45,000 nucleotides of DNA, from contig NZ_NHSJ01000060.1 in NCBI RefSeq assembly GCF_002937075.1, forward strand, positions 1 through 45,000, given 5' to 3'. This stretch comes from Rhodoblastus sphagnicola. Lineage in GTDB: Bacteria > Pseudomonadota > Alphaproteobacteria > Rhizobiales > Beijerinckiaceae. Shown here in pieces: positions 1-45,000 of this stretch. The notes beneath the pieces were generated by a model that was not told the origin of the DNA, did not search any database, and saw nothing but the letters and a program-made list of their open reading frames with translations. Numbering within the stretch: position 1 is the stretch's first letter; each line of letters starts with the position of its first letter. Position numbers and translations under genes: made by a program.

Positions 1-2
1 AG

Positions 3-161
3 GATGCCTCACGCATTCGCAAGAACCCGGACATCGCCGCCCGCCTGCGATCTTTCGCGTACAACCTGCTCAGGGCCGCTGGGTGCGACAACATCAAAAA
101 CGCCCGCTGGCGCGCCGCACTCGATCTCAATCTAATCCTCGCTATGCCTCAACTGTATTGA
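3..161 (+). CDS. Transposase, C-terminal fragment (cut by window edge)
   Basis: An open frame enters from the left edge and stops at TGA 159-161, giving 52 residues. The segment beginning DASRIRKNP and the block ARLRSFAYNLLRAAG resemble the extreme C-terminus of DDE transposases of the ISAs1/IS4 type, in which an Arg-rich (R-x-R) segment is followed by a helix ending in FxxNLLR. The frame is intact to its stop, so the element may be complete outside the window. It sits directly beside the polysaccharide export genes, a common insertion place. The family assignment rests on recall of the motif and is moderate. Confidence 0.55.
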   Translation, partial: DASRIRKNPDIAARLRSFAYNLLRAAGCDNIKNARWRAALDLNLILAMPQLY

Positions 162-233
162 GAACTGAACAGCCCTGCCCCAACCCCTCGCCGTGAGGCC
201 TCCAAATCGATTTAGTAAATTCCGTACGCATCT

Positions 234-1508
234 TTAGTGCGCGATTACGGTGGTCGAAGTGGTGGTGGTGATCGGCGTCGGCGTCGTGATCACGGTAGAC
301 GATCCCGTCCCGCGTATGGCGGAACTCAGCGCAAAGCCGTTCGTCGCGTAAATCACGGGATCGTTCACTGTCGCTAGAGTCGTGCGCACGAACGTGAGAA
401 ATTTCGTGGCTTCCACGGAGGTGGCGTTGGCGCAGTAGATGACATCCTTGTTGCGCATGGGGAATTTCTGCGCGAGGAAGTAGCCTGAGGGGTCGCGGAG
501 ATCAATTTTGTAGATCACGGGGATGACGCGATCCTCGAATCTGTCAACGTCCACGCCGAGTTGGCGGGCGGCCTCCCGGGTTTCACCCCGATAAAGGAAC
601 ACGGCGGAGGGATTGGCCTGTGCGTCGTTTAGCCCGCCTTGTTTCGCAAGTGCTTCGGCCAGTGAAAGGCGCCAAGCGTCGAACCTGAACTGCCCCTGGA
701 TCCCGCTGGCTCCGAAGGCGACGAAAGTCTGCGGCTCCTGGTAGACGAAGACGATGTCGTTTGGCAGCAGATAAATATTGTTCGAAGCATCGTCCATGAG
801 CGCGCCCATCGGGATGCTGACCCGGCGGCCGTTGCGCTCGAGCGCGACATTGACGTCGTAGCCCTGGCTCCCCGGTCCGCCCGCGCGGGCGATGCCGTCG
901 AGGATGCTTTCTCCGGAAGGGCTTGCGGGAAACCGGCCGGCCGCGCGAACATCGCCGAGGACGCTGTAAAGCGAAGTCCGCTGTTCGGCGAGCGAGACCA
1001 CGACCTGGGGTTCGAGAGCGCGCGACTTGAGACGCTCGACGATCTCGGTCTGGATCTCGGAAGGAGTCCGCCCTTTGGCCCGTATCGATCCACTGAAGGG
1101 AACGGAAATATTGCCCCGATCGTCGACAGCCTGATTCGGAACCGTGACGAAATTCCCTGCCCGAACGCCCGCGCTCGAAGTGAAGAGCCCGCCTGCGGCG
1201 GCCTCGAATATGGTTATGCTGACGATGTCGCCGACCCCGAAGCGAAAGACCTTGGGTGGTGTATGTCTGGCGAAGGCGGTTGACAGCCTCGGAGTCAGGC
1301 GCCCGAGAACATCGACGGTTGCGGGTGTGACAGGAACGACAGCGTATGCAAGCATCGCCGGGTTCAAGCTGTCCTGGGTTCCTCCGGCGTCCACATCCGA
1401 CGCCTGAGGACCGCTCACAGGCGTGATCGCGCATCCGCCGCAGCAAGACAGCGCGAGAACGCTGGCGCAAAGCATTGCTCGCTTATCTGAAAACAGGCTG
1501 ATCAGCAT
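234..1508 (-). CDS. Polysaccharide export outer-membrane lipoprotein (Wza/BexD type)
   Basis: 424 aa. It forms the outer-membrane export channel for capsule or exopolysaccharide. The N-terminus has a basic-hydrophobic signal followed by a Cys cluster (Cys22, 23 and 26), consistent with a lipoprotein signal, though which Cys is lipidated is unclear. The Poly_export domain begins near residue 90 (FRFGVGDIVSITIFE) and is followed by SLBB-like repeats (SVLGDVRAAGRFP near 180; FVAFGASGIQG near 265). The last 25 residues are a Thr/Ser-rich tail (TTPTPITTTTSTTV), unusual for the family and possibly a linker or surface segment. ATG 1508 is used; ATG 1475 is a possible internal start. The next gene upstream on this strand is the matching Wzc-type partner, about 150 bp away, as in Wza-Wzc loci. 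Confidence 0.88.
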   Translation of the reverse strand: MLISLFSDKRAMLCASVLALSCCGGCAITPVSGPQASDVDAGGTQDSLNPAMLAYAVVPVTPATVDVLGRLTPRLSTAFARHTPPKVFRFGVGDIVSITIFEAAAGGLFTSSAGVRAGNFVTVPNQAVDDRGNISVPFSGSIRAKGRTPSEIQTEIVERLKSRALEPQVVVSLAEQRTSLYSVLGDVRAAGRFPASPSGESILDGIARAGGPGSQGYDVNVALERNGRRVSIPMGALMDDASNNIYLLPNDIVFVYQEPQTFVAFGASGIQGQFRFDAWRLSLAEALAKQGGLNDAQANPSAVFLYRGETREAARQLGVDVDRFEDRVIPVIYKIDLRDPSGYFLAQKFPMRNKDVIYCANATSVEATKFLTFVRTTLATVNDPVIYATNGFALSSAIRGTGSSTVITTPTPITTTTSTTVIAH

Positions 1509-1660
1509 GGCTCTATTCTTAAAATGAAATTCTCACAGAGACTCGCATGAACGAAATGAGTCTTCCAGCAAAGAAATTCAGAAGACGGACTTTAACGCCG
1601 GATGTTGCTGGATTGCCACGAAGTGAGCCCGGATGGCGGGCTCGAAGAAAGACAAGTCAA

Positions 1661-3973
1661 CTAGACTTCCCCAAAGGAGTCATCGGAATGATAACGGGTG
1701 TAATGCCTTATGTCGTAATAGTCCCGGCAGTTTTGATCGTAGTCCGCCATCAGCTCGGTGTCAGCCTTGTTGAGCACAGCGCCGACGATGTTTTCATAGA
1801 CGTTAGGCGCCGAATGAAGGGCCTGCTTTACAACCTCGATCTTCGTTCGTCCCCATTCGATCACGAGAAGATGGCAATCCGTGAACGAGGCTGTCGCGCG
1901 CGCGTCGACCAGAGGTATCAGCGGCGGCATATCGACGATGACAAAATCATAGGACGCGCGCAGCCGTTCGAACAGCCTTCTCGTCGCCTCGGAAGCAAGC
2001 AGTTCGCTGGTATGAAACAGGGGCGCGCGCCGGACCACGGGGAGGAAAGCGAAATTGGTCTTGGGATCCCGCCAGATCGCCTGCTCCAGCGGCGTCCTGC
2101 CGGTAACGACCTCTACGAGGCCGCACGCGGCGTTGGGACTCAGCCGGGCGGAAAGCGACGGACGCTTGAGATCGCAGTCGACGATGATGACGCGCTGGCC
2201 GGAATGCGCGATGAGCCGCGCGAGAGAAGCCGCGATCGTCGTCTTGCCCTCGTCCGGCAGCGACGAGGTGATGCCGATGATTTTGTTAAGAGACTTGCTC
2301 GGGTTCAGGTCGATTCCGATCTTGGCGTACCTGATGGCTTCCGCGAAGCGTGACATGGGCATGCCGACGACGATGGAATCCACGGAGTGCGGCGTGGGCA
2401 CCGCGCGGGTGGGATGACTGTCCGACTCCGCCGCTTCTTCGCGCGGCCCGGAGGTCGCATGCGCCGGCATGCGCGGCACGACCGAAAAACACGGAAGTCG
2501 CAGGCAGGTTTCGACTTGCGCCGGCGTCCGGAAGGTCCGGTCCATCATGTCCCTCAACAGACCGATCGCGGCGCCAAGCGCCAGGCCGCCGAACGCGCCG
2601 ACCAACAGGATGAGTTTCGACTTTGGCTTGCTTTTGCTCGCCGGCGGCAGCGCCGGATCGACCACGCGGGCTTCCAATATTGGAAATGACTCCTGCTGGA
2701 CCGCGGCCATGTAGCGCTGCTGGAAAGTTTCATAGAGAGACCGATAGGTCTTCGCGTCGCTCTCCATTTTCCGCAGGGTGATCTCCGCGGGACTGTTGAC
2801 ATGGGTAGTCGAAACGACGTTGTTGAGCTGCTTTTCGAGCTCCTGCTGCCGCTTCTTGGCCAATTCGTAATCGCTCCGGCTTGTCTCGGCCAGACGGCGC
2901 ACTTCATCGTTGATTGACTTGCGGATGTTGCGCATTTGTATGCGCAACTCTGAAATGGCCGCGTGAGTCTCGCCGTAGCGGGGAACCCATTCGCTCTCTC
3001 GCCTCTGCAACTCCAGATATTGGGAGCGAAGGGTGTTGATGATTGGATTGGCGAGGGCGTCCGACGCGGCGACGCCCAACGAATCCAAGTTCTCCGCATT
3101 GGATAGCGATACGGACTCGTACTGGTTCAGGCGGGCAAGTTTGTCTGCGGTTTGCGCGCGCGCTTCCATCAGGCGCGCATTGAATTCCGCGATCTGCTGC
3201 TCGTCGATCGACTTTCCGCCGCTTGAAACGATTTTGTGCTGCATCTTGTATGCGTCGACCGCCTGTTCGGCCGCTCCGGCTTGCTCTCCCAGTTCGCGCA
3301 GCCTGTCCTGAAGCCAGGCGATCGCGCGGTGGTTGGCCTCGAGCTTGGAGTTCAGCTGATCGTTGATGTACGCGGCCGCCACCGCATTGGCGATCTCGGC
3401 TGCGCGCGACGGGCTGCTTGAAGAAAAACTGACTTCGAGGATGTTGCTGAATCCGGCGCGGTGCGCGTCCACCCGGCCATCGAACGCGCCAATCAGAAAC
3501 TCGGTCGATTCTGTGGCGCCAGCCTCGGTCTTCGCCGGATCCGGGGGCGAGAAATACTTGAGAAGCGTCCGCAGGTGCGACGCCAAAGCCGATTCGGCGC
3601 CGACGAAATCGGGATCTGCGGCGAGATTCAGCTCCTTGATGACGGCGATCGCGATCGCCGATGATTTCAACACTTGTATCTGCGTCTCGATTTCGGTGGG
3701 CGTGAGAACGGGATCTGCGAGAACGAATTCTTCCTTGACGAATTGCGCCTTCGAATTTTTCAACAGGATTTGCGCCTGCGCGGTGTAGGTCGGCGGCGTG
3801 AACCACAGATAGGCGCCGGCCAATGTCAGCGCGATGGCGACCGACGCGAGCATGAGCTTGTACTGGCGTCGCAAGAGTCCAAGCACGAAATTCACGATTT
3901 CGCCGATCCCGCCCTCGCCGGCGGCGTCGGCGGGTTGAAGTCGAGCCGCTCGCGGCAGATCGCTCTGAAGCAT
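1661..3973 (-). CDS. Polysaccharide co-polymerase with tyrosine autokinase domain (Wzc/ExoP type)
   Basis: About 770 aa inner-membrane protein controlling polymer length and export. In order: a Wzz domain with a first membrane segment (KLMLASVAIALTLAGAYL), a long periplasmic coiled-coil region, a GNVR-like segment (YRSLYETFQQRYMAAVQQES) ending in P-rich ALPPASKSKPKSK, a second membrane helix, and a cytoplasmic BY-kinase. Kinase motifs are visible: Walker A SSLPDEGKTT, Walker A' VIIVDCDLKRPSLS and Walker B FVIVDMPP. The C-terminal tail carries a Tyr cluster (YDQNCRDYYDIRHYTRYHS), the usual autophosphorylation target. Start ATG 3973 is preceded by GGAGAGG at good spacing; ATG 3985, ATG 3997 and GTG 4000 are in-frame alternatives. 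It pairs with the Wza-type gene downstream. Confidence 0.9.
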   Translation of the reverse strand: MLQSDLPRAARLQPADAAGEGGIGEIVNFVLGLLRRQYKLMLASVAIALTLAGAYLWFTPPTYTAQAQILLKNSKAQFVKEEFVLADPVLTPTEIETQIQVLKSSAIAIAVIKELNLAADPDFVGAESALASHLRTLLKYFSPPDPAKTEAGATESTEFLIGAFDGRVDAHRAGFSNILEVSFSSSSPSRAAEIANAVAAAYINDQLNSKLEANHRAIAWLQDRLRELGEQAGAAEQAVDAYKMQHKIVSSGGKSIDEQQIAEFNARLMEARAQTADKLARLNQYESVSLSNAENLDSLGVAASDALANPIINTLRSQYLELQRRESEWVPRYGETHAAISELRIQMRNIRKSINDEVRRLAETSRSDYELAKKRQQELEKQLNNVVSTTHVNSPAEITLRKMESDAKTYRSLYETFQQRYMAAVQQESFPILEARVVDPALPPASKSKPKSKLILLVGAFGGLALGAAIGLLRDMMDRTFRTPAQVETCLRLPCFSVVPRMPAHATSGPREEAAESDSHPTRAVPTPHSVDSIVVGMPMSRFAEAIRYAKIGIDLNPSKSLNKIIGITSSLPDEGKTTIAASLARLIAHSGQRVIIVDCDLKRPSLSARLSPNAACGLVEVVTGRTPLEQAIWRDPKTNFAFLPVVRRAPLFHTSELLASEATRRLFERLRASYDFVIVDMPPLIPLVDARATASFTDCHLLVIEWGRTKIEVVKQALHSAPNVYENIVGAVLNKADTELMADYDQNCRDYYDIRHYTRYHSDDSFGEV

Positions 3974-3997
3974 CCGACGCCTCTCCATAGTTCTCAT

Positions 3998-4296
3998 CAC
4001 CCGGCGTTGCGGGAGGTCCGCCTGGACGCCGCTTCGCGCATGATGTTACCGGCGATATTTAAATCATTATATCGATTTGAATCCAGCTGTCCAACTCAAA
4101 TATGAACGCTTTCATAATGGCGCGCAGACCGAGAAGATGATCTAATAACCTTATGCAAATCAACATAAACGGCCTTCGGTCGGACGTTATGGAAAGTGTG
4201 GTTGCCGGCGGCTTGTTAATGTGATTAATTGATAATATGATTTAATATGATAACGCCGAGCTTGCTGGCTGTTCCTGCGTCGGAGGGGAGTCCGTC
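3998..4296. other. AT-rich divergent intergenic region
   Basis: About 300 bp between the Wzc-type gene (minus) and the plus-strand series. It is much more AT-rich than its surroundings, with a short direct repeat of AATATGA at 4234 and 4244. It probably holds promoters for both directions. I could not identify a specific operator or a convincing -35/-10 pair. Confidence 0.4.
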
Positions 4297-4416
4297 ATGT
4301 TCAGGGAAAACGCGATCGAAGTGCGTTTCGGCGCCAGAATCGACGCTATGACCGAGGTGGACCAACGCGCCGAAAGGCGGCGACGGCGTTCATCGCCGGG
4401 CCGGCGATGCCGTTAA
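4297..4416 (+). CDS. Possible 39-aa small protein or leader peptide
   Basis: ATG 4297 is preceded by GGAGGGG at 8-nt spacing, a strong ribosome-binding site, and the frame stops at TAA 4414-4416. The predicted product begins MFRENAIEVRFGARID and ends in an Arg-rich stretch (AERRRRRSS). No family is recognised. It lies 88 bp before the 400-aa gene and could be a translated leader. The evidence is only the Shine-Dalgarno sequence and the position, so it may be spurious. Confidence 0.3.
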   Translation: MFRENAIEVRFGARIDAMTEVDQRAERRRRRSSPGRRCR

Positions 4417-4504
4417 GGTCGACGCTCCAGCCAGGCGGGAACTCCGGCGGGATGAAATTTCGCTCCGCGATCTCGCGAAGGCTGACCCATCAACGGAGCG
4501 CGCG

Positions 4505-5707
4505 ATGAACATAAAGTCCGACGAATTTACGCAGCCGGAGCGCGGGACGGAAACCCGCGAGGCGCGCAACAATTCCCGCCTGGTGGACTACGCCCTGCGC
4601 GGCCTTGACGCCTGCTGGCTTCCCGAACAGGGGTGCTGGTCGCACATCCACCATCTCGACGGGCGCAGCCCGCCCAACGAATCCGTTCCGCACAGCGACG
4701 TGTTTTACACGCTCAACGTGTTGCTCGGCATGTCGCGCGTCGCCAATCTCCCTGACAGTCTCGACTTGTCCGCGATCTACGAGCGAAACGCCCGGCGACT
4801 GCCCCACCTGCCTGTTCGCAAATATGCATATGGCATGGCGCTGTGGGCGGCGGCGGAACTCGGCTTCGACATTCCCGAAGAGGTTGCGCGCGAGGTCCAC
4901 GGCATCCTGACGGACGAGGCGGCCTGGCGCGCGTTCCATGCCCAGGACCTCGGCATGCTGCTCACGGGAGTCGCGGCCCAGGTCCGTGCGGGTCATGCGG
5001 AGTGGGGATCATTCGCGGCGTCGCTGTTTCGATACCTGAAGGAGGATTTCCGCAGCGATTCAGGCCTGTTCCACGACACGCCGGGCGGGCTGCGGCGTCG
5101 CTTCGCTTCGTTCGCCACACAAGTCTACCTGTCGATCGCCTGCTTCCAGCATGGAGAACTCGCAGGCGATCCGGAGGCGATCGCGCTGGGCGTCGCTTGC
5201 GTCAAGAAATTGATCGCGCTGCAGGGGCCGCAGGGCGAGTGGCCATGGTTCTTCGACGCGGCGACGGGTCGTGTGCTCGATTTCTACGAAGTCTATTCCG
5301 TCCACCAGTACGGCATGGCGCCGGCGCTGCTGGAATGGGCGGAGCGCCACGATGTCGCCGGCGCTACCGAGGCGCTGGTCCGCGGCTTCAGATGGGTGCT
5401 CGGCGACAACCAACTCGGGTGTTCGATGCTCACGCCGGATGGCTTGACCATACGGTCGCAGATCCGCGAGGGCGAACGCGAGACCAAGGCGCCGCGCATG
5501 CTGCGCGCGGTCGCGAATATGGCGCTTGGACGCTCGTCGCGTCTGATCGACAGCAGCGGCGTCGCGCTGCGCCTCGAATGCCGCAGCTATGAACTCGGCT
5601 GGATCTTGTGGTCATTCGGACGCCGCGCCGACCTGCCGCAACTCACGGATCACGCCGCGTTCAAAGCGCCGCAAGCGCGCGCCGGCCATCATGATCCACA
5701 GCGCTAG
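4505..5707 (+). CDS. Unrecognised 400-aa protein, probably all-alpha toroid
   Basis: I do not recognise a named family. The sequence has no signal peptide or membrane helix and reads as repeated amphipathic helix pairs with conserved aromatic/His patches (SHIHHLDGRSPPNESVPHSD near 48-65; GPQGEWPWFFDAATGRV near 240; VYSVHQYGMAPALLEW near 263). Such patterns occur in (alpha/alpha)6-barrel sugar-acting enzymes and in prenyltransferase-like folds. The position, first in the plus-strand polysaccharide series and 11 bp before a methyltransferase, suggests a cytoplasmic role in glycan or precursor processing. ATG 4505 follows a GGAG. Catalytic residues cannot be assigned from sequence alone. Confidence 0.75.
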   Translation: MNIKSDEFTQPERGTETREARNNSRLVDYALRGLDACWLPEQGCWSHIHHLDGRSPPNESVPHSDVFYTLNVLLGMSRVANLPDSLDLSAIYERNARRLPHLPVRKYAYGMALWAAAELGFDIPEEVAREVHGILTDEAAWRAFHAQDLGMLLTGVAAQVRAGHAEWGSFAASLFRYLKEDFRSDSGLFHDTPGGLRRRFASFATQVYLSIACFQHGELAGDPEAIALGVACVKKLIALQGPQGEWPWFFDAATGRVLDFYEVYSVHQYGMAPALLEWAERHDVAGATEALVRGFRWVLGDNQLGCSMLTPDGLTIRSQIREGERETKAPRMLRAVANMALGRSSRLIDSSGVALRLECRSYELGWILWSFGRRADLPQLTDHAAFKAPQARAGHHDPQR

Positions 5708-5718
5708 AGGAGATCGAG

Positions 5719-6519
5719 ATGACGAATATCAAGAAGACGCTCGGCTCCTTGATTCCCTATCCCGCCATCCTCGCCGGCCGGAAGGTGTTCCATTACGGGC
5801 GGCGGCGTTGCCTGGTCTGCGCGTCGCACTACAGGTCGCGTCTCGACAGTGGCTATGGCTTTCCTGTCCTCGAGCAATTGCACGTTGCCGGCGGATTGAT
5901 GCGCCGGGCCGACGTCTGCCCGATCTGCCATTCCGGTTCGCGCGAGCGGCTGATTTGGTTCTATCTCACCAAGGAATGGAAACTGTCGGACGACGCCCGG
6001 GGCCGGTTGCGCGTGGCGCATTTCGCGCCCGAGAAGGGGCTGTCCCAGCGCTTGCAGCAACAGTTCCCGGACACCTACCGAGCCTATGATTTCGCCCCGC
6101 AGCGGTACCGACACCTGCGCAACGTCGAATTCCAGGACATTCAGCAACTCTCGCTTGCGAGCGCCTCCGTGGACCTGTTGATCTGCAACCACGTTTTGGA
6201 GCACGTGTTTGATCTCTCTGCGGCCCTGCATGAGGTGCGCCGGGTCCTGTCGGCCAACGGACGGGCGATCATGCAGACGCCAATCGCCCTCAAGCTGGAT
6301 CAGATGCGTGACGGCGGGCAGCGTGCAAGCCCGGCCGAACGAATCGCGCTTTTCGGCCAGCATGACCACGTCCGGCTGTTTACCAGGCAGGGCTACATCG
6401 ATGCGTTAAACGCCGCCGGGCTTTCCGTCACGGCCTACGAACCGTTTCAGGAGCGTAGCGAGGAAGCGACCGCCTGGGAGCTCGACCCGTTCGAGACGTT
6501 GTTCGTCATAAGCATCTAG
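5719..6519 (+). CDS. SAM-dependent methyltransferase with N-terminal Cys pairs
   Basis: 266 aa. The N-terminal third contains CLVC (about 32-35) and CPIC (about 72-75), spaced like a small zinc-binding module. The class I methyltransferase half has a glycine-poor motif I region (RVAHFAPEKGLSQRL), an acidic post-I segment (YRAYDFAPQRY), motif IV DLLICNHVLEHV, and the LHEVRRVLSANGRAIMQTP block typical of Methyltransf_11/23 enzymes. A strong AGAGGAG precedes the start, and the gap to the upstream gene is only 11 bp, so they are probably cotranscribed. The substrate is most likely a sugar or lipid-linked glycan intermediate, inferred from context. The CxxC-containing N-terminus is also common in methyltransferases of O-antigen loci. 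Confidence 0.8.
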   Translation: MTNIKKTLGSLIPYPAILAGRKVFHYGRRRCLVCASHYRSRLDSGYGFPVLEQLHVAGGLMRRADVCPICHSGSRERLIWFYLTKEWKLSDDARGRLRVAHFAPEKGLSQRLQQQFPDTYRAYDFAPQRYRHLRNVEFQDIQQLSLASASVDLLICNHVLEHVFDLSAALHEVRRVLSANGRAIMQTPIALKLDQMRDGGQRASPAERIALFGQHDHVRLFTRQGYIDALNAAGLSVTAYEPFQERSEEATAWELDPFETLFVISI

Positions 6520-6581
6520 ATGCGTGAATATTTGTTTCACTGGTGGCGCACAGCCAATCAGAAATGTAATGCGAGCTGTTC

Positions 6582-7529
6582 ATGAGCGCGTCTGCCTCCG
6601 CTGATATATCTCCTGATCTCAGCGTCTTTATCGTTGCGTACAATTCCTGGCATCACGTCGATACATGTTTGTATTCGTTGCAGAAATATTGCACGCGTGA
6701 CGATATCGAGATCATTCTCGTTGACAACGGGCAGGATGGCTCCGGCGAGCGGGCGGCGGCGAATTATCCGAAGGTTAAAGTGCTGCCGCCCATCGGCAAT
6801 GTTGGTTTCGGCGCAGGCAACAATTACGCATTTCGACATTCGAAGGGTGAGTATATCTTGTTGCTCAATCCCGACACGGAGATATGCGACAACTCGATCC
6901 TTGTGCTGTTGAACTTTCTCAAACAGGTCTCGGGTGACGTGATCGTCGGCGGTCGGACCACGTTCAACGACCGGCTCGACAACGGGAACCAACTGCGCTT
7001 GCCGAGTATAGCGGTCTTGTTCAAGGAAATGCTCGGCGCGTCGAAGACCCATCTGAAGATCGCCAAGCGGCCCGGCCAGACTGAGCCCTATCGCGTTGAG
7101 GTCGTCTCCGGCGCCTTTCTGATGACGCGGCGGACGACATGGAAAAAGCTCGGAGGGTTCGACGAAGGCTTTTTTCTGTATTTCGAGGAAGTTGATCTTT
7201 GCAAGCGGTTGGCGGCGGTTGGCGGCGCAGCCTGGGTCAAGCCCGATTGCATGGTGCGGCACGATGTCGGGTCGGGCGAGAAGGTTGGCGAAACCCGCAT
7301 CATGCTCCAGTTGGCCGGTGAAATGCATTATATCCGCAAGCACTTCCCGCGCGGCCGCGCGGCCGTGGCCTTCGTTTTCGTCTATTTGACCGTCCTTCGT
7401 CGCTTCCTCAAATACGCGCTGTTGAGCGCGGTTGATCGCGGGTGTCACGCGGGGCGGCGCGCGTTCGCCAAGGCCTTGACGAACCCTTCCGCATGGCGTT
7501 TCGGCTATGCGCTGAAGGAGCGGGATTAA
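6582..7529 (+). CDS. Family 2 glycosyltransferase (rhamnosyltransferase-like)
   Basis: 315 aa, GT-A fold. The nucleotide-binding start is SVFIVAYNSWHHVDTCLYSL (about 12-31), followed by IILVDNGQDGSGE. The metal-binding region is GEYILLLNPDTEI, and the acceptor/catalytic block is GGFDEGFFLYFEEVDLCKRL, matching the WbbL/GumH-like rhamnosyltransferase pattern. A hydrophobic segment near residue 260 (AVAFVFVYLTVLRRFLKYALL) may be a membrane-associating helix. It transfers a sugar to a lipid-linked oligosaccharide at the cytoplasmic face of the inner membrane. It is 62 bp after the methyltransferase. Donor and acceptor cannot be told from sequence. Confidence 0.9.
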   Translation: MSASASADISPDLSVFIVAYNSWHHVDTCLYSLQKYCTRDDIEIILVDNGQDGSGERAAANYPKVKVLPPIGNVGFGAGNNYAFRHSKGEYILLLNPDTEICDNSILVLLNFLKQVSGDVIVGGRTTFNDRLDNGNQLRLPSIAVLFKEMLGASKTHLKIAKRPGQTEPYRVEVVSGAFLMTRRTTWKKLGGFDEGFFLYFEEVDLCKRLAAVGGAAWVKPDCMVRHDVGSGEKVGETRIMLQLAGEMHYIRKHFPRGRAAVAFVFVYLTVLRRFLKYALLSAVDRGCHAGRRAFAKALTNPSAWRFGYALKERD

Positions 7530-7935
7530 TCGACCAGGCTCGATTTAACATTGAATAAAAATTAATCGCGACAAAGCGTTCGCTCATGATGCGACTCGCG
7601 CTTGAACAATCCCGCCGGCCCGGCTAGCGCTCAGCTAATACATTGCTTAAAAAGATATTTCTCCGAAGATCGCTCGATCCGTGATTGCCGCGGAATAACC
7701 GTGCGAACTTTTTATTGGATTTGATTGTAAATTTTATTGGATTTGATTGTGAAGCGGTATTTAATGTAAAACAAAGCGCAGGCGGCGCCGCAGTCCCGTG
7801 GGGTCGATTCCGTCACCTCGGGCAAGGCCGCCGGCCAGACGACCGCCGACGATCAGATGAAGGTTCCTCAAGAAGCGAGCTGCGATTGGCGTGTTCGGCG
7901 ATCAAAATGGCTAATCGAGACCGTGGAGACTCGTT
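7530..7935 (+). other. Intergenic gap before the carrier-protein cassette
   Basis: About 400 bp of lower GC content without a convincing gene. It contains the tandem 19-nt repeat described separately and presumably the promoter of the acyl carrier protein operon. A 255-nt open frame from 7685 has poor codon bias and no ribosome-binding site, so I do not call it a gene. Confidence 0.45.
7710..7750 (+). repeat. Two-copy direct repeat, period 22 bp
   Basis: TTTTATTGGATTTGATTGT occurs exactly at 7710-7728 and again at 7732-7750, separated by AAA. The period of 22 bp is two helical turns, so both copies would face the same side of the DNA. It lies about 190 bp upstream of the acyl carrier protein start and could be a regulator-binding array. 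It could also be a simple slippage duplication. Confidence 0.7.
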
Positions 7936-8211
7936 ATGAATCAGATTTCAAAGATTGAAATAGACGACACGTCAATTCGCGAGCCGATTCGCAACTTTCT
8001 GCTCGATAATTTCCTGCTCGGATCAGGGGCGGAGCTGGAGGATGACACTCCGCTGATGGAGGCTGGAATATTGGATTCGACGGGCGTCGTCGAATTGGTC
8101 TCTTTTATTGAGGATACATTCGAAATTATGATCAGCGATCATGAAATAACCGCTGATAATTTCAACTCCATTTCGAAGATGGCGAATTTCGTGTGGAATA
8201 TTTCGAAATGA
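7936..8211 (+). CDS. Acyl carrier protein
   Basis: 91 aa, acidic. The phosphopantetheine attachment motif is GILDSTGVVELV with Ser at about residue 51, preceded by the typical DDTPLMEAG helix 1-2 loop. The DST in place of the DSL of fatty-acid-synthesis ACPs is common in dedicated carrier proteins that accept amino or hydroxy acids. The stop codon overlaps the start of the next gene (ATGA), so the carrier and its ligase are translationally coupled. It probably carries the acid activated by the neighbouring AMP-forming ligase as a thioester. Confidence 0.92.
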   Translation: MNQISKIEIDDTSIREPIRNFLLDNFLLGSGAELEDDTPLMEAGILDSTGVVELVSFIEDTFEIMISDHEITADNFNSISKMANFVWNISK

Positions 8212-9752
8212 CGCAGCGCGGGAGGCTTTTGTTCGAGTATTTGCGCGACTCTGCGGCGCAGTTCCCAGGCAAGCCTGCCGTTATTGTCGGCGACCAGGCG
8301 CATAGCTTCAGGGAAATCGACGAGGACAGCGACCGTGTGGCCGAAGCGTTGCAGCGCCTGGGCGTGAGGCGGGGCGACCGGGTAGGAGCCATCCTCGAAA
8401 ACTCGATCGAGTTGGTGGTGGCAATGTGGGCGACGCTCAAAGCCGGAGCGGTGTTCATTCCAATCAGTCCGCAGGTCAAGGCCGAGAAGCTCGGCTTCAT
8501 GCTCGCCGACTCGGGCGCCACCGCCTTGTTCGCGACCGCATCGTTGGTTAGGCGCGTCGAGGAGGCCGTTGCAAGCATCTCTTTTCCCGGCGTGATCGTC
8601 TGGGTGGGCGACAAGGTCGCGACGACCGGGGTCCAATGGATTGAAGTCTTGACCGGCCTCCCGCACCCCCTGGCGGATCCCCAGCTCATAGATCAGGACC
8701 TGTGCTTGATCATCTATACCTCGGGCTCGACCGGCAGCCCGAAGGGCGTGATGATGACCCACCGGAATATTTGTAACAACGTCTGGTCGATCTCGACTTA
8801 TTTGCGCAATCAGCCGGAAGACGTCGTTTTGTGCGTGTTGCCGCTATCGTTCGACTACGGCTTGTTTCAGATCCTGACTGGGGCCCGCGTCGGCTTTACG
8901 GTCGTGCTCGAGCGGTCGTTTGCTTTTCCCTACGACGTCCTCAAGCGCATCGGCGCGTATCGCGTGACCGGCTTGCCGGGCGTGCCGACCATTTTCGCCA
9001 AGATCCTGGAGTTCGCGCCGTTCGATCGCCTCGACCTCACGTCGCTGCGTTACTTGTCGAACACCGCGGCGGCCTTTCCCGCCGCGCACATCCGCGCGCT
9101 GCGGACGCTTCTGCCACAGGCGACGATCTTTTCAATGTACGGTCTCACTGAGTGCACACGGGTCTCCTATCTCGATCCGTCGCGACTCGACGCGAAAATC
9201 ACCTCCGTCGGGCGGGCGATGCCGAACTCCGAGACCTACATCGTCGATGAACACGCAAGGCGTTGCGGTCCGAGGGAGATCGGCGAACTCGTCGTAAGAG
9301 GCGCCAGCGTCATGCGCGGCTATTGGCGGCGTCCCGAAGAAACCGCCAGGACTTTGCGCGACGGCGACATCGCTGGCGAGAAGGTGTTGTTCACCGGCGA
9401 TTTGTTCTGGATGGACGAGGAGGGCGACCTCTACTTCGTCGGGCGCCGCGATGATGTCTTCAAGTGTCGTGGCGAGAAGGTGAGCCCGCGGGAAGTGGAA
9501 GCCTGCCTGTATGAGCTTGACTGGGTCGCGGAGGTCTCGGTCGTCGGCGTGCCGCACCCGAGCGACGGCATGGCGATCAAGGCGCATGTGGTGGCGCGCG
9601 CGGGGCGAGCCGCGTCCGAGGACCAGTTGCGGAAACACTGCATGCGTCGGCTTGAGCCGCTCCTCGTTCCGAGATTTTTCGAGGTGGCGGAAGCGCTCCC
9701 CAAGACCGATTCGGGGAAGATCAAGACGGCCGAGTTACGGCGAAAGGGTTGA
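8208..9752 (+). CDS. AMP-forming acid:carrier-protein ligase (ANL superfamily)
   Basis: 514 aa. The adenylate-forming core motifs are present: the P-loop YTSGSTGSPKGVMMTH at about 175, the MYGLTECTR motif near 310, FTGDLFWMDEEGDLYFVGRRDD near 395, and the C-terminal catalytic lysine in LPKTDSGKIKTAELR. It activates a carboxylic acid with ATP and would load it on the adjacent ACP (or CoA). ATG 8208 overlaps the ACP stop. The family also includes ligases of exosortase-A loci and amino-acid adenylation proteins. Which acid is used cannot be read from the sequence. It is followed 6 bp later by the amidotransferase. Confidence 0.9.
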   Translation: MTQRGRLLFEYLRDSAAQFPGKPAVIVGDQAHSFREIDEDSDRVAEALQRLGVRRGDRVGAILENSIELVVAMWATLKAGAVFIPISPQVKAEKLGFMLADSGATALFATASLVRRVEEAVASISFPGVIVWVGDKVATTGVQWIEVLTGLPHPLADPQLIDQDLCLIIYTSGSTGSPKGVMMTHRNICNNVWSISTYLRNQPEDVVLCVLPLSFDYGLFQILTGARVGFTVVLERSFAFPYDVLKRIGAYRVTGLPGVPTIFAKILEFAPFDRLDLTSLRYLSNTAAAFPAAHIRALRTLLPQATIFSMYGLTECTRVSYLDPSRLDAKITSVGRAMPNSETYIVDEHARRCGPREIGELVVRGASVMRGYWRRPEETARTLRDGDIAGEKVLFTGDLFWMDEEGDLYFVGRRDDVFKCRGEKVSPREVEACLYELDWVAEVSVVGVPHPSDGMAIKAHVVARAGRAASEDQLRKHCMRRLEPLLVPRFFEVAEALPKTDSGKIKTAELRRKG

Positions 9753-9758
9753 CCGGAT

Positions 9759-11798
9759 ATGTGCGGCATTGGAGGCGTCATGTCATCCGCCGCCGAGGCG
9801 GCTCCGACCTTCGGCGAAATGCGGCGCATGGTCGCCATGTTGTCGCACCGCGGGCCCGACGGCTACGGGCTTTATCGCGATGACCAAGTTGGCCTCGTCC
9901 ATTCCCGGTTGAGCATCATCGATCTCGCGGGCGGCGCCCAGCCGCTGTCCAACGAGGACGGTTCTGTGTGGCTGACCTTCAACGGCGAAATCTTCAATTA
10001 CATCGAGTTGCGCCAGAACCTCGCCGAGTTGGGCCATCGCTTTTCCACCAGCGGGGACAGCGAAGTCATCGTCCATTGCTACGAAAGATACGGCTCGCGC
10101 GCCTGGGAGATGCTGAACGGCCAGTTTGCCTTTGCGCTATGGGATTCCCGACGTCGCCTGTTGTGGCTGGTGCGCGATCGGCTTGGCATACTCCCTCTGC
10201 ATTACGCGCGCGCGCGCGGTCACGTTGTGTTCGCCTCCGAAGCCAAAGCCATTTTCGCAGGCGGCCGGATCGCGCCGCGCGTCGATCCCGAGGGATTGTG
10301 CCAGGCCTTCACCACCTGGTCGGCGATGGCGCCGCGCAGCGCGTTTCAGGACATCCGCCAGGTTCCTCCGGCCACCGCGCTTTGCTTCGATTCCGCGCTT
10401 TGCGCGCGCGAACAGACCTACTGGCGCGTTCACCCGGCCCGGCCCTCCTTTGCCAAGGGCTCGGCGGACGACGCCCTCGAGGCGCAGTTGAAGCGATCGG
10501 TCGCGCTGCGTCTGCGCGCGGACGTGCCGGTCGGCGCCTATGTCAGCGGCGGGCTGGATTCTTCGGTCATCACCAGCCTGGCGGCGGAAGCTCGTGGCCA
10601 TGTCGAGACTTTCGGCATCCGATTCGCAGATCCGCGTTTCGACGAAACCAGGGAACAGCGCCTCGTCGCCAAACATCTTGGCGTCCATCACCACGAGTTG
10701 CTTTGCAGCGCCAGCGACATTCGCGACGCCCTGCCTGAGACGGTTTGGCATTGCGAGACGCCCCTGTTGAGGACGTCGCCCGTGCCCCTGTTTCTTCTGT
10801 CGCAAGCGGTGAAGGCGGCGGGCGTCAAGACCGTGCTGACGGGGGAAGGCGCAGACGAGCTGTTGTGCGGCTACACGATCTTCAAAGAGGATCAGATTCG
10901 GCGGTTTTGGGCGCGTTCGCCCCAGTCGACCATGCGGCCCGCCCTTCTGCAGCGGATCCATCATTACGTCGGCGCGGAGGGCGCCCGTCAGAATGCGGTG
11001 TGGCAGAGCTTTTTTAGCCACAAGCTGCTCGAAACCGCGCATCCGTTCTATTCGCACTTGATCCGTTGGCGTAACACCGCCTGGACCTTGCGACTTCTCG
11101 CGCCCGAAATACGTAACAGCTTGCCGCTCGAGTCGATGTTCGCGGACATGGCGGCCGAATTGCCTCCGGACTGGAGCGCCTGGGACCCGGTCACGCGAGC
11201 GCAATATATCGAGATCCAGGGATTCATGTCGTCCTACCTGCTCTCTTGCCAGGGCGACCGGGTGGCGATGGCCCACGGCGTCGAAGCGCGTTATCCGTTC
11301 CTCGATCCCGATTTCGTCGATTTCTGCTTTACCCTGGAAACGACCGACAAGATGATCGGAACCCGCGACAAGATCGCGCTTCGTCGGGTCGCCCGGCGGC
11401 GTTTGCCGCCAGAAATCTCGGGCCGGCGAAAGCAGCCGTTCCGGGCGCCGATTGCCGCCGCCCTTTTCGACCGGGACGAGGCAACGTTCGAGGACGCGCT
11501 CTCACCGTCGAATCTCGCCGCCAGCGGGTATTTCGATACGACCGCCGTCACCCAATTGCTTGCGAGGGCGCGCGCGCGCGGCCGCAGTCTCGGCGAGCGG
11601 GAAGAAATGGGCCTGATCGGCGTGTTGACTCTGCAGCTGCTGAACGACGCGTTCGGACCGCAATTCCGGCAGCGCGCGCTTGAAGCCGAAGCGCTCTTGG
11701 CGGGCATGCGCTGCGACGTGTGGGTCGACCGGGCGATCGACAAGCCCTCCATCCCGCCTCCTCACTCTGTGTTGTCGGCGTTTGAAGTCAGGCATTAG
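9759..11798 (+). CDS. Glutamine-dependent asparagine-synthetase-like amidotransferase
   Basis: 679 aa. The N-terminal Ntn glutaminase domain starts at MCGIGG with catalytic Cys2, then HRGPDGYG, LSIIDL and FNGEIFNY. The C-terminal ATP-pyrophosphatase domain has the PP-loop VSGGLDSSV (about 265) and LTGEGADELLCGY (about 365). It transfers glutamine ammonia to an adenylated carboxylate. In this cassette the likely substrate is a carrier-bound or glycan-linked acid rather than free aspartate, because housekeeping AsnB does not travel with an ACP and ligase. The length is slightly above the usual 590-650 aa, with an extra C-terminal helical region. The next gene starts only 3 bp after its stop. 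Confidence 0.88.
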   Translation: MCGIGGVMSSAAEAAPTFGEMRRMVAMLSHRGPDGYGLYRDDQVGLVHSRLSIIDLAGGAQPLSNEDGSVWLTFNGEIFNYIELRQNLAELGHRFSTSGDSEVIVHCYERYGSRAWEMLNGQFAFALWDSRRRLLWLVRDRLGILPLHYARARGHVVFASEAKAIFAGGRIAPRVDPEGLCQAFTTWSAMAPRSAFQDIRQVPPATALCFDSALCAREQTYWRVHPARPSFAKGSADDALEAQLKRSVALRLRADVPVGAYVSGGLDSSVITSLAAEARGHVETFGIRFADPRFDETREQRLVAKHLGVHHHELLCSASDIRDALPETVWHCETPLLRTSPVPLFLLSQAVKAAGVKTVLTGEGADELLCGYTIFKEDQIRRFWARSPQSTMRPALLQRIHHYVGAEGARQNAVWQSFFSHKLLETAHPFYSHLIRWRNTAWTLRLLAPEIRNSLPLESMFADMAAELPPDWSAWDPVTRAQYIEIQGFMSSYLLSCQGDRVAMAHGVEARYPFLDPDFVDFCFTLETTDKMIGTRDKIALRRVARRRLPPEISGRRKQPFRAPIAAALFDRDEATFEDALSPSNLAASGYFDTTAVTQLLARARARGRSLGEREEMGLIGVLTLQLLNDAFGPQFRQRALEAEALLAGMRCDVWVDRAIDKPSIPPPHSVLSAFEVRH

Positions 11799-11801
11799 CA
11801 A

Positions 11802-12797
11802 ATGGATGACCACGTGAACGAGAATAAGCCAACAGCGCCACATCAGAGCGCCTTGGCGATCGACTGCGCCTCGGAGGCGGATCGCATTGGCGCATTCATC
11901 GTGGCGACCCTGCGCAAGCTTAACCGCCGTGGTTGCGTGCTGGGTGTCAGCGGCGGCGTCGATTCCGCAGTCTGCGCCCATCTGGCCGCTCGCGCCGTCG
12001 GATCGGACCGCGTCCTGGCCCTCCTCATGCCGGAACGGGATTCGACGAAGGAGGCCGGAGCCCGCGCGCGACGTCTCTGCGACAGCCTGGGCATTCCGCA
12101 TGTGGAGGAGGACATCACGGACCCACTCGAGGCGATCGGCTGTTACCGCAGGCGCGACGAGGCGATCCGGAAACAATTTCCCGACTATGGCGCGGGATGG
12201 CGGCAAAAGATCGCGATCGTCGCCGGAAAGACTTGGATGCCGCAATTCAACCTGATCGTCCAAAGTCCCGACGGACAAATATTTGAGCGCAGATTGCCGG
12301 TCGACGCCTATCTGCAGATCGTCGCAGCGACGAATTTCAAGCAGCGCCTTCGCAAGTCCATGGAATATTATCATGCGGAACGATTGAACTACGGAGTGCT
12401 GGGCACGCCCAACAAGCTCGAATACGATCTCGGTTTTTTCGTGCGCGGCGGAGACGGATTGGCGGATTTCAAGCCGATAGCCCATCTTTACAAGACTCAA
12501 GTCTATGCCTTGGCCGAACATCTCGGCGTTCCCGATGAAATTCGCCGTGAGCCGCCGAGTACGGACACCTACAGCCTGACGCAGAGCCAGGAAGAATTCT
12601 ATTTTGCGCTCTCCTGGTCGGACGCTGACCGTGTGCTGCATGGGATGTCCGAAAAGCTCAGCGCCGCCGAAATCGCCATAGCCGTCGGGCGCGACCGGAG
12701 CACGGTCGCACGCGCCATACAAGAGTTCCAGGGCAAGCGCCGCGCCGCCTCCCGCGCCCTGGCGCAGGCTTACGTTCTCGGCGGGGGAGCGTCGTAG
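11802..12797 (+). CDS. NAD-synthetase-like ATP pyrophosphatase (cassette paralogue)
   Basis: 331 aa. The PP-loop LGVSGGVDSAVCA (about 47-59) and the C-terminal block NYGVLGTPNKLEYDLGFFV, then GDGLADFKPIAHLYKTQVY, match ammonia-dependent NAD synthetase. Between them (about 100-150) lies an insertion containing WRQKIAIVAGKTWMPQFNLIV, not expected in short NadE proteins, and GTPNKLE replaces the usual GTxNxSE. A C-terminal helix-turn-helix-like extension (SAAEIAIAVGRDRSTVARAI) is also unusual. Coupling to the amidotransferase and ACP suggests a second amidation or ligation step on a cassette substrate rather than bulk NAD synthesis. True NAD synthetase activity cannot be excluded. Confidence 0.75.
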   Translation: MDDHVNENKPTAPHQSALAIDCASEADRIGAFIVATLRKLNRRGCVLGVSGGVDSAVCAHLAARAVGSDRVLALLMPERDSTKEAGARARRLCDSLGIPHVEEDITDPLEAIGCYRRRDEAIRKQFPDYGAGWRQKIAIVAGKTWMPQFNLIVQSPDGQIFERRLPVDAYLQIVAATNFKQRLRKSMEYYHAERLNYGVLGTPNKLEYDLGFFVRGGDGLADFKPIAHLYKTQVYALAEHLGVPDEIRREPPSTDTYSLTQSQEEFYFALSWSDADRVLHGMSEKLSAAEIAIAVGRDRSTVARAIQEFQGKRRAASRALAQAYVLGGGAS

Positions 12798-12853
12798 TCA
12801 ACGGTCTCGACCAAGATGATCCCGCCAGTTGGTGCGGCCTTGCAATTTTTCCT

Positions 12854-12866
12854 CTGAAGGTAAATT
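12854..12866 (+). promoter_or_regulatory. Candidate activator half-site shared with the anfH upstream region
   Basis: CTGAAGGTAAATT at 12854-12866 is identical over 13 bases to 19472-19484 upstream of anfH. It sits about 105 bp upstream of a sigma-54-type promoter, a normal distance for an enhancer-binding activator. I infer an AnfA site. No second inverted half is obvious here. Confidence 0.4.
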
Positions 12867-12878
12867 TCCCAAAGCTAA

Positions 12879-12908
12879 CGTTCAAAAATGAACGCCTGCG
12901 CGCAGGCG
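12879..12908. other. Two adjacent perfect palindromes
   Basis: CGTTCA-AAAA-TGAACG occupies 12879-12894, followed by the self-complementary CGCCTGCGCGCAGGCG at 12893-12908. They lie 80-110 bp after the NAD-synthetase-like gene and could form a transcription terminator for the cassette. Alternatively they could be an operator for the 82-aa gene. There is no T-tract directly after. Confidence 0.35.
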
Positions 12909-12956
12909 CCAGTTGTCGAAGCCGGCTATCGCAACGATTTCCAGGACAAAGAAGAT

Positions 12957-12972
12957 TGGCCCGCCTTTTGCT
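12957..12972 (+). promoter_or_regulatory. Sigma-54 promoter of the 82-aa gene
   Basis: TTGGCCCGCCTTTTGCTT contains GG (12958-12959) and GC (12970-12971) separated by exactly 10 bases, matching TGGCACG-N4-TTGC at all but one position. Transcription would start near 12983, leaving a leader of about 190 nt before the gene at 13172. Confidence 0.65.
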
Positions 12973-13171
12973 TAACCCGGGTTAGGGTTGCGTGACAAAG
13001 GCCGGCGGGAGCGATCGAAACCGGCGCGCGCCAAAGCGCCTCGCTCGTTCGGGCGTCACGTGCATTATCGCGAAGACTCGAACGCCCGGCCCGGGCTGAC
13101 GTTTTCGCCCGACGCATATGCGTCCGACGCGGCATGAGCCGTTTCCGAGAATGAAACGTCAGGAGACCGCC

Positions 13172-13420
13172 ATGCGTGCAGAAACAATTCTCAACACCTG
13201 CGTCGCCGCCATGCGCCTGGAAGGCTGCGGCTCGGAGGCCATCGCCTTCATGCTTGTGGAAAGCGCAGTCGATGCGCTGACAGCGACGGGTCTGCGTCCG
13301 GACTCGCTCGATCGCGGCGTCCAACATCTGATCGACGCCATGCAGGACCGCGCCGCCGATCTGCGCGCCGTGCGCAACACGCCGAACCTGATGCTGGTGG
13401 CGGCGCAAGCAAGCGCCTGA
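13172..13420 (+). CDS. Unrecognised 82-aa protein, likely in the Fe-nitrogenase regulon
   Basis: 82 aa with no family recognised. It is mostly helical, with two Cys in the first third (NTCVAAM and LEGCGSEAIAFML). ATG 13172 is preceded by AGGAGA at good spacing; ATG 13151 is a less likely in-frame start. It converges on the end of the anf operon, with a perfect hairpin between. A sigma-54-type promoter (12957-12972) and a GAAGGTAAA element shared with the anfH enhancer region lie upstream. Together these suggest that it is expressed with the iron nitrogenase. Function is unknown; small nitrogenase accessory or redox-protein partners are possibilities only. Confidence 0.7.
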   Translation: MRAETILNTCVAAMRLEGCGSEAIAFMLVESAVDALTATGLRPDSLDRGVQHLIDAMQDRAADLRAVRNTPNLMLVAAQASA

Positions 13421-13445
13421 CGGGCGGGCGAACGCGAAGCAACGG

Positions 13446-13476
13446 GATCCGGCCGGACATTACGTCCGGCCGGATC
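13446..13476. terminator. Hairpin between convergent genes
   Basis: The perfect 13-bp inverted repeat GATCCGGCCGGAC has a 5-nt loop (13459-13463). It lies between the 82-aa gene (plus) and the anfR-position gene (minus). No U-tract follows on either side, so it may act as a bidirectional terminator of moderate strength or as an mRNA 3'-end stabiliser. Confidence 0.6.
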
Positions 13477-13517
13477 TGGAAAGCGCCGAACGCGCCGCTA
13501 TTTGAGCTCCGCCTCGC

Positions 13518-14105
13518 TCAACATGCGCAAGAATACCCGAGGTCCGCGGCATTGGCGAGGAAGCGGTCGGCGCGGGCCGCGCGCGGCACGGGGCCTTCCG
13601 CCGCCACGCTCGGCCGTGCGTCCAGCGCGGCGACATAGGCGTCGGGCAGACCGTGCGCGCGCGCGGCGCTCGCGATGCGGGCGAGGTTTGGCGCGCTGGG
13701 CGGGTTGGTGAAGCCAAGCTCCGTCTTGCGATAGGCCAGCGCCGCAATCGTTTCGCCGTCCGCCGTCGTCACATTGACGGGCGAGTGGAAATAGGCGCCG
13801 GTTCCGTCGAGCCTCACCCCCTGCCAGGCGTCGAGCCGGTCGAAAGCGCGCGCTGGAACCTTCCACACCACGCCCCAAACGTGTGCGCCGACTTGGCGCA
13901 AAATCGTCTCCTCGCCGCCGTCCCAGCGTTCGTCGCGGCCGAAAAAGCCCAGCGCGTAATCGGCAAGGCGGGCGGGCGCGATTTTCTCCGGCATGAGGCC
14001 GCAGCGCCCGGAGATTTGCGCGGGATCCATGGCGCCGCCATAGGCGAAGAACAGCACGGATTCGCGGCTGGAGAGGTCCGCGCCGACGTCATTGATCTCA
14101 GGCAT
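13518..14105 (-). CDS. anfR: Gamma-glutamylcyclotransferase-like protein in anfR position
   Basis: 195 aa. The sequence starts after ATG 14105, 5 bp downstream of anfO. Near residue 20, VLFFAYGGAMDPAQI matches the glycine loop of the GGCT fold (usually YGSN), and DGTGAYFHSPVNVTTADGE corresponds to the beta-strand/Glu region of that fold, so a cyclotransferase-like structure is likely. As known for anf loci, two genes (anfO, anfR) commonly follow anfK and support growth by the iron nitrogenase. Position and co-transcription make this the anfR candidate, but I name it by position and the real reaction is unknown. The last residues (YSCAC) end in two cysteines. Confidence 0.65.
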   Translation of the reverse strand: MPEINDVGADLSSRESVLFFAYGGAMDPAQISGRCGLMPEKIAPARLADYALGFFGRDERWDGGEETILRQVGAHVWGVVWKVPARAFDRLDAWQGVRLDGTGAYFHSPVNVTTADGETIAALAYRKTELGFTNPPSAPNLARIASAARAHGLPDAYVAALDARPSVAAEGPVPRAARADRFLANAADLGYSCAC

Positions 14106-14110
14106 GAGAG

Positions 14111-14827
14111 TCAGCCTTTCGCGATTGGGATGACAAGGGCGCGCACGCCGGCGCCGCGTGGCGTGATCTCCGCCGCCAGACCGAGCGCCGCGATTTTGGC
14201 CGAAAACCAGCGCGGCAGGTGATCGCATAAAATTTCCAGACTGGAGAAGCGGCGCGCCTCCAGCAGCGGCGCCAGCACATCCACCGAATTGGCGTCGCGG
14301 TAGCGCGCGAACACGGCTTCAAGATCGATCCGGAGCCGGCCGTCGGGCAGCGATTCCGCCAGCCTGTGCACGGCGTCGATGGCCTCGGGCGTGAGGTGGC
14401 GGCGCGTCGGGCCGCCTTCGCCGGCGCTACAGCCGCCGGGCGAGCAGAACAGCGCGGCGAAGGCGCGCTCCCGCGCTTCCGTTTCGCGGTCGCGCGCCAG
14501 TTCCGCGTCGCGTTGCGCGAAGGCGTCGAGATCGAGCGCGGCGAGCGGCCCGCGCGCCTTCCAGACGCGGAAGCCCTCCTCTTGCAACAGCGAATAGACC
14601 AGCCCCCGGTTCCCCCCGGACACGAAGGCGTGGCCCGCGCCGAACCGCTCGATCACGCCGCGCAAGAGTTTTTGGATCGAGGCGAGATTGGCTTGTGCTG
14701 AAATGGCGAAGGCCGCTTCGTCCACGACGCGCCAGCCGTCAGCGGCCCTTTCGAACAGGCGCAAGGTTCCGGGCGTCTGGACATCGGCGATCTCGTCGCG
14801 CGCATCGACATGGGCGATAATCTTCAT
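14111..14827 (-). CDS. anfO: Iron-only nitrogenase accessory protein AnfO
   Basis: 238 aa. It begins MKIIAHVDARDEIADVQTPG, characteristic of the AnfO family (Fe-only nitrogenase accessory protein). A CSPGGCS motif near 165 could bind metal. It lies 51 bp after anfK in the same direction and is followed 5 bp later by the GGCT-like gene. In other Fe-nitrogenase bacteria the protein is needed for good diazotrophic growth through AnfHDGK; its biochemical role is not settled. ATG 14827 is preceded by AGGA. Upstream in-frame codons lack a ribosome-binding site. Confidence 0.88.
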   Translation of the reverse strand: MKIIAHVDARDEIADVQTPGTLRLFERAADGWRVVDEAAFAISAQANLASIQKLLRGVIERFGAGHAFVSGGNRGLVYSLLQEEGFRVWKARGPLAALDLDAFAQRDAELARDRETEARERAFAALFCSPGGCSAGEGGPTRRHLTPEAIDAVHRLAESLPDGRLRIDLEAVFARYRDANSVDVLAPLLEARRFSSLEILCDHLPRWFSAKIAALGLAAEITPRGAGVRALVIPIAKG

Positions 14828-14878
14828 GACGGTTTTCCTGAATCGGGAGGCGGGCGCGCCGCGCCCGCCCATCGTTGG

Positions 14879-16267
14879 TCACCACACGTTGAGCAGCCAT
14901 TCCTTGCGCTTCTTGTGCTCCATGTCCGTGAACAGCGCATTGGCCATCTGCTCGGCCAGCCAGGTCGCGCCGCCATAGCCGACCACCGGATAACGATAGA
15001 GTCCGGCGCGGTCGTAGGTGGGGAAGCCGACGCGCACCATGGGGATGTCGTAGTCGATCGAGACGAAACGGCCCTTGGAATGACCGAGGATCAGGTCGAG
15101 TTCGAGACCCTTGTTCTTGATGCGGTCTTCCAGATCCCAGAAGTCGGCGTTGGTGACGATCTCCATGGGATAGTCGACATGCTCCTGCAACGCCTTGATG
15201 CGGGGGTCGTTGACGTAAGCCGAATTGTCGTCGCCGAGCAGCAGCAGTTGCGGCTTCATTTCCAGGTCGAGACAGAATTCGGCCAGACCAATCACCAGAT
15301 CGGCGTTGCCGTAGATCGCGACCTTCTTGTCGGCGAGGAACATATGCGCGAGATCGGTGATGGCGTCGAGCGCGACGCCGCGCTTGCGCACCAGCGAGGC
15401 CGGGATCGGCTTGCCCGTCGCTTCCGACAGTTTCTTCAACAGCGCGTCGGTGTTGCGGATGCCGATCGGCGTCGGCCCGACGATGGAGGGAATCTTGAAC
15501 TTCTTTTCGAGGAACTGGGCCGCCTTGCCGCCCTCATAGCGGTTGAGCGCGAAAGTGTGGGTCGCCGAACCCGTGGACACCAGATCCTCGATGGTGGTGT
15601 TGCCGTGCGAGACTTCGCTGCCGTCGGGCATGATCGGGGAATCGAAACTCTCGATCTCGAACAGCACGGTGGCGTCGATCTGCATCTCCGCCAGCAGCGA
15701 TTTCAGCTCGGTGACATCGCCGGGATTGACCCAGCCGGTGATGAAATTTATCTTGCCGTTCGACGGCCCCTTGCGCGCAAACTTTTTGACGAAGTCACGC
15801 ACGGCGACGTCATAGCCCGACACCATCGAGCCGACGAAGGACGGCGTGTGGATCGGCAGCAGATGCACTTCCCGGTCGGGGTATTTTTCTGCGAGCAGCC
15901 CCTCTTCCAGCTTGGTGATGACGCCGTCGATATCGTCGCCGATCACTTCCGTCGAACAGGTGGAGATGATCGGAATGACCTTGAGATGCGGATAGCGCGC
16001 CAGCAGCACGTCCACGCCTTCCTCGACGCGCCCGCAGGCGCCGAACACCGCGCCGTCCTCGTGCAGCGAGGACGAGGCGATTTCAAAGCTCTCCTTGAGA
16101 TGCTGGGAGATCAGCAGGCGCACGAACATCACGCAACCCTGGCCGCCGTGGACCAGGCCGATGCAATCCTTGACGCCGATCGAGACATATTGCGCGCCGG
16201 CGGGCTGGCAGGTGAAAATCGGATTGATCGTGCCGATCCGGTCCTTGACTTTGACTTCGCAGTTCAT
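14879..16267 (-). CDS. anfK: Iron-only nitrogenase beta subunit AnfK
   Basis: 462 aa, the family's usual length. With AnfD and AnfG it forms the FeFe protein that reduces N2 (and protons, and to some extent CO2) using electrons from AnfH. The P-cluster cysteines are visible: FTCQPAGAQ near the N-terminus, GGQGCVMF and STCSTEVIGDD. Conserved blocks INFITGWVNPGDVTELK and IVGPTPIGIRNTDALL follow. Start ATG 16267 (MNCEVKVKDRIG) overlaps no gene but lies 11 bp after anfG, and its GAGGA ribosome-binding site overlaps the anfG stop. Identity as AnfK rather than VnfK or NifK follows from the short N-terminus and the anfG neighbour. Confidence 0.96.
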   Translation of the reverse strand: MNCEVKVKDRIGTINPIFTCQPAGAQYVSIGVKDCIGLVHGGQGCVMFVRLLISQHLKESFEIASSSLHEDGAVFGACGRVEEGVDVLLARYPHLKVIPIISTCSTEVIGDDIDGVITKLEEGLLAEKYPDREVHLLPIHTPSFVGSMVSGYDVAVRDFVKKFARKGPSNGKINFITGWVNPGDVTELKSLLAEMQIDATVLFEIESFDSPIMPDGSEVSHGNTTIEDLVSTGSATHTFALNRYEGGKAAQFLEKKFKIPSIVGPTPIGIRNTDALLKKLSEATGKPIPASLVRKRGVALDAITDLAHMFLADKKVAIYGNADLVIGLAEFCLDLEMKPQLLLLGDDNSAYVNDPRIKALQEHVDYPMEIVTNADFWDLEDRIKNKGLELDLILGHSKGRFVSIDYDIPMVRVGFPTYDRAGLYRYPVVGYGGATWLAEQMANALFTDMEHKKRKEWLLNVW

Positions 16268-16278
16268 GGCAAAAATCC

Positions 16279-16707
16279 TCAATAATTCTGGACCGTCAGC
16301 TCTTCATTGAGCGAGCCGTCGATGGTGAGCCAGTCGATGCGGGCGTGCAGGATTTTCAGCAGGGCGAGCACCTCGTCCTTGCCCATGCCGGCGAGCCAGA
16401 CGCAGTGTTCGCGGAAGGCGCGGGACAGCAGCACCGCATCGACCCAGTAGCACTTGTCCAGCGGCGTTTCGTTTTGCACCTCTTCGCCGACGAGCAGTTG
16501 CGCAGTCTTGCCGAGAATGCCCTCGTTCTGCTTGCGGCGGTCCCAGCCGCGCGAATTGAACTGCCACAGGCAGTTCTTCATGATGTAAGTCTCCATTTCG
16601 GAGACTTTTTCGCGCGTCGCGGCGTCGAACCCGGCGAGCGGATCGGAGGCGTGCAGCTTGGGATAATTCGCCCGCGCCGAGGGTTTTTCCTTCTTGAAAC
16701 CGGCCAT
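16279..16707 (-). CDS. anfG: Iron-only nitrogenase delta subunit AnfG
   Basis: 142 aa. The delta subunit occurs only in alternative nitrogenases. The core block METYIMKNCLWQFNSRGWDR, followed by YWVDAVLLSRAF, is diagnostic. It begins MAGFKKEKPSARANYPKL, with a GAGGAG ribosome-binding site ending 7 bp before ATG 16707. It lies between anfD (11-bp gap) and anfK (11-bp gap), so the three are translated from one message. It stabilises the AnfDK complex and probably assists cofactor insertion, by analogy with characterised AnfG/VnfG. Confidence 0.95.
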   Translation of the reverse strand: MAGFKKEKPSARANYPKLHASDPLAGFDAATREKVSEMETYIMKNCLWQFNSRGWDRRKQNEGILGKTAQLLVGEEVQNETPLDKCYWVDAVLLSRAFREHCVWLAGMGKDEVLALLKILHARIDWLTIDGSLNEELTVQNY

Positions 16708-16718
16708 GTCAAAACTCC

Positions 16719-19290
<2,572 letters not shown>

Positions 19291-19419
19291 TTATGAGGGC
19301 GAGAATTATGCAGAAGTCGCGCGTTAGGATTTAAGTATTTGATTTAAAAGTATTTTATATACTGCCGCGCTGGCGGAACAGCCCTGGAAATTCGCTGCGA
19401 ATGTGAATCCCCGCACGGA

Positions 19420-19501
19420 TTTACACGAAGGTAAAAAGTCGTCGCGCCGCGTCTTTGGAGAGGGAATCTCCCTGAAGGTAAATTCTGGAAGATTTTACCT
19501 T
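19420..19501 (-). promoter_or_regulatory. Candidate AnfA enhancer sites upstream of anfH
   Basis: Two inverted repeats share the same half-site: TTTAC-N6-GTAAA at 19420-19435 and AAGGTAAA-N11-TTTACCTT at 19475-19501. GAAGGTAAA occurs at both 19427 and 19474, 47 bp apart. They lie about 150-240 bp upstream of the -24/-12 promoter, with an AT-rich stretch (19327-19362) between that could be bent by IHF. AnfA binding is inferred from position. Confidence 0.55.
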
Positions 19502-19531
19502 TGGGTTTATTTTGCGCCTTCGCGCGCGCAA

Positions 19532-19561
19532 AGAAAAACCGCCGGCGCGAGGCCGGCGGTT
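19532..19561 (-). terminator. Intrinsic terminator of anfA
   Basis: AACCGCCGGC pairs perfectly with GCCGGCGGTT across a 5-nt loop (19537-19561), and on the minus strand the stem is followed by TTTTTCTTT. It lies 28 bp after the anfA stop and separates anfA from the anfH control region. Confidence 0.85.
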
Positions 19562-19589
19562 CATCGAGGAGAAATCAGATTTGCTGCGG

Positions 19590-21212
19590 TCAGTTCGGAC
19601 CGTCGTCTCCGCCGGCGCCCGCCGCGCGAAACATCTTGTAGTTGACGCCGTAGCGCTCCATGCGCTTGCCCATCATGCGCCGGGTCAGGCCCAGTTCGCG
19701 GGCGGCGTCGCCGATATGGCCGGACGAGTTTTTCAGCGCCTCCACGATCATCTCATATTCGACCGAATGCAGTTTGGATTCGAGGCTGACGCCGAAGGTC
19801 GTGCCGCTCTCCTTCGACGTCTGCAACGACGGCGGCAGGGTGTAGGCGTGGATGACCTCGTCCTCGCACAGGATGACCGCGCGCTCCATGATGTTTTCGA
19901 GTTCGCGCACATTGCCCGGCCAATGATAGCTCATCAGCATGTTGAGCGCGGGCGTGGAAATCCGCTTGACCGCCTTGTTGTTCTCGGCGGCGAAGGCGGT
20001 GACGAAATGATCGGCCAGCGTGATGACGTCGCTGCCGCGCTCGCGCAGCGGCGGCACAGTGATCGGAAACACGTTGAGGCGATAATAGAGATCCTCGCGA
20101 AAAAGCCCTTTCTCGACCATCTCCGCGAGATCGCGGTTGGTGGCGGCGATGATGCGCACATCGACCTTGATCGACTTGGAGCCGCCGACCCGCTCGAAGG
20201 TGCGCTCTTGCAGGATGCGCAGCAGTTTCGCCTGGATCGGCAAGCTCAACTCGCCGACCTCGTCGAGAAAGATCGTGCCGCCGTCGGCCAGTTCGAAACT
20301 GCCCTTTCGCAAGCTCAGCGCGCCGGTGAAGGCGCCGCGTTCGTGGCCGAACAATTCGCTTTCGGCGAGTCCCTCGGGCAGGGCGGCGCAGTTCGACTTG
20401 ATGAACGGACCTTCGGCCGCCGCGCTGTTGAAATGGATGGCGTTGGCGATCAACTCCTTGCCCACGCCGCTTTCGCCGAGAATGAGCACCGTGGCCTTGG
20501 TCGCCGCGACCTTTTCGACGAGATCGTAGACGTCCTGCATCGGCTTGGACGCGCCGATCATGTTGTCGGGCCTGAACCGCTGCCCGAGCGTGTTGCGCAG
20601 CCGCCGGTTCTCCTGCTCCAGTCGGGCCTTTTCCAGGGTTTCGAGCAGGTAGAGTTCGGCCGCCGGCGCGATCATCGCCGCGATCATGGTGAGGATTTCG
20701 ACGTCCTGCACGCGCAGCCGCGCATTCAGATAGCTCCGTTCGGCGGCCAGGGCGCCGACCACTTTTTGCGCGTGGATGATCGGGATGCAGATGAAGGCGG
20801 TTTCGGCGCGGCTTTTCCTCTCCTTGTCGAAAATTGTTTTCGCGCCGCGCCGGCTGCGCGCGATCAGGGTTTTGCCTGATGCGACCACCTTGTCGATGAC
20901 GCCCTCGCCGGGCAGAACGGCCCCGCGCGCCTTCTCCTCCTCGGACAGCCCAAAACTGTCATGGACGAAGATGGTTTCGCTGGCGCGGTCGTAAAGCGTG
21001 AGCATGCCGCGCCGCATCTTGAGTTGCTGACGCATGACCGCGAGGATCAGCGGCAGCGAGCCCGCGAGATCGGCGCTGTCGGTGATGATCCTGCTGATCT
21101 GGGACAGGGTTTGCAGCACGCCGACGCGGCATTCGCCCGTGAAGCAATGGCTGAATTCGTCGACGAAATTGTTGATGTCGATGTCCGCGGCTTCGCGGTC
21201 TTCAAGGCGCAT
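19590..21212 (-). CDS. anfA: Sigma-54-dependent activator of the iron-only nitrogenase, AnfA
   Basis: 540 aa from ATG 21212; a TTG at 21263 is possible but lacks a ribosome-binding site. The N-terminal GAF domain (about 30-180) is followed by a sigma-54 interaction AAA+ domain (about 205-440) with Walker A LGESGVGKE, the sigma-contacting GAFTGA loop, and a Fis-type helix-turn-helix at the end (GHIGDAARELGLTRRMMGKRM). A Cys-x4-Cys pair near residues 23 and 28 (HCFTGEC) corresponds to the two cysteines reported as essential in Azotobacter AnfA and thought to sense Fe or redox status. It should activate anfH from the enhancer-like sites at 19420-19501. Confidence 0.92.
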   Translation of the reverse strand: MRLEDREAADIDINNFVDEFSHCFTGECRVGVLQTLSQISRIITDSADLAGSLPLILAVMRQQLKMRRGMLTLYDRASETIFVHDSFGLSEEEKARGAVLPGEGVIDKVVASGKTLIARSRRGAKTIFDKERKSRAETAFICIPIIHAQKVVGALAAERSYLNARLRVQDVEILTMIAAMIAPAAELYLLETLEKARLEQENRRLRNTLGQRFRPDNMIGASKPMQDVYDLVEKVAATKATVLILGESGVGKELIANAIHFNSAAAEGPFIKSNCAALPEGLAESELFGHERGAFTGALSLRKGSFELADGGTIFLDEVGELSLPIQAKLLRILQERTFERVGGSKSIKVDVRIIAATNRDLAEMVEKGLFREDLYYRLNVFPITVPPLRERGSDVITLADHFVTAFAAENNKAVKRISTPALNMLMSYHWPGNVRELENIMERAVILCEDEVIHAYTLPPSLQTSKESGTTFGVSLESKLHSVEYEMIVEALKNSSGHIGDAARELGLTRRMMGKRMERYGVNYKMFRAAGAGGDDGPN

Positions 21213-21384
21213 GGCTGTTCCCGCCTCAGCCGGGTGAGTCCGGCCGTGAGGATGTCTCAGCAAGTGCGAGGCCAGACGCTCATCTTTTTCCGGACGGGCG
21301 CGCGGGCGCGAATTCTGGCCGATTCCACCGGGGCGCGCGAGGTCGCGCGCGCCGCCTTGAGCTGGTCTGAAATATACCGATTAA

Positions 21385-21398
21385 GTACATTGTACCTT
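21385..21398. promoter_or_regulatory. GTACATTGTAC palindrome upstream of anfA
   Basis: GTACA-T-TGTAC (21385-21395) extends to AAGTACA/TGTACCTT and lies within an AT-rich patch 170 bp before the anfA start. The TACCTTT flank resembles the TTTACCTT half-sites upstream of anfH. It could be an operator for anfA (molybdenum or nitrogen control) or an enhancer for the divergent Fe-S scaffold gene. A Mo-responsive repressor site is expected for anfA, but I could not identify a convincing one. Confidence 0.4.
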
Positions 21399-21462
21399 TT
21401 TGTCGAATTTTCGAGTCCGCTCCGCCGTTCGGTGCGCGCGACTCGTCGGTGGGGGGGGGACT

Positions 21463-21495
21463 CGGGCGAATTCACCGCGCGGGCCAATTCGCCCG
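21463..21495. repeat. Perfect 10-bp inverted repeat in anfA/nfu intergenic region
   Basis: CGGGCGAATT (21463-21472) and AATTCGCCCG (21486-21495) are exact reverse complements with a 13-nt spacer. It sits about 75-110 bp upstream of the sigma-54 promoter of the nfu-like gene, where an activator could bind. It also follows a run of nine G residues (21451-21459). Confidence 0.55.
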
Positions 21496-21569
21496 GAAAG
21501 TTACCGTGCGGGACCGGTCTGTTTTCGCGCTTGCGCCGGCTTCGCCCTTCATTTCCTCGACGGACGCCA

Positions 21570-21585
21570 TGGCGCGGCTCTTGCG
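21570..21585 (+). promoter_or_regulatory. Sigma-54 promoter of the nfu-like gene
   Basis: TGGCGCGGCTCTTGCG has GG (21571-21572) and GC (21583-21584) exactly 10 bases apart and differs from TGGCACG-N4-TTGC at one core position. The expected transcript start near 21596 leaves a 43-nt leader before the gene. Confidence 0.65.
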
Positions 21586-21638
21586 ATGATCAGATCAACG
21601 CGCGTCGGGCGTCGACGCGGATTTCCAAGGGAATTTTC

Positions 21639-21920
21639 ATGCGCCAGGATCAGACTTTCTCCAAGCCGGCCAGCGAAAGCGAACGCGCGCGCATCATCGC
21701 CGAGACGCTCGAAGCCTTGCGTGAAAAGTTTCGCGCCGATGGCGGCGACATCGCGCTGGTCTCCATCGACGGCCCGCGCGTAAAAGTGCGGCTCGCCGGA
21801 GCCTGCGTCGGCTGCGGCGCGGCAAACGAGACGCTGGGCTTCGTGCGCAAGCAGCTTTCGCTTGCCCTGGGCGGCGGGCCCGTGTCCGTCATTCCGGCGC
21901 TGGACGCGGAGCCCGCCTGA
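21639..21920 (+). CDS. NifU C-terminal-domain-like Fe-S scaffold protein
   Basis: 93 aa, one NFU domain. The cluster-binding CxxC is in RLAGACVGCGAANETLGFV (about 55-73), preceded by the typical ALREKFRADGGDIALVSIDG strand-loop. It would assemble or carry a 4Fe-4S cluster for delivery to apoproteins such as AnfH or AnfDK. It stands alone, divergent from anfA, behind a sigma-54-type promoter, so it is probably induced with nitrogenase. Start ATG 21639 follows AAGGG. Full-length NifU would also have an IscU-like N-terminal domain and a ferredoxin-like centre; both are missing. Confidence 0.85.
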   Translation: MRQDQTFSKPASESERARIIAETLEALREKFRADGGDIALVSIDGPRVKVRLAGACVGCGAANETLGFVRKQLSLALGGGPVSVIPALDAEPA

Positions 21921-21987
21921 TCAGGGTAGCGTTTTCAAGCGAAGTGGAGTCCGGTTCGCGTTAAGAAAACGCGCAAAGACTAAAAAT

Positions 21988-22695
21988 TCAGAGCGCGGCG
22001 AACAGGTTGTCGTTCAGCCGCCGCGCCGCCGCCAAAAAGGCCGGCAACCGGCGCGCGGCCTCGGTTTCAAGGCTGGCCGCCGCCGGCCCCAGCGCCGCTT
22101 CCAGGCTCGCGGCATAGGCCGGAATCGCCTTCCATTCCGCGACCGTCTTCGACGTGATTTCGACGTGGTATTGAAAGCCCCAGGCGTGACGGCCGTAGCG
22201 CATCGCCTGGATCGGCGCGGCGGCGTTTTTCGCCAGCGCCACCGCGCCCGCCGGCAGGCTCTTCACCTCGGCGCCGTGCCATTGAAAAGCTTCCATACGC
22301 TCGGGAAAGCCTGAGAAAATCGGGTCGGCGCGGCCTTCGGGCGTCAATTCGACTTCGACAAAGCCGACCTCTGCCGCCGCCATCGGCCCGACCGGCGCGC
22401 CAAGCGCGCAGGCCAGCAATTGATGGCCGAGGCAGATGCCGAGATAGGGGCGGCCGAGATCGACCACGAAATGGGCGATCGCCGCCTTCTCGGCGATCAG
22501 CCAGGGCAGGTCGCCTTCCTGCCAGACGTCCATCGGACCGCCCATCGCGACCAGAAAATCGAAATCTTCAAGCGGTGGAATCGCCTCGCCCTCGTCGAGT
22601 TCGACGGTCGTGACATCGTGGCCGGCTTCCCGCCAGAAATCGGCGAGCGTGCCGGGATGTTCGACGGAAAGGTGCTGGAAAACCAGAATGCGCAT
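21988..22695 (-). CDS. GMP-synthase-like class I glutamine amidotransferase
   Basis: 235 aa. It starts MRILVFQHLSVEHPGTLADF. The catalytic nucleophile is in YLGICLGHQLLA (GxCxGHQ), and the His of the triad is in HAWGFQYHVEIT, followed by a Glu, so the triad looks complete. Stand-alone proteins of this type hydrolyse glutamine or gamma-glutamyl compounds; the substrate here is unknown. It starts 4 bp after the stop of the flavin-nucleotide-binding gene and is probably cotranscribed with it. ATG 22695 is preferred over a TTG four codons upstream. Its location in the nitrogenase island may reflect a nitrogen-related role, an inference only. Confidence 0.85.
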   Translation of the reverse strand: MRILVFQHLSVEHPGTLADFWREAGHDVTTVELDEGEAIPPLEDFDFLVAMGGPMDVWQEGDLPWLIAEKAAIAHFVVDLGRPYLGICLGHQLLACALGAPVGPMAAAEVGFVEVELTPEGRADPIFSGFPERMEAFQWHGAEVKSLPAGAVALAKNAAAPIQAMRYGRHAWGFQYHVEITSKTVAEWKAIPAYAASLEAALGPAAASLETEAARRLPAFLAAARRLNDNLFAAL

Positions 22696-22699
22696 GGCG

Positions 22700-23359
22700 T
22701 CACCCAATTGAATAGCCGGAGAGATCGGGCGCGGCGACGCCGGGAGAATTGCGCGGATCAGGCTCGGGCGCGCCGACGGTCAGGCGGATCGGCAGCACGC
22801 CCGCCCAGACCGGATGGGCGTAATCGGATTCGTTGTCTTCCGGCGGCCCGCTGCGAACTTTTGCCGAGGCCTCCTCGATCTTCAGCGACAGGATGGCCGT
22901 GGCCGTGATCTCGCTTTCCGTCGCCGGGCGCAGCTTGTCCCATTGGTCCGGCGCGAAGCCGTTGACAAGCCGCGTCAACAGCCGGATTTTTTCCTTGGGA
23001 TCGGTGACCGCCTCGGCCTTGCCGAACAGCATCGCCGAGCGATGATTGACGTTGAAATTGAAAGCGGAGCGCGCCAGCACCAGACCGTCGAGGATTGAAA
23101 CCGTCAGGCAGACGTCGGCGCCTTCGGTGGCGCGCATCATGCGGCCTTTCGCCGCGCCGTGCCAGTAGACGCGATCGCCCTCGCGCCATTGCAGCGTGGG
23201 GGTGACAATCGGCTGTCCCTCGTGAAGATAGGCGATGTGGGCGACGGGCATGGCGTCGAGAATGGCGTCGATGGTCTCACGGTCGTAATGGGCGAGGTGG
23301 CGATAACGCTTGACGAGGGTTCTGGCGCTCGGGGCGCCGGCGTCATTGGACGAAGTCAT
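22700..23359 (-). CDS. Pyridoxamine-phosphate-oxidase-like flavin-nucleotide-binding protein
   Basis: 219 aa, split-barrel FMN-binding fold. Blocks MPVAHIAYLHEGQPIVTPTL, VYWHGAAKGRMMRA and CLTVSILDGLVLARSAFNF match the Pyridox_ox_2/NimA-like family, whose members bind FMN or haem and reduce small aromatic or nitro compounds. ATG 23359 (MTSSNDAGAPSARTL) follows AGGACTTTTTCC. Upstream in-frame sequence is low-complexity and unlikely to be coding. It lies immediately upstream of the glutamine amidotransferase. A GG-N10-GC element upstream may be a sigma-54 promoter. The physiological substrate is unknown. Confidence 0.85.
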   Translation of the reverse strand: MTSSNDAGAPSARTLVKRYRHLAHYDRETIDAILDAMPVAHIAYLHEGQPIVTPTLQWREGDRVYWHGAAKGRMMRATEGADVCLTVSILDGLVLARSAFNFNVNHRSAMLFGKAEAVTDPKEKIRLLTRLVNGFAPDQWDKLRPATESEITATAILSLKIEEASAKVRSGPPEDNESDYAHPVWAGVLPIRLTVGAPEPDPRNSPGVAAPDLSGYSIG

Positions 23360-23412
23360 GGAAAAAGTCCTGGGAAAAGGTCCTGAAAGGAAGATGGAAC
23401 GCAAACAGCAAA

Positions 23413-23427
23413 GCATAAAGCGAGCCA
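23413..23427 (-). promoter_or_regulatory. Possible sigma-54 promoter of the PPOX-amidotransferase pair
   Basis: The minus strand reads TGGCTCGCTTTATGC: GG and GC with 10-base spacing, but ATGC replaces TTGC and T replaces A in the -24 element. The predicted transcript start is about 42 nt before ATG 23359. It is weaker than the other three in this island. Confidence 0.35.
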
Positions 23428-23472
23428 CGCGCCCGGCGCGGCTCCGGGGCCGTGGTCGTGGCGAGCGCTGAC

Positions 23473-24270
23473 ATGACCCCACCGTTCGGCCCCAACATCG
23501 TCGGACTGCCGGCTGCGTTCATCGCCTCCGCCGATTACGCCCGCGCGCCGCGTGAGCTGCGCATCGCCGGCGTGCGCGAGATGAACGCGCCGCTGTTCGA
23601 GATGCTCGGCTTGGCCCGCGACATCGCGGAGGCGAGCGAGGCGCTGGCGAAATACATGAGCGCGATCTTCGGGCTGGAGCCGCGGCAATGGCGCGACGCG
23701 CCGAGGAAGAACGCAGCGTCGTTCCGGCATTCGTTCGTGCGCCTGCTGCTTGGCTGGGAGCACGACAGCTCCTCACGCGAAGCGGCGGTGCTGAAGGGGT
23801 GGGTGCACAGCCGCTTTGGCCTTCCGCCCGCACACCATGGGGAGAAGATCGCCGACATGTGCGATCCGTCCTGGACGGCCTATGTCGCGGACAACATGGG
23901 GAGCGGCTATCACGCCAATTCCATCTACGCCCAGCTCGATCTGCTCTACGAATATGTGCAGTGGGCGCTGCGCACGCTCGTCTGGCCGGGCCAAACCCAT
24001 CTGCGGCTCTATCGCGGCGTCGACAGGTTCGGCGAGCAGATCATGCGGCGAGAGACCCTGCTGCAGTTACGGGTGAACAGTCTGTCCTCCTTCACCACCG
24101 ACCGCGCGACCGCCGACTGCTTCGGCTCGATGGTTGTCTCGGTGCAAGCGCCGCTGACAAAAATCCTGTTCGCCAACACGCTGCTCGCCTTCTTTCCGTT
24201 CCGCGCCGAGCGCGAAGTTCTTCTGATCGGCGGCGACTATCCGGTGGAGATCGAACCGCCAACGGTGTGA
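23473..24270 (+). CDS. draT: NAD+-dinitrogen-reductase ADP-D-ribosyltransferase DraT
   Basis: 265 aa. It transfers ADP-ribose from NAD+ to an arginine of nitrogenase reductase after ammonium addition or energy loss and so switches nitrogenase off. Family blocks: LRIAGVREMNAPLF near 37, FRHSFVRLLLGWEHDSSS near 82, VLKGWVHSRFGLPP near 103, HLRLYRGVD near 180 and the catalytic-type REVLLIGGDYPVEIE at the end. ATG 23473 is chosen; the GTG codons 21 bases upstream have no ribosome-binding site. The usual partner draG (the glycohydrolase that reverses the modification) is not in the window; a transposase remnant lies just downstream. AnfH, 4.3 kb away, keeps the target arginine. Confidence 0.93.
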   Translation: MTPPFGPNIVGLPAAFIASADYARAPRELRIAGVREMNAPLFEMLGLARDIAEASEALAKYMSAIFGLEPRQWRDAPRKNAASFRHSFVRLLLGWEHDSSSREAAVLKGWVHSRFGLPPAHHGEKIADMCDPSWTAYVADNMGSGYHANSIYAQLDLLYEYVQWALRTLVWPGQTHLRLYRGVDRFGEQIMRRETLLQLRVNSLSSFTTDRATADCFGSMVVSVQAPLTKILFANTLLAFFPFRAEREVLLIGGDYPVEIEPPTV

Positions 24271-24485
24271 CCGTTCTCGCCACCGACAGGCCGCGCCGTC
24301 AATTGAGACGGAACGGGATGACCGTGCTGGTTGAAAACCGCCCGCCGGGTTGGGGGCGGCGTGTGAATCGAAACCATGATGGCGTGCGTGGCGCCGTCGA
24401 GAACGCCGGAGCCGGACGACAGGGTGACGGACCGGCTGAGGCGACGCGACGAAATAAACGCTGCGCTTACGGGCGCCGTCTTCTT

Positions 24486-24572
24486 GCGCGGAGCGATGAC
24501 GTAATTCCATTCCGGATGGAACGGATCGAGGGTGATGTTGAGGGCGCGCATCTCGTCGTCGCTCACCTTCAC
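24486..24572 (-). pseudogene. ISAzo13-family transposase, C-terminal remnant
   Basis: Twenty-nine residues (VKVSDDEMRALNIT, then DPFHPEWNYVIAPR) match the C-terminus of ISAzo13-type transposases, where GIKISDEEM-x-x-LNIHP and FHPDWNYTISPR are expected. An in-frame TGA lies just upstream at about 24582-24584, so the rest of the transposase is missing. The frame continues downstream to 24237 as unrelated sequence. It marks a past insertion next to draT. Confidence 0.65.
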
Positions 24573-24831
24573 GCCTACGATTCAGTTGTTTCGTCGCGTC
24601 GCCTAACGGCGACCGGCAGGCCGCCTGAAAACATCAAAGTCAGGGGACGGAAACCCGAAGGGTCGCAGCAATCGCCTGCGCGTTCGGTTCGCGACAGCCG
24701 TCAGCGTCAGCGGGACACCCATTCAGCGCGCCTTCGAATAATAAATAGAAGGTCAAGCAGCAAAATTTTGTGTTTTTCTGTCGGTTGTGCGTATAGTATG
24801 TGCCTATGATTCTGAGCGTGTAGCAATAAAG

Positions 24832-25200
24832 TTATAACCGCGGCGCGGGTTCTTTTTTTGTGGCGACTTCTTGAACTGGATCATGCGCCTCAATAAATCC
24901 GTGGTTAGTATAAATAAATATTTTCATGCCCAACTCATGAGACACAAATCGGGTGTTGGCATGTAACTTGTCCGAGCCTTGTTCCTCGTAAACGAGGAGC
25001 GTATCGCGCTCGAGAAGTTGAGAGGCGCCTCTCAAGGCGGCTTCTTCGACGCCTTCGACGTCCAGTTTCAACACAATCCGAGGGCTGCGTTGTAGTAGCG
25101 GTGAGCGCGATAGCAGCCCGTCAAGGCTCACGCGCGGAGCGCGTTCGGCATTTGGACCCGCTTGGGCGGCGTCGACGATCGCAAGCCCTTCGTGGGTCGG
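24832..25200 (-). pseudogene. FkbM-type methyltransferase, 3' remnant
   Basis: The frame ends at TAA 24832-24834 and contains PRIVLKLDVEGVEEAALRGA, the SAM-proximal IDVEG motif of FkbM methyltransferases, then RDTLLVYEEQG and HELGMKIFIYTNHGF, so about the last 110-120 residues of such a protein survive. The open frame continues upstream as WWLESPTHEGLAIVDAAQAG until it meets the truncated cutA in another frame near 25200. The N-terminal SAM-binding half is absent. A GTG at 25131 could restart translation, but no ribosome-binding site is visible. The gene is probably non-functional, and came by rearrangement. Confidence 0.6.
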
Positions 25201-25201
25201 G

Positions 25202-25291
25202 CTTTCGAGCCACCAGGGCGGTGGCGATCTCGTTCGCCTTGGCTTCGTCGTCGATTGGCGTCTGGACGATGCAGAATGCGCTCAAAGCCAT
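25202..25291 (-). pseudogene. cutA: cutA, truncated after about 30 codons
   Basis: Starting at ATG 25291, overlapping the last 10 bases of hemH, the frame reads MALSAFCIVQTPIDDEAKAN, then EIATALVARK. This matches the N-terminus of the divalent-cation tolerance protein CutA, where LAACV should follow. Instead the frame passes into unrelated Arg-rich sequence at the join with the FkbM remnant. The remaining 75 or so residues, including the trimer core, are missing. The hemH-cutA overlap shows the two were once cotranscribed. Confidence 0.6.
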
Positions 25292-26298
25292 CCGGTCGTT
25301 TCCCTGCGAACGACATCCTCAAGGACGTCAATCGCCGCCGCGCCATCGTTCAGGCAGGGCACGAGGGCGAAATTCTCTCCGCCGGCCTGAAGAAAGGCAT
25401 TCTGGTTTTCCACGCCCAGTTCTTCCAGGGTTTCCAGGCAATCCGCGAAAAAGCCGGGCGCGATCACCATGATATTCTTGGCGCCTTCGGCCGGCAGGCC
25501 TTCGACCGTTTCAAGCGTATAGGGCTGTAGCCACTCCTTCGGGCCGAACTGCGACTGAAAGGTCATGAGCATCTTGTCGCCAAGACCCGTCGCTTCGCCG
25601 AGCAGGCGGGTGGTCTTGGCGCAGTGGCAGTAATAGGGATCGCCCCTGTCCGAATAATCCTTGGGAATTCCGTGCCAGGACACGATGATCCGGTCGGGCG
25701 AAAACGCTGCTTTCGCCATCCGGTCGCGCAGGGTGGAGGCCAGAGCCTCGATATAGACCGGGCGCTCGTAAAAGGGGGCGGCGATGCGCAGGGTGGGCTG
25801 CCAGCGCATTTTCTTCAGCGCGTCGAACGTTTTGTCGGCGACGGTGGCGGAGGTGGCGGCGCAATATTGGGGGTAGAGCGGCACAACCAGAAGGCGGTCG
25901 CAGCCTTTGGCCTGAAGCGCGAGGATTTTTTCCGCGATGGCCGGTTTGCCGTAGCGCATGGCCCAATCGACCACGATTGTGTCGCCTGCGTCGGAAAGTC
26001 GCGCCGCGAGCTTTTCCGTTTGCGCCCTTGTTACTGTTTTCAAAGGACCTTCGTCGAGTTCGCGATTCCAGATCGCCTCGTAATCCTTTCCCTTCTGCGT
26101 GGGTCGTTTCGACAGAACCATCAGATGGAGCACGGGGAGCCAAAGCACGGGCGACGTCTCGATCACGCGCCTGTCCGACAGGAATTCCGCGAGATAGCGC
26201 CGCATCGGCCAATAGGACGTACCCTCGGGCGTGCCGAGATTGACCAGCAGGACGCCGATCTTTCCGTAAGGAGGCGGGTGGTTTGTCGAAGGGATCAT
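25282..26298 (-). CDS. hemH: Ferrochelatase
   Basis: 338 aa, normal length. It inserts Fe2+ into protoporphyrin IX, the last step of haem synthesis. Recognised blocks: GVLLVNLGTPEGTSYWPMRR near 15, FLSDRRVIE, IVVDWAMRYGKP, the catalytic His region IIVSWHGIPKDYSDRGDPYY near 205 (SFHGIP-type with His), and TFQSQFGPKEWLQPYT near 255. ATG 26298 is the first start. It is divergent from hemN across a 124-bp region, and its last bases overlap the truncated cutA. Confidence 0.95.
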   Translation of the reverse strand: MIPSTNHPPPYGKIGVLLVNLGTPEGTSYWPMRRYLAEFLSDRRVIETSPVLWLPVLHLMVLSKRPTQKGKDYEAIWNRELDEGPLKTVTRAQTEKLAARLSDAGDTIVVDWAMRYGKPAIAEKILALQAKGCDRLLVVPLYPQYCAATSATVADKTFDALKKMRWQPTLRIAAPFYERPVYIEALASTLRDRMAKAAFSPDRIIVSWHGIPKDYSDRGDPYYCHCAKTTRLLGEATGLGDKMLMTFQSQFGPKEWLQPYTLETVEGLPAEGAKNIMVIAPGFFADCLETLEELGVENQNAFLQAGGENFALVPCLNDGAAAIDVLEDVVRRETTGWL

Positions 26299-26374
26299 GG
26301 CTAACTTGTGATTTTTCGTTTATTGTTCATCCGATAATGCGGCGTGGAAAGCAATGGATCAGCCGAACTGGCGT

Positions 26375-26388
26375 TTGATCCTCGTCAA
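26375..26388 (+). promoter_or_regulatory. FNR/FixK-like box upstream of hemN
   Basis: TTGATCCTCGTCAA matches TTGAT-N4-ATCAA with one mismatch. It is centred about 41 bp before ATG 26423, so a class II activator position would put the transcript start almost at the start codon. hemN genes are classic anaerobiosis-induced targets of this regulator family. Confidence 0.5.
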
Positions 26389-26422
26389 GGAGCGCCCGGT
26401 TGATCTGTGTCAAAGAGGGAAC

Positions 26423-27775
26423 ATGAGCAGTCTTTCGTCCAGTCTGGTCCTAGCCGAAAAGTCGGTCCCTCGCTATACGAGCTATCCGACCGCCCCCCAT
26501 TTTTCCGACGCCGTGGGCGCGGAAACGGCAGAATCGTGGTTGCGCGCGCTCGACCCGCGGTCGCGGCTGTCGATCTACGTCCACGTTCCCTATTGCCGGG
26601 AACTATGCACGTACTGCGGTTGCCACACCAAGGCGACCCTGAAGCCCGAACCCCTCGACGCCTATGCCGCGACGCTTGAGCGCGAAATCGGCCTGATCGC
26701 GGATGCGACGCCTGCGCGCACCGTGACGCACGCCCATTGGGGCGGCGGCACGCCCAGTCTGCTTGGCGGCGCCCGTCTGCTGGCGCTGACGGACGCCTTG
26801 CGCAGCCGATTCGCCTTCGCGCCCGGCGCCGAAATTTCGATCGAACTCGATCCGCGCCATGTCGATCGCGAATTGACCGATTCTTTGGCTGCGGCCGGCT
26901 TCAACCGCGTCAGTCTCGGCGTGCAGGATCTCAACGATCACGTGCAGCAGGCGATCGGCCGCGTCCAGCCTTTCGAGGTGGTCGAGCAATGCGTGGCTCA
27001 TCTGCGCGCCAGCGGTTTTCGCGCAATCAATCTCGACCTTATGTACGGCCTGCCGCTCCAGACCGAAGAGGACGTGATCCGCACCGCCGAATTGGCCGCT
27101 TCGCTGAACCCCAGCCGTCTCGCGATCTTCGGTTACGCCCATGCGCCCTGGTTCGCCAAGCGGCAGCAGTTGATTGACGCCGCCTCCCTGCCTGGCGCCG
27201 CCGAGCGCCTTCGTCAGGCTGCGATCACGCATGAGACCCTGGTCTCCAAGGGTTATCAGAGCATCGGCCTCGACCATTTCGCCCTGCCGTCGGACCCGAT
27301 GGCGATCGCCGCGCGCAATGGAACGCTGCACCGCAATTTCCAGGGTTATACGGTCGATCAGGCCGACGCCTTGCTTCCTTTCGGCGCGTCTTCGATCGGC
27401 AAGCTGCCGCAGGGCTACATCCAGAACGCCCCCGATGTCGGCTCCTGGCGCCGCGCCATTGAGGCTGGCCAGTTCAGTGTGGTCAAGGGCGTCGCCTTCA
27501 CCCGTGAAGACATCGCCCGCGCGGCGGTGATCGAACGGCTGATGTGTGATTTTAAGGTTGATTATGGCGCGATAGCGCAGGACATGCTCGGGAATGCTTC
27601 GGCCTTCGATAAGGCTGAAGAGGAATTGTCGCAGCTGGTCCGGGAGGGTGTTGCGACGCGGGAGGGGCGGTCGGTGTCGCTGACCGACGCCGGTCGTCCC
27701 TTCATGCGTCTCGTCGCTGCGGCCTTTGATTCTTATCTGCATGCGCGGGCGGCGAAGCACAGCGTCGCCGTCTAA
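26423..27775 (+). CDS. hemN: Oxygen-independent coproporphyrinogen III dehydrogenase
   Basis: 450 aa radical-SAM enzyme. It decarboxylates two propionates of coproporphyrinogen III without O2. N-terminal VPRYTSYPTAPHF is followed by the radical-SAM cluster motif YCRELCTYCGCHT (CxxxCxxC plus the HemN-specific extra Cys), GGGTPSLL, and the HemN C-terminal domain (IERLMCDFKVDYG near 385). ATG 26423 follows AGAGGGA; the in-frame ATG 69 bases upstream lacks a site. It is divergent from hemH, and with it lets the cell make haem and (with other genes) bacteriochlorophyll-type precursors under low oxygen. Confidence 0.95.
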   Translation: MSSLSSSLVLAEKSVPRYTSYPTAPHFSDAVGAETAESWLRALDPRSRLSIYVHVPYCRELCTYCGCHTKATLKPEPLDAYAATLEREIGLIADATPARTVTHAHWGGGTPSLLGGARLLALTDALRSRFAFAPGAEISIELDPRHVDRELTDSLAAAGFNRVSLGVQDLNDHVQQAIGRVQPFEVVEQCVAHLRASGFRAINLDLMYGLPLQTEEDVIRTAELAASLNPSRLAIFGYAHAPWFAKRQQLIDAASLPGAAERLRQAAITHETLVSKGYQSIGLDHFALPSDPMAIAARNGTLHRNFQGYTVDQADALLPFGASSIGKLPQGYIQNAPDVGSWRRAIEAGQFSVVKGVAFTREDIARAAVIERLMCDFKVDYGAIAQDMLGNASAFDKAEEELSQLVREGVATREGRSVSLTDAGRPFMRLVAAAFDSYLHARAAKHSVAV

Positions 27776-27791
27776 GGCAATCACCCAACTC

Positions 27792-27829
27792 AGGGCTGGC
27801 TGCGATTCGATGGGATCGCAGCCAGCCCT
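27792..27829. terminator. Long hairpin after hemN
   Basis: A perfect 15-bp stem (AGGGCTGGCTGCGAT paired with ATCGCAGCCAGCCCT) encloses an 8-nt loop, 16 bp after the hemN stop. No U-tract follows, so termination may be partial or Rho-assisted. It isolates hemN from the transporter operon starting at 27900. Confidence 0.65.
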
Positions 27830-27899
27830 AGCCGCCGCGCGCAAAACCGACATAATGGCCGGCGAATCTCTGTTGCATCGACGGAGCGCTTAAGGCCGC

Positions 27900-29753
27900 A
27901 TGACCCTCACCGATAAACTCGTCTTCTCCCGCCGCGCCATCCTCGCCGCCGCCGCGACCTTTCCGTTGCTTCGGGGCGCGCACGCGCAACAGGCGCGTCT
28001 GCCTCACCGCAGTCACGGCCTTTCGTCTTTCGGCGATCTGGCGCTGCCGGCCGATTTCTCCGCCTTTCCCTACGCGCGGCCCGACGCGCCCAAGGGCGGT
28101 CAGTTGATCCTTGAGGCCGGCGGAACGTCCTACGATTCGCTCAACGGCTTCATACTCCAGGGCAATCCGGCGCAGGGCGTGAGCCTCATCTACGACACGC
28201 TGATGGCTGGCAGCCTCGACGAGGACAATGCCGTTTACGGACTCGTCGCCGAAGCCGTGGAATATTCCGACGACAAGAGGACCTATCGATTCTTCTTGCG
28301 AAAGCAGGCGCGCTTTCACGACGGATCGCCCTTGACCGCAGCGGATGTGGTGTTTTCGCTGAATGTTCTTCGCGACAAGGGCCACCCGCTGATCCGGCAA
28401 TTCCTGCGCGATCTCGATCGCGTCGAAGCCGAGGCCGCCGACCGCGTTCTGGTGGTTCTAAAAGAGGGGTTTGGCCGCGACTCCATCCTCAATATCGTGG
28501 GTCAGCCGATCTTTTCCGCCGCCTATTACGCAAAGCGCGATTTCGGCCGCGCCGGGCTGGAGCCTCCGCTGGGCTCCAGCGCTTACAAGATCGGAGCTTT
28601 CGAACAGGGCCGCTACATTTCCTATGAGCGGGTCAAGGACTATTGGGCCAGGGACTTGGCCGTCAATCGTGGGCAGGGCAATTTCGACCTGATCCGCTAC
28701 GACTATTTCGGCGAGCGCGCCGTCGGTTTCGAAGCCTTCAAGTCGGGCGCGGTCAATCTGCACGAGAGTTTTACCGCGTCGGAATGGGCGACCGGCTACG
28801 ATTTCCCGGCCGTGCGCGACGGACGGGTGAAAAAGCAGGAGTTTCCGGACCGGCGCAGCCCCGGTTTTCAAGGATTCTTCTTCAATATGCGCCGCCCGCT
28901 GTTCAAGGACGCCCGCATCCGCGAGGCTTTGGGCCTCTGCCTCGATTTCGAATGGTCCAACCGCAATCTGTTTTACGGCGCCTATACGCGCACCGTGAGC
29001 TATTTCGAGAACACGGAAATGAAGGCGGTCGAGCCGCCCTCGCAGGAAGAATTGGCGATCCTCGAACCCCTGCGCGGCAAAATTCCGGCGGAAGTGTTCG
29101 GAGCGCCGTTCGTTCCGCCGACATCCGACGGTTCGGGGCAGGACCGGGCGCTGCTACAGCGCGCCAACACGCTTTTGAAGGAGGCCGGGTGCCAGCGCAA
29201 GGGTTCGCAACTCCTGCTGCCGGATGGCGCGCCGTTCGCCTTTGAAGTGCTGGAATTCAACAACGCGCTCGACAAGGTCGAACAGCCCATGTTCAAGGTC
29301 ATGCGCCTGCTCGGCATAGAGGCGAACCTGCGCGTGGTGGATTCGGCGCAATACAAGCAGCGCCTCGACAATTACGATTTTGACATGATCACCGACCGCA
29401 AGATGACCGGCGGCGTCCCCGGCGACGAGCTTTTGGCTTATTTCGGCTCGTCCTCCGGCAAGTCGCCGGGCGGCATGAATCTAGCGGGCATCGACGATCC
29501 TGCCGTGGATGCTCTGGTGGAGCAGGCGCTCAAGGCTAAGTCGCGCGCCGAGCTGATTGTGACTTGCCGCGCCCTCGACCGCGTGCTGCGCGCCGGCCGC
29601 TACTGGATCCCGCACTGGCATGCGCTATCGCGCCGCGTCGCCGCCTGGGATTGTTTTGGCCATCCCGAAACGACGCCGCGCCTCGATCTCGCCTATTCCT
29701 CGCTGTGGTGGTGGGACGCGGAAAAAGCCGCCGCGGCCAAGGCCAAGGGCTGA
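27900..29753 (+). CDS. yejA: Peptide ABC transporter, periplasmic binding protein (YejA type)
   Basis: 617 aa, SBP_bac_5 family. The N-terminus has a twin-arginine-like signal (FSRRAILAAAATF, cleavage after GAHA near residue 30). Blocks: LSSFGDLALPADFSAFPYA, ARFHDGSPLTAADVVFSLN and a C-terminal YWIPHWHALSRRVAAWD. The long length and the RFHDGSP/TADDV signature match YejA and related binding proteins for oligopeptides and peptide antibiotics such as microcin C. The TGA overlaps the ATG of the permease gene, and all four genes overlap, so this is one operon. Confidence 0.85.
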   Translation: MTLTDKLVFSRRAILAAAATFPLLRGAHAQQARLPHRSHGLSSFGDLALPADFSAFPYARPDAPKGGQLILEAGGTSYDSLNGFILQGNPAQGVSLIYDTLMAGSLDEDNAVYGLVAEAVEYSDDKRTYRFFLRKQARFHDGSPLTAADVVFSLNVLRDKGHPLIRQFLRDLDRVEAEAADRVLVVLKEGFGRDSILNIVGQPIFSAAYYAKRDFGRAGLEPPLGSSAYKIGAFEQGRYISYERVKDYWARDLAVNRGQGNFDLIRYDYFGERAVGFEAFKSGAVNLHESFTASEWATGYDFPAVRDGRVKKQEFPDRRSPGFQGFFFNMRRPLFKDARIREALGLCLDFEWSNRNLFYGAYTRTVSYFENTEMKAVEPPSQEELAILEPLRGKIPAEVFGAPFVPPTSDGSGQDRALLQRANTLLKEAGCQRKGSQLLLPDGAPFAFEVLEFNNALDKVEQPMFKVMRLLGIEANLRVVDSAQYKQRLDNYDFDMITDRKMTGGVPGDELLAYFGSSSGKSPGGMNLAGIDDPAVDALVEQALKAKSRAELIVTCRALDRVLRAGRYWIPHWHALSRRVAAWDCFGHPETTPRLDLAYSSLWWWDAEKAAAAKAKG

Positions 29754-30856
29754 TGGCGGCTTATATTGCGCGCCGCCTGCTGCTGATGATCCCGACGCTG
29801 TTTGGGATTCTGGCCCTGTCTTTTCTCATCGTGCAATTCGCGCCCGGCGGACCGGTGGAGCGCGTCATCGCGCAGATGCAGGGGCAGGATTCCGGCGCCA
29901 CATCGCGGTTCGGCGGCGGCGCGCAATCCACGCTGGCTGGGGCGAGGGCCGGCGCGGGCGCGGAATTCTCCGGAAAATATCGCGGCGCGCAAGGACTCGA
30001 CCCCAAATTCATCGCCGAGCTGGAAAAACAGTTTGGCTTCGACAAGCCGCCGCTGGAGCGGTTCTGGCTGATGATCCGCCATTACGCGTTGTTTGATTTC
30101 GGGCGGTCCTATTTTCGCGACGCGCCGGTGCTGCAATTGATCCGCGACAAGCTGCCGGTCTCGATGTCGCTGGGTCTGTGGATGACCCTGCTGTCCTACG
30201 CCATTTCCATCCCGCTGGGCATCGCCAAGGCGCGGCGCGAAGGCGAGCGCCTGGACACCTGGACCTCTGCCGTCATCATCGTCGGCTACGCCATTCCAAG
30301 TTTTTTGTTCGCGATCCTGCTGATCGTTCTGTTCGCGGGCGGCTCGTTCTGGCAAGTCTTTCCGTTGCGCGGGCTGACCTCCGACGATTTCTCCCAGCTT
30401 TCGCTGTTTGGCAAGATCAAGGATTATCTCTGGCACATCGTCCTGCCGGTGTCGGCGCTGGCGCTCGGCAGTTTCGCGACGACCACCTTTCTCACCAAAA
30501 ACGCCTTCCTTGAGGAAATCCGCAAGCAATATGTCACCACGGCGCGGATGAAGGGTTTGACGGAAAGCCGCGTGCTCTATGGCCATGTGTTCCGAAACGC
30601 AATGCTGATCGTCATCTCCGGCTTTCCCGGCGCATTCCTTTCCGCGTTCTTCACCGGTTCGCTGCTGATCGAGACGATATTTTCCCTCGACGGCCTCGGC
30701 CTGCTGTCGTTTGAATCGACGCTCAATCGCGACTATCCCGTCGTCTTCGCCAATCTCTACATTTTCGCCTTGCTCGGCTTGTTCATCAATCTGCTCTCCG
30801 ACCTCACCTATGCCTGGATCGATCCGCGCATCGATTTCGAGACGCGGGAGACGTGA
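29753..30856 (+). CDS. yejB: Peptide ABC transporter permease (YejB type)
   Basis: 367 aa inner-membrane permease. The first helix is in MAAYIARRLLLMIPTLFGIL, followed by an unusually long periplasmic loop (residues about 35-100, with GQDSGATSRFGGGAQS). Further helices lie at about 145, 180 and 235, with the EAA ATPase-docking loop in EEIRKQYVTTARMKGLTESR near 260. The long loop with EFSGKYRGAQGLDPKF is a YejB feature. ATG 29753 overlaps the yejA stop (TGATG), and its own stop overlaps the start of yejE. Confidence 0.88.
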   Translation: MAAYIARRLLLMIPTLFGILALSFLIVQFAPGGPVERVIAQMQGQDSGATSRFGGGAQSTLAGARAGAGAEFSGKYRGAQGLDPKFIAELEKQFGFDKPPLERFWLMIRHYALFDFGRSYFRDAPVLQLIRDKLPVSMSLGLWMTLLSYAISIPLGIAKARREGERLDTWTSAVIIVGYAIPSFLFAILLIVLFAGGSFWQVFPLRGLTSDDFSQLSLFGKIKDYLWHIVLPVSALALGSFATTTFLTKNAFLEEIRKQYVTTARMKGLTESRVLYGHVFRNAMLIVISGFPGAFLSAFFTGSLLIETIFSLDGLGLLSFESTLNRDYPVVFANLYIFALLGLFINLLSDLTYAWIDPRIDFETRET

Positions 30857-31953
30857 TGTTCAAGCTCACGCCGATCACGCGCCGGCGCCTGCGGGCCTTC
30901 GCCCACAATCGTCGCGGTTATTGGTCGCTCTGGCTGTTCCTGCTCGCCTTCATCGTCTCGCTCGGCGCGGAATTCATCGCCAACGACCGTCCGATCCTCG
31001 CCTGGTACAAGGGCGAAGTGCTGTTTCCGGCCGTCCGCGACTATCCGGAGGAGAAATTCGGCGGCTTCCTCGCCGAAACCGATTATCGCGACCCCGTCAT
31101 CTCCAAGGAAATCGAGGCCAATGGCTGGATGATCTGGCCGCCGATCCGCTATTCCTACAACACCCACAATCTCAGCTTGCCGACGCCGGCGCCCGCCGCC
31201 CCGACCTGGATGCTCACGGACGCGCAATGCGTCCACGGCAAGACTTTTGGCGGCGGTCCCGCGCAAAACTGCCGCGACATCGAATGGAACTGGCTCGGCA
31301 CCGACGATCAGGGTCGGGATGTGGTGGCGCGGTTGATCTACGGCTTTCGCATTTCCGTGCTGTTCGGGCTGCTGCTCGCTTCGATCTCCTCGGTTGTCGG
31401 CGTGGCCGCCGGCGCGGTGCAGGGCTATTTCGGCGGCTGGACCGATCTGCTGATGCAGCGGTTCATCGAAGTCTGGTCGTCGCTGCCGAGCCTTTATCTG
31501 CTGATCATCCTGTCGGCCATCGTCACGCCCAGCTTCTTTGTGCTGCTCGGCATTCTCCTGGCTTTTTCCTGGGTCAATCTCGTAAGTGTCGTGCGCGCCG
31601 AGTTTTTGCGCGCGCGCAATTTCGATTATGTGCGGGCGGCGCGGGCGCTGGGGCTGAGCAACAGCAAGATCATGATCAAGCATGTGCTGCCCAACGCCAT
31701 GACCGCGACGCTCACCTTCCTGCCTTTCATCCTGAGCGCCTCGATCACGACGCTGACGTCGCTGGATTTCCTCGGGTTCGGCTTGCCGCCGGGTTCGCCT
31801 TCGCTGGGCGAACTGCTGCTCCAGGGGAAAAGCAACCTGCAAGCGCCCTGGCTTGGCCTTTCCGGCTTCGCCGTCATCGCCGTGACCCTGTCGCTGCTGG
31901 TCTTCATCGGCGAGGCGCTGCGCGATGCCTATGATCCACGAAAAGGGCTTTGA
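30856..31953 (+). CDS. yejE: Peptide ABC transporter permease (YejE type)
   Basis: 365 aa. The N-terminus LTPITRRRLRAFAHNRRGYW is followed by a membrane helix, then a long periplasmic segment (KGEVLFPAVRDYPEEKFGGF) typical of YejE rather than DppC. The EAA loop is VRAEFLRARNFDYVRAARAL near 250, and SLDFLGFGLPPGSPSLGELL near 297 is the conserved C-terminal membrane block. ATG 30856 overlaps the yejB stop; a GTG one codon earlier is possible. The stop overlaps the start of yejF. Confidence 0.9.
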   Translation: MFKLTPITRRRLRAFAHNRRGYWSLWLFLLAFIVSLGAEFIANDRPILAWYKGEVLFPAVRDYPEEKFGGFLAETDYRDPVISKEIEANGWMIWPPIRYSYNTHNLSLPTPAPAAPTWMLTDAQCVHGKTFGGGPAQNCRDIEWNWLGTDDQGRDVVARLIYGFRISVLFGLLLASISSVVGVAAGAVQGYFGGWTDLLMQRFIEVWSSLPSLYLLIILSAIVTPSFFVLLGILLAFSWVNLVSVVRAEFLRARNFDYVRAARALGLSNSKIMIKHVLPNAMTATLTFLPFILSASITTLTSLDFLGFGLPPGSPSLGELLLQGKSNLQAPWLGLSGFAVIAVTLSLLVFIGEALRDAYDPRKGL

Positions 31954-33557
31954 TGGACGCGCCCCTGCTTCGCGTAAAAAATCTCTCTGTCTCGTTCGGC
32001 GATGTTCCGGCGGTGCGGGAGGCCTCGCTCACGCTGGCGCGCGGCAAGACGCTCGGTATTGTCGGCGAATCCGGCTCCGGAAAATCGGTCACGGCTCTGG
32101 CGATCGTGCGGCTGTTGGCGCCCGGCGCGCGGATTGTCGGCGGTTCGATCGATTTTGACGGACAGGAATTGACCACGGCGCCGGAAAACGCGCTGCGCGA
32201 TTTGCGCGGCGTGCGCATCGGCATGGTGTTTCAGGAGCCGATGACCTCGCTCAATCCGCTGCATGTGATCGAAAAGCAGATCGGCGAAGCCCTTGAGGTG
32301 CATGGCATGGCCTCGCGGGAGCGCCGCCGCGCCCGCGTGCTCGAACTGCTGAAGGAAGTCGGTCTGCAAAACGCCGAGGCGCGCATGGGCGCCTATCCTC
32401 ATGAATTGTCGGGCGGGCAGCGCCAGCGCGTGATGATCGCCATGGCGCTCGCCAACAACCCCGACCTGCTGATCGCCGACGAACCGACAACGGCGCTGGA
32501 CGTGACGGTGCAGGCGCAGATCCTCGACCTGCTGCGCGACCTGCAGGCCCGCCACGGCATGGCCATTCTGTTCATCACCCATGATTTGGGATTGGTGAAG
32601 AAGATGGCCGACGAGGTCGTGGTGATGAATGGGGGGCGTGTGGTTGAATCCGGCGCCACGGCCGAAATTTTCGCCGCGCCGCGGCACCAATATACCAAAA
32701 TGCTGCTGGCCGCCGAACCCCAGGGCGATCCGCCGCCCGCCGACCTTTCCGCGCCTGACGTGCTTTGCGCGGAAAATCTGCGCGTCTGGTTTCCGGTCAA
32801 GACCGGCCTGTTGCGCCGCGTCACCTCCTATGTGAAGGCCGTGGATGGCGTGTCCGTCCGACTGCGCAAGGGACAGACTCTCGCCGTGGTCGGCGAATCC
32901 GGCTCGGGCAAGACCACACTGGGGCTGGCTCTGCTGCGATTGATCCGTTCCGAGGGGCCGATCGTCTTCCTCGGCCAGAACATTGACTCGTTCAGCGCGA
33001 GGAAGATGCGACCGTTGCGGAAAAAGTTGCAGGTCGTGTTCCAGGATCCTTACGGCTCGCTGTCGCCGCGTCTTTCCGTGGCCGAGATCGTCGAAGAAGG
33101 GCTGATTGTTCAAGACAGAGGTCTGTCAGCCGACGAACGGCGCAAGCTCGTCGCCCGCGCGCTGGCCGACACCGGGCTCGATCCGAAGACAATGGATCGC
33201 TATCCCCATGAATTTTCCGGCGGCCAGCGGCAGCGCATCGCCATCGCCCGCGCCCTGGCGCTCGATCCGCAGGTCATCGTACTGGACGAACCCACCTCGG
33301 CGCTCGACCGTTCGGTCCAAGCCCAGATCGTGGAGCTTTTGCGCGCGATTCAGGACAGGCGCGGCCTGTCCTACCTGTTCATCAGCCACGATCTCAAGGT
33401 GGTGAAGGCGCTCGCGTCCGAGATCGTCGTGCTGCGCGACGGCAAAGCGATCGAGCAGGGCGCGGCGGCGGATATATTCGCCAACCCGCGCGAAAAATAT
33501 ACGCAGGATCTGTTCGCCGCCGCCTTCGACATCGACAATCATCAGGCGAAATCCTGA
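31953..33557 (+). CDS. yejF: Peptide ABC transporter, fused dual ATPase (YejF type)
   Basis: 534 aa with two complete ABC domains. Domain 1 has Walker [13 protein letters not shown], signature [18 protein letters not shown] and Walker [14 protein letters not shown]. Domain 2 has [33 protein letters not shown] and [13 protein letters not shown]. Each is followed by a D-loop and switch His (FITHDLGLV and FISHDLKVV). The fused arrangement is characteristic of YejF. It powers uptake through YejBE. Start ATG 31953 overlaps the yejE stop. Confidence 0.93.
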
Positions 33558-33832
33558 TCCAGGGCTGCGTAACAGGTCGAGCTGATCGGGTTTGACGCGC
33601 CTCATCAAGACCTTCAGGAGATCGACGCCCCGTCGTTCGATAGGGCCATGGGTTGCCCCGCGCGTGTTCGCAACAGCGGAACACAACAGGGCGACCTGGA
33701 CATTGCGCGCTTGGACGCGCGAGGGTGTCATAAATCTTTTTTGTGAGAGTCTTATCTGTCAAACGTCCGTCGGGCGGTGACGATATAGACCTCTGCCTGA
33801 ATTAAAGCCGGACCGCGATATCGGATAGCCGG
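33558..33832. other. Intergenic region with possible broken reading frame
   Basis: 275 bp between yejF and the acyltransferase gene. On the minus strand a start reading MTDKTLTKKIYDTLA (from 33762) and, one frame over, protein-like text (RNVQVALLCSAVANTRGATH, then KVLMRRVKPDQLDLL, about 33595-33710) could be a frameshifted remnant. No family is recognised. On the plus strand nothing convincing is seen before the olsB-type start. Confidence 0.25.
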
Positions 33833-33910
33833 ATGCGCCGCTTGCCCACATTTGCTGGTATCTCCACCAAACTTCACTGGCCGCCGCGCGGAATCAAGCG
33901 CTTCAGGACG

Positions 33911-34744
33911 ATGTCAGACGCCGGTCTCGGACCGTCCGTGGGATGGTCGGGCGCGCTTGAGTTGCGGATTGCCGTGAAGAAGTCCGAAATCCGCAAGGCG
34001 CAAAAACTTCGATACAAGATTTTCTTCGAGGAAGGCGGCGCGACGCCAGATCCCAAGGCCGCCCTTACGCGACGGGACATTTGTCGCTTCGACAAGATTT
34101 GCGATCATCTTATCGTCATCGATCACATGGCGCGCAACCGCTTCGGCCAGAACAAGCCGCGCGTTGTCGGCGCATATCGCCTGCTTCGGCAGGAAGTCGC
34201 GCAGGCGCATTTCGGTTTTTACAGCGCGCAGGAATTCGATATCGGACCGTTGCTGGCGCGGCATCCGCAATCTCGATTTCTTGAATTGGGTCGGTCATGC
34301 GTGCTCGCCGAATATCGCGGCAAGAAAACGATCGAAATGCTGTGGCGCGGCATATGGGCTTACGTGAAACACCATCGCATCGACGCGATGATTGGATGCG
34401 CAAGCATTGAGGGAACAGACGTATCGTTGATCGCGAACCAACTGAGTTTTCTGTATCATTTTTCGCAGGCGGCGCCAGAGTGGCAGACTTCGCCCTTGGC
34501 GCGCCGTCATACCGAGATGAATCGTGTCTCCAAGGGCGACGTCGATGTGAAGAAAGCGCTGGCGTCCCTTCCGCCGCTCATCAAAGGCTACATGCGGGTT
34601 GGAGCGAAATTCGGCAATGGCGCTGTCGTCGATCGGCAATTTGGCGTCACCGATGTCTTTGTCGTCATGCCGATCAGCGAGATAGAAACGCGTTACATCG
34701 AATATTTCGACGAAGATGCGGCTGCGATCGTCAAGGCTGCGTGA
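33911..34744 (+). CDS. olsB: Ornithine lyso-lipid-type N-acyltransferase (GNAT, OlsB-like)
   Basis: 277 aa. Conserved blocks of the OlsB/hemolysin-like acyltransferase family: AVKKSEIRKAQKLRYKIFFE (about 20-40), RFDKICDHLIVID, VVGAYRLLRQEVA, the RFLELGRSCVLAEYRGKKTI core near 150, and MIGCASIEGTDV near 185. It transfers a 3-hydroxyacyl group from ACP to the amino group of ornithine, the first step to phosphorus-free ornithine lipids. No olsA is beside it in this window. ATG 33911 has a close AGGA; ATG 33833, 26 codons upstream, is an alternative. The C-terminal YFDEDAAAIVKAA is a helix of unknown role. Confidence 0.8.
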   Translation: MSDAGLGPSVGWSGALELRIAVKKSEIRKAQKLRYKIFFEEGGATPDPKAALTRRDICRFDKICDHLIVIDHMARNRFGQNKPRVVGAYRLLRQEVAQAHFGFYSAQEFDIGPLLARHPQSRFLELGRSCVLAEYRGKKTIEMLWRGIWAYVKHHRIDAMIGCASIEGTDVSLIANQLSFLYHFSQAAPEWQTSPLARRHTEMNRVSKGDVDVKKALASLPPLIKGYMRVGAKFGNGAVVDRQFGVTDVFVVMPISEIETRYIEYFDEDAAAIVKAA

Positions 34745-34783
34745 ACGAGAGTCCGCAGGGATCGCGGCCATTTTCGCGTCGGG

Positions 34784-35803
34784 TCAATCCTCGGGGTCGA
34801 CGTCCGGCACGAGAAGGCGTCTCAACGGAATGATCTTTCGGAATTTTGGATCGAGTCCGTCATAATATTTTTCGATCAGGCTCACGAATTCGGCGCCGTC
34901 GATGAGCCTGAAATTTGCTTTGCTTCGAGCGAAGTCACGCGCCGCCGCCGTATAGCCGCCTGTCGTGATGAAAATGCCGACATTGCGCTCGTGGATCATG
35001 GCGTAGAACGACTTGACCAGATCCGCGCCGATGTTCGCCTCGTGCGCCTTGACCTGAATCTTCAGGATTGGCGGCTCGATGCCCAATTCGTCGCGATGCG
35101 CGATGACATCGATGCCGTCGTCGCGCGAGGCGCGCGTCGCATGGGCGTTATAGCCCATGGCGCGAAACAGGTCGGCGACAAAGGGCTCCATCGGGGCGCC
35201 CTTCAACTCGCTCTTGAGTTTTTTCGAAATGAAGTCCTTCGTCGTCTCGACAATGTCGCGCGCGACCACCGCCTGCGTGTCGTCCTCGGCGAGCACGCTC
35301 GCGAATTCGCCCGCTCCGGCTGGCGGTTCAAAGCGGCGCACAAATTCTCCGATGAAATTGCGAATTTCGAAAATCGTCAGCGTGGCGCCCAGTTCGTAAA
35401 GAGCCCCCTGGGAAAATTCGTCGCGGCCGAGCGACTTCAGCCAGCGCACGCCGCGGCGATGGGGGAAGTCAGGATTGGTTGAGGGATCATAGAGATAAGG
35501 CGTGGAAATTTCGCCCCATAACAAGGTGCGATCGATCTTGCGCGGATAGATCACACGGTCGCCGATTTTCATTTCGTGAACGAAGCGAAACAATTGCCCC
35601 GCTTGAATTGGAATTGCGCCCGGCTTCCGGTCGCCAACGCCTTCGGCGAACGCATCCTTGAATGCGGCGCGTTGGGCCGGCAGAGCGCTGACATCGCGAT
35701 TGACGCTTAGGAAGCTGACGGCCAGAAGGCCGCCTTCGATGAAGAGCGGGTCGGCTTCGCTCTCGCCGCCGGCGCGAATGGCCCAGACCCGGTAGCTCAT
35801 CAT
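34784..35803 (-). CDS. Mrr-type restriction endonuclease
   Basis: 339 aa. The C-terminal half (about 195-320) is an Mrr_cat/PD-(D/E)xK nuclease: MEPFVADLFRAMGYNAHATR, then the catalytic DDGIDVIAH-x-x-ILKIQVKAH (D and QxK), then FITTGGYTAAARDFA. The N-terminal half starts SYRVWAIRAGGESEADPLF and contains GDRVIYPRKIDRTLLWGEI, resembling a modified-base-recognition or PUA-like module. It probably acts as a stand-alone, modification-dependent (type IV) restriction system. ATG 35803 or 35800 fits better than the upstream in-frame start, which is in low-quality sequence. It is convergent with olsB, 39 bp apart. Confidence 0.8.
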   Translation of the reverse strand: MMSYRVWAIRAGGESEADPLFIEGGLLAVSFLSVNRDVSALPAQRAAFKDAFAEGVGDRKPGAIPIQAGQLFRFVHEMKIGDRVIYPRKIDRTLLWGEISTPYLYDPSTNPDFPHRRGVRWLKSLGRDEFSQGALYELGATLTIFEIRNFIGEFVRRFEPPAGAGEFASVLAEDDTQAVVARDIVETTKDFISKKLKSELKGAPMEPFVADLFRAMGYNAHATRASRDDGIDVIAHRDELGIEPPILKIQVKAHEANIGADLVKSFYAMIHERNVGIFITTGGYTAAARDFARSKANFRLIDGAEFVSLIEKYYDGLDPKFRKIIPLRRLLVPDVDPED

Positions 35804-35995
35804 CCGTCCATGGAAAAGACGGCCAGGGGGCAGGCCGTCAGCCCTGAGCGCGTCCAACGTGCTGTTTGGGCGCTCGATTGGCGAAGCTTACGCGCCGACG
35901 GCAAGGGACGCCAGCGGGCTTCGATGCAAGATGATATCGCCGATCCCGCGCTTTCCTGCAAGAGACCGGCGAACTGTTGAGGCGCGACCGTGCGG

Positions 35996-36721
35996 TCAAG
36001 ACATCAGCTGACCGCCATTCGCGGAAATGGTCGATCCGGTCATGAACCCGGCGTCATCAGCGACGAGGAAGACAACCGCGCGGGCGATTTCCTCCGGCTC
36101 GCCAAGACGGCCGATCGGAATAAGAGGAAGGATCGCCTTTTCCAACACCGCCGGATCGATGGCGCGAACCATTTCGGTGCCGATATAGCCGGGGCAGACC
36201 GCGTTCACGGTAATGCCCGCGCGGGCGCCTTCCTGCGCCAGCGCCTTGACGAAACCGATATCGCCGGCCTTGGCCGCCGAATAGTTCACCTGGCCCATCT
36301 GGCCCTTCTGGCCGTTGACCGAGGAAATGCAGACGACGCGGCCGAATTTTCGCGCGCGCATGCCTTCCCAGACCGGGCGGGTCATGTTGAACAGCGAGTT
36401 CAGATTGGTGTTGATGACCCCGTACCACTGGTCCTTGGTCATCTTGTGGAACATGCCGTCCTTGGTGATGCCGGCATTGTTCACCAGCACGTCCACCGGG
36501 CCGAGATCCGCTTCGACCTTGGCGATGCCGGCGACGCAGGCGTCGTAATCGGAGACGTCCCACTTGTAGACGTTGATGCCGGTTTCGGTCTTGAATTTCT
36601 CCGCGGCTTCATCATTGCCCGCATAGGACGCCGCGACCTTGTAGCCAGCCGCCTTCAGCGCCTTGGAAATGGCGGCGCCGATCCCGCGCGTGCCGCCGGT
36701 GACGATTGCAACTCGAGACAT
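35996..36721 (-). CDS. phaB: Acetoacetyl-CoA reductase
   Basis: 241 aa short-chain dehydrogenase. NADPH-binding TGGTRGIGAAI at the N-terminus, NNAGITKDGMFHKMTKDQW near 87, catalytic Ser in CISSVNGQKGQMGQVNYSAA with YxxxK, and VCPGYIGTEMVRAI near 180 are as in PhaB. It reduces acetoacetyl-CoA to (R)-3-hydroxybutyryl-CoA for polyhydroxybutyrate. It lies 84 bp after phaA in the same direction, with a hairpin between. ATG 36721 follows GGAGAAAAG. Confidence 0.95.
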   Translation of the reverse strand: MSRVAIVTGGTRGIGAAISKALKAAGYKVAASYAGNDEAAEKFKTETGINVYKWDVSDYDACVAGIAKVEADLGPVDVLVNNAGITKDGMFHKMTKDQWYGVINTNLNSLFNMTRPVWEGMRARKFGRVVCISSVNGQKGQMGQVNYSAAKAGDIGFVKALAQEGARAGITVNAVCPGYIGTEMVRAIDPAVLEKAILPLIPIGRLGEPEEIARAVVFLVADDAGFMTGSTISANGGQLMS

Positions 36722-36763
36722 TTCTTTTCTCCCCCCACTTTTTAAAAAAAGTCTTTTGTAGAA

Positions 36764-36791
36764 ACGCGCCGGTGTGGACGCTCCGGCGCGT
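36764..36791 (-). terminator. phaA-phaB intercistronic hairpin
   Basis: ACGCGCCGG pairs with CCGGCGCGT (9 bp) around a 10-nt loop. On the minus strand TTTCTACAAAAGACTTTTTTT follows. It could attenuate read-through from phaA into phaB, or protect the phaA message. Confidence 0.6.
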
Positions 36792-36805
36792 CAAGAATGC
36801 AGCTG

Positions 36806-37981
<1,176 letters not shown>

Positions 37982-38309
37982 GCAGAATCCTCCGGAAAGT
38001 CGCCGGGGTCCTGTTGGACGCGCATTTATCGGCGACTTGAGGCTAGTTTGATCATTTCGCCCACCGCAAGGTCAAGGCGCATGGCGTATCGACCCATGGT
38101 CTTTTGGTTGTAGAGCCGGAGGACTTCACAAATCCGCGCCAGACCCGAAATTATAACCGACGGCGATGCAGTCCGCGCGAGAACTTGTCGAGCGAACAAG
38201 GAAATCCATTGGGGTCTCCGCCAGAACTCGGCTTGCTAATTTCGCGGAAGAGGGCTTTGCTTGCGACAACGCAATGATCATCCGGCCATTGGCCGAACGG
38301 GACCGGGAA
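37982..38309. other. phaA/phaR divergent intergenic region
   Basis: About 330 bp between divergent phaA and phaR. It should contain both promoters and the PhaR operator. No clear palindrome or -35/-10 pair was recognised. The plus-strand frame continuing upstream of phaR from 38166 is open but lacks a ribosome-binding site and is not called. Confidence 0.4.
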
Positions 38310-38906
38310 ATGACCAACGAAAAGCAACCTGTCACAATAAAGAAATATGCGAACCGTCGCCTCTACAACACCGGCGCGAGCGCTTATGTGACTTTGGACG
38401 ATCTCGCGGAAATGGTGAAGGCGGGCAATGATTTCGTCGTTTACGACGCCAAGAGCGGCGAAGACATCACGCGCTCGGTTCTCGCCCAGATCATTTTCGA
38501 GCAGGAAGGCAAGGCGGGCCAGAATCTCCTGCCGATCCGCTTCCTTCGCCAATTGATTCGCTACTATGGCGATTCCATGCAGATGCTCGTTCCCAGCTAT
38601 CTGGAGTTTTCGATCGATCGACTGGCGTCCGACAGCCAGAAGTTCCGCGATCAGTTCGATGCGGCCTTTACCGCCAACCCATTGGCCAACCCATTGGCCA
38701 ATCCGACGCGACAGATGTTCCAGACCATGGAAGAGCAGGCGCGCAAGAACATGGCGATGTTCCGCGAAGCCCTCGACATGTTTTCCCCCTTCGGCGCGAA
38801 CGCCGCCGATCCAGCCAAGACCGCCGCGTCGCAGGAATTGAATGAGATGCGCGCCCAACTGGCGGACATGAAGAAGCGCATCGACAACTTGACCCAGAAG
38901 GAATGA
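38310..38906 (+). CDS. phaR: Polyhydroxyalkanoate synthesis repressor PhaR
   Basis: 198 aa. The DNA-binding domain starts TIKKYANRRLYNTGASAYVT near residue 8, the diagnostic PHB/PHA accumulation regulator motif, and is followed by the PHB-binding repeat LLPIRFLRQLIRYYGDSMQM. A 12-nt tandem duplication encodes ANPLANPLANP near residue 127. The C-terminus is a short coiled coil (NEMRAQLADMKKRIDNLTQ). It represses phasin and its own gene and is released when it binds polyhydroxybutyrate granules. ATG 38310 is chosen because the conserved domain starts just after it. Confidence 0.92.
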   Translation: MTNEKQPVTIKKYANRRLYNTGASAYVTLDDLAEMVKAGNDFVVYDAKSGEDITRSVLAQIIFEQEGKAGQNLLPIRFLRQLIRYYGDSMQMLVPSYLEFSIDRLASDSQKFRDQFDAAFTANPLANPLANPTRQMFQTMEEQARKNMAMFREALDMFSPFGANAADPAKTAASQELNEMRAQLADMKKRIDNLTQKE

Positions 38907-38928
38907 GGACTCGACGGGCCGAACAAGG

Positions 38929-40827
38929 TCAGTTCCGGGCGGCGGGTCGCCGATCCAATTCGGGCACCGTCGCGGCGGCGAAATAGTCGCCCTGCAAGTA
39001 ATCCACGCCCCAATCGCTGAGGATTTTCGCCGTTTCCGCGTCTTCGACCCATTCCGCGACGACGGGCAGGCCGACATGACGGGCGAGGTCCACCAGTGTC
39101 TTCACGAAGAACCGATCGTCGGCGGATCGGGAGAGATTCTGAACGAACGCGCCGTCGATCTTGACCAGGTCGAAAGCGAAGCGGCGCAGGTTCTTGAACG
39201 ACGTGTGGCCGGCGCCGAAGTCATCCATCGCGACCTTCGCGCCGCATTTCTTGATCTCGGCGATGGCGCGCACGGTCGCCTCAATGTCCTCGATGGCGCA
39301 AGTTTCCGTGAATTCGATCATCAGGCGTCGCGCCAGTTCCGGGAAGGGCCCGAGATGCGCGCGCAGGCGGGAAATGAAGTCCGGGTCGCGCACGGTCAGG
39401 CCAGACACGTTGACCGACAAGCGCAGGCTGGGATCTTCGATGAGTTTTTTCAAGCCCAGTTCGAGGATCCTATGGTCGACCATCTGGATCAGTCCGGATT
39501 TTTCCGCTGTCGGCAAGATCGAGGACGGGGACACCAGCGCGCCGTCCTTTCGGCGCAAGCGCATGAGTCCTTCGTAAAGCGCCGGCGCGCCTGTGCGCGT
39601 GTCGATCAGGGGTTGCATGGCCAAAACGATGCGTCCGTCGGTCAAGGCCGAAACGATCTCGTCGGAAACCTTGAGCGCCTTCATGCGCGAGTCTTCCCGC
39701 GCCAACGACGGTTCGTAGGCGACCAGACGCGCCGCTCCCGGTTGGCGCGCGAGATCGAGCGCCTCCTCGGCGTGCTGAAACAGCAAATGAACAGCGCGGC
39801 CGTTGCGCGGCGCGACGGCGCCGCCGATGCGCAAGCCCGCAGGTACGGGGCCGGCTGTCGTCTCGAATGGCGAGCCTCCAACCACTTCGATCAATCGTTC
39901 GGCGGCGGCGGTCATTTCGGCCGTGTCGCAGTTTTCGAGCACCATCGCGAACTTGTTGCCGGCGTAGCGCGCGACAAGATCGCGCTCACGGCAATTGGTC
40001 CGCAGCCGCTGGGCGATTCCGGCGATCACCTGATCGGCGATGTCATAGCCATAGGTGCGATTGAGCAGGAAGACATTGTCGATCGCCACCAGAAGGGCGG
40101 CGAAACTTTGCTTTTTCTTGGCCGCCTGGGCGTAGAATTGGACGATCTGTTCAAGCAGGCTGGCGCGGTTGAGCACGCCGGTCAGCGTGTCGAAGCGCGA
40201 CTTGAACGCAAGCCGGCGCTCCTGCTTGTAGCGTTCGGTGATCACGCGCACCAGGCCGTGCGCGCGCGTGGGCCGACCGTCGGAGCCCGCGAACCAGCGG
40301 CCCGTATCCTCGATCCAGACGGTCGCCTCGCGCGGACTGTCGGGAGGAATCAGACCGTAGCAAATCTGGAACGGCACGCCTTTTCCGCTATCCGTCGCGG
40401 TTGATCGCGCTATGGCTTCGTAGCGCGAACTTTCGCTGTCGTGAGACAGGCATTCGGCGAAGGCGCGGCCCGTCGCGATCGGCGCCACGTTGGAAATGCC
40501 AAAAACCGATGCGGCATTCGGTCCCCAATTGATGGCGTCGCTGCGCAGATCCCAATCGTAAACGACTTCGCCGATGGAATCGAGGATGCGCCGGGGATCG
40601 GGCGCAACCGTCGGACGCGAGGAGAGCGCGGGCGCCGCCTCGGTCGGAGGCGCTGGCGCGAGGATCGGTCGGGGAGGGGGCGCCAATGGAGGCTGGCTGG
40701 CCAGAGAGCTTTCAGGCTCCAGACGCCGCTCGGCCTTCGACACGTTCTCGCGGAGGATGTCGGCGTCAGTTTCGGCCGCGATTTTTTTTGGCGCGCGAGC
40801 GGCCAGATAGCGAAGTTGCACGGGCAT
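38929..40827 (-). CDS. PAS-GGDEF-EAL cyclic-di-GMP phosphodiesterase
   Basis: 632 aa, cytoplasmic. After a Pro/Ala-rich N-terminal 75 residues come a PAS domain (RILDSIGEVVYDWDLRSDAI), a GGDEF domain and an EAL domain. The GGDEF signature is replaced by YAGNKF, so cyclase activity is unlikely. The EAL domain has EGLMRLRRKDG in place of EALxR but keeps the Asn (VNVSG), Glu (EFTET), DDFGAGHTSF and KIDGAFV residues, so phosphodiesterase activity is plausible. The later AEGVE motif reads AEWVED. It is convergent with phaR, 22 bp apart. Its environment gives no clear output pathway. Confidence 0.88.
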   Translation of the reverse strand: MPVQLRYLAARAPKKIAAETDADILRENVSKAERRLEPESSLASQPPLAPPPRPILAPAPPTEAAPALSSRPTVAPDPRRILDSIGEVVYDWDLRSDAINWGPNAASVFGISNVAPIATGRAFAECLSHDSESSRYEAIARSTATDSGKGVPFQICYGLIPPDSPREATVWIEDTGRWFAGSDGRPTRAHGLVRVITERYKQERRLAFKSRFDTLTGVLNRASLLEQIVQFYAQAAKKKQSFAALLVAIDNVFLLNRTYGYDIADQVIAGIAQRLRTNCRERDLVARYAGNKFAMVLENCDTAEMTAAAERLIEVVGGSPFETTAGPVPAGLRIGGAVAPRNGRAVHLLFQHAEEALDLARQPGAARLVAYEPSLAREDSRMKALKVSDEIVSALTDGRIVLAMQPLIDTRTGAPALYEGLMRLRRKDGALVSPSSILPTAEKSGLIQMVDHRILELGLKKLIEDPSLRLSVNVSGLTVRDPDFISRLRAHLGPFPELARRLMIEFTETCAIEDIEATVRAIAEIKKCGAKVAMDDFGAGHTSFKNLRRFAFDLVKIDGAFVQNLSRSADDRFFVKTLVDLARHVGLPVVAEWVEDAETAKILSDWGVDYLQGDYFAAATVPELDRRPAARN

Positions 40828-40998
40828 GGTTCCGAAAGTTCAGATGCGCTTTAGACTTGCCGTGGTTCAGTTAACGGCGCGTATAAGAAATTGCGGCGGT
40901 TTGAGCGTTTGGCGCGAAGGTCAGGGCGCATTCTTGCCTTAGGTCACGCCAAGACCCCAACGATTGCGCGTCAGGCGCGCGAGAGAGGTCGAGAACCG

Positions 40999-41769
40999 TC
41001 AAAAACGGTTTTTCCTCTCACGCAGTTCCGCAAAAACGTCGACGCTGTCCGCTTTCTCCATGCCCAGGCTTTTTCGCAGATCCGAATCGTCAGCCCGCAG
41101 GAAGGGATTGGTCGCGCGTTCGCGGCCGAGGGTCGTGGGGAGCGTGAAGGCGTTCGCAGCCCGCAAGCGCTCCGCCTCCGCCGCGCGCGCCTGCAACGCG
41201 GGATTGTCGGGATCGACCGTCATCGCGAAGCGCGCGTTGGCCAGGGTATATTCGTGACCGCAGTACGCCAGGGTCTCCGAAGGGAGGGCGGCGAGTCGCG
41301 CGAGGCTTGTATACATCTGGAGCATGGTCCCTTCCATGACCCGACCGCAGCCGAGCGAAAACAGCGTATCGCCGGTGACGACCACGGCCTCGTCCGGGAG
41401 GTGATAGACGACATGGCCGAGCGTGTGGCCCGGCGTTTCAAGCACGCGCGCGGCGCAACGCCCAAAAGAGATCACGTCGCCTTCGGCGACCGAAAGGTCG
41501 AGGCGCGGCAATCTTTGCGCGTCTTTGCGCGCCCCGATGACGCGCACATCCGGGAAGCGCGCCCTGAGCGCGTCCACGCCGCCAATATGATCGTGATGAT
41601 GGTGCGTGATCGCGATGTCGGTCAGCCGCCAATCCTTGGCCTCCAGGGCGGCGGCGATCTGGTTCGCGTCCGGCGCGTCGAAACAGACCGTTGATCCTGT
41701 TTCCGGATCATGCGCCAGCAGGCCGAAATTGTCGCTCAAACATTGAAACAGATGAAACTGGGCCGCCAT
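40999..41769 (-). CDS. gloB: Hydroxyacylglutathione hydrolase (glyoxalase II)
   Basis: 256 aa metallo-beta-lactamase-fold enzyme. It hydrolyses S-lactoylglutathione to lactate in methylglyoxal detoxification. The metal motif is ITHHHHDHIGG near 52-62 (HxHxDH), with ETPGHTLGHVVYH near 108 and YCGHEYTLANARFA near 165. The glyoxalase II C-terminal helices end in RERKNRF. ATG 41769 (MAAQFHLFQCLSDNFG) is the family start. It is divergent from a methyltransferase 130 bp away. Confidence 0.94.
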   Translation of the reverse strand: MAAQFHLFQCLSDNFGLLAHDPETGSTVCFDAPDANQIAAALEAKDWRLTDIAITHHHHDHIGGVDALRARFPDVRVIGARKDAQRLPRLDLSVAEGDVISFGRCAARVLETPGHTLGHVVYHLPDEAVVVTGDTLFSLGCGRVMEGTMLQMYTSLARLAALPSETLAYCGHEYTLANARFAMTVDPDNPALQARAAEAERLRAANAFTLPTTLGRERATNPFLRADDSDLRKSLGMEKADSVDVFAELRERKNRF

Positions 41770-41899
41770 GGACAGCGCTCCGAAGGGGTGACGTCGGCAG
41801 ATTACCAACGCCAGACGCAAAGGGAATGACCTCGCGCTGTTTTTTCCGCCGCCGCAATAGGCCTTGCGTCCACAAGGATTTTGTGTCGATCCTACCCGC

Positions 41900-42658
41900 A
41901 TGGCGCTCGATGTCACTGATCTCCGCGGTTTTTACGCCTCCTCGCTCGGGAAGACCGCAAACCACTTGGTCTGCGCGCATCTCGCGCGTCGCTGGGACAA
42001 TCTCGCCGGACTTTCTGTTCTGGGGCTCGGCTATGCGACGCCCTATCTGGACCGTTTTCGTGGCCAGGCTCTGCGTTTGCTCGCCATGATGCCTGCCGAG
42101 CAGGGCGTCGTGAACTGGCCCTCCGAGGGCGCCTCGGCCTCGGCCTTGATCGACGACACCATGCTGCCGCTGCCCGATTCCTGCATCGACAGGGTTCTGC
42201 TCGCCCACGCTCTTGAAACGGCTGAGCATCCGAGGGAACTGCTGGAGGAGGTCTGGCGGGTTCTCACGCCCGGCGGACGGTTGATCGTCGTCGCGCCAAA
42301 TCGTTCCGGACTCTGGGCGCGCCTCGATTCGACGCCGTTCGGGCACGGACGACCTTTTTCACGCGGCCAGCTGCACGACCTTATGCGCGAAACGCTGTTC
42401 TCGCCGATTTATTGGAGCGAAGCGCTCTACACGCCGCCGCTCAATCGGGCGATGGTGTTGCGTCTGGCTCCAGCCATCGAGGGCGTTTCGGCGAAACTGT
42501 CGCTTCCCGGCGCGGGCGTGATTGTCGTTGAAGCCACCAAGCAATTGTATCGACTGGTTGGCGCCCGTCGCGCACGCCGGAGTTTTCCCGAACTGGCCCC
42601 GGCTCTGACGCCGTCGCTGTCGCCGCGTCCCCTCGGATCCGGCCGGGACTTGCGCTGA
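41900..42658 (+). CDS. Class I SAM-dependent methyltransferase
   Basis: 252 aa. Motif I LSVLGLGYATPYLDRFRG, a post-I acidic region, DSCIDRVLLAHALETAEHPR (motif IV) and EVWRVLTPGGRLIVVAPNRS (motif VI) define a Methyltransf_11-type enzyme. The C-terminal third (LNRAMVLRLAPAIEGVSAKL) is membrane-facing. In many Hyphomicrobiales such a gene lies beside gloB, as here, but no substrate is established. ATG 41900 is chosen; an upstream in-frame start at 41864 would add 12 poorly conserved residues. It is convergent with the M23 peptidase with 1 bp between stops. Confidence 0.88.
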   Translation: MALDVTDLRGFYASSLGKTANHLVCAHLARRWDNLAGLSVLGLGYATPYLDRFRGQALRLLAMMPAEQGVVNWPSEGASASALIDDTMLPLPDSCIDRVLLAHALETAEHPRELLEEVWRVLTPGGRLIVVAPNRSGLWARLDSTPFGHGRPFSRGQLHDLMRETLFSPIYWSEALYTPPLNRAMVLRLAPAIEGVSAKLSLPGAGVIVVEATKQLYRLVGARRARRSFPELAPALTPSLSPRPLGSGRDLR

Positions 42659-42659
42659 G

Positions 42660-44705
42660 CTATTTGCCCGCGACTTGCGAACTGTTCGGCGCTTTCGCCA
42701 TCAAGCCGTCGATCCGATCGCGCTCCTTCCTGAAGTCGACGAGCAGTTTGCCTTCAAACTGGCGCGTTTTCGCCAGTCTTACGCGCAACGGATCGACGAA
42801 ATGCCCGTTGACGATGACCTCATAATGAAGATGAGGCCCCGTCGCGAGTCCAGACGCGCCGAGATAGCCGACGATCTGGCCCTGTTTGACCCGGTCTCCC
42901 TCACGCAAGCCGCGCGCGAACGCGGACATGTGGTTGTAGGTCGTCACGTATCCGTTATTGTGCTCGATCTCCACGCGACGGCCATAGCCCGAATCCCAAC
43001 CCGCCTTGATGATCGTTCCGTTGCCGGCGGCAAAGATCGGCGTGCCGATCGGCGCCGCCCAGTCCACCCCGTTATGCGGGCGTGAGTAGTGCAGGATGGG
43101 GTGAAAGCGCATGCCAAAGCCGGAGCGCAATTCGCCTGAAGCAATGGGCTTCCGCACCAGGAATTTTCGGGTCGATTTGCCCGCCGGATCGAAATAGTCG
43201 ACGCTCTGATCGTCAGGCGATTGAAAACGATAATATTTGTAGGTCTCGCCGCGGGCCGTGATCGACGCATAGAGCAGATCGGCGTGCTCGCCGTCGTCGC
43301 CATTGTCGAAAAACGCATCGATGGAATCGCCTGCGGCGACCGGACGTTGAAAGTCGACATCATTGCTGAATGTGCGAACCATCTGATCGATGATCGGACG
43401 CGGAAGATCCTGCTTAAGCGCTGTTTCGTAAAGCGAGTTGTAAAGCCGCATGCCATCGGAATCCTGGTCGTTTTCCGAGTCGGAGTCACCCTCCTGCGAC
43501 TTGCGCGAGGCGGCCTTGGCGTCTGATGGTTCGGAATTCTCGAGCAAGAGATACCGACCGCTGTCGGCCAAGGCGACTGACGCCAGAATGCGTTCGTCAT
43601 CATAAACCGTCAGACGCGCGAGTTGAAGGGCGACGGAATTATCGGATTCCGCGAATGACAGCTTGATCCGACGCCCTTCCGACACCGCATCATTGGCGCG
43701 GCGCGAACTGAACGCTTGCTTCACCGCCGCTATGGTGGGCTTCGGCACGCCGGCCGCAGCCAAGACATCGTCGAGCCCCTCACTCCGGCGGATGACCACA
43801 AGTTTGTCCTTGGCGGCTCGCGCCTCGGAATCACTGACAGGATTGGTGGTGCGCGGCGCCAGCGTCACATTCTCCGGAACCATTCGCACCTCGATCGATG
43901 AGAACGGCGAACTGACGTTGACATTGCCAGGCGTCGCGTAGGCGAGGCCAGCGCCATTGGCGTCAAACGACGCGCGGCTAGTCTTCATCAGCAGCAATTG
44001 CGGAGGAAGCGTCGGTGACGCCTTCGACCCCCCCGTTTGTGCGTGCTTGAGGGTTTCGGTGATCTGCGCGCGCACTTCGTCCAGCGACAACGCTCCATTT
44101 GGCGCGCTGAATTGGCTGGCGGACAGATCGGTGGCGGTGAAACTGACTTCAGCGACGTCAGGAGCAGGCGCGGCTTCGGGCGCCTCGGGCGAGGGATTGC
44201 TCGAGTCGGAAAGCAGCTTGAGCGGATTGAATTCGGGCACGTCGGCGCCCAGTCCGGTGTCCGAGAGCGCCAGCGTCGTAGAAACACGCGTGAAGGACCT
44301 GTTTTTGATGACCTCACGGTCGCCGACCTTGGTCGCGGTCGGGGTCTTGTACGTCTGTTTCGCGGCGACGATGTCGATCGATTTTATAAGGCGGTCGCCC
44401 TTCGCGGGATTGACCTTTACGCTTTCACCCTGGTCTTTCCTGTTCAACAAGGCGCGCGTGGGCGCTTCCGCGAAATTCGCCTCTCGATCGAAGGCTGCAT
44501 AGATGGCGCCGCCGAGCAAGCCCGCGCCGATGAGACCGGTCAATCCCGACCCAGCCAGCCAACGCAACGAAACGCGTCGCGCAGATCCTCTCATTTGCCG
44601 TTCGCCACGAGCGTCGAGTGGCGGTTCTGCGCCGGCCGGCGACGGGAACATCGTGCGCCGGGCGATGGCCGAGCGGAATGCGACGAAATTGACCGAAGTC
44701 GCCAA
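42660..44705 (-). CDS. M23-family peptidoglycan metalloendopeptidase, membrane-anchored
   Basis: 681 aa. A membrane helix near residue 50 (LAGSGLTGLIGAGLLGGAIY) is followed by a long, low-complexity periplasmic region, a LysM/OapA-like segment (VVIRRSEGLDDVLAAAGVP near 300), and a C-terminal LytM domain. The Zn ligands are HNGVDW (HxxxD) and PHLHYEV (HxH), with GNGTIIKAGWDSGYGR between, so the catalytic site looks intact. It should cleave stem-peptide cross-links during cell elongation or division. Start TTG 44705 is supported by GGAGG seven bases upstream; ATG 44651 has no such site. Confidence 0.9.
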   Translation of the reverse strand: MATSVNFVAFRSAIARRTMFPSPAGAEPPLDARGERQMRGSARRVSLRWLAGSGLTGLIGAGLLGGAIYAAFDREANFAEAPTRALLNRKDQGESVKVNPAKGDRLIKSIDIVAAKQTYKTPTATKVGDREVIKNRSFTRVSTTLALSDTGLGADVPEFNPLKLLSDSSNPSPEAPEAAPAPDVAEVSFTATDLSASQFSAPNGALSLDEVRAQITETLKHAQTGGSKASPTLPPQLLLMKTSRASFDANGAGLAYATPGNVNVSSPFSSIEVRMVPENVTLAPRTTNPVSDSEARAAKDKLVVIRRSEGLDDVLAAAGVPKPTIAAVKQAFSSRRANDAVSEGRRIKLSFAESDNSVALQLARLTVYDDERILASVALADSGRYLLLENSEPSDAKAASRKSQEGDSDSENDQDSDGMRLYNSLYETALKQDLPRPIIDQMVRTFSNDVDFQRPVAAGDSIDAFFDNGDDGEHADLLYASITARGETYKYYRFQSPDDQSVDYFDPAGKSTRKFLVRKPIASGELRSGFGMRFHPILHYSRPHNGVDWAAPIGTPIFAAGNGTIIKAGWDSGYGRRVEIEHNNGYVTTYNHMSAFARGLREGDRVKQGQIVGYLGASGLATGPHLHYEVIVNGHFVDPLRVRLAKTRQFEGKLLVDFRKERDRIDGLMAKAPNSSQVAGK

Positions 44706-44897
44706 GAAACGGCCTCCAAGAACATGAGCACAAGAGATAGCCTCAAAATGCGGCTCTGTCTCCTATCGCCCCTATGCGGAGGCGCTGCCTTATACATCGG
44801 CGAAGGTGGCTCAAATGCGGCGTTGGGGCGGCTGGAGGGTTTGGTAGTCCAAGGGCTTGAAGTGGTGTGTTTTTTCAAATTTTCTTATTTTTTATGT

Positions 44898-45000
44898 TTG
44901 GAGCGCTTGACGGTTCCGGTTTGGAGGTCCTATACAGCGGCCATCGACGGCGTCGCCGCGGACTTGCGGCGGGCGCTGACGCGTCTTCAGATGAACCTTT
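44898..45000 (+). CDS. Possible 5' end of a gene cut by the right edge
   Basis: From about 44898 a plus-strand frame reads LERLTVPVWRSYTAAIDGVA, then ADLRRALTRLQMNL to the edge, with strong G/C third-position bias from 44931 on. The start (TTG or further left) is unclear, and a competing frame begins at ATG 44894. No family is recognised from about 30 residues. It would be divergent from the M23 peptidase. Confidence 0.3.
   Translation, partial: MERLTVPVWRSYTAAIDGVAADLRRALTRLQMNL

Follow-up and report, generated by a model that had tools for sequence, protein, structure and literature searches.

In the tetronate pathway of Vibrio cholerae O1, the rfbK-rfbL pair, consisting of an acyl carrier protein (ACP) and a ligase, makes the acyl group for a surface sugar. 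To our knowledge, the tetronate genes include no members of the AsnB or NadE families, whose enzymes both adenylate carboxylates. XrtA/PEP-CTERM exopolysaccharide systems encode a TIGR03098 ligase and a TIGR03108 amidotransferase, and NadE is not known to belong to the gene sets described for them. In Porphyromonas and Tannerella, the Wbp/Vim system combines AsnB-like amidation of a sugar with aminoacyl transfer to that same sugar, for which a GNAT-type enzyme has been proposed; no NadE is involved in the steps consulted, and the term “carrier protein” is absent from the main text (PMC7468200). On pSymB of S. meliloti, a ligase gene is co-transcribed with its ACP gene, and this ligase (SMb20650) acylates holo-SMb20651 in E. 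coli, yet fails to replace FadD (PMC7232532, available sections).

The window (the whole stretch of 45,000 nucleotides analyzed here) encodes an ACP, an ANL ligase, an AsnB-like amidotransferase and a NadE-like protein in a row (Table 1). All four open reading frames are intact and nearly overlapping, with the AsnB-like gene starting 6 bases past the ligase stop and the NadE-like gene 3 bases past the AsnB-like stop. The ligase has two candidate starts: a GTG at 8193, with which the ligase and ACP genes share 19 bases, and the ATG at 8208, which overlaps the ACP stop as ATGA and seems the likelier one. Our analysis bore out both the reading frames and the families of the original prediction, which had described these genes as overlapping or at most 6 bp apart.

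Table 1. Positions of the cassette genes and of neighboring features in the window.
Feature	Position	Strand	Basis
Acyl/peptidyl carrier protein (ACP), 91 aa	7936..8211	+	PF00550, 27.7 bits
ANL (AMP-forming) ligase	8208..9752 (alternative GTG start 8193)	+	PF00501/PF13193
AsnB-like glutamine amidotransferase, 679 aa	9759..11798	+	PF13537 + PF00733
NadE-like ammonia-type ATP pyrophosphatase, 331 aa, PRK00876 family	11802..12797	+	NF002048
NadE-like inserted element, ~residues 112-166	12135..12299	+	chain alignments + structure model
Family 2 glycosyltransferase, upstream of cassette	6582..7529	+	PF00535
SAM-dependent methyltransferase, Methyltransf_11 type	5719..6519	+	profile search
Wzc-like chain-length/tyrosine kinase protein	1661..4000	-	profile searches
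Wza-like polysaccharide export protein	234..1508	-	profile searches

The cassette is a conserved but patchy unit found in distant bacteria. A neighborhood check confirmed the expectation that the four families co-occur elsewhere: all four genes stand together in 11/11 first relatives, in 61 of 80 named loci (33/38 among the loci with 9 kb on each side) and in 13 of 14 further, evenly drawn genomes. The count of 61 is based on both strands and score thresholds and becomes 57/80 with same-strand genes only; the 80 loci were examined out of at least 584 relatives in one genome collection. Because the same four families recur together in other genomes, a chance association is excluded. The relatives show at least five gene orders of the cassette. 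Comparing the distance matrices built for each of the four proteins (71 rows) gave correlations of r 0.55-0.83 (0/999 permutations). A search of viral contigs for relatives yielded none that could be confirmed.

One of these loci (L019) lies in S. meliloti, with all four genes together in the order AsnB-ACP-ligase-NadE. On pSymB of S. meliloti 1021, we found one match to the L019 ACP (1453161-1453424, 100% identical) and a NadE-like match at 1450639-1451538. SMb20650 and SMb20651 are therefore probably the ligase-ACP pair of the S. meliloti cassette, as inferred from a 1021 record that carries no annotation. In L019, the ligase has an AFDYG pocket motif, with a GNAT gene plus a PrmC-like one about 11 kb off, whereas the window has an SFDYG motif and neither gene. 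A 2009 paper may have reported that SMb20651 carries short fatty acids as acyl groups when in E. coli, which, if correct, would argue against an amino acid as the ligase substrate. Among the papers listed by our literature searches, none describes exactly the four-gene set, in line with the remark in the original prediction that no characterized pathway with it is known, although the probable S. meliloti ligase-ACP pair has already been studied (PMC7232532, available sections).

The NadE-like protein shares the NadE fold, the SGGxDS ATP loop and the C-terminal helices with NH3-dependent NadE and showed no glutaminase domain. It belongs to the PRK00876 family (NF002048, 417.9 bits, above the 313 cut-off), but this membership alone is no mark of the cassette, because in 1 of 14 control genomes, that of Methanosarcina acetivorans, the cut-off is also exceeded. 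The structure model is confident (mean pLDDT 92.1), with 2e18 and 1xng as best PDB matches. The model and the chain alignments show that the internal insertion noticed in the original prediction is real: compared with Pyrococcus NadE (2e18), the protein has 76 residues where that chain has 25, and extra strands are modeled at about residues 112-166. This insertion of about 50 residues, which distinguishes the protein from NadE, contains conserved C114, Y115, D119, P127 and K136. The solved NadE chains also differ in the TDTYSLxQxQ(E/D)EFYF segment. The supposed C-terminal HTH-like tail had to be abandoned as a DNA-binding domain, since the same residues align with ordinary NadE C-terminal helices and HTH_23 reaches 22.2 bits, below its 24.6 cut-off.

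A role of the NadE-like protein in NAD supply is unlikely, because a further NAD_synthase match is present in 21/21 cassette genomes tested (in G346 and G457 limited to domain positions 5-166), so that it is not the cell's only NAD synthetase. The window genome itself carries a separate NadE of 584 aa with a 239.5-bit domain. In this respect, the original prediction was supported. The same count makes it highly improbable that the four genes are ordinary enzymes clustered by accident, the NadE-like protein making NAD, AsnB asparagine and the ligase acyl-CoA. This explanation has the database names NAD(+) synthase and asparagine synthase on its side, and it is further contradicted by the recurrence across many lineages in several gene orders, the conserved insertion and the failure of SMb20650 to substitute for FadD (PMC7232532, available sections).

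The AsnB-like protein contains the Cys2 glutaminase nucleophile, an SGGLDSS ATP loop and an LRTSPVP segment, and scores 469 bits on TIGR01536 (cut-off 267). Cys2 is present in 73 of 76 aligned AsnB-like proteins, with the remaining three gapped at this position. The window protein thus has the Cys2 glutaminase and the synthetase ATP loop of asparagine synthetase B, but not the TT-I-R segment of E. coli AsnB, which we take to be aspartate-binding; it reads LLRTSPVP there, is two residues shorter, and has related RTAPxP segments as counterparts in its relatives. Its second-best AsnB family is TIGR03108 (eps_aminotran_1), with 392 bits, below the cut-off of 817.

In the available sections of PMC7468200, eps_aminotran_1 is the family of WbpS, and the sub-cut-off score of the window protein is consistent with a rather unlikely alternative. 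The AsnB-like enzyme would, like WbpS/WbqG, act on a sugar and convert a uronic acid to its uronamide, while ACP, ligase and NadE would form a separate route to an acyl or aminoacyl substituent, placed on the same sugar by a GNAT. One glycan would thereby receive two decorations, rather than a single pathway running on the carrier. Deletion of wbpS (PGN_1234) abolishes the uronamide, and VimA, a relative of N-acetyltransferases, is suggested as aminoacyl transferase for the same sugar (PMC7468200, available sections). In addition, some loci have no AsnB within 9 kb, for instance eight with ACP, ligase, NadE-like and PrmC-like genes. However, among 199 genomes of the order, the cassette-type AsnB and the NadE-like gene are confined to the same seven (7/7), whereas sister AsnBs (up to 648 bits) are present without the NadE-like gene, and two loci whose examined flanks lack glycan genes retain AsnB in the operon.

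The phosphopantetheine serine of the ACP is S48 (8077-8079), within a D47-S48-T49 motif; this DST motif occurs in 83 of 86 aligned cassette ACPs. Five of the best seven solved chains matching the window ACP are named peptidyl carrier protein. In the window ligase, the SFDYG pocket motif occupies residues 219-223 (counted from the GTG start), and R323 and K509 are conserved. In amino-acid-activating domains, an Asp at the place of D221 holds the amino group. The Asp of D-type ligases, including that of the window, points to an amino-acid-like substrate, and the invariant R323 hints that this substrate has a second carboxylate, as in Glu- or Asp-like acids. Since D221 is found in only 41/87 aligned cassette ligases, it was dropped as a universal amino-acid mark, and the acids used probably differ from cassette to cassette. 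Among solved structures, NRPS chains are the best matches of the window ligase. In NCBIfam, its best-ranking ligase family is TIGR03098 (454 bits, under the 592 cut-off), followed by a fatty-acid CoA ligase family (359 bits) and amino acid adenylation domains (280.8 bits, below the 317.4 cut-off). This ranking places the ligase closer to TIGR03098 and fatty-acid CoA ligases than to amino acid adenylation domains and counts against the amino-acid reading. A fatty acyl-CoA ligase is a weakened candidate, given the family scores and the FadD result for SMb20650.

Two recurrent accessory enzymes were newly noticed. A tandem-GNAT acyltransferase, whose fold was modeled and then matched to known structures, is encoded close to 53 of 105 cassette loci, and a PrmC-like glutamine-amide methyltransferase close to 29/105. 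The PrmC-like gene is found only beside AFDYG ligases (29/37 versus 0/64 for other motifs), and the pattern returned in 14 loci kept out of its discovery (6/7 versus 0/7). It is additional to the housekeeping PrmC in 6/6 such genomes checked. With about six changes of PrmC presence across the ligase tree, the association is partly due to shared ancestry. The window cassette, of the SFDYG type, is accompanied by no PrmC-like methyltransferase and no recognized tandem GNAT: the upstream methyltransferase did not match the PrmC-like profile, and in the window genome the tandem-GNAT profile gave only a 23-bit partial match and one GNAT query none. Neighbor clusters 10, 13, and 14, new neighbors at first sight, were removed as apparent shadow frames of the reverse strand.

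We consider it evenly balanced whether the cassette loads a small acid on its dedicated ACP, makes a carboxamide and hands the group over, in many cases to a surface glycan. The ligase would adenylate the acid, putatively an amino-acid-like or dicarboxylic one, and transfer it to the holo-ACP. A free carboxylate would then be converted to a carboxamide by the AsnB-like enzyme using ammonia from glutamine, by the ammonia-type NadE-like enzyme, or by both. In AFDYG cassettes, the PrmC-like enzyme would N-methylate the amide. A tandem-GNAT (or KAS III-like) acyltransferase would finally attach the group to the acceptor at an amine or hydroxyl. The conserved ACP serine, K509 and R323 of the ligase, Cys2 of AsnB, both ATP loops and the link of the PrmC-like gene to the pocket motif agree with the original proposal of an acid that is activated, tethered and amidated, the reaction itself being a prediction; the division of labor between AsnB and NadE, the substrate and the product are inferred. 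More tentatively, in a widespread pathway, a repurposed NadE and the AsnB-like enzyme may amidate the side-chain carboxylate of an ACP-tethered amino acid, with optional N-methylation by a repurposed release-factor glutamine methyltransferase (PrmC type), and a tandem GNAT may then place the product, glutaminyl- or asparaginyl-like, on a glycan of the cell surface. If true, the ligase pocket motif would foretell which cassettes methylate, and two familiar enzymes would gain new uses: the NadE fold in carrier-linked chemistry instead of cofactor synthesis, and a PrmC-like enzyme on small-molecule instead of protein amides. The AFDYG-methyltransferase rule makes the substrate question approachable in S. 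meliloti, where the probable ACP and ligase have already been expressed.

The glycan of the adjacent genes as acceptor, raised as a possibility in the original prediction, found weaker support than activation, tethering and amidation. Glycan genes are only modestly enriched near cassettes, with glycosyltransferases, a chain-length family and polysaccharide deacetylases recurring beside them. On the other hand, among five annotated plasmid loci, L020 and L023 have no glycan genes in the flanks examined (downstream 10 kb and 0.4 kb), the closest ones in L019 are more than 12 kb off, and some loci contain NRPS/PKS genes. Such loci could mean that the cassette product is a secondary metabolite, lipid- or peptide-like and made by a small NRPS-like route, and that the glycan neighbors are incidental. 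We find this unlikely in view of the recurrent glycan families and of the glycosyltransferase and Wza/Wzc genes in the window itself, even though condensation-adenylation-carrier or adenylation-carrier-ketosynthase proteins lie beside the cassette in L053, L065, and L076, an AMP-binding/thioesterase protein occurs at L127, and the NRPS matches of the ligase and the cassettes without glycan genes in the flanks examined also fit.

The best ligase and second-best AsnB families of the window are those of XrtA/PEP-CTERM systems. Simple XrtA membership was rejected, as both scores are below cut-off (454 against 592 bits and 392 against 817 bits) and exosortase PF09721 had no match in the window genome (the control search gave a match in 1/14 genomes). 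DUF3473-type deacetylases, presumably an XrtA mark, stand beside six cassettes, with Pfam run on one of the six cluster members.

In five annotated plasmid records, cassette genes are named NAD(+) synthase and asparagine synthase, labels that probably mislead metabolism models.

All four genes that the original prediction assigned to the cassette were found at those places in the window. The ACP stop overlaps the likely ligase start (ATGA, 8208-8211), and gaps of 6 and 3 bases separate the ligase from the AsnB-like gene and the latter from the NadE-like gene, respectively. The window is the entire contig C60, the neighbourhood being known only within this contig (Table). At the limits applied, neither Pfam nor NCBIfam gives a match for the 400-aa protein, which is encoded directly 5' of the methyltransferase and glycosyltransferase genes. 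The nitrogenase genes apparently form an iron-only nitrogenase region adjoining the polysaccharide genes.

Table. Features in the window and near cassettes in other records (loci L053 to L127).
Record	Feature	Coordinates	Strand	Setting
Window	400-aa protein without assigned family	4505-5707	+	same strand as cassette, upstream
Window	methyltransferase, then family 2 glycosyltransferase		+	upstream of cassette
Window	Wzc-like and Wza-like genes		opposite to cassette	near cassette
Window	AnfO, nitrogenase component 1 protein, NifH-type protein, sigma-54 activator	14111-21263	-	
Window	GNAT of Acetyltransf_5 type	33833-34744	+	3' of ABC transporter region
L053	NRPS or NRPS/PKS protein	17566-20667		near cassette
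L065	NRPS or NRPS/PKS protein	159-3368		near cassette
L076	NRPS or NRPS/PKS protein	16711-20907		near cassette
L127	AMP-binding protein with thioesterase domain	2359-5112		

The cassette is a real and conserved unit. A plasmid protein search matched 208 records, five loci of which were read (S. meliloti, Nitratireductor, Azospirillum, Shinella, and Mesorhizobium); together with six further genomes of the order, added via a family search, they make 11 loci, and all 11 contain the four genes. A scan of genome contigs with alignment gave at least 584 relatives from at least 591 stretches, the best 80 of which are mainly from Pseudomonadota, with others from Planctomycetes, Verrucomicrobia, Myxococcota, Acidobacteria, Gemmatimonas, Geothrix, Desulfobacterales-type bacteria, Caldithrix, and actinobacterial MAGs. 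Among these best 80, 74 have an ACP within 9 kb, 76 have the ligase, and 65 have AsnB; the three occur together in 61. Two pairs of probably identical records are counted twice here (L024 and L056; L087 and L131). Where 9 kb of sequence is available on both sides, 33 of 38 loci have all three; the remaining five lack AsnB (L043, L107), the ligase at the score threshold (L058), the ACP (L111), or all three (L103, Caldithrix). The distribution is patchy: the NadE-like gene occurs in 7/199 genomes of the order, 2/289 of the class (the own genome and G655, locus L161), and 15/398 evenly drawn genomes of the phylum, the own genome among them. The other 14 of these 15 all encode the ACP and ligase, and 13 encode AsnB. 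The four families thus co-occur elsewhere, a point that the original prediction had proposed to check. At least five gene orders were found (AsnB-ACP-ligase-NadE, AsnB-ligase-ACP-NadE, ACP-ligase-AsnB-NadE, NadE-AsnB-ligase-ACP, and AsnB-NadE-ACP-ligase), the set therefore staying together through reshuffling.

The cassette AsnB type, scoring at least 914.9 bits, is carried by the same seven genomes of the order; no other AsnB among the 199 scores above 648.5 bits. Sister AsnBs in 12 further genomes of the order are accompanied by no NadE-like match; in the seven of their loci that were read, neither the cassette ligase nor the NadE-like gene was found, and an ACP-like gene was present in two (L179 and L180, where it adjoins the sister AsnB gene). 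Pairwise protein distances over 71 rows correlate most strongly for NadE-AsnB (Mantel r 0.83; remaining pairs 0.55-0.71), values in which species relatedness remains, and 0/999 permutations reach the observed correlation. We are almost certain that the four genes serve one pathway. Eight loci (L034, L035, L037, L043, L044, L050, L057, and L064; four from Thiomonas) have the ligase, ACP, NadE-like, and PrmC-like genes, with no AsnB found within 9 kb, although some flanks are short.

The internal insertion claimed for the NadE-like protein is real, with C114, Y115, D119, P127, and K136 at least 95% conserved in 92 aligned proteins, while what was taken for an HTH-like tail is the C-terminus normally present in NadE. 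All 60 aligned proteins share the ATP-loop residues S50, G51, G52, D54, and S55. The own genome encodes a second NadE (584 aa; 28% identity to the cassette protein over the aligned part), and another NAD synthase match is present in 21/21 cassette genomes tested, spanning only part of the domain in genomes G346 and G457 (frames of 695 and 826 residues). Supply of NAD or asparagine is very unlikely to be the role of the cassette. The cut-off of PRK00876, the family of the NadE-like protein, was exceeded in 1/14 control genomes (Methanosarcina acetivorans), calling for caution.

The DST motif is present in 83/86 aligned cassette ACPs and Cys2 in 73/76 AsnBs, the remaining three being gapped. K509 and R323 of the ligase are invariant (87/87), and position 221, where NRPS adenylation domains have the Asp that holds the amino group, is Asp in 41/87. 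R323 falls at a pocket residue of GrsA, from which we infer that the substrate may carry a second acidic group. Among curated families, amino acid adenylation domains are more distant from the ligase than TIGR03098 (XrtA/PEP-CTERM-type ligases) and fatty-acid CoA ligases are, which would count against this reading of D221 and R323; in contrast, the solved structures that match it best are NRPS chains.

A PrmC/HemK-like protein (motif NPPY, LPPY, or APPY) is encoded near 29/105 loci, or 30 loci with S. meliloti (L019), where it lies at about 11 kb; in 17/29 its gene shares the strand of a core gene and lies no more than 100 bp from it. In six genomes with this gene, another PrmC is encoded separately and scores higher; one PrmC each is present in the own genome and G015, which have no such gene near the cassette. 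All 29 such loci with a readable ligase have AFDYG at ligase residues 219-223 (the 30th, L105, has no ligase in the available sequence), the PrmC-like profile being made from 15 of the loci in which this rule was counted. The rule was noticed in 87 ligases and afterwards checked on 14 loci outside that set, where the gene accompanies 6/7 AFDYG ligases and 0/7 others. Over all 101 aligned ligases the counts are 29/37 for AFDYG, 0/11 for SFDYG, and 0/53 for others, and the remainder gave no weaker match. On the ligase tree, presence requires about 6 changes versus 20.5 in shuffles, so ancestry accounts for the link in part but not fully. Given that the closest families are methyltransferases of the glutamine amide nitrogen, this link argues for a carboxamide in the product of AFDYG cassettes; the window cassette, with SFDYG, is predicted to be of the unmethylated type.

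Formation of a carboxamide on a carrier-bound acid has, in our estimate, an even chance of being correct. In the main rival reading, the AsnB-like enzyme would convert a uronic acid sugar to its uronamide, and the other three proteins would separately make an acyl or aminoacyl group for the same sugar. It builds on the closest worked example, where AsnB-like WbpS is required for the uronamide and VimA is suggested to transfer an aminoacyl group onto the same sugar (PMC7468200). Another report describes SMb20650 as co-transcribed with the ACP gene SMb20651, yielding acylated SMb20651 in E. coli and not replacing FadD (PMC7232532); from place and content, we infer that they are the S. meliloti cassette ligase-ACP pair. 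Passages of PMC2922099 describe further gene sets that include ACP, ligase, GNAT, or AsnB members, and these are not the set of the cassette.

Joining of the product to a glycan, as originally proposed, is supported in part. In a partly hand-picked survey of 144 flank ORFs from 16 loci, with small counts, we found Epimerase (6), Bac_transf and polysaccharide deacetylase (4 each), and Glycos_transf_2, Glyco_trans_1_4, Polysacc_synt_2, and Acyl_transf_3 (3 each); 138 control ORFs from elsewhere in the same genomes, likewise partly hand-picked and with small counts, gave Epimerase 3 and Glyco_tranf_2_3 2, and, from the list order, at most 1 for each of the other six flank families. Glycan genes adjoin the Azospirillum and Shinella plasmid cassettes, but lie more than 12 kb away in S. 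meliloti and are absent from the available flanks in Nitratireductor and Mesorhizobium, and three cassettes have NRPS or NRPS/PKS neighbours. Attachment to a glycan is therefore likely, though not in all cassettes.

In addition, a family of about 370 aa adjoins many cassettes, with weak GNAT matches in loci L021 and L077 and no Pfam match for two other members. Its model (pLDDT 87.7, from 20 sequences) resembles GNAT folds, those of N-myristoyltransferase and Eis among them (best E 2.7e-12; TM roughly 0.5-0.6). This GNAT-fold family lies within 9 kb of 53/105 loci, and a KAS III-like gene is found near 8 loci.
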